NCBI GenBank assembly: GCA_030272585.1
Contig: BSYQ01000003.1
Span: 4,526,001 to 4,590,000, forward strand
Length of the DNA stretch: 64,000 nucleotides
Direction: 5' to 3'
DNA from: Bryopsis sp. KO-2023
Lineage: Eukaryota > Chlorophyta > Ulvophyceae > Bryopsidales > Bryopsidaceae
This document shows, in pieces, positions 1 to 64,000 of this stretch (its first letter is position 1; every line of letters begins with the position of its first letter). Below the pieces are notes generated by a model, which was not told the DNA's origin, did not search any database, and saw only the letters and a program-made list of their open reading frames with translations. The translations under genes and the position numbers were made by a program.

Positions 1-244
1 CACCATGCAGCACACCTTGAGTGATTTTCACCACCTTGCCAACCAAGACGTCGGCGGGGTGGGGTGTGACGATCGTTCTCGCATGGCTGGGCTCCACCAA
101 ACTCCTCAGCGAGGAGGGGACGTACTCAAAGTAACCTTTGGCATCGATCAGAGTAACATCGAAGGTCTTCGATAGAAGTCGCCTGGCGGTGCGCCCAGCA
201 AACCCACCCCCCACGATCACGACCTTTTTCTTGGAATCGGACAT
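1..244 (-). CDS. FSP1/AIFM2-like FAD-dependent NAD(P)H oxidoreductase, 5' part
   Basis: The start codon is at 244-242 on the minus strand and the frame stays open for 81 codons to the window edge, so only the N-terminus is present. Residues 8-17 read VVIVGGGFAG, a dinucleotide-binding GxGxxG loop of the pyridine-nucleotide-disulphide oxidoreductase fold. It is followed by the acidic end of the second beta strand (VTLIDAKGYFEY) and by a P-S-S-L-R-S-L-V-E segment typical of the AIFM2/FSP1 and type-II NADH dehydrogenase group. Family members pass electrons from NAD(P)H to quinones; FSP1 acts at membranes. There is no N-terminal targeting peptide ahead of the Rossmann fold. A type-II NADH dehydrogenase is the alternative. 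The gene faces away from the small membrane-protein gene at 658. Confidence 0.75.
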   Translation of the reverse strand, partial: MSDSKKKVVIVGGGFAGRTARRLLSKTFDVTLIDAKGYFEYVPSSLRSLVEPSHARTIVTPHPADVLVGKVVKITQGVLHG

Positions 245-657
245 TCGACCGGGTCGTTCCAAGTAGGAAATGTGTTTTGTTGTTGTGGTTGATTTTTGCG
301 GTGGAGACTAAAAATATCCTCTCCTCGTTCGCCGAGTCGTAATATTCTCGTCATTTTTACCGACAGGATCAGCAGCCACCTCCAAAACATTGCACAAATC
401 GAGCATCGACATTAGCGCTTGCGTTCGTGCGTGAGGTTTCCTGAACGGCAAAAACGAGAAGGAAAAGCTTGGCGAATTCGACGAAAACTGGGAAGTCCTG
501 GTCTGGGTGAAAAGTTTCCCAGGCTGTTGAGTTGCTGGCTGAGGATTTGGGCATTGGATTGTTCCACACTCCAACATTGAATTTGTCACACCTTTCCGCA
601 AACCCATCCGCTCCCACACCACCACCAGCCGCAACAAAGCCGATCGCCATTACAGGG
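245..657. promoter_or_regulatory. Divergent intergenic region (probable shared promoter)
   Basis: 413 bp separate the start codons of the minus-strand oxidoreductase and the plus-strand small membrane protein. No open frame here looks coding. The position implies promoters for both genes, but no recognisable TATA box or element repeat was seen. Confidence 0.3.
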
Positions 658-837
658 ATGGCGGACCGAACGCACACCATTCCGTTTCTTGATATCGAAC
701 TGCCTATCCCCCTCTACGACTTCGTCGTGGCCACCCTCACCGTCGGCTTGTTTTTACCGGCGGTGGTGATTGCCCATCGACTCTGTTTCGCTCGCCTGAT
801 GCGACTGAGGGGCTACAAAGGCCGAAAGAGAGAGTGA
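658..837 (+). CDS. Small single-pass membrane protein, unrecognised
   Basis: An uninterrupted 59-codon frame starts at the ATG at 658; the same frame is open further upstream but has no better ATG. The protein has a short polar N-terminus, one hydrophobic segment at about residues 23-42 (YDFVVATLTVGLFLPAVVIA) and a very basic tail ending RLRGYKGRKRE. This is the layout of a tail-positive, single-span accessory protein, as in small subunits of organellar complexes. I do not recognise a family. It could also be the first exon of a longer gene, because GTGATT overlaps the stop codon and could act as a donor. Membrane topology is inferred from hydrophobicity only. Confidence 0.4.
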   Translation: MADRTHTIPFLDIELPIPLYDFVVATLTVGLFLPAVVIAHRLCFARLMRLRGYKGRKRE

Positions 838-1692
838 TTGTGACCGCCCAGCGGCGTGTTTTTTCCTCCCCCTCGAATAATACGACCTCAGAAGATGAGG
901 GGTTGCTTGAGGAGGGTGGAAAAATGGCAAACGCTGCAAGAGTTGGTGGGCTGCATGGAGCCAAGTCTTTGGGTGTTGAAAAATGCTCACAGGGAAAGCA
1001 ATTCCAAGAGTTGGGTGGATTTGGGGAAAATCGGGACCACTGGGGCTGAAGGGCCACAGCATCTGAGCAGTCTGGGAGGGAAATTTTGGGATGGTGAGTG
1101 GCTAAGGTGTGTTCTATGAGGATGAAAAGATTGGGGTGTATATTTGGAATGCCGGGGTGGATAACTGGAGCATCGGGGATTCACATGGGCGGGGAAAAGG
1201 GGGGGGGGGGTTGATTTGGGGAAGTTGTGCGTTTCGATACATTCAAGGGCCACATGGGAATATTGAGATTTCAAACATTGATTGTAATAATTGTTATTGT
1301 CATTCTAAAAAATGGCAGTAAAAATTGGTAAAAATTGGACGAAAAAGAATATGAAAATGTGGTCTCCGTGCAAGAGCAATCAAGCTTTTCTGAAAGGACA
1401 ATATGTGCACTTGAGGAGCACTGTGTGGAAATTTGATTTGAGCTGATTCTTCCCTTATTAATCAATGCACAGTGAATTGTGTTTGTTATAGAAATTTTAG
1501 GTGTTGTGGATATATCTTTGATGTTGGGCTTTTCTTAAACCACTGCTGTGGATTGAGTTCATGTCATGGAAACTCACAAGAAATTGCATGCCTCCATTCC
1601 CACATGAGTTCATTGATCTGGCACCTGTATGTGGGGTGCCCTGGGTTCATGCATTTTCTCACCTTCCTGTTTTTTTTTCGGGGTCTCTGTAG
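838..1692. other. Non-coding stretch before the cardiolipin synthase exon
   Basis: No convincing exon was found. The stretch has G-rich runs (1199-1210) and ends in a T-rich tract followed by TAG at 1690-1692, which looks like a splice acceptor. Much of it may therefore be a 5' UTR intron of the cardiolipin synthase gene. Confidence 0.3.
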
Positions 1693-1697
1693 AGAGG

Positions 1698-2728
1698 ATG
1701 CGGAGTCGAATCCAAATTTCATTCAACAGTTTTGCGTTGGATGGGGTCCGATCCTTCTCTGGGAAACCGACCGATCGCAATAAATCCGAAAAAGTAGTCG
1801 ACCATCGTTCGTCGAGCGATCAGTCACACCCACGGGGGGAGGAAGGGGCACAGGATGGACTTGTGAAGTGGTTTTCCAGAGAGCTGATACGAGTTCCGAA
1901 TGCATTGTCATTGAGTAGAATGTTCTCTGGGCCGGTGATTGCACATTGGATCGTTTCAGATCAATGGCTTCTGGCGGTGTCTGGGCTGGCGATAGCTGGG
2001 GTAAGGAAAAATTCAACATTTGGTCATCATCCACAGTCCCATCGACAGAGGCTTTGTGCAGCTGCACTAGTCAAATTGGTTGACTAAAGTGATGGGCAAA
2101 GATCCCTTTAATCAATCAAATGCAGTGTAGTTGTTGTGCGAGGGCTCCACAGTCTGGGAAAACGCTGGTTAGGATTCATCGTTTCATTTTCTTGGATTTT
2201 TTTGGGTGAAATTGTGTCGATGGATTTCTGATCTCTGATCGCTTCTCCCAGGTGACCGATTGGCTCGATGGCTACGTGGCGAAAAGACAAGGGCAGCAGT
2301 CAGTCATAGGATCCTACCTGGACCCTTTGGCAGACAAAGTTTTGATAGGATGTACAGTGGGTGCCTTAGTGTATAGAGGATCCATTCCATTTTGGGTGGC
2401 TGGGACGGTCGTGGCTAGAGACCTTTTTCTGGTGGCTGGAACAATGATTCATCATTCCAGGCAGTCGAGAGGGGTCGGGTGGGATTTGCTGAGATACATT
2501 CGTAAATCAGAGGGCACCAAATCGGGCCTTGTCCAACCGATGTTCATCAGCAAAATAAACACGGTGGTGCAACTCGGTTTGGTGGCTGGGTGCATCGGTC
2601 AGGGTTGGCTGGGGTGGCCTGGGGATGCGGAGGTTTTAGTTTTGTCGGGATTGACTGTCACCAGCACGTTGATTTCTTGGGGGGCATATGTGCGGGGCTA
2701 TTTTGTGGGAAGGAGGGCCATACCATAG
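1698..2728 (+). CDS. Cardiolipin synthase (CRLS1-type CDP-alcohol phosphatidyltransferase)
   Basis: Exons 1698-2000 and 2252-2728 join in phase 0 to give 259 aa. The junction creates the CDP-alcohol phosphotransferase signature: TDWLDGYVAKRQ, then G and LDPLADK, that is D-x2-DG-x2-A(K)-...-G-x3-D-x3-D. The usual Arg after the Ala is Lys here. Later blocks (VARDLFLVAGT, MFISKINTVVQL) match the eukaryotic mitochondrial CRLS1 pattern, so it should condense CDP-diacylglycerol with phosphatidylglycerol at the inner membrane. The first ATG after the acceptor at 1692 opens a basic, acid-poor N-terminus (MRSRIQISFNSFALDG) that suits a mitochondrial presequence. Further upstream coding exons cannot be excluded. 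Four or five hydrophobic segments follow the active site. Plastid phosphatidylglycerophosphate synthase is the related alternative, but the LDPLADK and FISKxNT blocks favour cardiolipin synthase. Confidence 0.85.
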
Positions 2729-3408
2729 TAGAAGGGGGGGGGGGGGGTTATGAGAGTAGTGTGTAACGAAATCTGTGAGGAGACCCTGTTTGTTGGCCAG
2801 ACAGGTGCTGCAAAGAAAATTGGATTACCAACGGTTTTATCACAAAGGAGTGTTGAAGCTCGCATCCACACAACACTCGGCAGTCTTTTTGAATACTTTT
2901 TTCTCAAGTGGTAACCCTTAACCTTGCCGCAGTGGCAGAGAATTCTGGTGCGCAGAGTTCATAAACATACAACAAGCAAATATTTCATCCAATATATATT
3001 CGTATATCTGTGTCCAACAGTTCTCAGTGTTGAGAACAGTTTTCCTTTGAACGTTGGAAATGTAGTTACCCCTCAAGAAAGACAGAGCATTGCGCTTCCC
3101 CAGCGAGTGCCCCGATCAGGTTGCCCAGAAGCCGCCCGTCAATGCTTTTGGAACAGGATGAGGGCTTCATGTTGGGGCGGCGGGATGACGACGGCAGAGA
3201 ACTCCCTCGTGTGGTTCCCACGCTGTCACGTCTTCGATTGGTACTTGCAGGAAAGTCATCTGGGGTGGTGGGTTGTGTATGGGTGTTCACCAATCCCATA
3301 ACCCCTCTCGCCCGTTCCCTTTTGCTACGAATGCATTCATGCCAGTGAAATAGAGCACAGTTCAACTAGCGTTCGCCGAACCGATTCATACCGCGTCGAC
3401 GTCTCGCA
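2729..3408. other. Intergenic region upstream of the ABCG gene
   Basis: This holds the 3' flank of cardiolipin synthase, including a G-run at 2737-2748, and the 5' flank of the ABCG gene. The open frames here are short and show no coding pattern. Confidence 0.3.
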
Positions 3409-6400
3409 ATGGGGTCTGCGATCAGGCCGGCGGCGTGGTGTCTGGCTGGCATCCTGCTGTTGGGTTTACTATCTCCTTTTGGGTTTGTGGAAGCGTTCTT
3501 TGGAGGGGAGTCTGCGGAAGCGATCCTCGTCGATTGCAGCACTCCGTTCTATATCAACCCTGATGCGTCGAAATTTCAACTGTCTGGGTTCATCGACGAG
3601 CCGGAAACGAGCGTCTTGGAAGCGATCTCTGACAGCATCGGGGCGTTGGGGTCTTTCGAGCTTTCTTACAGCGGGGAGAATGTGTGCCCGCAAACGGCGG
3701 CGGATATTTACGAATTGCTTCTGACGGCGGATCACAACGTGTCGATCGTGACGGCGAAAAGCATCGAGATATATCCCGAGCTCCTGCTGGCGAAATCGGG
3801 CCTGGCGGAGGAATACCTGCGAATCGGCCAGCCCAAGGTGTCTCTGACCAATTCCACCGTCAAAGTTTCAGCCAATGTAGAGGACACGATCGCTTCTCTG
3901 GAGGTGAATCTTCGCATGGCGGTCGAACATGCCCAAGCTTATGTTGGGCCCCCCACTCCAGAGGAGGCAAATTTTACAGCGAAAGGGGGAATCTCAGAGA
4001 GGGACCTCACAGTTTCGGGAGTTCTGTCAGTTGAGGTGGGTCAATTCAGCCTTGATTGGAAGTGAAGTACAATTCTGGAATTGGAATTTCAAAAATGCCA
4101 GTTCCATTATCAAAATTGACTGATAAAAAGACAAAAAAAGGATAAAAAACATGGAATAATTCCCTTGGGGGTGTGTGTGTTTCTATTGAATATCTGCAGA
4201 ACAGCACCCTTTCTTTTCGATTGGCGGATGTTGTCATGGACATGGAAGTTGCTGGTCCTGCATTGGATTCAAACTTCACCAAGTTCTCAGCAACCACCAA
4301 GCTGAAGGGGGAAATAATTTCAAAGGTAGGCCCATCCATCCTCAACAAAAAACAGAAATAACGAATTGGAATTATCACAAAATCCAAACACAAACGACCA
4401 TCAGCTTCTTACAGAAAGCCACTTGACTGAGAAAAGAGAGAATCCAATATCTTCATTACAGGCCACATGCCTTTATTTATCCATATTTGGCAATTAAAAC
4501 TTTTTGGCCGCAGACAACAGAATACAATGAACCCATGAGTTCATTGTTGATCAACTCTGAAAGGTGTGAAAAATTGAGCGTCACTTTTCCAACCACTTTT
4601 TATTTGTTTCGATTGCAGGCTGTAGTGGGTTGCTTTCCGGACTGCGGGGCAAATGGTCACGGAAAATGTGGATTGAAAGATGAAGGAGGTTTCACATGTC
4701 TTTGCGAATGTGGTTGGGTTGGTGAGTGTCAATGCACCCCCATGGAAAATCAAACATAAACCAGTAAAACTTCTACTTTTTATTTTATTTTATTTATCCA
4801 TATTGTTGACCAAAATACAGATATATGCATATCTGTGCATTTATGTATTTTATTTTCATTTTATTGAAGTGCAGCCAGCTTTTATTGGGATCAATTTTGC
4901 ATGGATTTCATCTGAAAAATACAACTAATTCGACTGAGTCATGTTTCAGGTGCCAATTGCGATGAGCCAAAAGGATTTTGCCCAAAATTTTCCGACCTTT
5001 TCGTTGAGCCCGAAGGTATCTTGCCCTGTTCCATGCTCCACCCTCATTTCAGCAAAAAAAACAATCCCTTAATAATCTTTCCTCCTGTATTCATTAACCT
5101 GAATCCAAAGTACGCCGTCCTTGCCTTTCAAGTTTTTGTAACTGACAATCACAGTCTGTGAGAAAATGGGCGAATGTGTGAATTTTAACTTGTCTTTTTG
5201 ATTTGCAGGAACCTGCGAGGGTAGAACCCAGCAAGATCCAACCACCAGGGAATGCACTCGTTGCGTCGATGGTTGGAAAGGGGAGGCCTGTGAGGGTTGC
5301 GAATCCGATCAAGCGTGCAACGTAAGCCTGAAAGGGGAGTTGAGTTGTTGCGTTTCTTTCTTTCTCAGAAGGCACCATGAAAAAACTGAAGTAAAATGAA
5401 AAATCTGCAGCTAAAGTACCTCTTTTTTTTGTTAAGTTTGTTTAGGGAGTTGAGATTTTGGGCTGGTTGTATGTATGACATGATCGTTGATCTGATTGCT
5501 GCAGGCGTTTTGGGAGGACAGCAACATGATGTGCAAAAAGGATGCCACGTTTTTCAACCAAACCCAGCTGAAGACTTACTCATGCGATTTCAGAGGGAGC
5601 CCTTACCAAAACTTGATCGGCGATACCATTGTTTTGAAGTGCAACATCACTGGACCAGAAAAAGACGCAGGTACTATCTTGCTGTTTTGTTCTTCTCCTT
5701 TTTCCCACCCTTCATCTACTCATGTTTTGCAACAAAACCCCCCCCTCCAAAAAAAAAAAAACTTTTTATGTGTTCTGGAGTTAATTTCTGTCGTGCTGGG
5801 GATCGGCGGTATCCAAGGCTGTGTCAAAATATTTGAAGAAACTAGCAGCAGGAAATTTCTTCACCATGGGGGGGAGATAAAATCCTTTAAAGTAGTTATA
5901 TTTCTGGCCCCGACAAAATAAAAAAAAGGCAGTCATGCCCATCAAAAAGCCCCAAAACTGATTTTCGTGCGGGATGCACTAGCTCTACTTTCTGTAAATG
6001 TCAGCATTTATCTTCGATGGAAGTATTGACAATGTCAAAAATTGAAAAAGCTGTTCGTCTTTTTTTTTCTTAAAGAATTGCCGAAAGTTGGGGCCATCGA
6101 GGATGTGATTGAGGAAGGGCCATGGTGCGAACTCGAACTCACTTGGGAGGCCAGGACGCCCGTACGCTGCATAGCTGTTGACTGCGATTTCAAACTCAAC
6201 ACTGGGGTGGCCTATTGCAAAAGGGGCGTCTGCGAATGCAACGGCATCGGTGGAAAATGCACAGGTAAGAAAAGGGGGGGGGGGACTTTTTTTCGTAAAA
6301 TTTCAAACATTCAAGGTGATAAGAAGTTAGGTTGGCTCGAAAAAAAACGGAAAAGAAAGAAAGAAAGAAAAAGAAACCTTATCAGTCGTGTATGTTTTTG

Positions 6401-9400
6401 GGCTGAACTGCAGGTCAAGCAGGAGAACTTTTTGGCAATGGTGTGGAAGACATAGATTTGGCATGCACCCCGCGTGCCGAAGATGATTTTTCTCAGTGTG
6501 ATTTGACGTTTGGAAGCATAGCTGGAGTGACGCTATCTTCGCCATGTTACGTTTCGGAGTGCTTGGATCCCGATTCCCCGATTACCATCGGAAATGGTGA
6601 GATATTTATATTATCCTTTTTCTGTCAAATTGTTTATACATCGGGAAGCACTTCTATTATCACACCAAGTCAAAGTCCAAGAAAATTATTTCTGACAATA
6701 GCACGGGACGTTCTCATGCAAATCCCCTCCCCCCTCAAAAAAAAAAAAAGGAACAAAGCAAGGTGAGTAAAAAATCAAACACACAAACAGAACGAAAATG
6801 GATAAGATATGAGAGTGCGGGTGTTTTTCTTCTTCTTGATACATGCAGATTTTGACGATGGCGGTGGGTTTAATTGGGAGCTCATTGTGCTGGGTGTTCC
6901 CTTGTTCTTCTCTGTCGCCATTGGACTGTGTGTGAGCATCCCTGGATGGTCTTTCCACTGTCAAATCAACAAGCCTCCTGGTGAGCTCAAATATGGAGGG
7001 GCAGGGATGCAGTTCGAAGCGCCATCAGCCTCGTCAGAAATTAGGTAATCAGATCTTCAGTCAATGACACTCCGTTTTCTTCCTGACTGTCTCTTGTTTC
7101 AATTATTCAAGAGTTGGACTTTATTTTGGCATTTTTTGGCAATTTTTGGGGGGTTTTTTTTACAGAGAGAAAATCTTTATTTTTTGTTGTTTGTAGGTTC
7201 ACCAATGTGACTTGCAGTGTGCCCAAAAGAAAGACGGCTGAAGAAAAAAGGGAGGAAGGCGGAGTTCTTAGGAGATTGTAAGTGACAATTTAAGAAAATG
7301 TGTCGATTAGACAAGAAAAATGTGGCACCTCATGGAAGGAGGTGCAATCAATGATACTTATCCAGCAGCACGTGTTTCATTTTTCTTTTTTTATCCCCTT
7401 CAATTGGTTTAAGAAAATTCTGTTTTTTTTTCCAAGCTGAAAAATTATGTTTTTTTGTCTAAGCTTGGAAGGAATACCCCTTGAAAAGTGATTGCTTCAT
7501 TTTTTCCATGTTTCCAAGATTCGATAATAAAATATCGTTTTCTGAATGCGTCTGGCCTCTTTTTTTTGTGTAGATCTGCAATGACTAATTTCACCGATGA
7601 CATGGAGGATACCGAAAAATTGAGGAATCCGCTTCCGCAGCTGAAAGGACTGACCCACGAAGTTTTAGAAATGTTGAAACCACCCAGAAGGGGCTACAAG
7701 TCGGTGTTACAGGTGATTCGTTTTTTATTTATGTTTTATTTGTCAACTCTGGACCTTCTGGAATCCCTCGTCGCTTTCCCTGGAACTTTCCGAATTGAGC
7801 TACCTCATTTTGTCCCCCTCCCTTTGTTAATAGTGTAAAAGACAATTTCCACAGCTTTTTTTTTGGCATATTTAAATATAACAATTCAAATATTTTACCT
7901 CTTTTAGCATAATTGACAGATGTAGAAAGAAAAAAAACAAAAAACTTCGGAAGGTAATGAAAATGCTGACCGGGTTGGGTGAACCTATCAGGACATCAGC
8001 TGCTCATTTAAGACTGGGGAAATGGTTGGCATCATGGGTCCGTCCGGCTCCGGGAAATCAACGTTTCTTTCCGTGCTTTCTGGAATGTCGCTGTTTGGGG
8101 ATTCGCAAAGGCTGGTCAAAGGGAGGATCACAGTGAATGGAAAGAAGAGGGGATCCTGGATCAGAAAGCTGTGTGCTTTCGTCCCACAAGAGGACAATAT
8201 TTTGGCCATGCTGACCGTGAGGGAATGCTTGATGTATTCTGCAATCCTTCGACTGCCGATCACCACAAGCATGGACACGGTCAGCATTTTTTTTCTTCGA
8301 AAAAATGCTTTTGAGTGTTCTGTTTCCTGAATCGAGCAATTGCTGTCGCTGACTCAAAAATCCTGTGACAGATTTGGTTGGTTTGTAATTTTGATGTTAG
8401 ATTTTGGCTTTTCTGAATTTTGATTTATACTTTTGTACAATTGCTATTTTTTGTTTTTGTTTTTGCATTTCATTTTTGGTTTTAGATTTTAGAATTTTTA
8501 TTTTTATCAGGGTAGACACAACTGTTTTTGTTTTTTTTTTGCTATTTATTTTTTAAAGACTTTTAATTTTAGATTTTCAAGTTGATTTTTTAATGTTTTC
8601 CTATAACACTGATGCATATTCTGATTGTGAGCAGATTTTCCACCGAGTCTTCAGTGTGCTTTCCGAACTGAACTTGGAGCGGGTGGCCGACTGTCAAGTG
8701 GGTGGAGTTCGAGGCATCAGGGGAATCAGCGGTGGCGAAAAAAGAAGGGTCACCATCGGAATGGAAATGGTCACCCGGCCCACCATCATTCTCATGGATG
8801 AGCCCACCTCGGGCCTGGACAGCCACACAGCCCTCAGTCTGACCCAGATGCTGAAAGTCATCAGCGAACATGGCAGACTCGTGATGCTGTCCATGCATCA
8901 GCCTTCGCCGGTACTGGGAAAATCTTTTTTTTTTTTGATGAAATCTGGCTGAACAAAAAGGCAAAAAAAAATGCTTTCGATATTTAAAACACAGAAAGGT
9001 TGCTTCTAAAATTTCTTAATTCTCTTTCTGACCATGCAGGCGATGTTCAACATGCTGGACAAGGTACTGTTGCTGGCTTATGGATTTCCGATTTTCAATG
9101 GACCCCCCTCGGAAGTCGATGCTTTCTTCAAAAGCTATGGCCGTCCGGTGCCCAGAGGAATCAACCCAGCGGAGCATATGCTCGCGGTGGTGTCCCACCC
9201 CGAAAGCTTGGTTGCTCTTCTGAACGGAATTTTCATTCCAAAATTGAAATCTCAGGAGGAAGGCACCGCCAGTGGTGGTGGGAATCTTAGAAGGGCGGGG
9301 GATTCCATCATTTTGGAAGGAGAGTTGAGTGCAGCCGTTTCCACCGACATGCAAAATCTGAACTTTTTCGGTCGAACGATGAGACGTTGGCGAAAGACAA

Positions 9401-11741
9401 AAATGCACTTGCAGGTGAATGAAATGGTTCTTTTTTTTCCCTTCACTGGAACAAGAATGGATGCATAAGAGCCCCTTCATAAACAGGGGTGGTTCATACC
9501 ATTAGTCATCATCAGCCCAAAATGCATGCACTTGATCGCCGCAAAAAGAAATGTATTTAATGGATCCTGTAGTTTTTCGAGGTCTTGCTGACGGTTGCGT
9601 TGCATGTGGGTGGTTTTTGTAAGGTCGCTTTCTGGAGGGGTTTTGTCGACATCGTGAGGAACCCTGTGCTACTGTTGGCTCATTGGTTGATGGCAGTCGT
9701 GATGGGACTCGGCCTGGGATTCATTTTCTACGATGTCCAGAAAGACTTTGCTGGTATGGTTGGTCCACAACTGTTTCTGTTTCATGATTTCTAAAACAGA
9801 GAGCTGAACCTCCCCGGTTGGAATACACCCACCCTTCCCCTCATACAACAAAAATGCTATCAATCCTTCCATTCATTTTTTAGTTTATTTTTTCTTTTTT
9901 TTGACCTGATGTGAGGCAACCGGACCGGCGGTGAGTTTTTTGCTTAAACGGTGTTTTGGGGATGTTTTTTTCTGTCCAGGTGCTCAAAATCGGTTGGGTG
10001 GATTTTTCTTCTTCCTGGCATTTCTGGCTTTCACCTCTTCGACGACGGTGGACGTCGTGCATGCAGAAAGGAGTGTGGTTCTGAGGGAAGTGAAGGCCGG
10101 CTACTACAGTCCGTTCGTTTATTTGCTTTCGAAAATAATTCTGGACACCTTGCTGCTCAGGGCCATCCCCGCGATCTTGCTAGGAATTCCGTTCTACATG
10201 CTGATGGGTCTGGAGGTATGCCACTCTTCAATCTTTATTCTATTGAAATAAAAGTCACAGATTGGCAGTCTTTCACCCTTTTTTGTTTAAATTCACGATG
10301 TACAGAAATTTGCCTGTTAACTTTGAAGATACGTCGATTTTTGTCAGTAAATCAGGACTCGATGAAAAAAAAGTGTTCAGGGGTTAGGGGAAAAAGTATT
10401 GAAATAACTTTTGGAAGGTTTGTGGACACGGCACTAAACTATAAAATCTAAGACTGGTGTAACAGTTCGCTACATATGAATTGTCGTTTTTGACTAATAG
10501 GTTTTTTCTTTGTTGTCTGTTAAAACAATACTCCGTATAGAACCTGTCAGATTCTTTTTTTTTGTATTTTATATTTTATTTTATATTCATTTCTTCCTGA
10601 GCTAGAACTTTCCACTTGCGCCATTCTTGTTTTTTCTACGATGCATTTTTCAATATCATTCGATATCATTTCCTTTTTTTTTATTTTTTTTCCAAACTTG
10701 CAGCAAGACACCACCAAGTTCTTCATATTCCTGTTTTCGGCTTGCACCTTCAACATGATCGTTGGGGCCTTTGCGATGGTGTTGACAATTCTTATCATGA
10801 ATTCGGGGGCGGCCGCGCTTGTGATCAACATCGCTATTTTGGTCAGTCTGCTGTTCGCCAATTTCCCTGCAAACTCGGAAACCATTCCTGTGGCGCTCAA
10901 ATGGATAAACCATCTTTCGGTGATCGGCTACGGATTGAGGATCATGACGATCAACGAAATCGAGGGATCGTCCTTCGTGATCGATGTAAGCGGCTCATGG
11001 GCAAAAAAAAAATTCAAAAAAATAACGTACACTTTCTATAATGTGTGTGGGGGAAAAAGTTGGGGTGTGTGTGTTTGCAATGTGAGTTCCTGCAGTCAAA
11101 CAAACTTGAGTTTAGGATTTCTCATTTCAAACTGACACATCCCAACTTTTTCTGCTTTACAATGGTAAAGTATAACCCAATATATCATGGAAAAAAAGAT
11201 AATATGACATTATTCGATGTGTAATAAAAATTATCTTTTGCCAATATAGACGTTCTTCAATTTTCGTTCCTTTTGTGGGTTTTTTTCGGGTCGGGGCTGG
11301 GGGATGATGCATGGGTGGGTGTTTCAAAAAAGGGGGAAACTACATCGGGCGGGCAAACTGATGGTGGTTGGTTTGGTACAGGCTGGTGGCGGAACTCCGA
11401 AAGTCACTTTGGGCGGAGAAGCCATCCTGCACGTTTTAGGCTTCGAAAAGGATCGATTCGAGGTGGATGTCATCGTAATGATGTCCCTTTTTTTCGGGGC
11501 AGTCATCATGGTGATGATGTCCGTTTGGTTTCGGACCAAACTGGATTCCATCTCCAGGCTGAAATACAAGGTGCAGTACGCCCGTCAGAAGCGAGCGTTC
11601 CTCAAAAGCAAGGCGGCTACCTTTCAAAACACCATGCAGAGTGGAAAGCTGCCCGAATCTTGTTGTCAGCAAATTTCCAATGCTCATGATGAAACGGTCA
11701 CAGCCACTCACAGGCGATGGGATTCTCTTGAGATGATGTAA
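3409..11741 (+). CDS. ABCG half-transporter with long Cys-rich (EGF-like) ectodomain
   Basis: Eighteen exons join in consistent phase: 3409-4035, 4200-4325, 4619-4721, 4950-5015, 5209-5321, 5505-5670, 6076-6264, 6414-6596, 6849-7044, 7197-7277, 7574-7712, 7992-8279, 8635-8910, 9040-9414, 9582-9753, 9980-10215, 10704-10985 and 11382-11741, giving 1325 aa. A signal peptide (LAGILLLGLLSPFGFVEAF) leads a roughly 500-residue secreted region with an EGF-like Cys cluster (CGANGHGKCG...CLCECGWVGANC). A membrane span follows at about 534-556. The ABC domain has Walker A GPSGSGKS (679-686), signature ISGGEKRR (790-797), Walker B IILMDEP and an MHQPS H-loop. A six-span ABC2 membrane domain ends the protein. 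This nucleotide-domain-first order defines the ABCG (white/WBC) family. Plants have ABCG members with a similar Cys-rich lead, of the ABCG24/28 kind. As a half-transporter it should dimerise to export lipids or other hydrophobic cargo; the cargo cannot be read from sequence. Confidence 0.9.
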
Positions 11742-13154
11742 TAGTTTCTGGTTTCTGGGGGTGGGGGAGGGGTATATATATAGAAGGGGTTACTCTTACA
11801 CTGTAGCAGGAACGAGGACGGGGATTTACCTGCAGGGTATATTTTATATATATATATCGATATGTGCATTTCAACATGCAGACGAAACAATCTAAATTTA
11901 GAAAAAAAGAAAAAATATGTGGGTAGTTTGGGTTGGGTGTTTCATTTCCAAAGTTCTGTTACTTTCGAAAGTTTTACAGAAACGGATGGGAATTAATTAA
12001 AAGGTGGGAAAAAAACATTGAAAAACAAGGGGAAAAAAATCGATCAGAGGTCATATTGAATATTTGATGTCTCGTCATGCTTTATCATGCTGGAGGGGGG
12101 GGGGAAATGGTAACAAAAAAAAGGAGTGAGGAATTTCATGTCACATTTACATTTGTTCCCACCATGTAAAATCTCTCTAGTTGATTTTGGCTGTGACAAT
12201 CAAGCCCTCAGTTCTGTGAAAGTCAAGAATAAGACATGGTTTTGATTCGTTTTTTTTTTTTTTGTGGTTGGATTGAGCAAGACAAGCATTGAGGTCTTTG
12301 CAGGTTGTATTAATCATTTCTGTTGTTTGAAGAACAGAAAGGGTGGTGGGGAGAGGGGTGCATTCATTCTGGTCAGATTTTCAGAAAAGCACTTTCTCTG
12401 TTGTGTTTTATTCATGCATGGTCAAGGAGTGCACTCCTCTGAAAATGAAAGACTAGCTTTCTGTTTGACTTTTGGGCTGAAGTTTCGTTTCGTTTCAATT
12501 ACTTTGGGGGGATATGAGAGACTTCTTGACTTGGGGAAAAAATGGACGAAGATACAAAAAGGTGCAAATTTGTTTTATTTGTAACAGTAAATTGACCTGT
12601 TGTCAGTTCTGCATTATTGTGAAGTGAAGAAGCACTGGTGATTTTCATCTGCCAGAAAAAAGTTGTATGTACCCATGCCCAGAAAAAAACATTCCTATTC
12701 ATGCAAAACCACTTCAGATATTTTTTTCAAATTCACAACAATATTCAACCATTGGCTGAGCCCATAAGGCGGACCAGGAACAACACCCTCCACACATGAA
12801 GGGTATAATACCCCACATTCTGTTTACATTGAACAAAAATTCTGTACAAGAGCATTGCTGGAACTCGTTTCATACGTTCTAGATATACAGACAAAAAGGA
12901 ATCAAAAGACCAACACAATTCTTTTTTTAATGCTTTTTTTTTTGCTTTTTTTTTTTCTCTTCAAGTTCTGCAACACTGTTCTTCATAAATATAAACGCTA
13001 GCCTCCGTACGGGCTTTCTGTCTCCTAATCACAAGTCGTAGGCAGGGGCATTCCATTCCTGGCCGATTGCCTCGAATGACCCACACAATTCCACACATTC
13101 GTTGATGGTTTGGAGACTCAAAAGCAGTGAACATGTGGACCCAGTCGCTTTTCC
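11742..13154. other. Intergenic region between convergent ABCG and B12D-like genes
   Basis: About 1.4 kb of AT-rich sequence with T and A homopolymers (for example 12248-12262) and an AT dinucleotide patch at 11846-11858. It lies downstream of both neighbouring genes and no coding exon was recognised. Confidence 0.3.
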
Positions 13155-13903
13155 CTAGACAGGCTTCCCTGCGATATCATCGTTGGGAAAGACGTGCTTC
13201 CAGCCGCCCTGCGAACATCCATGACGAAAACCAAGTTTCATTACTTGGAACTTCAACCGAAAAGAACTGAGGGATATCAACACGAGGCTCGCGAGGATAT
13301 CCCCCCGTATCGATTTCAGGGGAAAAAAAACAAACACAATGCACGAGAAAGCCGCACCTCAGCGAGCCTTCGAAAGATGGAGTGGCTGTACTTCTCCGTT
13401 CTCTTCTCAAACCAGTCCGACTCCGCAACCTGGTCGTTACGTGCTTCTTTGTCCAACCTATCACAGCCGCCACAAGGCATCACCCCATGCTCTACCGAAC
13501 AAGGATTGCAGAAACAGAGAACAACGCCCACACCCTCCCCAACAGGCTCAGCGTCTGAGGGTTACCGCCCTGAAATCTGGACTACCCAACAGTACTTTCT
13601 CTTCCACCGCCCTGTTTCACCATGTTTTTTTCAGGGATCCCACTTACATGCATTCGGGGCTCGAGGTGATGGCGTGGTAGCCTCCATAGACTCCCAAGCC
13701 TAGAGCAGTCGTTATGGCGAACACCAATGGCGCAACCTACCATGGGCAAACCACCACACGACATCAACAACCCCCCTCCGCGACGGAACGCACACAACAA
13801 CAGGGGACACACACACACAAAAAAAACACGTGAATCGTCCGTGCAACTTTCCACCCACATCTGGGACGATGAACGCCTTCATTTGGCTGAATACGGGCTT
13901 CAT
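13155..13903 (-). CDS. B12D-like small membrane protein (NDUFA4/B12D family)
   Basis: Four minus-strand exons join in phase: 13859-13903 (start), 13648-13736, 13358-13457 and 13155-13208 (stop), giving 95 aa. No single open frame shows the gene; it appears only after splicing. It has a hydrophobic span in the pattern V-x-P-D-V-A-P-L-V-F-A...G-L-G-V-Y-G-G-Y-H and then T-S-S-P-E-C. A charged tail contains LDKEAR and EKYSHSIFRRLAE. This order (PEVxPL span, NPEV, NKExR, EKYSEHxLR) is that of plant B12D proteins, relatives of mitochondrial NDUFA4. B12D proteins are small mitochondrial membrane proteins linked to respiratory-chain function. The last 17 residues (GGWKHVFPNDD...) are specific to this protein, and an alternative last acceptor near 13260 was considered. 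The first donor is GTGGGT, as elsewhere in this window. Confidence 0.7.
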
Positions 13904-14681
13904 GTTTGTGCGCCTTATCAGTTATTCCACTGGAAATAAGTCGGAAGTGAACAAAGAGCTTGTGTCGAAAAAGAATGGGGTGCCCCGGTGCTTAAGACTC
14001 TTTTCGATGTCCGTTGCCCTCGTACCCATTCAGGACGAGTCCTAGCAAAACTGATGGTACTGATCGTTGCGTGATGGAGACGGTTTGTATTTAGATTCTG
14101 CAGGGTGGGGTATCGATTTCGCCTCTTCCCTGAACAATTTCTCGACCGAACACAACGATATGACATCATGTGCGGCTCTATGCGTTCTTGTGGTGGTGTA
14201 CTGGCACAAAGAAGGGCGTGAGGGGCGTCCCTTACTGAATTCTCGATCTGGCGACGATTTCCTGCTTTCGACATGAACCGTCAAGGCGAGTTGACGTTTT
14301 ATGAGGCAGAGGGTGGGGGTTCGCCATTCTAGGAAAAAAATAACAGCGTTTTGTTGTTCCCCATGTAGCAGGGCCGCTGTCGTTTTTCTTGGTGGAGGTG
14401 CTGGGGTTGGTGCTGTTGTGTTGTGGCACTGTTTCGGGAGCAAACCGCTTCCTTCTGCAAGAGACGCAGTGCTGCACCGTCACTTTCGAAAACTCGTTCG
14501 GAAGACTCGGGGCAAGACCGGTACAAAGCTGTGACGCTGTTTCTTATGCCACCGTTTGTTTCCCTCACAGCTTCAAAGTTTGAAAGAATCAACCAGTGAA
14601 ATTCACGAGACGTTGATAGGAGTGACTGGAAGTCTCACACAAAAGGGAAAAAAAGAGTGATATCGATTTGTTTCCTTGCAG
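13904..14681. promoter_or_regulatory. Divergent region between B12D-like and esterase genes
   Basis: It should hold the promoter of the minus-strand B12D-like gene and the promoter plus unseen first exon of the plus-strand esterase. The ATG at 14301 followed by a GTGGGG donor after four codons is one phase-compatible candidate for that first exon, but support is weak. Confidence 0.3.
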
Positions 14682-15815
14682 AGCTCAGGTGATAAGCAGG
14701 AGGATGTTGCCAGAGGGCTGCAACCTCTTGGCTTGACCTCGGGGGAAAAGGATGGCTGGGTTTTCGTGCCTGATGGGTATTCCAAAGACAGTCCTGCAGC
14801 CTTGCTGCTTTTGTTGCACGGTGCAAGAAAGACTGCCAAAGAAGGACTGGAATCGGATTTTAAAAAACTACGAGAGGTAGCCAACCAGAAAGGTGACCCC
14901 CCCCCCCCCTCCCTTTCATTTCAACCTCAAGAACCTTACATGTGGCATCACAGCACCACAGGATTGCAATTAAACAGTGAGAAAACATTTATTCTCTTTG
15001 CTGCCTTACTGTGCTGGTTGTCGATTTTCCTGGTAGGGGTTATTCTTGTGGCACCTGATTCGCGTGCGGAGTCATGGGATAGAATAAGGTTTGGGGAATT
15101 TGGGACAGATGTTGCCTACATCGATGTCGCTCTGGGGAAAGCTTTCGATCAGTACGCGGTGGATTCCAGTCACATTGGAATAGCTGGGTTTTCTGATGGC
15201 GCAACTTATGCTCTCTCGTTGGGTAGGGATTTTTGAAAGGCGCCGCAGGGTTTTCTGTCCAATGCATTTGTTTGATTGTTGTGCGACTTAACAGGAGGGC
15301 TCTCCTTTTCTGCCCCCATTTTTAGAAAAGGAGTGTGCATTATCTTCTGTCGTGGTTTATTTCCTGATCAGATAAGTCCCCCTTCCCCCCCTCAAAATGA
15401 AGCGAAATCGATTGATCAATCCATTTGAATACAATTAACCATGAGGGCTGAACCCCAACAACAATCATCTTTGCGAAGTTTCAACCCTGCACGACACAAT
15501 TTCAACTGATGCCTTGCCTTTCTGATTTGTTTTTTCCCCTCTCCTCGCTTTGCTGCAGGTCTTACCAATGGTGATCTCTTTACTCACATAATCGCTTTTT
15601 CTCCCGGGGGTTTGTCGCCATCCAGGCCGGTGGGCAGACCGAAAGTGTTCGATGCACATGGCATTTCGGATGATATCCTCCCTATAGATGCCACCAGTCG
15701 CAGAATCGTACCTCTTCTCAGAAACAATGGTTATGACGTCACTGCTGTGGAGTTCGATGCCAAACATTGGATTCCAGAAGACATTGCACAACAAGCCATG
15801 GATTGGTTTGTGTAG
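14682..15815 (+). CDS. Alpha/beta-hydrolase, phospholipase/carboxylesterase-type; first exon unresolved
   Basis: Exons 14682-14892, 15037-15222 and 15559-15815 join in phase to 217 codons plus stop. The first of these begins at a clear acceptor (TTTCCTTGCAG) and contains no usable ATG, so an upstream coding exon ending in phase 0 is missing from this model. The fold markers are in order: FVPDGY and LLLLHGAR (oxyanion region), LVAPDSR, GIAGFSDGA with the nucleophile Ser in GxSxG, then HGISDDILP with the acid Asp, and AKHWIP with the catalytic His. This matches small serine esterases of the phospholipase/carboxylesterase or PHB-depolymerase-like group. The substrate is not predictable. The C-terminus is complete, ending AMDWFV. 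Confidence 0.75.
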
Positions 15816-16804
15816 ACCTCCATGTCATGAGCAGGGGGTGTTTTTTGGACAGTTTATTGGAGCATTCAGGAAGCCAAATGTTTTTGGAGCATCAAGAAAT
15901 CCAATGCATTGCTATATTATTCAAGGAAGAGCCAGTGGCTGAAAGTCCAAAGTTGGGATTTGATTTTCAGGCTGTCTGGACATGCCTACCAAGCATTTTG
16001 AGATCTCTGAGTAGACACCGCAGCTTCAGTGACATCTAAGCAGCAACTTTTTTTTTAGGAAGGTTTTTACAATCTGATTGAGGGTGGGTTGAATGAAGAG
16101 AAACAGAATGGTGGAGGACTGAAAAACCTTGTGGTTTGACAGGACTGTGTTGTTGGGTGCTTCTTTATGAAATCATGTTCAATTTCAAGTTGAAAGCTGG
16201 TTTTTTTGGACTTCACTAAATGGCAATGGTTGTAGAATCAAGGTCACTCACAAGTGAAATTTGTTTGTGTTTGTTTATCCAGAGTCACCTGAGAAGGATA
16301 AAAAAACCGGTAAAGAACCTTTGAAGTCATTGGATTATACTTATCAAGTACTTAAATTAGATTCAATCTACCCCAAGAAACAAGTGCACTTCTAAACATT
16401 GACAGCTGAACAACTAAAAATATAAAATAATATCTCTCTTTCGTATCTTATTCCCACTACTGGTATGGCACGCTTTCGGAGCTCGTATTTGTGCTGAAAA
16501 TCAAGCAAGCTTTTCCAACACTTTTTTAATAGAACCGCCTTAGATGTGCCCGCCGCCCCCCAAAACCCAGCCACCGCTATGTTCATACGCCACAAACGTG
16601 AGTGGCTGCAGGTGATAGATCCAAATGGGCTCAGATATTATTCCATGCGATTCTCCTATCGACTATATTGCCTGTTTCCTAGTGAACGAAGCATTGTCTC
16701 TTCAACTTATTTGTTCATCGAATGAGTACATTGTTCTAACTGCCTCTTTTCTGGAAACTCTCCTGCCATTAATTCTGCTTCTGGTGTCTAGCAAAACATA
16801 ATAA
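15816..16804. other. Convergent 3' intergenic region
   Basis: About 1 kb between the stop codons of the plus-strand esterase and the minus-strand Pmp-like gene. No coding pattern was seen. The left arm of the large inverted repeat ends at its right edge. Confidence 0.3.
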
Positions 16805-19800
16805 TCACTCGGGGTCGCGCAACTCACGCCACTGCCACGCCTCGGGAATCCTGCCTGAACAAAACCTCCATAACTTTGCAAGAGTCCCCAAGACTGGGTG
16901 GTCTATCAACAATCTGGTGGCCATATTCCGCAAACCCCCTTCCCATCTCAGCATGTACCAAAAAGTCGCGAACATGAAAGCGAAAAAGACGACAAACACG
17001 GCACAAGACACGGTGATCGAAAACGCGTTCGTGGTGTGCTCGTCCATCAGCGCTAGCCCCACGAAAAACACGATAATCGACGCCGTCAAGGACCAGGTTT
17101 CACAGTCGTTCAGAGAATCGTCTCTGTACGGCTTCGCTTTGAGGTGAAGGAAAAGAGCCGTGACCAGAATGAACGCAGTCACCAACCCCTGCAAGTTGGG
17201 TCCCAGACCTCGAGTCCAAATGGCGACCGCCGCTATCAACGCCTTCCTTACCATGATGACCGTCTCCCAATAGTAACAATCAGAAGTGTAGCTGGAGTAG
17301 AGAAAACCGTATGTCCTGCGAAAATTAGCTTCACCGTGTTTGGCTTTTTTCGTGTACAAAATGCAGAAGAGCGCAGTGGGAAAACCCAGCGTTACACCAA
17401 ACAGGAAGGGCAAGCACAGGGAATAAAACAAACGCGCGTGATGGCCGGTGTAGCAGATATAATCCGTGTCTTCCGCCCAATACCTGCTCAAAAACAGCAC
17501 ACAGAAAAACGCTAGCAGAGACTTTGAGAAAAATCAAACGACGAGGGGGGGGGGGGCAACAAAGGGTGTTTTTTCCTACCTTTTCGAGGCGGCGATCCCG
17601 TGAGCCTCTTCATCCTCCACGCTGACGCAATATATTACCTTATAAACGTTCTTGGTGATGGCGGTGTACGAAATAAACAGAACCGCCAAAGTGGTCAGCC
17701 AACACCTCCTTCCGAAACCTTCCCAATGAGCCAGATCCGCCGCCAATGCTCTGAACCTCGCTACACCCCAGAAGGCAATGAATATGAACAGCGCGAAAAA
17801 CGGGAAGAAAAACGTCAGGACCATGCGCGGCAGTATCTTGCCATCCTCGAACAGACAGTCCAAGTTGACGAACTCCACGTCCAGGGGCTCGAAGGTGGTG
17901 CCGATCCATCCTAAGCAACCCCACATGGTTTCGCCGTTTTAAACTGTTGGGTTTCGGGAATTCAGTGGAAAAAAACACTTCTCAGCGGTGGACTGCGCAC
18001 CAGCCAACAGCAGCAACGTCGAAACACTTTTCGTCCATCCCAAATCGATGGTGAGTCCAAGCGCTGTCAGCTGGAGGAAATTGACCAAAATCTGCACAAA
18101 CCAACAAACGAATTTTTTTGAGATGCATCCATCAATAGAACGAAAAACACAAGGCTCAGATTGGGGGACGATAAAGTGTCAATCGTGGTTGCTTGCTATC
18201 TCCTCCACCGACCTTCGTGGCTTCCGTGACATTCTCCCCTGTTTTCCTGCTCATCGCTCTGCTGTGGCGCCTCTTTGGAAGGGCAGCAGCAATTTCCAGC
18301 ATAATCTCTTCGCTTATAGAGCCACTATCAAAGTGATCCAAACTCGCACTCCTACGTATGAGAAAACAACTCACTCCACTCTTCAAACACACGTGCCTGT
18401 CAAAACACACACACGCACGCACGCACACACACCTGCCGTCGGTAAGAACGACCGACTGGTTCCTTCCAGGCACAAGTTCGATTTCATCCATTTCATCCGG
18501 GGAATGGCTGATGCTCTGCTCGCCTTCGGCGGATAGCATGTCCCTTAAGAAGATGCCCACAACGAAAAGAGAAATGAATGTCCCAAGGACGATCCACAAA
18601 TACGTCATTTTCCTTCCTTCCCTGCACTCCTCACACTCCAGGCCATGGACCCTTCCATACCCAGGCGCACAAGACCCACACAGAACGCCGTCAAACCCCT
18701 TCACACACAAACATCTCAACCGATCAAGAGGACAAAGAAACGCTTTCCCAGCCCATCCAGAAACTGGGTGCAAAGAATGGCACCTACTTTGCGGCAGAGC
18801 TGGTAGTCACCCCGAAATGTCAATGTGTGATTTCCCCAGTGGGCCGATTTTGCTTTCTCAGTGAGAGCATCTTCTCGGTTGGGAAAATCGCAAGCCAGGG
18901 GGGACAGGCATTGATGCAATTGAGTCGATCTGGATGTAGAGTGCCAAAATCCAGGTTCGGGGATGACGGTGGCGCCAGAGCCTTCACACATTGCATTTGG
19001 GGGGCAAACTTGACAGCGCGAGTCAGACGGGTTGAAGCTGTACAGTTCTCTAGGGCACAACTGGCACTCCATGCCACCCCGAGTGTTGAGCTCCCCAATC
19101 CTGCATTTCCTGATTTCCACTTTTAGCACCAAATCTTCCACCGCCGCCAATGGAAGGCGCACTTTGAGAGAGTATGGACCAGGGCGTCCCTTCGCCACGG
19201 TCTCGGTAAAGACTGCCACGCCTTCATTGGGCACATCGCTTCTCTGGCCGCTCAGGAGGTCGTCGGCACTCTTCAAATCCACTCTGAGACTGTCTGACCC
19301 TCGCATCATCTGGCCCCACCCATCCATCAGAGTCACATTGAAAGCTGGGAGCGGATCTCCACTTTTGTGACCTGAAATATTCTCCTGAGAAAGCTCTGCT
19401 GATGCCAAAGGTGATGCAAACACTGGACCATACCCATTTCCCCCTTCGATTGAATTGCTGTGCCACCCCGGACATGCTTCTGCGGGGCGATTCCTGCTTT
19501 CCCCATCACACAACACCTCCAAAGCATCCACGGTCGACACATATGCCCCACCTCCGGCGAGTTTTGCTACATTGCCTGTGAGGTTCGTGCTTTTCAGCAC
19601 CACCCCGAACGACTTCAGTCGATTCAGTAACAACAGACCCTCTTCGCAGGTTTGTGCAAAGCGAATCTTCTCCAGATTGTGGAGGACCGGGTTTTTTGTG
19701 ATTGGGTATACTCTTTGGGCGGCTGGGGAACAAGCTGCACTCTTGATTTCAATTTGTTGGTCGAAAAACAGAGCACCTGCAACAACCAGAGTAAAGTAAA

Positions 19801-22799
19801 GTGTAGCTGGATGCAGGTCACCCTCTGCAAAAAGATAGTTCTTCTGCTGAAGCTTTTCAAAACGTTGCCTGCAGGCAATAAATCAGTCAGAACACGAGTT
19901 GTTGTCGAGTAGACAAGGCAACTGGAGAAGCAAATCCCTACCTCCTGAGCCTGCTGCCATGTTCGCCATAAAATTGCACCCTGTGCATTCGACAGCTCCA
20001 AGAGGTGGACTTGGGCCCTTTCTGGTCCTAACCTTAGATATCTTCGCTGAGATAGCACCACCGTTTTCGAACGCCCTGTTTCTGGAAAACTCAGTCCGCT
20101 TGGCTACTATGATCGAATCATCCATGCACACCCCGCCACCATCCCCAGCACTATTCCCCTGAAAGACAACTCTTTCAGCTGAGGAAAGCGACCCATCCAA
20201 TCGAATCGCACCGCCCTGCCCCTTGCTGAGGTTGCCTGAGAACCTGGTGTGTCCAAATGCCACAAAATCCTTGTGTGCGTGAATTGCTCCGCCACTGTCC
20301 CACCCTGTGTTGTCTTGAAACTTGGATTTCACAATCTCCAATGAAGGGGCAGTCAAAACCACGCCTTGGCTGGAAATTCCCCCCACCAAAACTGGGCTTT
20401 GTACGCTTTCCAACGGCTGATGCCCAAGGGTGCAGATTCCACCCCCCCTCAATGCCTTGTTGCCTGTGATGTCCAAATCCTGCCCCCAAAAAGGAAAATG
20501 TGCAATCGTTCTATCCAGGAAAATCGCACCACCATCCAAAGCTGCATTTGCAGTAAACTTTGTTCGGCTGACAACCACCAGAATCTTTCTGCTGAACCCC
20601 GATTGTGGTACTTTCCCATCGTCAATTTTCACAAGCATGCCTCCCCCACGCTCAGCTGCATTCCCATCGAAGGTGGAAGCTTCCACAAGTACCGGGGCCT
20701 GGATCATCATGCCCCCACCCCACCCATTTGAATCCAGGCATTTGTTGTTGTTGAATTTTGACCCTTTCACATGGAACTCCTGCATGATGCAATATTTTAC
20801 TCGTTACAGTACCCATAATATTAAAAGTTTAAAACCAGGGCACAAAATCGATCAAGCAGAAAGTCAGCAAACAAATGCAAACTAGAGTCAACATATCAGA
20901 GAGGTTATTTGGTTGATGCATTCGCCCAGGGGTTTGATGTTAAAATTTGAAACCTGGGGGAATCTGGGATGCACCTGAGAACTCCAGATGGCACCCCCGC
21001 TTTGATTGGCAACATTCTCCACGAACGCGCACCCCACCATATGAACCTTTGCATTCACTTCAGAAAATTCAGCCGACCTGCTGCTTTCCTCAAGGTGTAA
21101 AGTTCCGATTTTTTCGTATAATGGACGAAATCCAGAATCGCTGAGTCTTGATGCTCCCCAGTACCCCTGGATGTACACTGCCCCTCCGTTGCCTGCTGAA
21201 TTGTTGAAAAATGCACAGTTTCTAAACCAAGCTTCGGCCTGCAGGTCAACCCAGATCGTTTCAGAAAAGAAATAACACTGCTTTGGTCGTCATTTTTACT
21301 GATTCATTGGCTTCCTTCAAATAAGTAAACACATATAAACGAGGATATATTGCTGCTGAGATTGTATTTGCAAACACATGGGGAATCAGGGTGGTGACCT
21401 GCAGCACAAGGGTGCTGTATAAATACCTTTGGTTTCAGCCAGCCGATGAAGACAGCACCCCCCAAGAATTGAACGGAGTTCCTCTCAAACGTGCAGTCCG
21501 TAACATTGAGACTCAGCACCTCTGATTCTCTGTGAAAAACAGCAAAAAACATAAATGACAGGGACATCCTACCGGAAACTTTTTCTGTTTTCATCAATTC
21601 ATTTGACAAGAAGAAATTACCTCAAACGAATTGCAGCTCCATACTGCCCTCCACCTGTCACTTCTGTGTATGTATTCTCTTTGAAGGTGCTGTTGGTAAT
21701 TGACACCTAAAACACGCACGAGGGTTCATTCTTCTTAGTCTTCTTATATCAACCCAGGAAATCCATCCCCACAGCATTCAGGAGGCCCACCTTGGTGACA
21801 TTCAACCCTCCAATCTCAATTGCCCCATTCAAATTTCCAAGAAAATGTGCCCTGGATACCTCCACCTCAGAGTCCGAAATCATCAAGGCTCTGCCAGTGT
21901 TGTTCATAAACCTCACGTCGTGGATTTTCAGCAACCCAGCCATGTTATTCACTTTTATTCCAACGGCTCCATTGGACCGAAAACTCAAAGAAGACAGGGT
22001 GACGTTTCTTGAGTTTTCAACATCGATGATCGCTGGCATCTGGCCAGTGCAATCCTCGAATGTAAAATTTGATATCCCAATAGATTGCCCCCTGGAAAAA
22101 AAAAACCCAGCAGTTCTCAGCTTATTGTCCAGCAGCACCTTGGCTCAGGAACTCCTGAGCTGCAGCTATGTATCCATCATGAATGCGATCAGAAACTGAC
22201 GAAATGAAAGTGAGTTTCAAAAAGCAACTCTGGCAGGAAAAAAAGCTAGGGAAATCAACCTGACTTTAAACAGCGGCTCCTGATTGTTCAACAAAGCACA
22301 ATCAAAAATAGATTCCGAATTGCCCGCATTAGCAGAGCCCTCCACAGAAATCGGCTTCGTCAGGATGATCGAATCCTGGGGTTTCAAAACCACATCTCTT
22401 GCAACTCTCAATCGACCTCCCTCAGGAATGCAATCCACCAAACTTTGAATGTTCTGTGATCCAGTCAGGGATGCGTTGTTGATCTGCCAAATCCATGGGT
22501 TCGTTTTCTCCGAGTCCCTCAGGAATTTTGAGCAGCTAAATGTCCCTATCAAGACAACAAGCCATTGTAAATTGGCAAGCAAATTTTTTAATCTGCATTT
22601 ACAGAGGCAGACCACTGAGCACTGGAAGAAACCAAATAAACTGGCCAAGGTATTTTCCAGAGAAACGCCAGCAGGCGAATCATTTCTGAGGAGCGATCTG
22701 TGGAGGTAGATTTTGATCCCAACCTGTCGCTCGGACAGCCAATGCGACCAGCAAAACAAGGTAAAAGACACCCGTTGAACACAGCTTTGCCTTCAACAT
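16805..22799 (-). CDS. Pmp-repeat (beta-helix) polytopic membrane protein, left copy
   Basis: Thirteen minus-strand exons join in phase: 22724-22799, 22260-22545, 21791-22091, 21621-21706, 21427-21529, 20975-21238, 19942-20779, 18788-19776, 18433-18698, 18213-18324, 18001-18091, 17580-17910 and 16805-17483, giving 1473 aa. A signal peptide (about 1-25) precedes a long ectodomain of repeated G-N-x-A...GG(A/G)(I/V) and FxxN units (GNAALDGGAIFL, GNKALRGGGICT, GNSAGDGGGVCM). These resemble the repeats of chlamydial polymorphic outer membrane proteins and imply a right-handed beta-helix. A Cys-rich section follows (MECQLC, CQVCPPNAMC, GVLCGSCAPGYG), then a span near 1012-1033 and about eight more spans to the C-terminus. 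Similar receptor-like architectures occur in algae and oomycetes, without known function. No internal stop was found. Its twin is at 27895-33929. Confidence 0.8.
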
Positions 22800-22803
22800 C
22801 TTC
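16805..22803 (-). repeat. Left arm of ~6-kb inverted duplication
   Basis: The reverse complement of this arm matches 27889-33870 through exons and introns alike. For example, the last intron (17484-17579 against 33100-33193) differs at only about two positions. Similarity starts just before the start codon and stops near the stop codon, so the arm is essentially one gene. The 5' flanks outside the arms are unrelated. Confidence 0.85.
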
Positions 22804-23333
22804 TCAACGCATTACAATACACAATGATCCGAACGTAATTCTGAAAAAAATAGTTTGAGCCAGTGGCGACTGGTGCGAAACTTTGTGTGACCGTGCCCAT
22901 CAGATTTGTGGAGGCCAAGGCCACGTGTGTTCGAATCACTGAACTGGACTTTTTTTAGTTTCGCTAGGGGTTTGTGACGGCGGAACAGAACAGACATCGC
23001 TTCGGAGAAAACAAGCGAGCGCGGTTCTTGAAGATTGGGGTGCGGAGTGGGTGGGTTCGTTGGTGTGGGTTCGAAGTCAGGACAGATCCCCCCCCAGCCG
23101 ACTTTGCATGCAAGGATATTACATCATCTGTATTAAATGTTGCTTCCAGAGCCATTAAATCAATCATCCCCCAGCATTTGTTGCAAGTTGCGACGCATTT
23201 GTTGCAAGTTGCGACACATTTGTCGCACTTTCCCAAAACCTGCTCCGCATCTGTGACGACAATTTCTCGATAGCAGAGGACCTGGAGAAGGAACTTGCCG
23301 ACACGTATTGGTGGTCGAGAGTTTTTCGAGTCG
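22800..23333. promoter_or_regulatory. Divergent region between left Pmp-like gene and NMT
   Basis: This 534-bp stretch separates the start codons of the minus-strand Pmp-like gene and the plus-strand N-myristoyltransferase. It holds a 21-bp tandem repeat at 23175-23226 and an 18-nt word at 23101-23118 that recurs inverted at 27581-27598. Core promoter elements were not recognised. Confidence 0.3.
23175..23226. repeat. 21-bp tandem repeat, about 2.5 units
   Basis: Units at 23175-23195 and 23196-23216 differ only at their last base, and a partial third unit follows to 23226. The core is CATTTGTTGCAAGTTGCGAC. It lies about 110-160 bp before the N-myristoyltransferase start codon. Confidence 0.8.
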
Positions 23334-26300
23334 ATGTCGGACGACAAAGATAAGGAAGCCGGGCCCAGTCGCGAAGAAGAGGGGGAGCCCTCGGACGCGA
23401 GAATTCGGGAGCTGTTTCAGGCTCTGTCGCTGCAAGCGTCGCCCCCCGTGAATCAAAAAAGGGAGAAGAAAGACCACTATATGTTCTGGAGCTCCCAACC
23501 CGTCACTCAATTCGATGACTCTGGAGCGGAGGTGGGGAGGAGGGACGGGATCTCGTTTCTGTTGCCCCGTCTTGATCGACCTTGGTCTTTCGTTCACTGC
23601 GGATTGTGTCGCCCTTGATCGCAGGGTGTGCAGGAAGACGGTCCGATCGACAGGCCGAAGACGGTGGCTGACGTCCGACAGGAACCGCTCAACCTACCGA
23701 ATGGGTAGGTTCAATCTCAAAGAAGGAAAATTACAGTGCCAAATTTGGATATCTGACAGGGATGTGCATCAATTATTCAATTTTTTTTAGTTTTTCTTAA
23801 TTATTATTATTGTTGTTTTTTGGGTGGGGTTGCATCAAAAAAACAAGTATTCTTTTTGTCAACTGGTCACTGTGTAATTGGGCGATATGCCGCACATGTA
23901 CATAAATTGCTTTGATGAGATCCAATGATTCGCAAGATTTACAGAATCTTTGATTTTCACCCACATGCATTTTTTTGTCACCTTCGGAAATCCAAGCTTT
24001 GTCACATTCGGTGTCGCCGAACGGAAAACATGATGCAACATGTTTTAATTATTATTTTTTTTCTGCGCACAGATATGAATGGTGCACCTGCGACGTCAGC
24101 GATGAAGAGACCATCGCAGAGGTAACGAAAACACGAAGCAGCATCTTTATTTTTCTTTTCTTTTTCTTCGTTGCGTGAAAAAATGCTTGTTTTGCTCAGC
24201 TCACAATCCGCTTGTTGCTTTTTTATTTTTGCTTGATTTTTTTAAAAGGGACGGGGGGGGGGGGGGGTTGAGGATGGGCAAGGACCGACTTTGCATGCTT
24301 TTTCCTCTCAGGTTTACAAGCTTTTGACGAATAACTATGTGGAAGATGGTGATAACATGTTCCGGTAAACCCATCAAAATAAACAAGATGTCTCTTCAAT
24401 TCATGGGCATTTCGTTGTGATTTTTTTTTTTTTTTTGTGCAAAGTGGTCAAGATGAACATTTTTGCATAAGAATAGCATGCCATCAGGTGTTACTTTTTT
24501 CTCTCTTATTGTTGGAATATTGTGAGCAAACGATATGGAATTAATTATATTAAATCATCCTATTATATTAGTACATCGTATGCACAATAACGGAAGAAGA
24601 AAATCCTTCGCTCGTTGAATTCTTCAAAATTTTGAAATCTATTCAAAAATCAGCAAGATGCTGCATTTTTTTCCTTTTTTTTTGGAGGTTGGGCGAAAAA
24701 CAAAACACAGATTCAGAACACGGTAGATAGACACAGTGGATAGACGAGAATGTGCATAGGGACATTGTGGTTTTGCGTAGGTTCGATTACTCTGCTGGTT
24801 TTTTGAAGTGGGCATTGATGCCACCAGGCTACCGACAAGAATGGTTGGTCGGAGTTCGAGTGGTGGCTTCCAAAAAACTGGTCGGCTTCATCACGGCCAT
24901 CCCGGCGTCCATACGTGTTAAACAGCAGATCGTCAGCATGGTGGAAATCAACTTTTTGTGTGTGCACAAGAAATTGCGATCGAAACGGCTGGCTCCAGTA
25001 TTGATTAAGGTAGGTGTCGAACCCCGTAGAGTCGTAGTGTTGTTTTGCTTGACAGCTTTTTTTGGATGAAATCTAGATCCTTGCTTATGTCAGACAGATA
25101 GACACCGCTTTGCGGCAGATTCGAGTGGGGCTGTGACGAGATTCGAATTTCAGATGAGATCGGAAAAGGAGGTTGCTGAAGGTGTCGTGTTTTGTTTGTT
25201 TGTTTTTTCCCTAGGAAATCACTCGAAGAGTAAATTTGACGAACATTTGGCAAGCTGCATACACTGCTGGAGTCGTTCTTCCGACACCCGTTGCAACATG
25301 CAGGTATTGGCACCGCTCATTGAATCCAAAGAAGCTCATCGAGGTTGGATTTTCAAAATTGGGGGTAAGAGAATCGTGTGTCAGACAGGGGCAAGCGTGT
25401 GTGTATGTCTGGTACGTGTTATGTGTTTGTGAACAATGTATCATTGTTTTTTTTGTGGGGGGGGCGAACATTTTTTGTTTGTTTCTGTTGAGATTCCCCA
25501 AATAGAAACCTCGGAGTTAAAAAAATAATAAATCTCAAAAATTCCGGGTGAAATTCCTAAATTGGGAATGCTGCTCAAACGGAATGAAGTAGCACGTTGG
25601 CAGTGATCTAACGTTTCTGCATTTGGCTTCAGAATTTGATGACAATGGCCCGAACAGTGAAACTGTATCGACTGCCCAAAGACCCCAAAACTCCAGGCTT
25701 CAGAGAGATGTTGGCATCTGATTCTCCGCGAGTGTTGGAGCTGCTCAATCAATATCTACTCAAGTACAAGCTGGCACCAGTTTTCACTCTGGAAGAAATC
25801 GAACACTGGTGAGGGGGACCTGAATGAAAATTGAAATCACACACCCAGTTAGTTTTGGGAAATTAAAAAAAAACGTTTTAATATTTTTTTATGGAAATCA
25901 TGCCAGAGCAGAAAACCAGCTGCTGTTGTGTTGTTCTTCTGAAAAAAAAGGGGGGGGGGATGTGATACTGATCTTGATTTCGGGCTGTGAATGCATGCAG
26001 GTTGGTCCCCCGAGATGATGTGGTGAATGCGTACGTCGTGGAAAATCACGATGGCGAGATAACCGACCTGGTGTCGTTCTATTCGCTGCCCTCCAGCATT
26101 CTGGGCAACCCCAAACACTCCAGCCTCAAGGCCGCATACATGTACTATACCGTTCCAGGGGCGACCTCGATCAACCAACTGATGACTGATGCTCTCATAA
26201 TGGCGAAATCGTGCGGTTTCGACGTGTACAACGCCCTCGACATTTTGCAGAACAACGAATTTTTAAGGGATCTCAAGTTCGGGGAAGGGGATGGCTACTT

Positions 26301-26373
26301 ACAATACTACCTGTACAATTGGCGGGTTGTGGAAAAAATGCGCTCGGAAGAAGTGGGGCTCGTTTTGTTGTAG
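23334..26373 (+). CDS. NMT: Glycylpeptide N-tetradecanoyltransferase (N-myristoyltransferase)
   Basis: Eight exons join in phase: 23334-23531, 23625-23704, 24073-24121, 24312-24364, 24781-25009, 25215-25364, 25633-25808 and 26001-26373, giving 435 aa, the usual eukaryotic NMT length. Recognisable blocks are [10 protein letters not shown] near the N-terminus, [75 protein letters not shown] and [11 protein letters not shown]. The protein ends EEVGLVLL, with the hydrophobic terminus whose alpha-carboxylate serves as catalytic base in this family. It transfers myristate from myristoyl-CoA to N-terminal glycines of cytosolic proteins. The Lys/acid-rich first 40 residues are the variable N-terminus. 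It occupies the single-copy spacer between the two inverted Pmp-like genes. Exon 1 was anchored on the first ATG in an open frame. Confidence 0.93.
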
Positions 26374-27894
26374 CATCTTTTTTTTTTGCCTTGATGGTGG
26401 AACGATTTTCTGGGGGTTTCTGGGGGTGTTCTTTCGTTGTTTTTTTTTTAGCTTTATTTTTCTGGGTTTCTCTTTTCTCCTGTAAAGCAGAGGGGGTTGG
26501 CTGGGCAGCTAAGAGTCTTGGCAGGGGCACACATGTAGAGGCACCAATGCAGACAGCTGGCGGATGTAGTTCGATCTGTAATTGTGGGTTTTTTTCTGTT
26601 GGTTCTGCTGAACTTGTTTGCTTCTCGGCATAACGTCATCCACATGATCCATTACTTGGAAGGAAGCCTGTCCAGCAGATATTTTTGACAGTTTCCTGAT
26701 ATCAGAATGTGAAAGAAAGGTGATTTACGATGGGTATTCCCAACCTTCAATGGACCTGTGGTGAACAGCGAAAGGAGCTGTAGGATGGCCCCGTGCTGGA
26801 ATGCGAATTGAACTTCTTCAAAATGTATCCTGATTTGAAGGCACATTGGGGATGGGCACAATCAAAAAAATGGGTGGAGGGGGCCCTGAAATGTTCTGTT
26901 TGATTTTATTTTATGATTCTTGGAGCAAAACCATGGAAGAGCAACATTTGAAAGCCTACAGGGTAAAAAAACTAGAATGGAAGATGTGGGTGACCCGAAT
27001 AATAATAAGTATATGTCGATGGAATTTGATTGAGAAAGCAAATCTGTCCAGAGTTGGTGTCTTCTGGAATCGATTGCAGAGGATGAAATCGATTGATTCT
27101 CAGTCAGTATAAAGTGGGGATGATGAGCTTTGTTTCGAGGATTAGGGCTTCTTATCAAATCAACATTTGAGAGTGCCCCATTGAGGGGGTGGGGTCATCA
27201 TGTTCTCAAGCCTTCCCTCCCAATTGCAAGGGACTGCTTTGTTTTGAATATTGTAAAACCCATTGGGATCGAATGGGCTGTTTAGTGAGACATGTGGATC
27301 ACGCAAGTCAAAGCGCCGCCTGGCTGAGGGATGTTAGTCGAGTTTTGAGTTTGTGTATTTAGGAAGTGAGTGGGGAACAACTTTGACTCTCTGTAAAAAA
27401 CTGTGGTTTTTTATACTGTGGTTTCAACAATATGAAAGAAAGAAAACTGTGGACTACTAGCAGTACTGCTGAAGGTTGGTTGAAACAGTGCATGCTTTAG
27501 CTTTGCTTATGAGAAAGCCGACACAGCCTCAATAAACAAACTTAAGTGAAAAGCGCAAGCACTGATGCTGTTCGATCCATTATCCTTGCATGCAAAGTAA
27601 GTTAAATCGACACAACTTGAGCGAGAAGTGCTTGTTCGATGCTGTTTGATCCAACATCCTTGCTTGCAAAGCACCGCCGACCACTCCCACTCCACACCTC
27701 GTCCTTCAAGAATTCGCTTGTTTCTTTGAAGTGATGTCTGGGATTTTCCGCCATCACGAAGCCCCAGCGACACCTGAAAAAGTCGAGCTCGGTGATTCGA
27801 ACAGCATGGGGTTCGCCTCTGTGCATTCGACGCGCCGATTGGCACTCTCCAGCCGCCGCTGGCTGAATTTTCTTTTCAGAATTGTTTTGGGACG
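26374..27894. other. Intergenic region between NMT and right Pmp-like gene
   Basis: About 1.5 kb without a recognisable exon. It contains an imperfect tandem duplication of roughly 75 bp at about 27555-27675 and presumably the promoter of the right Pmp-like gene. It is not similar to the 5' flank of the left copy apart from the short word noted at 27581. Confidence 0.3.
27555..27675. repeat. Imperfect tandem duplication (~75-bp spacing)
   Basis: GATGCTGTTCGATCCATTAT at about 27563 and GATGCTGTTTGATCCAACAT at about 27638 are followed by TCCTTGCATGCAAAG and TCCTTGCTTGCAAAG respectively. The two copies are adjacent and lie upstream of the right Pmp-like gene. Confidence 0.6.
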
Positions 27895-30800
27895 ATGATG
27901 CAGGCAAAGCTGTGTTCAACGGGTGTCTTTTACCTTGTTTTGCTGGTCGCATTGGCTGTCCGAGCGACAGGTTGAGATCAAAATCCACCTCCACAGATCG
28001 CTCCTCAGAAATGATTCGCCTGCTGGCGTCTCTCTGGAAAATACCTTGTCCAGTTGATTTGGTTTCTTCCAGCGCTCAGTGATCTGCCTCTGTAAATGCA
28101 GCTCTCAGTCCAGCTTTAAAAAAAATTGCTGGCCAATTTACAATGGCTTGTTGTCTTGATAGGGACATTTAGCTGCTCAAAATTTCTGAGGGAATCGTCT
28201 GACAAAACGAACCCATGGATTTGGCAGATCAACAATGCATCCCTGACTGGATCACAGAACATTCAAAGTTTGGTGGATTGCATTCCTGAGGGAGGTCGAT
28301 TGAGAGTTGCAAGAGATGTGGTTTTGAAACCCCAGGATTCGATCATCCTGATGAAGCCGATTTCTGTGGAGGGCTCTGCCGATGCGGGCGATTCGGAATC
28401 CATTTTTGATTGTGCTTTGTTGAACAACCACGAGCCGCTGTTCAAAGTCAGGTTGAGTTCCCTGGCTTTTTTTCCTGCCCAGTTTACTTTGTGAAACTCA
28501 CTTTCATTTCGTCAGTTTCTGATCGCATTCATGATGGATAAATAGCTGCAGCTCAAGAATTTCCGAGCCAAGGTGCTGCTGGACAATAAGCTGAGAACTG
28601 CTGCTATTTTTTTTTTCAGGGGGCAATCTATTGGGATATCAAATTTTACATTCAAGGATTGCACCGGCCAGATGCCAGCAATCATCGATGTGGAAAACTC
28701 AAGAAACGTCACCCTGTCTTCTTTGAGTTTTCGGTCCAATGGAGCCGTTGGAATAAATGTGAACATGGCCGGGTTGCTGCAAATCCACGATGTGAGGTTC
28801 GAGAACAACACTGGCAGAGCCTTGATGATTTCGGACTCTGAGGTGGAGGTATCCAGGGCACATTTTCTTGGAAATTTGAATGGGGCAATTGAGATTGGAG
28901 GGTTGAATGTCACCAAGGTGGGCCTCCTGAATGCTGTGGGGATGGATTTCCTGGGTTGATATAAGAAGACTAAGAAGAATTATGCCTCGTGCGTTTTTTA
29001 GGTGTCAATTACCAACAGCACCTTCAAAGAGAATACATATACCGAAGTGACAGGTGGAGGGCAGTATGGAGCTGCAATCCATTTGAGGTGATTTTTTCTT
29101 GTTAACTGAATTGATGAAAACAGAAAAAGGTTCTGGTAGGATGTCCTTGTCATTTTTTTTCTGCTGTTTTTCACAGAGAATCAGAGGTGCTGAACCTCGA
29201 TGTTTCGGACTGCACGTTTGAGAGGAACTCCGTTCGATTCTTGGGGGGTGCTGTCTTCATCGGCTGGCTGAAACCAAAGGTATCCATACAGTGTCCTTTG
29301 TGCTGACTCCCCATATGTTGATTCTCAGCAGCAATATATCCTTGTTTAGATGTGTTCCATGACAAATTCCATGCTGCATTATTTGTCAATTCAGTCAATC
29401 AGTAAAAATGACGACCGAAGCAGTGTTGATTTTTTGCTGAAATGCTCACAGGCCGAAGCTTGGTTTAGAAACTGCACATTTTTCAACAATTCGGCCGGTA
29501 ATGGAGGGGCAGTGTACATCCAGGGATACTGGGGACAATCAAAACGAAGCGATTCTGAAACTCATCCATTATACAAGCAAATGGGAAATCTGCATCTTGA
29601 GGAAAGCAGAAGGGTGGCCAAAATTTCAAATTATGAAAAGAACGCAAAGGTTCATATGGTGGGGTGCACGTTCGTGGAGAATGTTGCTAATCAAAGCGGG
29701 GGTGCTATCTGGAGTTCTCAGGTGAATCCCAGACTCCCTCAAATTTCCAGTTTTGACATCATACCCCTGGACAAACGCATCAACCAAATATCCTCTCTCT
29801 ATTTGTTGATTTAAGTTTGTTTTTGTTTGCTGACTTTCTGCTTGATTGATTATGTGCCCTGGTTTTAACTGAAAGTCAAAGCATCCCCATTTCATAACTG
29901 GTACTGTAACACATTATGCAGGAGCTCCATGTGAAAGGGTCAAAATTCAGCAACAACAGATGCCTGGATTCATATGGGTGGGGTGGGGGTATGATGATCC
30001 AAGCCCCGGTACTCGTGGAAGCTTCCACCTTCCACGCGAATGCAGCTGAGCGTGGGGGAGGCATGATCGTGAAAATTGACGATGGAGAAGTACCACAATC
30101 AGGCTTCAGCAGAAAGACTCTAGTCGTTGTCAGCCGAACAAATTTCACTGGAAATGCAGCTTTGGATGGTGGTGCTATTTTTCTGGATAGAACAATTGCA
30201 CATTTTCCTTTTTGGGGGCAGGATTTGGACATCACAGGCAACAAGGCATTGAGGGGAGGTGGAATCTGCACCCTTGGGCATCATCCATTGGGAAGCATAC
30301 AATGCCCAGTTTTGGTGGTGGGGCTTTCCAGCCAAGGCGTGGTTTTGGCTGCCCCTTCACTGGAGATTGTGAAATCCAAGTTTCAAGACAACACAGGGTG
30401 GGACAGTGGCGGAGCAATTCACGCACACAAGGATTTTGTGGCATTTGGACACACCAGGTTCTCAGGCAACCTCAGCAAGGGGCAGGGCGGTGCGATTCGA
30501 TTGGATGGGTCGCTTTCCTCACTTGAAACAGTTGTCTTTCAAGGGAATAGTGCTGGAGATGGTGGAGGGGTGTGCATGGATGATTCGATCATGGTGGCAA
30601 AGCGAAGTGAATTTTCCAGAAACAGGGCGTTCACAGGAAACGGTGGTGCTATCTCAGCCAAGATATCTAAGGTTAGGACCAGAAAGAACCCACGCCCACC
30701 TCTTGGAGCTGTCGAATGCACAGTGTGCAATTTCACGGCGAACACGGCCGCAGGCTCAGGAGGTAGGGGTTTGCTTCTCCAGTTGCCATGTCCAGTCGGC

Positions 30801-33800
30801 AACTGAACTTGCTGTTTTGCTTAACGTATTGTACCCATACAGGCCACGTATTTTACTAGAATACGTTTCTGGCAACCCTGGTTGCTCTGATTGGTGCAGG
30901 TGCTATTTTTTTCGACCAACTCGTCCACAAGATTGAGACCGCAGCTTGTTCCCCAGCCACCCCTAAAGTGTACTCAATCACAAAAATTGGAATCTTCCAC
31001 AATCTGGAGAGCATTCGATCTGCACGAATGTGCGAAAAGGGCCAGTTGTTACGGAATCGACTGAAGCTGTTCAGGGTGGTGCTGAAAAACCCAAACTTCA
31101 TAGGCAACAGTGCAAAACTTGCCGGAGGTGGCGTTTTTGTGTCCACTGTGGATGCTCTGGAGCTGTTGTGTGATTGGAAAAAAAGGAATCGCCCCGTAGA
31201 AGCATGTCCAGGGTGGCACAGTAATTCAATCGAAGGGGGAAATGGGTATGGTCCAGTGTTTGCATCACCTTTGGCATCAGCAGAGCTTTCTCAGGAGAAT
31301 ATTTCTGGTCACAAAAGTGGAGATCCGCTCCCAGCTTTCAATGTGACTCTGATGGATGGGTGGGGCCAGATGATGCGAGGGTCAGACAGTCTCAGAGTGG
31401 ATTTGAAGAGTGCCGACGACCTCCTGAGCGGCCAGAGAAGCGATGTGCCCAAGGAAGGCGTGGCAGTCTTTACCGGGACCGTGGCGAAGGGACGCCCTGG
31501 TCCATACTCTCTCAAAGTTCGCCTCCCACCATCGGCGGCGGTGGAAGATTTGGAGCTAAAAGTGGAAATCAGGAAATGCAGGATCGGGGAGCTCGATACT
31601 GGTGGTGGGATGGAGTGTCAGTTGTGCTCTGGGAAACAGTACAGCTTCAACCCGTCTGATTCGCACTGCCAAGTTTGCCCCCCGAATGCGATATGTGAAG
31701 GCTCTGGCGCCACCGTCATCCCCAAACCTGGATTTTGGCACTCTACGTCCAGATCGACTCGATTGCATCAATGCCTGTCCCCCACGGCTTGCGAATTTCC
31801 CAACCGGGAAGATGCTCTCACCGAGAAAGCAAAATTGGCCCATTGGGGAAATCACACGTTGACACATCAGGATGACTACCAGCTCTGCCGCAAAGTAGGT
31901 GCCATTCTTTGCACCCAGTTTCTGGATGGGCTGGGAAAGCGTTTCTTTGTCCTCTTGATCGGTTGAGATGTTTGCAAACACACAATATTGTGTGTGAAGG
32001 GGTTTGACGGCGTTCTGTGTGGGTCTTGTGCACCTGGGCATGGAAGGGTCCATGGCATGGAGTGTGAGGAGTGCAGGGAAGGAAGGAAAATGACGTATTT
32101 TTGGATCGTACTTGGGACGTTCATTTCTCTTTTCGTTGTCGGCATCTTCTTGAGGGACATGCTATCCGCCGAAGGCGAGCAGAGCACCAGCCATTCCCAG
32201 AGTGAAAACGAACTTGTGCCATTGACAGGCCGATCGGTGGTTCGTATCGACAGCAGGTGTGGGTGTGTGTGTGTGAAGGAAAAAGTGTTTGTTCTGTTGC
32301 CGAGCACGTGTGCTTTAAGATTGGAGTGTGGTGTAGAAGTGCGAGTCGAGATGGAGGCTCTGTGAGCGATGAGATTGTGCTGGAAATCGATGCTGACCTT
32401 CCCAAGGAGCGCCACAGAAGTGCGATCAGCAGGAAAGCAGGGGAAAATGTTACGGAAGCCACGAAGGTCGGTGGAGGAGATAGCAAGCTTGCTTAAGGAA
32501 CCACGATTGGCAGTTCATTCCCTTCTGAGCTTCCAAAGTTTCTTGAACATCTCAAAATGAACAAAAATCGTTTGTTGGGTTGTGCAGATTTTGGTCAATT
32601 TCCTCCAGCTGACAGCTCTTGGACTCACCATCGATTTGGGATGGACGAAAAGTGTTTCGACGTTGCTGCTGTTGGCTGGTGCGCAGTCCACCGCTGAGAA
32701 GTGTTTTTTTCCACTGAATTCCCGAAACCCAACAGTTTAAAACGGCGAAACCATGTGGGGTTGCTTAGGATGGATCGGCACCACCTTCGAGCCCCTGGAC
32801 GTGGAGTTCGTCAACTTAGACTGTCTGTTCGAGGATGGCAAGATACTGCCGCGCATGGTCCTGACGTTTTTCTTCCCGTTTTTCGCGCTCTTCATATTCA
32901 TTGCCTTCTGGGCTGTCGCGAGGTTCAGAGCATTGGCGGCGGATCTGGCTCATTGGGAAGGTTTCGGGAGGAGGTGTTGGCTGACCACTTTGGCGGTTCT
33001 GTTCATTTCGTACACCGCCATCACCAAGAACGTTTATAAGGTAATATATTGCGTCAGCGTGGAGGATGAAGAGGCTCACGGGATCGCCGCCTCGAAAAGG
33101 TAGGAAAAAACACCCTTTGTTGCCCCCCCCCCTCGTCGTTTGATTTTTCTCAAAGTCTCTGTTAGCGTTTTTCTGTGTGCTGTTTTTGAGCAGGTATTGG
33201 GCGGAAGACACGGATTATATCTGCTACACCGGCCATCACGCGCGTTTGTTTTATTCCCTGTGCTTGCCTTTCCTGTTTGGTGTAACGCTGGGTTTTCCCA
33301 CTGCGCTCTTCTGCATCCTGTACACGAAAAAGACCAAACACGGTGAAGCGAGTTTTCGCAGGACATACGGTTTTCTCTACTCGAGCTACACCCCCGCCTG
33401 TTACTATTGGGAGACGGTCATCATGGTAAGGAAGGCGTTGATAGCTGCGGTCGCCATTTGGACTCGAGGTCTGGGACCCAACTTGCAGGGCTTGGTGACT
33501 GCAATCATTCTTGTCACGGCTCTTTTCCTTCACCTCAGAGCAAAGCCGTACACAGACGATTCTCTGAACAACTGTGAAAGCTGGTCCTTGACGGCGTCCT
33601 TGACCATGTTTTTGCTTGGGCTGGTGCTGATGAACAAGAACACAACGAACGCGCTTTCGATCACCGTGTCCTGTACCGTGTTTGTCGTTTTTTTCGGCTT
33701 CGTGCTCGTGACTTTCTGGTACATGGCCAGATGGGAAGGGGGTTTGCGGAACATGGCCACCAGATTGTTGATAGACCACCCAGTCTTGGGGACTCTTGCA

Positions 33801-33870
33801 AAGTTATGGAGGTTTTGTTCAGGTAGGATTCCCGAGGAGTGGCGGCGGGTGCGTTGCGCGATGGGGAGGA
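27889..33870 (+). repeat. Right arm of ~6-kb inverted duplication
   Basis: Matches the reverse complement of 16805-22803 across all 13 exons and 12 introns. Most length differences between arms in coding exons are multiples of three, as expected of selection on both copies. Similarity decays at about 33830-33870, so the two proteins have different C-terminal tails. Confidence 0.85.
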
Positions 33871-33929
33871 GTATTTCAGGTTTCAAAAACCGAGTTTTTG
33901 CGTTTTTGTGTTGGTTCCACAGAGATTAG
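27895..33929 (+). CDS. Pmp-repeat (beta-helix) polytopic membrane protein, right copy
   Basis: Thirteen exons join in phase: 27895-27970, 28163-28451, 28620-28917, 29002-29087, 29177-29279, 29452-29721, 29922-30762, 30900-31894, 32000-32256, 32337-32466, 32588-32678, 32769-33099 and 33194-33929, giving 1500 aa. Architecture equals the left copy: signal peptide, GG(A/G)I and FxxN repeats, Cys-rich modules, then about nine membrane spans. Differences include small in-frame indels and a more changed exon 6. The exon 10 acceptor moved about 18 bp upstream, adding RSASRD, because the base pattern at the left copy's site is no longer AG. The C-terminus is longer, since the left copy stops soon after SGRIPEAW while this one runs on about 25 residues. 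An extra intron near 33822-33879 is possible. No disabling mutation was seen, so both copies look functional. Function is unknown. Confidence 0.8.
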
Positions 33930-34899
33930 AAGCAGAGCAGTGGAAAAGTGGAGCTTGTTTGCATTCGTGAATCCTTTCTGATTGGGGGTTCGATGCGGAT
34001 GCCAAATCAAATAATTATATTCGCTCCATGAAGCGAATATAAACTTGATCAACTTATGGAATTAGAAGACTGTTTTCACAACAGTTTGCAGGGAACTTTC
34101 TTAGAAGATTTGCTTTTTGGACACAATGTATAGTATGTATTCAATGAAGGTAGCACTTGGTCATCCACAAGGAAACAGGCCATGATGTGGACAGGAAAAC
34201 CGCATCCAATAAGTATCTGATACGTTCACCCATTGCGCAGTGAGTGGCGTTTCGATGAAGGAATAAACTTTGACGGAGCTTGCTTAAGCAAGCAATCGTT
34301 CGTTTTTGTTCGGCACCTAAGCAGAGTATGAATTTGTTGCATTGGAATCTTCAGCCCAACAGATTTTTCTTGGTTGTAACTACATTTTTTGTGATTATGT
34401 TGGTTGGCTGGTTGATTTTTTGTTGGTTGTAATGTATTAGAAAGTTTATAAACGGCTTCTATCGATGCACACGCGTTAAGTCGATTTTGTTTGAGGGATA
34501 TGTTGGCACGTTGAATGTACCGCCAGTAGCTCTGGCATTATGGGGGGTGATGGCCCCTTTTTGCTATATGGTAATTGAAAATGTAATTTATGTTGAAGTT
34601 TATGTAATTGATTGATTGATGTATCGTCAGTAAGCTGAAGATGAAAGCAGTCGATTCCATATCATTTTAATGATGATGAATTGTTCTAGAAAGTGGCAAA
34701 ACAAAATATTCTGGAAAAACCCTGTCTGGATTTTCTCAGAGACAATCTGGAAGAAGTCATTTTTCAACGATATTCCAGTCTTCAGCCATCCAATTTTCAA
34801 AGCAGCAAACATTAATTCGATGCATCTTTCTTTTATTTTTCCGTCCAATGTTGAGATAAACGGGTTGTCTTGTTGCTTAACTGGAGCTCAGACAAAGAC
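33930..34899. other. Intergenic region with a perfect hairpin
   Basis: No coding exon recognised. It contains the 11-bp-stem hairpin at 34015-34042. The rest is AT-rich unique-looking sequence. Confidence 0.3.
34015..34042. other. Perfect 11-bp inverted repeat with 6-nt loop
   Basis: TTATATTCGCT at 34015-34025 pairs exactly with AGCGAATATAA at 34032-34042 around the loop CCATGA. It begins 86 bp after the stop codon of the right Pmp-like gene. A transcript-end structure or a small mobile-element remnant are both possible. Confidence 0.6.
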
Positions 34900-37800
34900 A
34901 TGAACCAACTGCCTTATACGCCGGTAAACCTCAACAAGTTCCTTCCAAAATACAAAAAAAGGAAAATCATACAAAAAGAATTTCACTGAATTTCAGCTGT
35001 TCAGAAAGGGGACACCTCTTCGCTCTCGTCCCAAATAGATCTTCCCACTGTTTTTCCACCGTCATTTTTTTGTGTTCCAGAAAGGGAGGCGAAATTTTCA
35101 CTCAATCGCAAAGCGTCTGTCATCGAGTACGTAAGTCCGGACAAATGCCTCCATTTTTTTTGTCAAGAGTGACTCATTCTTTTTTGCAAATTTTTGCTTG
35201 CAGTCGCCAGAAACAGAAATCCATTTCGCCTGCACAGGAAAGTGCTGCCAGAATCATGAGCGACGGCGTGGCCACATCCACAAACAATATCGAGTCCATG
35301 TCGGTGAGAGGAGAATACTTTCCCGAGTCCTGGCGGCGTTCCTTTCTCGGTTCGACGTATCTGTCGTGTCGATCTCTTTAATTTGTTCCCTTCGTTTTTT
35401 TTTCTCAGCTCGACGACGGATCCAACGGGAACACGGTGGCTCCATACTCGAAATCCTTTGGCAGGACGCTCATCGGTAAAATACTGTGTTCTGAAGATGG
35501 GGGAAAAGGCATGGTGCGTGGATAAACTGATTTCACATAAATCACAGATCCCAAAAACAATTGATAAGTAAACATATTGTTTAAAATTTTGCTTCTTTTG
35601 GTTTCTCTCGACTTTTTACAGAAGAGAAAATAATTTCTGGGCAGACAAATCAATACTGGTTGGTTCAAGTGGGCAAACTATTTCAAAAACAAAATAGACT
35701 GTAGAAAGAATGAGTGGCACAGCATATTTTTCTCTAAAAATAGTTGTATTTTTTAATTTAAAAAAAAACATTTTGTTCGTGCGATTTTTCATCTTTGAAT
35801 TGATGCTGAACCACCCACAGAACAATGAAAATACATAGTGGGGGTATTTATGCAATTTATGGAGTACCTGTTCAATTCTTTTTTTTGAAGGATGGTTTTC
35901 GATCAATTGTGAGTGTGTGTGTGGGGGAGATTGCAGGTCGATCGAATCACGAGAGTTGGAGGATGGGTTAAAACGGGGAGAGAAGCTGGGGCTGGAGCGT
36001 GGTGTTTTCTTGAAGTCAACGACGGGTCGTGCTTCGAAAACCTGCAGGTGAATTCCATGAATGAAAAAGTTGAAAGAAATCAATGATCGAATATTGGAAC
36101 TGTGTGTGTGTGGGAAATATCCGTGTTTTAAACAAACCTAAGGGATATTCACAAGCAAATCAAACCGTGTAATATTGGAACTGTGTCAGGGAATCAGGTT
36201 ATTCTGATGAGAGAAGCAAGAATGGGCTGCTTCCCACAGACGACCTTTCCCCCCCCTAAATAGCGCCATTGCATAAGCAGGAATATTCAACACTTGAGAA
36301 CTTGGCGTGGATTTATAACACCTAGGCTTCTTTGTTTTGTTTTGTTTTTTCTCAAAGTGCTGACACTCGGTGGTATGCAGGCATGAGTGTGTTTTTCGTC
36401 GCTTGGGGGTTAGATGGTAAGAAAAATTTCCAAAGCGACGAAAACGAGCCGTGTGAAGTGGTGTATGTTTTTTTGCCTTTGCTAGATAATGGTCACCAAG
36501 GAAGTTGCTGAAACTGTGGGCGGATTGAAAGATTTGACGCCCACTGGGACGTCTGTATTGATTGAAGGCGTTCTGGCGGAGACGCCCGAAGGGGTTAAGC
36601 AGGTCAGTCCTTCTTGCAGAGGCTTTGGTGTGGACTTGGGTGTCTTTTGAAAATTTGTGGATTATCAGTCAGAGAAAGGAAAAACAGAATAAGAATTTTG
36701 GTTTGTTCGAGGTTTGAACAGAAATGTGGGAATTTTCCAGAAATTAAACTTTAAGAGTTTTGGCATTCTTTGGAAAACACACACACAGATGCCCAAGATG
36801 CCACACAGTTCTGAGTTGTTTTGGCCTGGTGATTCGAGATTCATGTCTGACATGGATGCTGCTGTGTGGTTTTCGTTGTTTTAAATTGGGGGTGGGGAAA
36901 TAGGCTGTGGAATTGAAGGCTTCCAAAATTCTGCACGTGGGCCGTTGCGATCCCAGCATCTACCCCATGGCCAAGAAGAAGCAATCTTTCGAATTTCTCA
37001 GAGAGAAAATGCACCTGAGGGCTCGAACCAACAGCATTTCCGCGGTGGCAAGGATTCGTAATGCCCTGGCGTTCGCAACCCATTTGTTCTTTCAGCAAAA
37101 CGATTTCCTGTACATTCACACACCTCTGATCACTGCCAGCGATTGCGAGGGGGCCGGGGAGATGTTTGGGGTGACGACTTTGCTGAATGAAGCGGATGCG
37201 TGTGCTGGAAAGCCGGAGGTCACCCAATCGGATGCTGAGGGAGTGCAAGAAGAGGTCGACCAACAAGGGCAGATCGTCACCGAGGCCAAGGCGGTGAGCA
37301 ACATGTAGCATTTTTTTTAGAAAGCGAAATGTCTTGTGTTGTTTTGGGGCCGGGGGGAGGTAACCCCATCAACAGGGAAGAGAGTGGGTTTGTTTTTCGG
37401 ATTCGTTGGAGGAAACTGTGAAATGTGAAAAAAAAGTGAGAAACGTGGTTTTCAGCATTTTCCGCAGAGAAAAAAAAAATGACTGAAGTGATGACTTCAC
37501 ATTCTGACCGTAGAAACAATACTGATTAAAGGAAACTATTATTGAGGTGTTTTTTTTCTTTTGGTCAAGGCTGCCAAAGAGAACAAGGAGGATGCCGAGT
37601 TGAAAGCGCGTGCAAAAGAAGAAGTGAACAAGCTTCTAGCGTTGAAAGAAAAACTCAAACTGACACAAGACAGGTACAGTCAACAGTCTCGATCGCATTA
37701 CATGTGTTTTTATTTTTTCTTCTTTCGCCCCACAAATTGCACGAAACGGCAAATTAATATTTCAATCATCCATCATGCAAACTGTGATTTCTCACAGTTT

Positions 37801-40467
37801 TTTTTGCAGACGTTTTTTGGATTTTTTTGTTGGGGGTGTTTTTTCTTCTCGTTAAGAATATATATACATATACATATTTGAACGCAGATCTCGATTCTAC
37901 GGGGGTCTTCCTCGGAAAACGGATGGAAGTATCGACTACAGCAAAGATTTCTTTGGCAAGCCAGCGTATTTGACGGTGTCGGGCCAGCTAAATGGAGAAT
38001 ACCTATCGTGTGCTTTGGGTAATGTTTACACCTTCGGACCGACTTTTCGAGCGGAAGACTCCCACACCAGTCGGCATTTGGCGGAATTCTGGATGATAGA
38101 ACCTGAAATGGCGTTTTGCACTTTGGAAGATGAAATGACGTGAGTATAGCAAATGAACATTCTGTATTTTTTATTTTTTTTGGGAAGGAGGGGGAGAGGG
38201 AAAAAAAAAACACACTGAAGTTGTGCAGTCTGCTGTTTTGGGGTTTTGTTTTCGACAAAATACATTTTTTCTGTAAATTTGCTCCAAGTCTCTGCCATAT
38301 GTTTTGACGGAAGAAAAAGGGTTGACGATAAGAAAAGGTGTCTACCTCTCTCTCCTTTTTTTTCTCCTTTTTTTCTTGCTATTTTTTTGGGGGGGGGGTT
38401 CCCTAGATGCTGTCAGTAAAGTCTCCTTCTGCTCTCTTAAAAGAAAACAAATACATATCGAGAACTTTTCTGGTTTTTTCCCCAGATGTGCAGAGGATTA
38501 TGTAAAGTTTTGTTGCAAGCATGTTTTGGAGAACTGCAAACAAGACATGGAATTCGTTAACAAATTTATCGACAAGGGTGCCATTGCCAGACTGGAAAAA
38601 ACTGTGGCATCACCTTTCAAGAGAGTTTCCTACACGGAAGCCGTAGACATCTTGATCGATGCGATCAAAACCAAAAAGAATAAATTTGAGAAGAAAAATA
38701 GAGAGGTATGAGTTCACTCGAAAAAAAAAAAAAGGGGGGGTGAAGGAAGTTTGCTTCGATCGATTGTTGGGAAGTCGTTCTGAAGTGCAATACAATGGAA
38801 TGAATTTGAATTATTTGAACAATATGTCAGTTTTTAGCATTGCTCTTCCCCTTTCCCCCTTTTGTTTTGTTTCTTTCTCAAAAAAAAGTAAAAATAACCG
38901 GCTTAAATAAATAAGCAAACAAATTTCGTAAAATCAAAAAATTAAGCGCCAAGAAAAAAACAACAAAAATCAATGGGGATGTGCGCTAAACATTCGATGT
39001 TTTTTTGAATCCTTGTTGTGCTACTTGTGAAGAATTTTAAAATGGATTTTTTCTTTTTTTTTGCAAAGGTTAAATGGGGAGATGATTTGGCTAGCGAACA
39101 CGAGCGATATCTGACAGAAGAGGTTTTCCAAGTACCAACGATCGTCTACGACTACCCAAAGGAAATCAAAGCATTCTACATGAAAGTACGAACATACGTA
39201 CATATGTTTTTTTAAACGAACAATTTTCTTTTTCTTTTTTCGCTTTTCTTTCGATTATTTTCTTTTTCCAAGGTACCCACCCCTTCAAAATCAAACGAAA
39301 GGGGGGGGGGAGGTGGAGTGCAACGATGTGCTAGCTGGATCGTTGAAAGGATATATTATGCTTTCAAAACGAGGAATCGTGCATTTTGCCAAACAAGTCG
39401 CTATGGTGGATGGCTTTTTTCTTATTTTTGATTCAAGTTGTGGGAAATTACATTTTGTTTTGATTTGTCTCTTTTGTTTTTTGTTTGTTTTTTCCTTAAA
39501 GCTGAATCCTGATGGAAAGACCGTTGCTGCTATGGATGTGTTGGTGCCGGGGGTTGGAGAATTGATCGGTGGATCTGCTCGTGAGGATGACTACGAGGTG
39601 AGTTTGAAGCTTCCGATATTTTTTCTTACAAAATAAGAAATGGAGAGTCCCTCCAATACCGTAGATGAATGAACAATCGTTTGAAAATTGCATCGGTACT
39701 AATGTAATTGGCTGTAGTTTCGTTCATATTTGTATTTTTTTTCTTCTTCTTTTCTTTGAGTACACCCTTCATCGTATTTAGTGTAGCCTACACTATTTCC
39801 GTGTAATCTACACTTCTAGTTAACGTTTCGGTTTTCCATGAATTAGTGTGGCCTGCACTATTACTGAGGTAACACTATTAAAAGACCCACGCTAAATACG
39901 ATTGAGGGTGTAGTTGCAAAATCGTCCATTTCAAGAACCCTGCACACTCCCCAACAGTACTTTCAGGAAAGGAGTTTTTCCAAATAGTGTGCTTGATTTT
40001 ATGCAGACGCTGAAGGCAAGAATACAGGAATCTGGAATGCCGATCGAGCCATACGAAGGATACCTGGATCTCCGGAAATTCGGTAAGAGGTGTTTTCTCT
40101 GTACGAAAAGCTGAAAAGCTTTTCATTCCATTGTCCGGGGCATTACTAATTTCCAGACGACCCAACATTAACATTTGACCTGTCTGGTTTGAGAAGTTGG
40201 TTTGGCAGCAACAATAAACAAAATGTACATATTCAAACGCAATGCATCAAGGCTGAAAGTTGTGCAACGAAGTGAAAAAGATCGATTGTCAAGAGTCGTT
40301 TCTGAAATCGTGTGCTGTGTTTGGCAATCTGATGCCACATCACAGGCAGCGTTCCGCATGCTGGGTTCGGCCTGGGTTTCGAGCGGCTAATTCTGTTTAC
40401 CACCGGCATTTCGAACATCAGAGATGTCATTCCTTTCCCCAGATACCCAGGAAACGCGGCCTACTAG
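34900..40467 (+). CDS. Asparaginyl-tRNA synthetase (class II, plant/organelle-type insertion)
   Basis: Exons: 34900-34923, 35081-35130, 35204-35303, 35409-35475, 35622-35668, 35937-36047, 36486-36602, 36904-37293, 37570-37673, 37888-38139, 38486-38705, 39069-39185, 39502-39597, 40007-40082 and 40346-40467, all phase-consistent, giving 630 aa. An OB-fold anticodon domain ([22 protein letters not shown]) precedes the class II core: motif 1 region, motif 2 [19 protein letters not shown] and motif 3 GFGLGFERL (597-605). [27 protein letters not shown] and IRDVIPFPR are diagnostic for AsnRS. A roughly 90-residue charged insertion before [12 protein letters not shown] resembles that of plant and bacterial-type AsnRS. 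The first two exons and the 47-nt exon are the least certain. The ATG at 35256 would give a 588-aa form lacking the basic leader. It charges tRNA-Asn in cytosol and/or organelles. Confidence 0.9.
39761..39912. mobile_element. Miniature inverted-repeat element (TA-flanked) in an AsnRS intron
   Basis: The left end TACACCCTTCATCGTATTTA and the reverse complement of the right end, TACACCCTCAATCGTATTTA, match at 18 of 20 positions, and similarity continues a few bases further. A TA dinucleotide bounds both ends, consistent with a TA target duplication. The 150-bp interior repeats GTGTAGCCTACAC-like palindromes. It lies wholly inside the intron 39598-40006 and has no coding capacity. Confidence 0.7.
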
Positions 40468-41045
40468 GTTTCATTTTGCTTTTCAAAATGTTTCGCTTCT
40501 CAAGAGAGAGGAGATTGAAAAAAAAGGTGCAAAATGAGGTCTTGGCTTGGAAGTGGGGGCCGTCTGATGCAATATGTGGGAGAATTGATAGGTCGAGGAA
40601 CGTAATTATGTATGTTTGCAGAAAAAGAGGGGGTGGGTAGATGGTTTGGTGGGGTGACCAGGGGTGGTTGCATGACTTTCAATAGAATAGAATTTTATTG
40701 ATCAAGAGGGATTGGGTTTGGGTTTGGGTTCTTTGGGCAGACGCTGTGTAAGCAATCCACGTTTTAATCCAGAACGAAAAGCCTTTACAGGCGAGGCTGA
40801 AAAAGTAAGTCCAGTGTCCCGAAGAAACCAACCAAACATCAGAATTTTTTTTCAGAACCTCAATTTTGAGAAAAGAAACTCTCCTCCAGTCACGTTTCAG
40901 CCAAAAACACTGGAGGCCCCCTCAAAAGCTTCTATATTACACCCCAAATCAACCTAGCTCCCCCCCCAAACGAACGGACAAATCGCATGTAATGTAAGCC
41001 TCCCTCTGATTAAGAAGAAGAGCGTTGTTTCAGCTCGATAAAAAT
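40468..41045. other. Convergent 3' region between AsnRS and TLC gene
   Basis: Contains three TTTGGG-like units near 40710-40728 and no recognisable exon. Both neighbouring genes end here. Confidence 0.3.
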
Positions 41046-42616
41046 TTATTGTTGTTTTTGATGCGAAGGGGTTCCTTGTTTTTTCGCAAACAAGAGTCCC
41101 ACGGCTTTTCTGATCATCAGGGAAAACCAGTAGGTGTTCAAAAGGGAAAGACAGATGTTCGCTGCAAGATAAATCCAGATGATGGTCGGAGAGGTCCCGT
41201 TCGGACTGGGCCGTTTGAGCTCCCCCATCGTGTCGCCCCATACCATGAATGACATATCTGGAATGCAGTCAGCCAAAAAACAACACTGATCAGGGTTCAG
41301 GGTTTTGAGATATCGTTCACCACAGATTTGGGAATTAAGAAACCCATTCTGATCATGAAAGAGGACCTGACTATGTCGTCGACCTAGCCATGCTTTTCAA
41401 AGATGCTTGAAAACGAAAACTGCACAACTGCAAATTCAAATTGGAAACTGTGGCTGCTTCCCATCACCAAGATCATGAATTTATTGCTTTTTTTTATAGA
41501 GTAATTGAGACAAAAGGCATATGCAAAGCGGAGGGAGACTTACAATTGCCAAAAAGTACCCGGACGCCGAAGAATGCGACGATCATGCTGACACCGTTGA
41601 TGATGTACATTTTGGAATTCTCCTTTCCCATTTTCAAAAGCACCCATCGCATGTGAACAAAAAAGGTGCTGATTTCCCACATGATAAATGCTGCACCTGT
41701 GTCCCCCCCCCCAAAAAAAAACACAAACGAAGTCAATACACGTGCCATGTTCGATCCCTGCATGTCAGACTTCTCGAAAATGAATGCACCCTGCGTAGAT
41801 TTGACAAGCAGCAGAAAAAATTCTTTCGAAAAATGCCTACCTCTAAACACCACCTATACTCCACAATTCCATTTCTTAAATCACGAAAGACTCACCTCAC
41901 TTCTGCCGTCTTTCCGTGTTCACCTTTTCCCATTAAACACGTAACAGAAATGGCTGAGGTCTGCCCGGTTCTTACCATAGAAATGCATGAAGCCAGTGAA
42001 AGATCCATGAGCGTACAGCGTGAATGCAAAAGCTGCATGCACGAAGAACAGAGGTCCCTCGTGGTGCTGCCCCATGCAAATGAAAAGATCCACCAAAAAG
42101 TAGCCAGCCGTGATGCAGCAAAACAGACGGGATGTCTGCGTGGCTCCGTACATCCGATCGCCTGACACCTTGGGATCCCGCATCACTAAAAACGCAAACG
42201 GCACCTAGCCAACACAAAAAACCTTGGAAAAGGGTTTGCAGATGAGTGTCTTGTCGGAGGGATTTCTGTGGAAATTGAGTGGAAAAATGTTTCACAACTT
42301 GTACAAAAAGAATGATTTGTGCGCAGAGAAAATAAATAACTTGAATTTTATTTGAATTTTTTTGAATTTTATTGTCTACCTGAATGATATTGTGCAGGGT
42401 CCCCATTACTCGATTGGCCATCCGGACGGCAATATCATCAAGGTCTTCCTTGCTCAGTTTGCTGTTCGACTCAAACAGTTGCAAAGAAAGCCTCCTGAAA
42501 GGCCCCCACTGACATGCATAAAAGACAATTCCAAAAAACACACCTGCGGAAAAAGTAAAAGCACACATGCCCTCAGCACAAACAAGTTGAGGTGGGGATT
42601 TGAATCGATCTAGCAT
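41046..42616 (-). CDS. TLC-domain (TRAM/LAG1/CLN8) multipass membrane protein
   Basis: Four minus-strand exons join in phase: 42380-42616 (start), 41976-42204, 41544-41696 and 41046-41257 (stop), giving 276 aa. The ATG at 42616 is the first in an open frame bounded upstream by a stop. About six hydrophobic segments are present. Diagnostic TLC features are the stretch with GYFLVDLFICMGQHHEGP, which carries the conserved D-L and His-His, and the later WEISTFFVHMRWVL and GVSMIVAFFGVRVLF blocks. The pattern is closest to the TLCD/TMEM56-like branch rather than ceramide synthases. Family members sit in the endoplasmic reticulum or plasma membrane and act in lipid handling; a specific activity is not predictable. 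The C-terminus is polar (KKQGTPSHQKQQ). An upstream exon spliced into this frame at the CAG near 42545 is an alternative start. Confidence 0.8.
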
Positions 42617-44093
42617 GTGATCCAAATGCTGCGTTTCAATTTTCGACCCACTACCAGACAGACTCCCCGCTCAAACTGCAGTTCATTTGATTTTGCTTTT
42701 TGCAATTTGGCACGCTGAGAGGACACCCTCTCGATGTGTTGAAAGGTGGTCTTTTTCGGAACGTGAAAATTCTGGTTGGATGGTTTGCATCGGGTTTTCT
42801 GAACCCAACAAAAGCGAGCAAAACTCCACCCCCAGAGATGTATCGATTCAGTGACTAAACATGCTTCTGTGTTGAATTTTAAATTTTTGCACACACGGGG
42901 GGTCCCCAATTGAAAACAAATCGAAGAAATCCTTTGGACGCATGCATGCCAAAAAATTTTCCACAGAAAATCGGCAATCGACTGGGCACAAAATCGGCGA
43001 TCGACTGGACGAGGCCGCACCCGCTAGACATATTGTCCCAGACACCTCGAAGAGGTCTTCCTCCATTTCGCGATCGGGAACCAAAATCCTTTGACGATAC
43101 GACTTCCACGATCAAAACAGAATTGGGTCGGAGTGTGTTTTTGCCCGGTTTTGTGTGTGTGTTTCGAATGCTGTCCGCCGTTGCCACAAACGCGATTGGA
43201 CTGAAGGCAGCCCCCTCGCTACGCCCGTCCTCCGTTTGCCCCCAAACGATCGGGGAATCTTTTTTGAGCAGATCCGTAAGTCATATCAAACTTGAGAGGA
43301 TATGCGAGGTAGGCTGGATGCTCAGGATTCGCTTCGACGGTTTGGGGGTGGTGTGTGGACCCTGTTCGGGAGGGGGGGGGCGGGCTACCTCTGGAGGGAC
43401 CCCTTATTGCTGTTTCGTAACTGTTGGCATTGGTAGTGGTGAATCCTGTTTCCTGAAGTCGAAACAGTTGGGGTTGAGGGTATTTGGGGGTGTTTTCTTG
43501 CTTCTGTTTCACCTCATAGCGACAAAGCGCTGCGCCGTCCTCTCCTCCTTTCATTTGGCTTTTGTTACGTAAACTTTTTGGGAAATCCATGAAAATATAT
43601 TCTTAATAATCCCTTCATTGGGCGAAGGCTGCAGACTTATGGTACTGGGGGTTGCGAGTTGAAGCAAAGGAAAGGAGAGGACAAGAACCGGGCAACACAA
43701 TATCAAATTGAAACGCACATCCCCCACATGCATTTTCAGAGTTTGGAAAGGTTTTCCGAGTACTTGGTGCAAATACCACCTTTGTTGTTTGGAAAGGAAT
43801 GGGGGGGGGGGGTATTTCTTTTTCTCGACAAGTTTTTCTGGCCATCGATTCTACCACACAAGCCCTCACCAACACAGAATCGTTTGTGAAACAACATGCA
43901 AGGAAACACATTTGGATTCTCAAGTACTGGACGCGCCTGTGTCAACCAGAGACGTTGCGCAGTGATTCAAGCATCCATCAGCAATCCCATCTGACTAAAA
44001 ACTGTGCAAATTTGCATCCACCGTCGCGCATCGCTCGCATGCCCACGCCCTTCGTCGAGAGATTCTTCGACGGCGGTCGAGCGACGCATCGAA
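42617..44093. other. Divergent region between TLC and ACR genes
   Basis: About 1.5 kb. It contains the possible first exon at 43168-43275 and G-runs at 43369-43378 and 43801-43812. Promoters of both neighbours must lie here. Confidence 0.3.
43168..43275 (+). CDS. Possible orphan first exon with targeting-like peptide
   Basis: The ATG at 43168 opens 36 codons ending exactly at a strong donor, GTAAGT (43276). The peptide starts MLSAVATNAIGLKAAPSLRP and is rich in Ala, Ser and Leu with no acids for the first 28 residues, as in plastid or mitochondrial targeting sequences. No partner exon was found with certainty. It may be an alternative 5' exon of the ACR gene, which begins 820 bp downstream, or chance. 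Confidence 0.25.
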
Positions 44094-47000
44094 ATGAATC
44101 GAACGGCGAGCGTTCAGACCTTCGAGGAGTTTCGCGAGAAAGAATCGAGAAATTCTTTGGCCACGGCGGTGACTGAGGAAGGTTCGCTGTTGGAGTACGA
44201 AACTCTCGTGTTGCGAGTGAATCCCCCCAATGTGGAAATCGACAATCAAAGCCACGAAAGCGAAACCATCATTACGGTGGATAGCGCGAACAGACCGGGG
44301 ACCTTGGTGGAGGTAGGGGATTCTGCATGTCAGCCAGGAGCATGATTTTTGATTCAGTCAGAAACCGTCATGTCAAAATTTCCTTTTTATCTTTATTGGC
44401 TTTTTAAAAAAAAGCCATTTCATTTAATGAGTGATTTGGTTACCCATAAATGTCAGGGGAGAATGTCCATCCGTATCAAGATTTTTCGATCCTTTGTTTT
44501 TTTGCATTAGGTGGTCCAGTGCTTGACGGAGAATAACTTGGTGGTGAAAGGGGCTGAAATATCATCTGATGGTGGTTGGTTTGTCGATGGTGAGTTGGCT
44601 GCGCATCCATTGCTGTTTCGTTGAAACGGCCAGCACAGGTGTCCGTTTCAACCCATGAACTACTTTGCAGTTTTTGTTTTCCCGGTAATGCCTGGATCCA
44701 TACATTTTCTCACTGGCCGTCCATGTATTCAACAATCTATTCTGGGCAGACATGGCTGCTGTCACCAGCAATGAATATCGTGACAGAACGAAAAGCCATG
44801 CAAGGAAGTTCTGGGTTCAGGATGTTGTTTTCCAAGGGAGATGCTGGATTTTTTTTTTCACTGCAACTGCTTTAATGCACTTCCCCACTGGTACTAGGAT
44901 TTTTCACTTGCTTTTGCTGTTGGGTTGTCCAGTGTTCAACGTCACTGAGCTGAGCGGGTCTAAAGTTACGGATTCAAGGAAACTGGCGGTCATCCGGAAG
45001 GTGTGGGAAGACTTGCTGTCTTTTTGATATTCCTGTGAGCAAATTTCGTTTCAATGGGGTCGGTTTGAGAGTTGAAGATTCATGCACTATGATTTTTGGA
45101 CACATGGGAAGTTGAAATTCATTGATGCCTGGATTGATATGTGGTGTTTGTCGGATCGACCAAAGAATGATCTTAATGATTGGCTGATATGCAACTGAAG
45201 TTTAGTGAGTTTGCAACGCAGGTTCTTGATATCGAATACGATTGTGAAAAAAAAGCTCAGAGTGGAACGCCGAACGATGGTGGGTTTTGTCGATAGATAT
45301 CCATATGTACGTACATATTCATATGCCTGTTTTTTTCTACAGATTGTTTTCTTTTCTTTCTGGGAGGAAATCAACCCCCCCGGGAGATTTGTTTCAAGCA
45401 TCAGCGTAGAATGCTGGAGCGGAAACTCTCTTGAATTCTGATCATATGTTTGTTTTGGTCCAGAAGAGAGTGGATTGAAATGTACGGTGTTCGAATTGGC
45501 GGGCAAGGATCGTCTGGGACTCCTCCATGCAGCCACTGATCTTTTGACAAGTCACGGGCTGGATGTTCGATCGTTGGCGGTACGGACCTTGCCGACCTTG
45601 CTTGCTTTTTCTTCATTTTTTTCATTCGAAAAGAGGCTGAAGGAAAAAAAAGGGGTTAAAAAAGACGAACGATTTATGCTGCTGTGTAGGCCTGGACACA
45701 GCGTGGTCGAGGGGCCATCGTGATATTCGCTCTGGAAAAAGGAAAACCCATTCAAGATACGCTGAAAACGGAAAAGCTCAGGCGGCAGCTGGACGAACTG
45801 CTCAATGAAAAAGGAATAGTCAACATCAAAACGGTGAGGATCGATGGATGCAAGCCAATGCAAATAAATGGACAAATCAAACCCGTTTTTTTTTTTTTCA
45901 AAGTCTCTGCACCATTTTTGTCAAGCATGATATGCGTGCCACCCCTTGAAAAAAAAACAGAAAAAAAGTTTCCATCGAGGTTTACTTTTCACACAAAAGA
46001 AATATAACATCACTCTTTTTTTTCCTTCAGGTAACTGGACTGCCTCACCATGAGCGTCGTTTACATGCACTGTTGCTGCAAGAGGTTGAACGAAATTGGA
46101 ACGAATCTCAGAGGGAAAAGGGGTCCAGCAGATTCACCGCATTGCCGATTTCCTCCCCATCCCATCCGCCAAGATATTCCTCTATGGAGCCCCCGGAGGT
46201 ACGTGTACATTACTGCTGCGGACAATAGGAGGATATCTATATATAGAAATATGAAAAAAACGACTGGAAACTTGTGACATCAGTTGGGACTCCCAAGAAA
46301 AACGATGCATAAGTGTTGTGTAGTGTGTCTTTTTTTGGGGGGAGGGGGGGGGGGGAGTTGATTGATGTTGATTGTTTTTCTTTTCTCTGTTATTTTTTTG
46401 GGAAACAAAAAGCAGGTGACCATCAATTACTGGCCGAGACTGAATTACTGGCGAGTAACAATACTGTGCAAAGATCGTCCAAAGCTGTTTTTCGACACCC
46501 TGTGCACACTGTCGGACATGAATTATGACGTTTACCATGCCTCCGTGTGCGATGCCAAAATCAAACGAGCTTTCCAGGACTTTTATGTCAGACCCCGGTT
46601 TGGGGACGTGGCGTTCAACAAGGAAAAAGCTGCGAAACTGGAGTTCATGCTGCATGCTTCCATCAACCGGCGATTTCCGGGGGGGCTGAAAGTCCATGTT
46701 TTGACCATGGATCAAATCGGGTTGTTGGCCAAGCTGACGAAGATATTCAGAGAGGCGGACATGTCTGTGACAAGGTGCGAACTGCATCCAGCAGGGCCAC
46801 TTTTTTTTGTCCCTCAAAAGGAATTCTGTTCGTTTTCCTTGCTTGTTTTCAAATTCTGTGATTCGTGGGTTCCTCCACATTGTCTTTCGTTCGCATTTTT
46901 TGTTAATATTTTTTGCGAATTTTTCATTTGGGTGCCCGCTTGTTCAATTGAGCCCTCATCACTGAAAGACCCCCCCTCTCCAAATAATGAAACAATGGAA

Positions 47001-47347
47001 AGCGTCAAAATGTGAGCATCAACCTACGATAAAGATAAGACATTGTGTTAAATTGCAGGGCAAAGGTGAGAACTCTGTCGAACGAGAGAGGTATGCCCAC
47101 CAACCACGCGATTCACACATTCTACTTGGTGGATACGAACGGAGGGAAAACGATCCCGACCAGGGCTGACCACATCTGCAAGGAAGCCGGCGGAGTTCGT
47201 CACGATGCACTCACAGAAGACAAATTGCCTCAAGGTATACTGAACCCGAAAACCGACAATCAGTTCTATTTTTCGATTCCTCCGCAAGACACCATCATGG
47301 CCAGGTTTCCTGTGGGAAGTCCCTTGAGCTCTGCAGGCTCAATGTAA
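44094..47347 (+). CDS. ACT-domain repeat (ACR-type) protein
   Basis: Nine exons join in phase: 44094-44312, 44511-44589, 44933-45000, 45222-45279, 45464-45579, 45690-45833, 46031-46198, 46416-46774 and 47059-47347, giving 499 aa. The protein consists of ACT-like modules. Module one starts near residue 57 (ETIITVDSANRPGTLVEVVQCL, then ISSDGGWFVDVFNVTE). Module two starts near 146 (CTVFELAGKDRLGLLHAATDLL). Module three starts near 293 (VTILCKDRPKLFFDTLCTLSD). Module four starts near 378 (VHVLTMDQIGLLAKLTKIF). The layout (F/W-V-D-V-F-x-V, D-R-x-G-L-L) is that of plant ACR proteins, which relate to the ACT part of bacterial GlnD and are thought to sense amino acids. No catalytic domain is fused. 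An unusual Ser/Pro-rich linker (PISSPSHPPRYSSMEPPE) lies between modules two and three. Confidence 0.88.
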
Positions 47348-48197
47348 AAAGACAAAAACAAAAAAGAGTGAGAGGAAAGGGGGAGAGTAGAGGGTAGCAA
47401 AAAAATCTGTACAGCAAAGAAAAACCACCGAACGTGTCGGTTCAGTGGTAACCATTAGCAAGGGAGTTTATGAGGTTTTCCTCATTGTGAGTATTTTTTT
47501 TTTAATTATTCTGGTGGGTATGCTTTGTGTATCTTGTACCCACCCAGAGCTTTGATTTTTTTATTTTTATTTTTTTGGGGGAAAATAAGGTTGTTTTGCA
47601 TAGTGGGGTATGCATGACGGAGCAGGGGTGGGGGAGAGAATGAGAGGGTTGTTTTAATCTTCCTTTTCCAGCAGCGATGTGGTTTCGAGTTGCACCACCA
47701 ATGACTAAAATTCTAGGTCTGACTGAGCAACACCAAGGAGGTGGTGATTTTCCTTAGGCATGATTTGTCTCACCATCACTGGCTGATGAATATTTTGATC
47801 AGATATTTTTAAAAATCTCCTCATTACCAGCCACACATTGTCGAACTCGCCCCCCGCCCCCACACAGAAACCCGTCACAAACACGCCAGATTGTCGAAGA
47901 AAGGCTGGGCTGACGTGGCGCTGTTTGGGACGTATGCTTTTCCATCACCTAGTTATTACTTGAACATTTCGCCTACCAAACCCAGGGCTTGGCTCGGCTC
48001 GTTTCGAACAGAGGAGGGGTGGCGTTTTTCTCTCTGCGTTCGTTAACCGATAGGTAAAAAGAAAACACATATCTGGTGGCAAGCTTCCCCCTCACGTGGT
48101 GGAAAAAGTTATTACCGAAAACTAGATACTTACGTACAAGACGAGGAAAACAAGCCAAAAGTGGAGGGGAACCGCAGCGGGGAACACTCGACCAAAG
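47348..48197. other. Intergenic region between ACR and GTGVFIP/LPEEWLY genes
   Basis: 3' flank of the ACR gene and 5' flank of the next plus-strand gene. T and G homopolymers are frequent; no exon was recognised. Confidence 0.3.
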
Positions 48198-50376
48198 ATG
48201 ATACGCACCAAGGGAAAAACGATGTCGTTCGATTTGGACAACGCGAAGCACTTTCACAGCTTCTCTCTGTCGGAGGACGGAACTTTTTCCACGGGAATAT
48301 CTGGCGAGACGCCCAGGTCCAGCATATCCGCGGGTTTGGACAGTTCTGCGTTCGGCAGCGGCAGCTCGGTTTTGTCGCAATGGGAGCCCCCGACGGAAGC
48401 GGAGCTGGCCAACCTCTACCCCGATAAGGCCGCCCTGTCGCAGCTTTTGGAGGAGTCTGCTAACTGCGAAGGAAACCTGGTACGTTTATGTGACGACGCG
48501 CAAGCTGCCAGTCCGTGGGATGATACTCGCGTCGTGAATAATCGCTTCGACGACCCGTCCAGTTGTCCGCAAGAGTCTCCGATGTTTCGCGGCGATATTG
48601 GAAGTCGAGCGATTTTCTGGGGGTCGAAACCCAGACGTTTGAAAAGTTTCTGTCGGTCGGGAGCAGCGAGCGACGCAGTCGGCCTTGTCTGCTGCCGAGA
48701 ACCCCCATCCTCGTCGTGCTAAACGAGTATTTATGGCACCGGGAGGTTCGTAACTGTTACGGGTGGGTTATTTTACGCATTGTGCTTGGTGTGTGGTTAG
48801 GAGGAGTTGGAGGCAGTCATCAGCAAGCTCCAGGCGATTTACCTCTACAGACAGGCGAGTCGTCTTGAAATTCTCGAGAATGTTTTCGAAACGACCGTCC
48901 CAAGCCCTACTCCGTGTCTTCCTTTTCTGTGCACACCAGCAATTTCCTTCCGCGTTTTGCAATTTCCCTCCCCCAAAAAAAACGCACGTACCCTCGACAA
49001 TTAGCGTAACTCATCAGAATCTTTCCTCCTTTTTTGTTGCAGGGTCTCAAGGCGCTTGCTGAAGAGAGGCTGGGAGCTGCGTTGGGGGGCAACGGTGGGA
49101 GCTCGACCCCTGCCAGTGGTGCATGCTTGTCATCAAGCTTTGGAGGAGAGGGCAGCGGGGATTTCAGGTCTTTGTTGATGAACAGCTCCCAGAAAGGCTC
49201 CCCTGCTCCGGTTTCTTCCTACCGGGCTGACCCCCCTCCCACTGCTTTTCCGGGGTCGACCAACTCCATCTGGAGAATGAATTCTGCTCCTGTTAGCCCC
49301 CAACTCACCCACACTGTTACGCCACAACAAAGTACCCAGCCCCCCCCTGCGGCGCAATATCCAGGGGTGGTGTCCACTCAAGACCTTGCTGCTTTGGCCC
49401 GTCTGCAGTATCAGCTGTATCAAGATACGCTCAGGAGGTATAAGAAGAGGTGAGGGTCTGGATGGGATCCCCAGATTTTCTTACATTTCCCTTTTCAAAA
49501 TAATTTGCGTTGATAAAAATATGGACCTGTCGGTGCATGCAGCAACTGTTTTGCCAAACGAAACTTGTTTGATGTGTGGAAAAACAGTTTTGGACCAAAA
49601 ACGAGTAAAGGGGAAATATCCTGCCGAAACAATGAAACCCATTTCTCAATTGTGTTTTTTTCAACCAATCACATTTTCGAGAATCTACAAAAATCCATGC
49701 TTTTCCGTTTCAACTCATAAACGTATTGGTTCTGCTCGCTTGGGTCACACTTTTTTTTTTTTTAAACCTTGTTTTTCTCCTTTTTGTTTTTTTAATAAAA
49801 TCAGTCGAAATGGCAGAGGTCAGCGTTACCAGCGTCGCAAGCCCAGGCGCAACAATAGTGCTCCTGTGATGCTGCGCGCTCCCCAATGGGCGGATTCGTC
49901 CTGGCATCCCATGACTGCCGTCTTGGCAAAGGGAGATGGTGCTGGAACTGGCACAGGGGTGTTCATCCCTGGGGCCAAAAGTGACAGGGACTGCGTGGGT
50001 CAACCCACCCAGAAATCGATGGACACGGGCATGTTACTGCAAGGTGGGAGATTCACTGCTGGGCAACCCGCTTTTGCTCTTTGTCTGAGGGGGGGGGGGG
50101 AAGAATAATTAGAATTAAAAAAAAATACAAACATGTATATATATGTATATACGTATGTATATATTGTTCAAGGCACAATATGTTGGAGAATGAGTTTTTG
50201 GCCATCTCTATATTTTCAAGGAAAATAGAAATCCTCAAAACTTCTGAAGTGAAATCTGTTCTACTCGTGTCATTTCCCACAAAAAGAATCGACTTTTTTA
50301 AATCTTTTTTTTTTTCTCTGCAGCACCTGGGAAAATGGCAACGCCAGCAGATCTACCAGAGGAGTGGTTGTATTAG
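48198..50376 (+). CDS. Plant-like protein with basic patch and C-terminal GTGVFIP...LPEEWLY motifs
   Basis: Five exons join in phase: 48198-48479, 48801-48854, 49043-49449, 49805-50043 and 50324-50376, giving 344 aa. The N-terminal third is Ser-rich and acidic. Exon 2 with the start of exon 3 forms a short helical, coiled-coil-like segment (EELEAVISKLQAIYLYRQGLKALAEERL). A low-complexity Gly/Ser/Pro/Gln region follows, then a Q-rich helix (ALARLQYQLYQDTLRRYKKR) and a very basic patch (GRGQRYQRRKPRRNN). The end carries GTGVFIPG and LPEEWLY, motifs I associate with land-plant proteins of unknown function. The basic patch suggests nucleic-acid binding or a nuclear signal. The donor of exon 2 appears to be GC (CAG then GCGAGT), the one non-GT donor in this window. 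The ATG at 48222 is an alternative start. Confidence 0.7.
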
Positions 50377-53300
50377 CTACCTGACTAACTACTTTTTTTT
50401 TTATAACGGGGAAAAAAGACAAAAAAAAAAGAAAGGAAAAACTCACAAAAAAAAAAAGAAAAAAAATTGACATGGAATGGAAAATGGGTGGTCGGAGTAG
50501 ATTTTGGTGGGATGATTTTTATCGATCAATTTCATCCCGTTTGGCAGGCGACATCAATGATGACCTGTAAAAATGAACCTCGCGCAGCAAAAAAAAAAAG
50601 ATGAAAGATGGGGGGAGGGGGTAAAAAAAGAGAGAGAAAAAATTAGCCGGTAATTAGGATAAAAAAAAAAGTAAAAAAAAAAACAAAAAGAGGGGGGTGG
50701 AAGGGAAAATTGATCTCGTGTGAGTTGGATGCATACGGGCTGTGTGCGAGAGGAAACCTCAACTCGTGGATTCTTTTTGGATGATGTGTGTGGGTTTGAT
50801 TGGAGTCTTTTCTCTTGATTTTTCTGTATTATGCGGTGTGGATTCTTATAAAAAGCATCCTTTTTTTTGTTTGGTTGGGAGAAGGTGAGGAGGTTGCATT
50901 TTTTTTGAGGGTGGTGTTTTAATCGACCTCGTCTACCAAGTATAAAACCGGCACGCATCTGATTCGACGTGAAAAAAAAAGGAGAGAAACCTTTTAGAGA
51001 GGGGGGGGGGGGTTGTTCGATTGGTTGGAGGGGTGGGATCGTTTGAAAAGGAAAAAGAGGAGTTGTTTTTTTATTTGGGGTGGGGGGGAGGTGTATGTTG
51101 AAAAGAGAGGGAGAGATGGAGAGAGAAAAAAAAAGGATTGAACAAAAAAAAGACATAGGTGGTGAGGAAGAAAAAAAAAGAGGTGGAGGAGGGAAATTGC
51201 TTTTTTAGGAAGGAAAAAAAAAAATGAAAAGGCTCGCACATCAGATGTGCAATACAAGTCCATCTCTCTCTCTGTTTTTCTTTTTTTTTCTTTTTAATCA
51301 CCTCCGCTCCCTCTTTTTTTCCTTCTTCATGTGTTCCCCCCTTCCTCCCTTCTTTTTTTTTTGTCCCTTTGCTTCTTTCGAATGTGGTGGATTGCTTCTC
51401 GCAATTCTATGACCACTGTTTTTTTTTTGTTTCTCTTTTTTTTTTTTGGGGGGGGGGGAAGCATAATGGATTAATTTTTTGAAATAGAGGTGAAAGGGAG
51501 TGTTGTGGAGGAGGAGAATTCATGAACAAAGTGGCAAATGCGAGAAGCAAGTTCAGGAGAAACGGGAAGAAAAGAAAAGAAAGAGCTCGAATCCCACCCT
51601 GTGCATGAAATTTCGGAGGGGGTGGGAAGGGGGGCAGGTGATTTCAAGGGGGAGGGGGTTCTTTGGTTGAGGTTTTCGACGTATTTCAAAGAAATTAAAT
51701 ATATCATCCAGTGCGTATTGTGATGGGGGAGGGGTGGGGTGGTAAGGAAGGGAGAGAAAAACCATAAAGAAAAGGAGAAGTTTGGGGGGATTGATTTGGG
51801 GTTCTGATATGAAAAAAAAAAAAAAAGACAATAAGGAGTTGCAGGTTCAGGATTTGACAACAGTCGCTGGACATGCTTTGATACAGGGATGTGTAGTAGT
51901 AGTCGCTTTATTTGGGGTAAGACAGTTTTTTGCGGGTTAATGATCAAGGGGATTTTGGGAGGGGGGGGTTATAAAAAACAAGATAGGGAAAACAAAAATT
52001 TAGAAAAGATTGCAGTTTCTGTATCGAATCACCTTTTTTTTTTTTTTTTTCGGTTCGCATGCGGTTTTTCATCTCTATTTTTCTTCAGCTTATGCGTTCT
52101 TTTCCTTTTTCTTTTTTTTTTGCAGTCCGTTTTAGTTATAGCGAGAGTCCAGGTGATTCCTACGTTGACGATTCTTTCCTTTTTTTTTTCGTTCCCTTTT
52201 TTTGAAACCTCCCGGAATTATTTTCTCTTGATCAATGCTCGACAGCATCAAAAATAATAGGCCGGATTTCTAGCGTTTTTACTGATAAATTTTTTTTTTC
52301 CTTTTTCTTTTTTTTGGGGGTGGGGGGGAAAGGGGTTCTGGGAATATGAAGTTACTCTCAAAGTGGATGAAGGGACGAGAGAAAGAGAGAGAGAGAGAAA
52401 AAGAAAAAAAAAGAAAAAACACAAAAAAAACACATGCAGAGCATAAATTTAAGGAAAATGTGTCTTTGAAGTGTGGGTGACAGAGAGAAAGAAATCCGGG
52501 AAATCTATTTTTAGATCAGTTCAAGAATCGATATGGAAGATATGTATTTGAATGAGAGAGGGACTTGCGGATTTTCTGCATTCAATGATGGATATGTTTT
52601 TTTTTTTGCTGCTGGCGGGGAGGATATTATTAGGGTGGCGGGGACGTGAAGTTAAGGAAAAAATATATATGTATATGTTTTTGATGTTCACTTGGAAGAG
52701 CATAAGTGTAAAAAAAAAATCCCCCTCATACCACCACCACCACCATCCCTCTGTTTTTTCCCCCCACTGTGTGGAATATTAAAGGAGGTGGGTGTTAGAA
52801 ACAGTTTGGGGTAGGGGTGGTGGGGGTTGGAAAAGAGAGTGGAGAGGGTGGTACGGACAAATGGAAAAGAAAAGGAAGTAAATTATTTTTCTCTTCTTTC
52901 GTGGGCATCGTTTTTTTTTTTGTTTGGCTTTTTCTTTTTTTTCTCTTGTTTTTTTGGTTTTTTTCAATTTACACAACTGATTATCCTAGAATAAAGGTTC
53001 ATTTGGAAGGGTCTGTCTGGTGTGTCAGACATGAAGGAGGGGATTGGGTTTTTTTTTGGGAATTCGTATATAGACAAAGAAGGTTAAAAAAAGGATTGGA
53101 AGGAGAGAGAAAAAAAAAGAGTATTTGGGCAGAGAGGAAATTTGGAAGGGGGAAAAGTGAGCAAGACTGGGTTTGGGCAATGAGCAGTTTGAAAAAAAAA
53201 GAAAAAGAGAAAAAAACACCTACCTGAGATTGCGGTTTAGAATTCCTTGGGCAATTGGGTCGTATAATTATGATTTGAAACAAAACAACAACAAAGGCAC

Positions 53301-54278
53301 TCGCAAAGAAAAAAAGGTGAGAACAAAAAAAAAAAAACAGGAAGAAAAAAATGAGCACACACATGCATAAGGCAAGTGTTTTGTTTTTGTTTTTTTTGGG
53401 GAGTAAAACGTCCAGATATGGTATTACTACAGCGTTCGGATCGGATGTGAATCGTATGATCAATAATTTGGCATTTCATTCCAATCTTTTGAAAAAAAAA
53501 AAAAATCAAGGAGGAAAAGAAAAAAAACTGGGGACACGTACGTGTGTTGGTGTCTGCATGTAACTATCGTGGGCGGATTATAAATGCTATCCTCTGTGAG
53601 AGAGAGAGAAAAAAACAGGTGGGGGGGGTTAAAAAAAACATAAAGAAAAACCGATTCCTTTACTACGGTGTTTCGACGAAAAGAGAGGAGTGATCGGGGG
53701 AAAAAAAGAAAAGAAAAGAGAAAATCTGGAGATGAGTAAGGTTCCGAGCTGGAAAATTGCAGAGTCCTATTCCCTTGTTTTTTTTTCTTTCTTTTTTTTT
53801 CCTTTCGGCTTCTTTCTTGTAGCGGAGAAATCGATGGTGTCGTGAAAAAGATGCTTGTTTGTTTTATGGTCGGGCCAAAGCCTTAGATAAAATAACTGCT
53901 GGAGGAACATTGTTGGCAGAGGAGAAGAAAGTTAAAGTGAAAGCGCTCTGTCAGTATGCTGTAAGATATTCGCAATGGCACGAGGGATAAGTGTGGAAAC
54001 TCCCCCCTCATAAACTTGGCTCCATTCTTCCCTCTGATATGAGACATTACCACTCTACTTATTGAAGGTACCCAACCACCCCACATGGAGGGTCGAATCC
54101 ATCACTCCACAGAAACCAAGAATAGTCCCGAATTCCCCTTACAATTCCTGCCAATTTAAACACTTTCCAATTTTTTGGGGGAGGATTTGGATCATTTTTC
54201 TGAGACCGTCACACGCGCAGGGTGTCGTACGGTCCAGAATCAAATCGGTTTTCTGGACGCCACAGGCTCGTCGACAGA
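50377..54278. other. 3.9-kb gene-free, homopolymer-rich region
   Basis: Dense runs of A, G and T (for example G-runs at 51001-51012 and 51448-51458, T-runs at 52030-52049) alternate with purine-rich stretches, and C is scarce on the plus strand. Open frames here encode only Phe/Lys/Arg-rich low-complexity peptides on both strands and look like artefacts. Part of it may be a long 3' UTR of the upstream gene and the promoter of the next. Confidence 0.6.
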
Positions 54279-55600
54279 ATGAACGCCTCCTCCCTCTTCC
54301 AAACTGCGCGACGTCCTTTTCGACACACGTCAGCCAAGAAACAGAAAACCGCGTTCGTTCGACACATAGAGGGCCGTCAGCGCGACCGAACTCCACACCT
54401 GCTCGCTGCCACAAGCAAGTCGCCAGAAACGACCTCGAACGATGACAAATCCACCGCGAAGAGTTCCAAAAAGAAAGAGAGCCCCTCGAGAAACGCTCAA
54501 GACGTCAAAGCATTGAATCTCGTGGCGCAAAGCGATGGAGACAATATGCAGCTGGCGAAAATTCGGGAGGAGCGGTATAGATCCTTTATGTTTCCAGACA
54601 ACGGGATAGAGTTTCTCGTGAGCGAGCAGACCGACGGGCGGTTGAACTTGTCGCAAACTTATCTGCATGAGGAGGAGTCGGGGGTGATCGCCAGGCCAGA
54701 CTTGGAGGGTTCAATTCCAAACGAGCCGCGATCGTACAGAGTGCTGGAGTGGGACAATTGGATCAGTGGCGACGTAATGAATGATGTGGAGGAGAAAACG
54801 GTTCTGGTCAAGATGTACCTTGTTAGAGAAATCGATGATGACCCGGAGCAGCCGGATTTGATGGATGTGTATTGTCTGGACCCTTCCAAGCGAACGCTCA
54901 TGAAGTGCGAAGTCAAGGATGAATCGGAAGGGTCTGATGATCCTGTGTTGAGGTGGGCCAACTTCTCAAGAAATAGGCAACATTTGATTATTCTCTGCTG
55001 AATGCAATGCATCTTGCATGTCCATCTGTGCATGCGTGCATGCATGCATGCATGCATGGCAGGAATGTTCCAGAAACTCCCCTCAGAAAGCACTACGTGT
55101 CCTGTGATTTAGGGAGGCATTCAATGGTTGCAATGTGTTGAACAATTGAAAAATTATGGATTGAATGGCCAACTAGGAAAATGACAATGTCTTTTTTTTT
55201 GGGAAAAATGTGAAGTGCATTCTTTCTGATCCCAGGATTATTACAACGGTGTTTCAGCTGGTGTCTTCTTCTTCTTTAAGAGCTGATCTGTATTTTTTGG
55301 AACAGGATAAGAGAAAGCGGCTTGGTTCTGGAAGATTCCTACGATGCTCCCACGAACGAGGGGGTTGCAGCTGAGTACGACTACGAGGAAATGATCGAAG
55401 AGGAATTGAAGCTGATGGAAGACATGGAACCCGACACTCGATGGAAAGAGCTGCCAGCAGATTTCAAGGGGCCTTACGACACTCTGTTTGCAGGGACCTC
55501 TGAAGAGGATGCCCTGCAGGAGGAAGACTGGAGGGACATCACGGAGTTCGAAGGTGGTTTGGATGAACAGCCGGATGTGCCAGAAGTGGACAATGCTTAA
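54279..55600 (+). CDS. Unrecognised acidic protein with basic, targeting-like N-terminus
   Basis: Exons 54279-54952 and 55306-55600 join in phase (donor GTGGGC) to give 322 aa. Residues 1-50 are rich in Arg, Ser, Thr and Ala with almost no acids (MNASSLFQTARRPFRHTSAK...), like an organellar transit peptide. A Lys/Ser linker follows. The mature part is acidic and contains what look like two beta-rich stretches (FMFPDNGIEFLVSEQ; VLVKMYLVREIDDD). The C-terminus is strongly acidic (EEMIEEELKLMEDMEPD, TSEEDALQEEDWRD). I do not recognise the family; conserved plastid proteins with acidic domains of unknown function are one place to look. The alternative of reading through past 54952 hits a stop after 16 codons, which supports the intron. 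Plastid or mitochondrial location is inferred only from composition. Confidence 0.65.
55031..55058. repeat. (GCAT)n microsatellite
   Basis: About seven tandem CATG/TGCA units with one substitution (CATGCGTG at the start). It lies in the intron of the acidic-protein gene. Confidence 0.9.
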
Positions 55601-55936
55601 CAAATGAACCGTTCTTCTTTTTTTTTAATCTTCTTTACGGGATTTGGGGGGTGCTGCATCTGTGCGCACTGGGTTATGGGTTCGTGTCTTTTCAGGTTTT
55701 TCGAAAATAAGGATGTTTTTCCTGTGGATGTCGTGCTATAGTTTCGGAATCTTTTTGAAGGAAGAAATCTTGTTTCGCTCACGAGGGGTTTTTGAGCATT
55801 GAAAGATTCCATGATTTTCCACTCAAGAGTACTCTTTTTTTTTGTGGTTGGGGTGGGGACTACAGTTAAGGCACCATCAGAAGAATTCGCTTTTTTGCTG
55901 CTGTCCTGTGCATTCAACCCCTGAACAGACACCGTA

Positions 55937-56583
55937 AGTTGCTGAATAGAAGCCCGCGGCAAATAAAAGCCCGTTGCAAATAGTGGTCCCCTGTCAGACC
56001 GCGACGTGACGTGCCATAAGCCCGGTGCAAATAGAAGCCCCGGATCACCGATCAAGCAATATTGATGAAAAAATTGAAGAAATCCATAAAATTTCGCTGG
56101 ACATCGGCACCCTGGAAAAAACAGTTCCACCAGTTCGGTCGCATGTTTCGCCCTGAGAGAATCGTCTCCACTTGGAATGAGTTCGATCCTCAAATCGTAG
56201 TGCATTTCTAGAAATTTGCATTGCTTATTCAATTCGAATATTGACACCAATGTGATGGCAAATGCTGTATTGGATCGACATCCAAGAGTGACTTGAAAGG
56301 TTGAAAGTAACGGAGAATACTTTGTGGTTGGAAGTTGCGATTGTGTTGAAGACGACTGGGAGAATGATGTGGATGATGTGCAGGAAATTGCTTGATTTGA
56401 AACACTTGTAAGAATTAATAAATACAGATTGGATTATAATCCAATCTGTAGAGATAATTATCTCTTGTGTAGTGGAACTTCATGTGCTGTAAGCCCAGTG
56501 CAAATACTAGCCCTGTTGCAAATAGTAGTCCCCTATCCTTGAAGCGGTGCAATGCTATAAGCCCGGGTTTCTATTCAGCAACT
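55937..56583. mobile_element. Tc1/pogo-like miniature inverted-repeat transposable element
   Basis: The left end AGTTGCTGAATAGAAGCCCG and the reverse complement of the right end, AGTTGCTGAATAGAAACCCG, match at 19 of 20 positions. Both are flanked by TA (55935-55936 and 56584-56585), and the match continues through CCG/CGG outside. Subterminal repeats of the kind AAGCCCGTTGCAAATAGTGG recur at both ends, the pattern of transposase-binding repeats in pogo-like elements. The 647-bp interior carries two perfect palindromes at 56424-56449 and 56450-56465 and no transposase. It lies between the acidic-protein gene and the ABHD18-like gene. Confidence 0.75.
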
Positions 56584-56724
56584 TACGGCAATTCTGTTGA
56601 TGCATCTTGGATACAGCACAAATGATCAAAACAATAGAATTCAGTATCATGCCCTGGAAGCAAACTATTGCGAGCTGTTCACTTGAAAACAAACGAAAAA
56701 GAAAAAACAAAGAAAAAACTCCCA

Positions 56725-58126
56725 TCACATTCTTTTTCGAAGAAGCTCGAATGATCGCAGAACCATGGGCACGAAGAACCACCTCGACAGCCCTATCGCC
56801 CACACATGCCCGCCAGCGATCCATTTCCTTTCCACGTTCCCCTCCCCGACTATCACCTTCAAATTCTCGAAAGCCGTCTCGTTCTCGTGCTTCCTGACGT
56901 AGTGGTCGTCGACGGCCCCAGCGTACGCGACGACTCGATCACCCTCTCTAACCACGCCGTTCTTTATACACTGCGAGATCATCCCCCAGCGAGCAAACAG
57001 ATCCGACAACTTTTTGTGAGCAGCCGCTTTCGACATTTCGGTTTCCTTCAGCAAGACGTCCCAAGCGACGTCTTTGCTGAGAATTCCGGAAAGCAACGCC
57101 ACAGGGGAGTCCGCACCGACGCATGGCGAAACCGCGAGGGGTCCGTCGCAGATACACGTCGCCCACGAGGCGACGCTCCCGCCCAGCGAGATGCCCGTCA
57201 AACCCACGGGGATGTCAGGGAACTCCTTCCTGACAGCGCCCACCAGCCCTGCGGCCTCCACCATGTTCGCCAACAAACTCACCAAATATTCGGAGACCGT
57301 GTTGGGGTACGACCGCCATTGATCCTTAGGTTGGCGTGGACCGTAGGTGGCGTTCATCAACAACATCGATGCTATCCCTTTCCGCAGCAGGGGGTCCGCA
57401 ACCCACCTTCGCCGAGCTGCGAAGGTGTTGTCGTTCGTTGCCGCGATGTGAATCACTATTCCCTTCAGAGACGATAAAGGGACATTCGCAGGGCGGACGA
57501 ATTGGACGTAGCCGCGTTTACTCTCCAGGGGAAGGAATTCTGCAAGCGGGCTGTCGAACTCGACATCGTCGACGACGGCCGCTCCTAGTTTCAAGCCTTT
57601 TTCTTGTTGCTCGGTGATCTTGGACGTCCAATCCAGCGCGACCGGCTCCAGTGACGACTCCTTGCGCGCATGTTTCAGGACAGCGGACAGAGATCGGTCC
57701 GCGTTGTCGAGATCCCCGAAGCCTTTGTTGAAAAACCGATTCCTTGCGTCCCACTTGATCTTGTTCAGTGCGTTGTAGAGGATGTCCAGCAAGCCAAGCA
57801 GAAAGCTGGCCATAACGCAGTTCAGCGCAAGACAGCCAGAACAGATGATCCAGTGCAGCTTTGGGGGGTTGATTACGTAATTGTGCAAGACAGTCAGAGG
57901 GTGGAAAAATGCCTCAAACGTTCAGTAGATGTGAATCATCGATGTGGTGAGATTCTGGAGCACCAAGGCTGCTGCTGAGGGTTTTTTTTCTTACCTTCGC
58001 TGATTTATCCACAATGGCATCCCAACTTTTGGGGAGGTGCTTGCATTCAGCGGGCGTGAGTGGGCGAGACCACTCCGCTGCGTTTTCCCACCAGCGAAGA
58101 CTCAGAGGTGTCGATCGTTCTGGCAT
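56725..58126 (-). CDS. ABHD18-like alpha/beta-hydrolase (DUF2048-type)
   Basis: Minus-strand exons 57995-58126 (start) and 56725-57858 (stop) join in phase 0 to 421 aa. The N-terminus (SLRWWENAAEWSRPLTPAECKHLPKSW) is followed by a hydrophobic segment (LHWIICSGCLALNCVMASFL). The hydrolase markers are GIVIHIAATND (oxyanion strand), RRRWVADPLLRKGIASMLL, GLTGISLGGSVASWA with nucleophile Ser in GxSxG, AYAGAVDDHYV with the acid, and IAGGHVWAI with the His. This combination, including the W-x-A-D-P-L-L block, is the ABHD18 pattern. The protein is probably membrane-anchored near its N-terminus; the substrate is unknown. Exon 2 begins at an AAAG acceptor, a type seen elsewhere in the window. Its start lies 31 bp from the proposed ClpR start on the other strand. 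Confidence 0.82.
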
Positions 58127-58157
58127 CTTGCGTCGTTCGTCGCGAAGGTTGGTTCTT

Positions 58158-60684
58158 ATGCTCGTTCGGGACAGGAAATCTCTTTTTGGGGGGGGGGTAA
58201 GGGGAGGGGAAAGTTTTTTTGCAAGAGGTGTTGACGTTTATTTTGGGATCACCAGATGTGAAAGGCAACGCGTGAGGAGCAGGCGAAAGGATTCTCCAAT
58301 TGTTCCACCAGTTATCCCATTGGGCAACGAAGGGGAGGTGAGGAGATGGTGGGGATAGTATTTATTAGTTGTGTATTGATGGGGGTGACTTCATATATAT
58401 ATTTTTTTTCTTTAACTCTGGCTCCTACCCATTTCCCTCAGTAATGCCATCATCAATTCCCCATCGATGTACAACTGGGGGGGTTTATTCGAAATGGTGT
58501 TGGAGTGAAAAGGAATGAAGAAAACATTTAAGGGAAATGGCCACAGAAATGAATGGGGATTTTCTCGCGGGCTGATCCTGAATGTTGCATATGCTGTGGC
58601 GATCTTCTCAATTGTTTTTTCTAGAATATAAACCCACCATAGTTGAACATCTGATGAGCTATATGCTCCAATTCAAAATTCATTTCGCAGGATTTGGATT
58701 GTATGGTTTAATTGCATCCTTCCAGAAAAAAAAAACGATTAAAGATCAGTTCCCCTGCTCTACCCTCGATTTTTTTCACATCTTTCAGTTTTCACTTGCT
58801 CCATTGAATGTTCTATGAATCCCATGTGCATCGTACTGGTGGGGATCTTTTTCCAATTTACTGTTCTAGCGGGCAATAACGTTTTGAGTTTTCTGGTGTG
58901 GATACAGGCTCAGGACCTGTATTCCTACCTCCTACAAAATCGAATTGTGTTTCTTGGATCATTCGTTGATTTTGAGGTAAGAATGGACCGACCGAAATTG
59001 GACGTACAGCTGTTGAAAAATTGAATCTAATAATTAATCCACCCTTGGGCACTCGAAACATGCATTTTGCATTCAACCTGAGCCCTGTTGGAGATGTCCT
59101 TTATCATGTCGGGGGAAATCTCCTTTTGGTTTGTTTATCGACCTTTTCTCGGTCGAAACGATCGATTTATCGATTGCTTCTTTGATTGGGCCTTTGCTGT
59201 TTTGCAGACTTCGACAAAAATCGTTGGCAGCTTGCTTGCATTAGAAGCTGATAACGAGGACGAAGACATCAAGATGTACATCAATTCTTTCGGTGAGGGG
59301 AAAAAAATAATTAAAAAATAAATATGTATATATGAGTGAATGAATGTTTAATTTACATTAGGCAAACATGCCTGCCAAAGGCCGTCGACAACGAGGTGGT
59401 ACGTATATAGATATCTGTGAAACAATTGAAGGCTCCTTTCGGATGGTGCTGGCATCCCCGTGGAATTGCAAATGTCAGAAGATGGGAAAAAAAAAACGCA
59501 ACAAAAATTGAATGATATTTAAAAAAAAAATGAAAATGAAAGTGTGGGTAAAATGTAACATGCAGGGGGATCCATTTATGCGATTTTGGGCATTGTGGAT
59601 GTCATGCTGTCCATCAAGCCGAAGATCAGCACCGTGGTTTTTGGAATGTCGGGCAGCAATGCATCACTAATCTTGGTGAGTCCACAAAAAACATATTCTT
59701 TTCTATCTAAGAAAAGAATTTCATCTTCAATGTATGCCAATGAAGGGTTTTTTGTTGTTTTTTTTTCAAATTGTTGACAATCAGAAAAAAGTTCGGTGTA
59801 GCTCTTGTTCCAGAATATTATTCTTTAAAAAAATAAATAATAGGTACGTTTGTTTTTTTGGAGAGGGGGAGGGGGGTAAAATATGGAAGGGCTGAGAATA
59901 TAGGAATATAGGAATGTGGTGTTTAGTTGGAATTGAGTTGGTTCAATTTATTTCGATAGGCTGCTGGTGAGAAGGGCAGGAGGTTTGCCATGCCTAATTC
60001 GCGGATTATCTTGCAACAGCCAGCAGGTAAAGATGCTCTATGCACCTCTATGATTGGTTATTGTCAGCATATTGGCACCTTTTTTTTCTTGTTTTGTTTG
60101 AGGCCTTTTTTGAGGGATACATCCACCTTTTTAATCAACCAATCAGTGATTTCTTTTCTGCTGGATACTGACCAAAAAAAAAAAAGATATGGGTTTCTTC
60201 TGTGACTGTTTAAGGAAAACCTTAATTGGAATCATGCATCTTTTTGATATGTACATTCCTAAAACTCATTTTTGCTTTGATCCCTGTCAATCAATATGCA
60301 CACAGCATCTTCAATTCAATAATTTTTTTTGTGGGGTTCTCTAGGTTATCTAAGAGGAAGTGCCGCAGAATGCAGCATTACTGCCAAGGAGCTGAATAGA
60401 TCTCTGAAGGTGACTGGAGGATTTTTCACAGAACCACAGTCTTATGTCTTCCTTCCCCCCCCCCCAGCAATCGCCTCCTTTTGAAAAAATATTAGTCTCA
60501 AATCATCGATTTTTACACACAAAGTTGTGAAAATGTTATTTTTTGTATTTGTCAGGCCGTCAACAGTTTCTTCTCGAAATTCACTGGAAGGACGCTCGAA
60601 GAAATGGAAATGGAAACGAACAGGGAAAACTACCTGTCCCCTGAAAAAGCCATCGACTTGGGGATTATCGACGGGGTAGTTTAA
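58158..60684 (+). CDS. ClpP-family subunit lacking catalytic residues (ClpR-like, probably plastid)
   Basis: Exons 58158-58337, 58908-58976, 59208-59292, 59566-59675, 59960-60026, 60345-60409 and 60556-60684 join in phase to 234 aa. The ClpP fold is clear: DLYSYLLQNRIVFLG, IKMYINSFGGSIYAILGIVDVM, AAGEKGRRFAMPNSRI, FFSKFTGRTLEEM and AIDLGIIDGVV. The Ser block reads GMSGSNAS instead of GLAASMGA, so a Ser is retained. The His block reads RIILQQP instead of RIMIHQP, so the catalytic His is Gln, and the acid block reads NRENYLS instead of DRDxxMS. It should be proteolytically inactive and act as a structural ring subunit, as ClpR does in cyanobacteria and plastids. Exon 1 (ending RKDSPIVPPVIPLGNEGE) fits the ClpP N-terminus, but its start is uncertain; the ATG at 58014 is in frame too. 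The basic leader suggests a transit peptide. Confidence 0.82.
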
Positions 60685-61137
60685 AAAAAAAGGGAAAAAA
60701 AAAAAGAAATTGGGGACACAGGAAAAATTTTGAGTTCGTGCAGGGGGCGAACGGATGCCTTGTAATATGCCTTGGTTTTGTCCTTGTGTTGACCTATCTC
60801 GTCCCACAGTTCATATGTTCAACTGGCAAATTATTTTCATAGAGTCGAATTGTGCGGAGTGTGGACGCTGCGCAGCTGACTGGCAACAGCTGCATTTTTT
60901 TTTCTGACCCCCAATCAAATCAAAAATCTGTGTTGTGGTTTGAGGGGCATGCTTCTCTGCCCGTATCATCCCAAGAATCTCTTGAGTGGGATGTAATAAC
61001 CCAGGCACCGATCGCCGATCTGGTGTTATTCTTTCATTGTTTGGAAAAACAACTCAGTCTGTGTCCAGACTTGTCCCGCGGTAGGTTCCTCCTGGTGCAA
61101 ACTCGGTTCCTGGCAGTTTCGCCTCAAAAAGCGGCGT

Positions 61138-61624
61138 GTCACAGTTAGGGATGTCCCTGAGAACTTTTCATGCGAAAATCCACATTCGGGTGGACCTTCA
61201 CAAAATCCACATTTGGGTAATCGTTCGCATTTTTCCCAATAGGATGATAGGTCGCTGGTGAAATTTTGAAAAATTTGTGAGACTAATGATTTGAAGAAAC
61301 CGTGGAGACAACTCAATCAATCAATCAATATTACATGGAGACAATTGTGATGTTGCAGTACAACAAACGGGTGTTTTGATGCTGTTGATAGGTTGGATAT
61401 TTTTTGAATAGTGCTTGGGGGGTGAGATACATTTCTTTTTTGTAAGGCTGGTGGTTCATGATGTCATTGTGATGAATTTTACAAGCCAGAAAAATTCACA
61501 AACAATTCACAGTTGGGGAAAAAATTGCACGTTTTTTCTCACATTTGGGCACCGAAAAGTCCCCATCAAAAGTCCACATTTAGGTGAACCGGAATTCACA
61601 CACAGGGACATCTCTAGTCACAGT
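61138..61624. mobile_element. hAT-type MITE with 8-bp target-site duplication
   Basis: The element 61146-61616 (471 bp) has ends TAGGGATGTCCCTG and, as reverse complement, TAGAGATGTCCCTG (13 of 14 match). It is flanked on both sides by the identical octamer GTCACAGT (61138-61145 and 61617-61624). An 8-bp duplication with short TIRs is the hallmark of the hAT superfamily. Subterminal copies of TCCACATTTGGGT-like words occur near both ends. There is no transposase, so it is non-autonomous. Confidence 0.9.
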
Positions 61625-61729
61625 GTTTGATGGGGTACGGGGGGGCTGCCGCTGTATTCCCAAACCTTCAATACACCTTTCAGTACTGGACCCCAGAGCA
61701 CTCTTGCTGAACACAATGACAGCAACCCA

Positions 61730-61867
61730 GAGGGGCGGCTCCAGGTTTTTAGACACGGGGGTGCGCGTTCGAACTGTAAAACTATACTGGAACGTTTCAC
61801 AACTGCCACCACCCGTACAATACAGTGGTGCCGCGCGCTCCTCCGCACCATCCCGGAACCGCCCCTG
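61730..61867. mobile_element. Possible second hAT-like MITE
   Basis: The left end reads CAGAGGGGCGGCTCCAGG and the reverse complement of the right end reads CAGGGGCGGTTCCGGG. The GGGCGG(A/C/T)TCCAGG core followed by TTTTTAGAC resembles common hAT-type MITE termini. I could not find a clean 8-bp duplication, so the boundaries are approximate. Confidence 0.4.
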
Positions 61868-62178
61868 ACCTATCCTTGTATTTGATCGTCAACAACTTCC
61901 ACACTCGAAACGGAAAGAAGCCTGAAACAGCACTAGCGGACCACGGTTCTCAGTTTTTTTTTTTTTTCTGGGACCACAAGCACGGGTCAAAAGTCAAGGA
62001 CGTCAGCGGCTGAATATAGTCGTCGCAAGCGCTTGTCAGACCGCGCTCCTTCCCCAAATATGATGAACCGCCCCTTGTCCCAAAAAATACCTCGCGCAGT
62101 GCCGCGAATTCGTGCTCCCTTTCACCCACCAGTTTTTTCACCCAACATTCTGAACATGTTCTACGACGTGCAATCGAA

Positions 62179-63546
62179 ATGGTCAGCGCATTCGCTTGTT
62201 TCGGACGCTTCCACCACCCTCCAAGAACTCCGAACGCGGAGGATGCGACATTCGCCGCGCCCCAAACGCGTTCTCAAACAGCGGGTATCGCTCAGAACGC
62301 TGAGAGCTTGACCGCCACTTCCGATTGCCTCGAGAAAAAGCATGTGGAAGACGACACTACAGGGGGGAGCAGCAATGAAGGGGCGGAGATTGAATCGTGT
62401 TTTGCCCCCACAACCAGGCTGTCACTGCTAGACTTGGAGAACGATGTACTGGAAAGCATTTTCGCAAGGCTTTCAGGGAAGGACGTAGGGAAAATAGCGT
62501 GTGCGTGCAAGAGTTTCCATGGCCTCACACACTCAAACGAACCGCTGTGGCGGGGCGCGTGCGAACGAGATTTCAAGCTGAGAGTCGCCGCGTCCTCAGC
62601 CGGCTATCGAGACCTGTACGTCGCACAAGTCAAGTGGAGGACGAAAGAAGTGGCGCCGTTCGTCATAAAAACGGGACGTAGGGCTGTGTCGTGCGTCGCT
62701 TTCACCGACAAGCTGCTTTTGACGGGCGGAGCGGACTCCTATATCCGAGTCTGGGATGTCAAGACAGGGGAAAAACTCAGATGCTTGGTGGGTCACGGCG
62801 AAAGGGTGTGTTGCCTTCAAGTCCACGACGGAAAGATATTGAGCGGCTCGTCAGATTCAACCATCAGGATATGGAGAATGGACAGGGATGAAATCATGCC
62901 GACGGTTACTCTGGGCAAGTCAAAGGGGGGTCACGATGGCCCAGTTTACGATCTGAAGTGCGGGGGAGGTTTGTTTGCCAGCGGGTCGTTTGATTGTTCG
63001 ATCAAACTGTGGAACCTGGAGAAAACTGAGTGCATTCAAACGTTCGAGGGACACACACGACCAGTGTATTGCGTGGATCTCGACGCTGCTAACAACAGGG
63101 TGGTGAGTGGCTCCGATGACGCCACCGTCAGAGTGTGGAATACGGCGACTGGCGGCTGTGATTGGGTTTTCGACATGGATAGGGGCTGGGCAAGAGCGTT
63201 GAGGATATGCGGCGAATTCGTCATAACTGGGGGTAACGATGGTACGGTGGGTATTTGTCGTGTGGGGGGTTTCAAGAGTGAAATAGGTGCGACGGGCTCT
63301 CAAAGAAGAAAAACGATCGTTGCTCGAGAGGGACACGGGACGACAGTGCTGACCGTGGAGGTACAAGGAGGATTAGTCATCACGGGGCATGCCGATGGAG
63401 TGATTGCCCTGTTCGACATGCTCACTGGGAAAAAGATCAGCTCCTGGAAGCCTGGAAATGGTTCGGTTTTTTGCACGGCAGCGAGCCAAACCATGATGGT
63501 AACAGGTTTCCAGCGAGGGGATGTCCACATTCGAAATTTCTTGTGA
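62179..63546 (+). CDS. F-box/WD40-repeat protein (intronless)
   Basis: A single uninterrupted 455-codon frame. After a polar, probably disordered N-terminus (about 1-80), an F-box lies near residues 83-125 (LLDLENDVLESIFARLSGKDVGKIACACKSFH, then PLWRGACERDF). A beta-propeller of about seven WD40 repeats follows, with typical units such as LLTGGADSYIRVWDVKTGE, ILSGSSDSTIRIWRMD, FASGSFDCSIKLWNLEK and VVSGSDDATVRVWNTATG. F-box/WD40 proteins recruit substrates to SCF (Skp1-Cullin-F-box) ubiquitin ligases, the F-box binding Skp1 and the propeller binding the substrate, often a phosphodegron. The substrate cannot be predicted. It is the only long gene in the window without introns, which hints at retroposition or strong intron loss. 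The first in-frame ATG after upstream stops was taken as start. Confidence 0.9.
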   Translation: MVSAFACFGRFHHPPRTPNAEDATFAAPQTRSQTAGIAQNAESLTATSDCLEKKHVEDDTTGGSSNEGAEIESCFAPTTRLSLLDLENDVLESIFARLSGKDVGKIACACKSFHGLTHSNEPLWRGACERDFKLRVAASSAGYRDLYVAQVKWRTKEVAPFVIKTGRRAVSCVAFTDKLLLTGGADSYIRVWDVKTGEKLRCLVGHGERVCCLQVHDGKILSGSSDSTIRIWRMDRDEIMPTVTLGKSKGGHDGPVYDLKCGGGLFASGSFDCSIKLWNLEKTECIQTFEGHTRPVYCVDLDAANNRVVSGSDDATVRVWNTATGGCDWVFDMDRGWARALRICGEFVITGGNDGTVGICRVGGFKSEIGATGSQRRKTIVAREGHGTTVLTVEVQGGLVITGHADGVIALFDMLTGKKISSWKPGNGSVFCTAASQTMMVTGFQRGDVHIRNFL

Positions 63547-63708
63547 CATGGAATTGTTTAATTTTTTTTTACATTGCTTGTAAAATCTCTGAAATCTGAT
63601 TCTGTGGTTTTCTACTGTTGGAACTGATTTCATAGTCCACACTTGCTCCTGATTTCTCTTGGGGAAGAAGCTTTGAATTTGGGGTTACGATAATTTGGCA
63701 ATTACGAG

Positions 63709-64000
63709 TTACACAACCGACTTTGCATCCTTTTTTATTAACCTTCTCTTTACTGCCTGCCACCGACTGAACCCAATCCCCACAGCACAGACTGCAAAAA
63801 AAAACATCAAGACATCCCATAAACGGATCCCGATCCGAAGATACACCTCCTGAATACGATACTGAACCGCCCCACTGACTGAACTCTTCGGCCCAGGAAA
63901 ATCCCAACTCCCCAACTTCAACTGTTCGCTGCTCCACATCGAAATATTATGCCCGTTCAGACTCAAATACTTGATAAGCTCTTCATTCTTTTGCTGATAA
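63709..64000 (-). CDS. C-terminal part of a single-pass membrane protein, unrecognised
   Basis: The minus-strand frame is open from the window edge to a TAA at 63711-63709, giving 96 residues of C-terminus. It contains a polar luminal-type section (SLNGHNISMWSSEQLKLGSWDFPGP in order), one hydrophobic span (IRLWDVLMFFFAVCAVGIGF) and a short basic tail (RWQAVKRRLIKKDAKSVV). This resembles the end of a type I membrane protein. No family was recognised. The gene is convergent with the F-box/WD40 gene, with 162 bp between the stop codons. Confidence 0.6.
   Translation of the reverse strand, partial: YQQKNEELIKYLSLNGHNISMWSSEQLKLGSWDFPGPKSSVSGAVQYRIQEVYLRIGIRLWDVLMFFFAVCAVGIGFSRWQAVKRRLIKKDAKSVV

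Follow-up and report, generated by a model that had tools for sequence, protein, structure and literature searches.

Patchy divergence between two inverted copies of a PMP beta-helix/TRP-like membrane-protein gene around N-myristoyltransferase in Bryopsis

Introduction

Inverted duplicated sequences are familiar from the human FLNA/EMD inversion, and inverted duplicates have also been reported in C. elegans. In the human inversion HsInv0209, according to the passages of the source that describe it, 7-kb arms with 94% identity that carry KRTAP5-10/-11 mediate the inversion, and the layout includes a 782-bp stretch at 99.9% (PMC3961182). The Bryopsis locus described here lies in a window of 64,000 nucleotides (the whole stretch of DNA that was analysed). 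On the features given in those passages, it has in common with HsInv0209 a pair of 6-7-kb inverted arms with a whole gene copy in each and a very-high-identity patch set against a less similar background. It differs in its gene family and in the presence, within the spacer, of a gene for N-myristoyltransferase (NMT), an essential enzyme that attaches lipid, and whereas the HsInv0209 segment has been demonstrated to flip, the Bryopsis pair is known from one assembly and in one orientation. The locus is therefore a known kind of duplication, ordinary in kind and a tidy example of it.

Two protein systems are also comparable. Chlamydial Pmp proteins, for which the beta-helix motifs GGA(I/L/V) and FxxN are given in the portion of PMC10715098 that treats them, share with the window proteins PF02415 repeats well above cut-off as well as GGA(I/L/V) and FxxN-like motifs. 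Unlike chlamydial Pmp, the window proteins are encoded by a nuclear gene with 12 introns and have a multi-transmembrane (multi-TM) C-terminus, and no autotransporter barrel was listed for the whole left protein. Their likeness to TRP and TRP-like channels (PF06011) consists of a weak match across the C-terminal TM region, which lies below the Pfam cut-off, and any channel function is putative.

Two Inverted Arms Carry One Complete Gene Each

Comparison of the window with itself by BLASTN gave a single off-diagonal match, 27672-33861 to 23065-16815, inverted and 86.8% identical over 6,360 columns, confirming the inverted duplication around NMT that had been proposed from the sequence-only reading. 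In a repeat scan of the window the arms appear as 16 inverted blocks, and the same scan gave no direct repeat family.

16815-23065, minus strand: left arm of the inverted duplication (BLASTN 86.8% to 27672-33861, inverted)
27672-33861, plus strand: right arm of the inverted duplication (BLASTN 86.8% to the left arm)
16805-22799, minus strand: left gene, 13 exons, 1,496 aa, hand-built predicted model
Left exons 1-7, minus strand: 22799-22724, 22545-22265, 22138-21791, 21706-21621, 21529-21427, 21238-20975, 20779-19942
Left exons 8-13, minus strand: 19776-18788, 18698-18433, 18351-18213, 18091-18001, 17910-17580, 17483-16805
27895-33929, plus strand: right gene, 13 exons, 1,514 aa, hand-built predicted model
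Right exons 1-7, plus strand: 27895-27970, 28163-28446, 28573-28917, 29002-29087, 29177-29279, 29452-29721, 29922-30762
Right exons 8-13, plus strand: 30900-31894, 32000-32256, 32337-32466, 32588-32678, 32769-33099, 33194-33929

The two arms are in inverted orientation, each with a whole gene copy, and thus form an inverted paralogue pair. We aligned the arms and then assembled spliced models by hand. The models bear out the earlier description of one complete 13-exon gene per arm, reading outward, and the limits given there, 16805 and 33929, proved to be the outer stop codons of the two genes; the term "giant" is too strong for membrane proteins of 1.5 kaa. In both models all borders are GT-AG and intron phases are equal, and every exon is open along its full length in both arms, with identical phases fitting both. 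A check for stop codons in either copy found none internal, although the intactness of both genes is partly by construction because splice sites were selected to preserve the frame. For example, left exon 3 takes a downstream acceptor, since the upstream AG would bring in a TGA. The terminal stretch of the right copy differs from that of the left owing to a 1-base indel near the stop.

Both Copies Are under Purifying Selection

Between the coding exons of the two copies we measured a dS of 0.167 and a dN of 0.063, giving a dN/dS of 0.37 (bootstrap 0.30-0.46), and approximately 14.6 stops are expected on one neutral lineage from substitutions alone. Coding indels away from the stop are all multiples of 3 (8/8), compared to 4/18 in introns (p = 3e-4); this count covers interior indels only, leaving the 1-base indel near the stop outside it. 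Both copies are constrained by purifying selection, and the earlier statements that most coding-exon indels keep the frame and that both copies are under selection, the latter to be examined by dN/dS, withstood these analyses.

Divergence Between the Copies Is Patchy

Introns had been described as nearly as similar as exons, which is false on average: they differ at 220 of 1,414 sites, compared to 361 of 4,461 aligned coding sites, or approximately twice the exon divergence. Individual introns vary widely around this average. Three are near-identical between the arms (intron 8, 0/89; intron 11, 0/90; intron 12, 1/94; together 1/273), and four are strongly divergent (intron 5, 40/155; intron 6, 47/195; intron 7, 48/134; intron 10, 33/111; together 168/595), with highly significant heterogeneity among the 12 introns (chi2 = 154.6, p = 2e-27). 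Across the 2,048 intron and fourfold sites the longest difference-free run is 120 sites, compared to a null mean of 38.7 and a maximum of 84 in 10,000 shuffles, and a 3-state divergence model is better than a one-state model by 179 AIC units. Exact runs of 200, 178, 118, 106, and 99 bp span exon-intron borders, among them the following.

17862-18061, minus strand (= 32618-32817): 200-bp exact run, candidate conversion tract, in exon 11, intron 11, and exon 12
21728-21905, minus strand (= 28803-28980): 178-bp exact run, exon 3 into intron 3
17557-17674, minus strand (= 33005-33122): 118-bp exact run, exon 12 into intron 12
18711-18809, minus strand (= 31873-31971): 99-bp exact run, exon 8 into intron 8

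Homogenisation is therefore patchy and reaches non-coding sequence, but clustering of the fourfold sites alone (82/634 differing) is not significant by any of three statistics (p = 0.36, 0.06, and 0.26), so the case for conversion leans mainly on introns.

We propose that the gene, which belongs to a large family of PMP beta-helix/TRP-like membrane proteins, gained a second copy on the far side of NMT through a local inverted segmental duplication, and that both copies remained functional under purifying selection. Gene conversion would later have transferred short stretches between the arms on more than one occasion, so that near-identical tracts are now interspersed with near-saturated ones. 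We assign a probability of roughly 80% to this reading, in which the inverted duplication is older, gene conversion has acted repeatedly and in patches, and both copies are retained under constraint; the conversion part draws on one assembly and on gene models chosen to keep frame. The arms, the open gene models, the constraint, and the patchiness are observed, and from them we infer gene conversion as the cause of the patches, together with its timing; constraint on particular introns could mimic its effect.

The latter point belongs to the strongest competing explanation, a single recent duplication without conversion, in which uneven constraint or local mutation rate across introns and exons generates the patchiness. 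The lack of significant clustering at fourfold sites alone fits such a scenario, as does the finding of exact runs inside exons too. We consider it unlikely, since intron differences range from none at all in introns 8 and 11 to 48/134 in intron 7, and since a fragment of the left gene found elsewhere in the genome is already 7-12% diverged, making the identity of introns 8 and 11 younger and the split of the intron-6 ends earlier.

A Captured Fragment on Another Contig Acts as an Outside Clock

DNA searches covering the left gene returned, beside the two arms, only two matches of at least 90 bp, both on one other contig (C4).

C4:553443-553605: 163 bp, 93%, antisense in a trypsin-like protease intron (L041)
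C4:518546-518706: 161 bp, 92%, antisense in the other copy of the same protease gene (L042)
20685-20847, minus strand: source of the 163-bp C4 fragment, intron 6 end plus the first 95 bp of exon 7

Each fragment covers the last part of intron 6 and runs 93-95 bp into exon 7, and the host trypsin-like gene is itself duplicated. At the 7 left/right differences within the 95 exon bases, each C4 copy carries the left-gene base at 6 and the right-gene base at 1. In the intron part the fragments differ from the left gene at 8/68 and 6/68 sites and the right gene is hardly alignable there, suggesting that the split of the arms at intron 6 predates the departure of the fragment. Introns 8 and 11 together show 0/179 differences between the arms, significantly fewer than the C4 fragment intron sites (Fisher p = 2e-5), which suggests that these two introns became identical between the arms after the fragment had left. 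This timing assumes similar neutral rates. As a result, of the two options offered earlier, recent duplication or continued gene conversion, the second gains support from the intron patchiness and the C4 clock, whereas a simple recent duplication is unsupported because near-saturated introns coexist with identical ones. At this locus the homogenisation of two inverted paralogues can be followed cleanly, tract by tract, as a natural record with an outside clock on another contig.

We also considered the C4 fragment as a case of intron gain and rejected this, as the fragment inserted into an intron that was already present. In many related protease exons the match to the protease query stops at about residue 46-49, indicating that the protease intron most likely begins before the fragment and that approximately 11 residues of the query are probably intron. 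Trypsin-like exons form a very large cluster at ~0.5-2.6 Mb of C4 (at least 159 matches, 150 of 230 candidates having been scored); only 19 of the trypsin-like exon matches listed lie on other contigs.

The Spacer Contains an Intact NMT Gene and an LTR-like Element

The left-gene ATG and the right-gene ATG are 5.1 kb apart, and the non-homologous spacer measures 4.6 kb.

23334-26373, plus strand: N-myristoyltransferase gene, 8 exons, 435 aa, intact, in the spacer (profile and chain matches)
27252-27429, no strand assigned: solo-LTR-like element, 178 bp, TG...CA ends with ATAT on both sides, in the spacer and outside both arms

The spacer does contain a whole NMT gene, as had been stated. Residues 23-434 of its product align to the NMT1 chain 9i2d, which we take to be human (E = 2e-150), identifying a full-length NMT; profile matches are at 8e-51 for PF02799 and 6.5e-36 for PF01233, and no NCBIfam match was listed. 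In the 91.09-Mb, 28-contig assembly both of the two PF01233 matches fall at this gene and none elsewhere. NMT is arranged head to head with the left gene, 535 bp separating the two start codons, and the right gene starts 1.5 kb beyond the NMT stop. The palindrome TTGCATGCAA occurs at 23104-23113 and 27586-27595, one upstream of each membrane-protein gene and nowhere else in the window (2 observed compared to 0.25 expected; 3 of 100 shuffles reach 2).

The 178-bp element sits between NMT and the right arm. Its TG/CA ends, ATAT flanks, and the six same-strand pairs of copies 5.5-6.8 kb apart elsewhere point to a solo LTR as its most likely identity. Among the 39 non-self matches listed (40 of 50 candidates scored), 38 are at 91-99% and one at 90%, with 23 of 39 at 95% or more. 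The element looks recent and says nothing on the origin of the arms.

Exact runs of up to 200 bp in inverted arms make flipping of the spacer possible in principle, and human inverted duplications of similar layout do flip, as far as the relevant passages of PMC3961182 describe them. Hence, a second alternative is that the arms recombine and that the NMT spacer is present in both orientations as an invertible segment. We regard this as highly improbable, given one assembly with one orientation and an average identity of 86.8%, which is low next to the 782-bp stretch at 99.9% in the human example (PMC3961182, same passages). Were flipping frequent, which we would call a long shot, the gene at the 535-bp divergent upstream region would alternate between two surface-protein variants. 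That would be a surface-gene switch in a eukaryote, with an essential housekeeping gene located on the invertible segment. If flipping were demonstrated, a pair of surface-protein genes would be linked to the region upstream of an essential gene. An assembly or haplotype artefact that displays a single gene twice is very unlikely as judged from the assembly itself, since the arms differ by 13%, have unlike outer flanks, and both lie within one 8.2-Mb contig, and since DNA searches of the genome turned up a full copy only at these two arms.

Protein Domains Suggest a Surface Adhesin or Sensor

The encoded protein has a hydrophobic N-terminus and a PMP/beta-helix ectodomain, followed by a Cys-rich stretch and a multi-TM region with a sub-threshold TRP-like match. 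The chlamydial PMP repeat profile PF02415 (cut-off 20.6 bits) scores 55.1 bits for left exon 7, 59.1 bits for right exon 7, and 45.9 bits for the whole left protein, which also matches PF13229 (Beta_helix) at 49.7 bits, above the cut-off of 25.9. The Cys-rich stretch matches Ephrin_rec_like below cut-off. Over the last-exon TM region of the two copies, PF06011 gave E-values of 4e-6 and 3e-5 (26.5 and 23.5 bits, compared to a cut-off of 28.5), and it was weakly matched, each time below cut-off, by three of four other family members; no protein that we tried reached the cut-off. Neither PF06011 nor a C-terminal autotransporter barrel was listed when the whole left protein was scanned at E = 0.01. 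Simple hydropathy of the left copy shows a single hydrophobic stretch at the N-terminus and, beyond it, eight TM-like peaks. No solved relative of exon 13 was found by sequence at E = 1, and mean AlphaFold pLDDT is 42 for exon 13 and 50 for exon 7, models that were set aside. Judged from its domains, the protein most likely serves at the cell surface as an adhesin or sensor, with its beta-helix ectodomain joined to a TRP-like membrane domain.

The Copies Belong to a Large Gene Family

With exons 12 and 13 of the left copy as query, 102 exon-level genome matches were obtained, which we merged by hand into ~94 loci in the 91-Mb genome. The window copies are 86-99% identical to this query, and the next matches reach at most 44%, with values of 37% (by score) and 41% given for the next best; by this sequence measure the left and right genes are sister copies and each other's closest relatives. 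On contig C6, 47 TRP-like family loci lie within 2.6 Mb (0.22-2.78 Mb), on both strands. The host genome carries very large surface-protein-like families. A light-harvesting protein encoded at C1:4.60 Mb is, by eye, about 95% identical to 9k7v chain LhcbS and next matches green-type CP26 chains, pointing to an alga with a plastid of the green type.

The inverted-pair arrangement recurs in this genome, alongside direct pairs. Four further inverted pairs, selected by eye from match lists and so giving no rate, comprise three light-harvesting pairs (L037, L038, and L033/L034) and one TRP-family pair on C8 (91.3% over 3,277 columns, matches ~22 kb apart). Direct pairs include L018/L020 at 91.7% and others, from a family comparison of the plus strand only, and among C6 family neighbours less than 30 kb apart 11/23 are on the same strand and 12/23 on opposite strands. 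On these grounds we dropped the idea of inverted pairs as a genome-wide rule.

Elsewhere in the window, which has no tRNA genes or Rfam matches, low G+C content (0.40 and 0.37) accompanies strong GC skew (0.37 and 0.32) at positions 50001-54000. A 40-50-bp dispersed repeat lies downstream of the right gene at 34530-34579, with at least 39 other genome matches at 81-97%. Long open frames match ABHD18 at 56725-57921 on the minus strand (E = 3e-46) and WD40 repeats at 62020-63546 on the plus strand.
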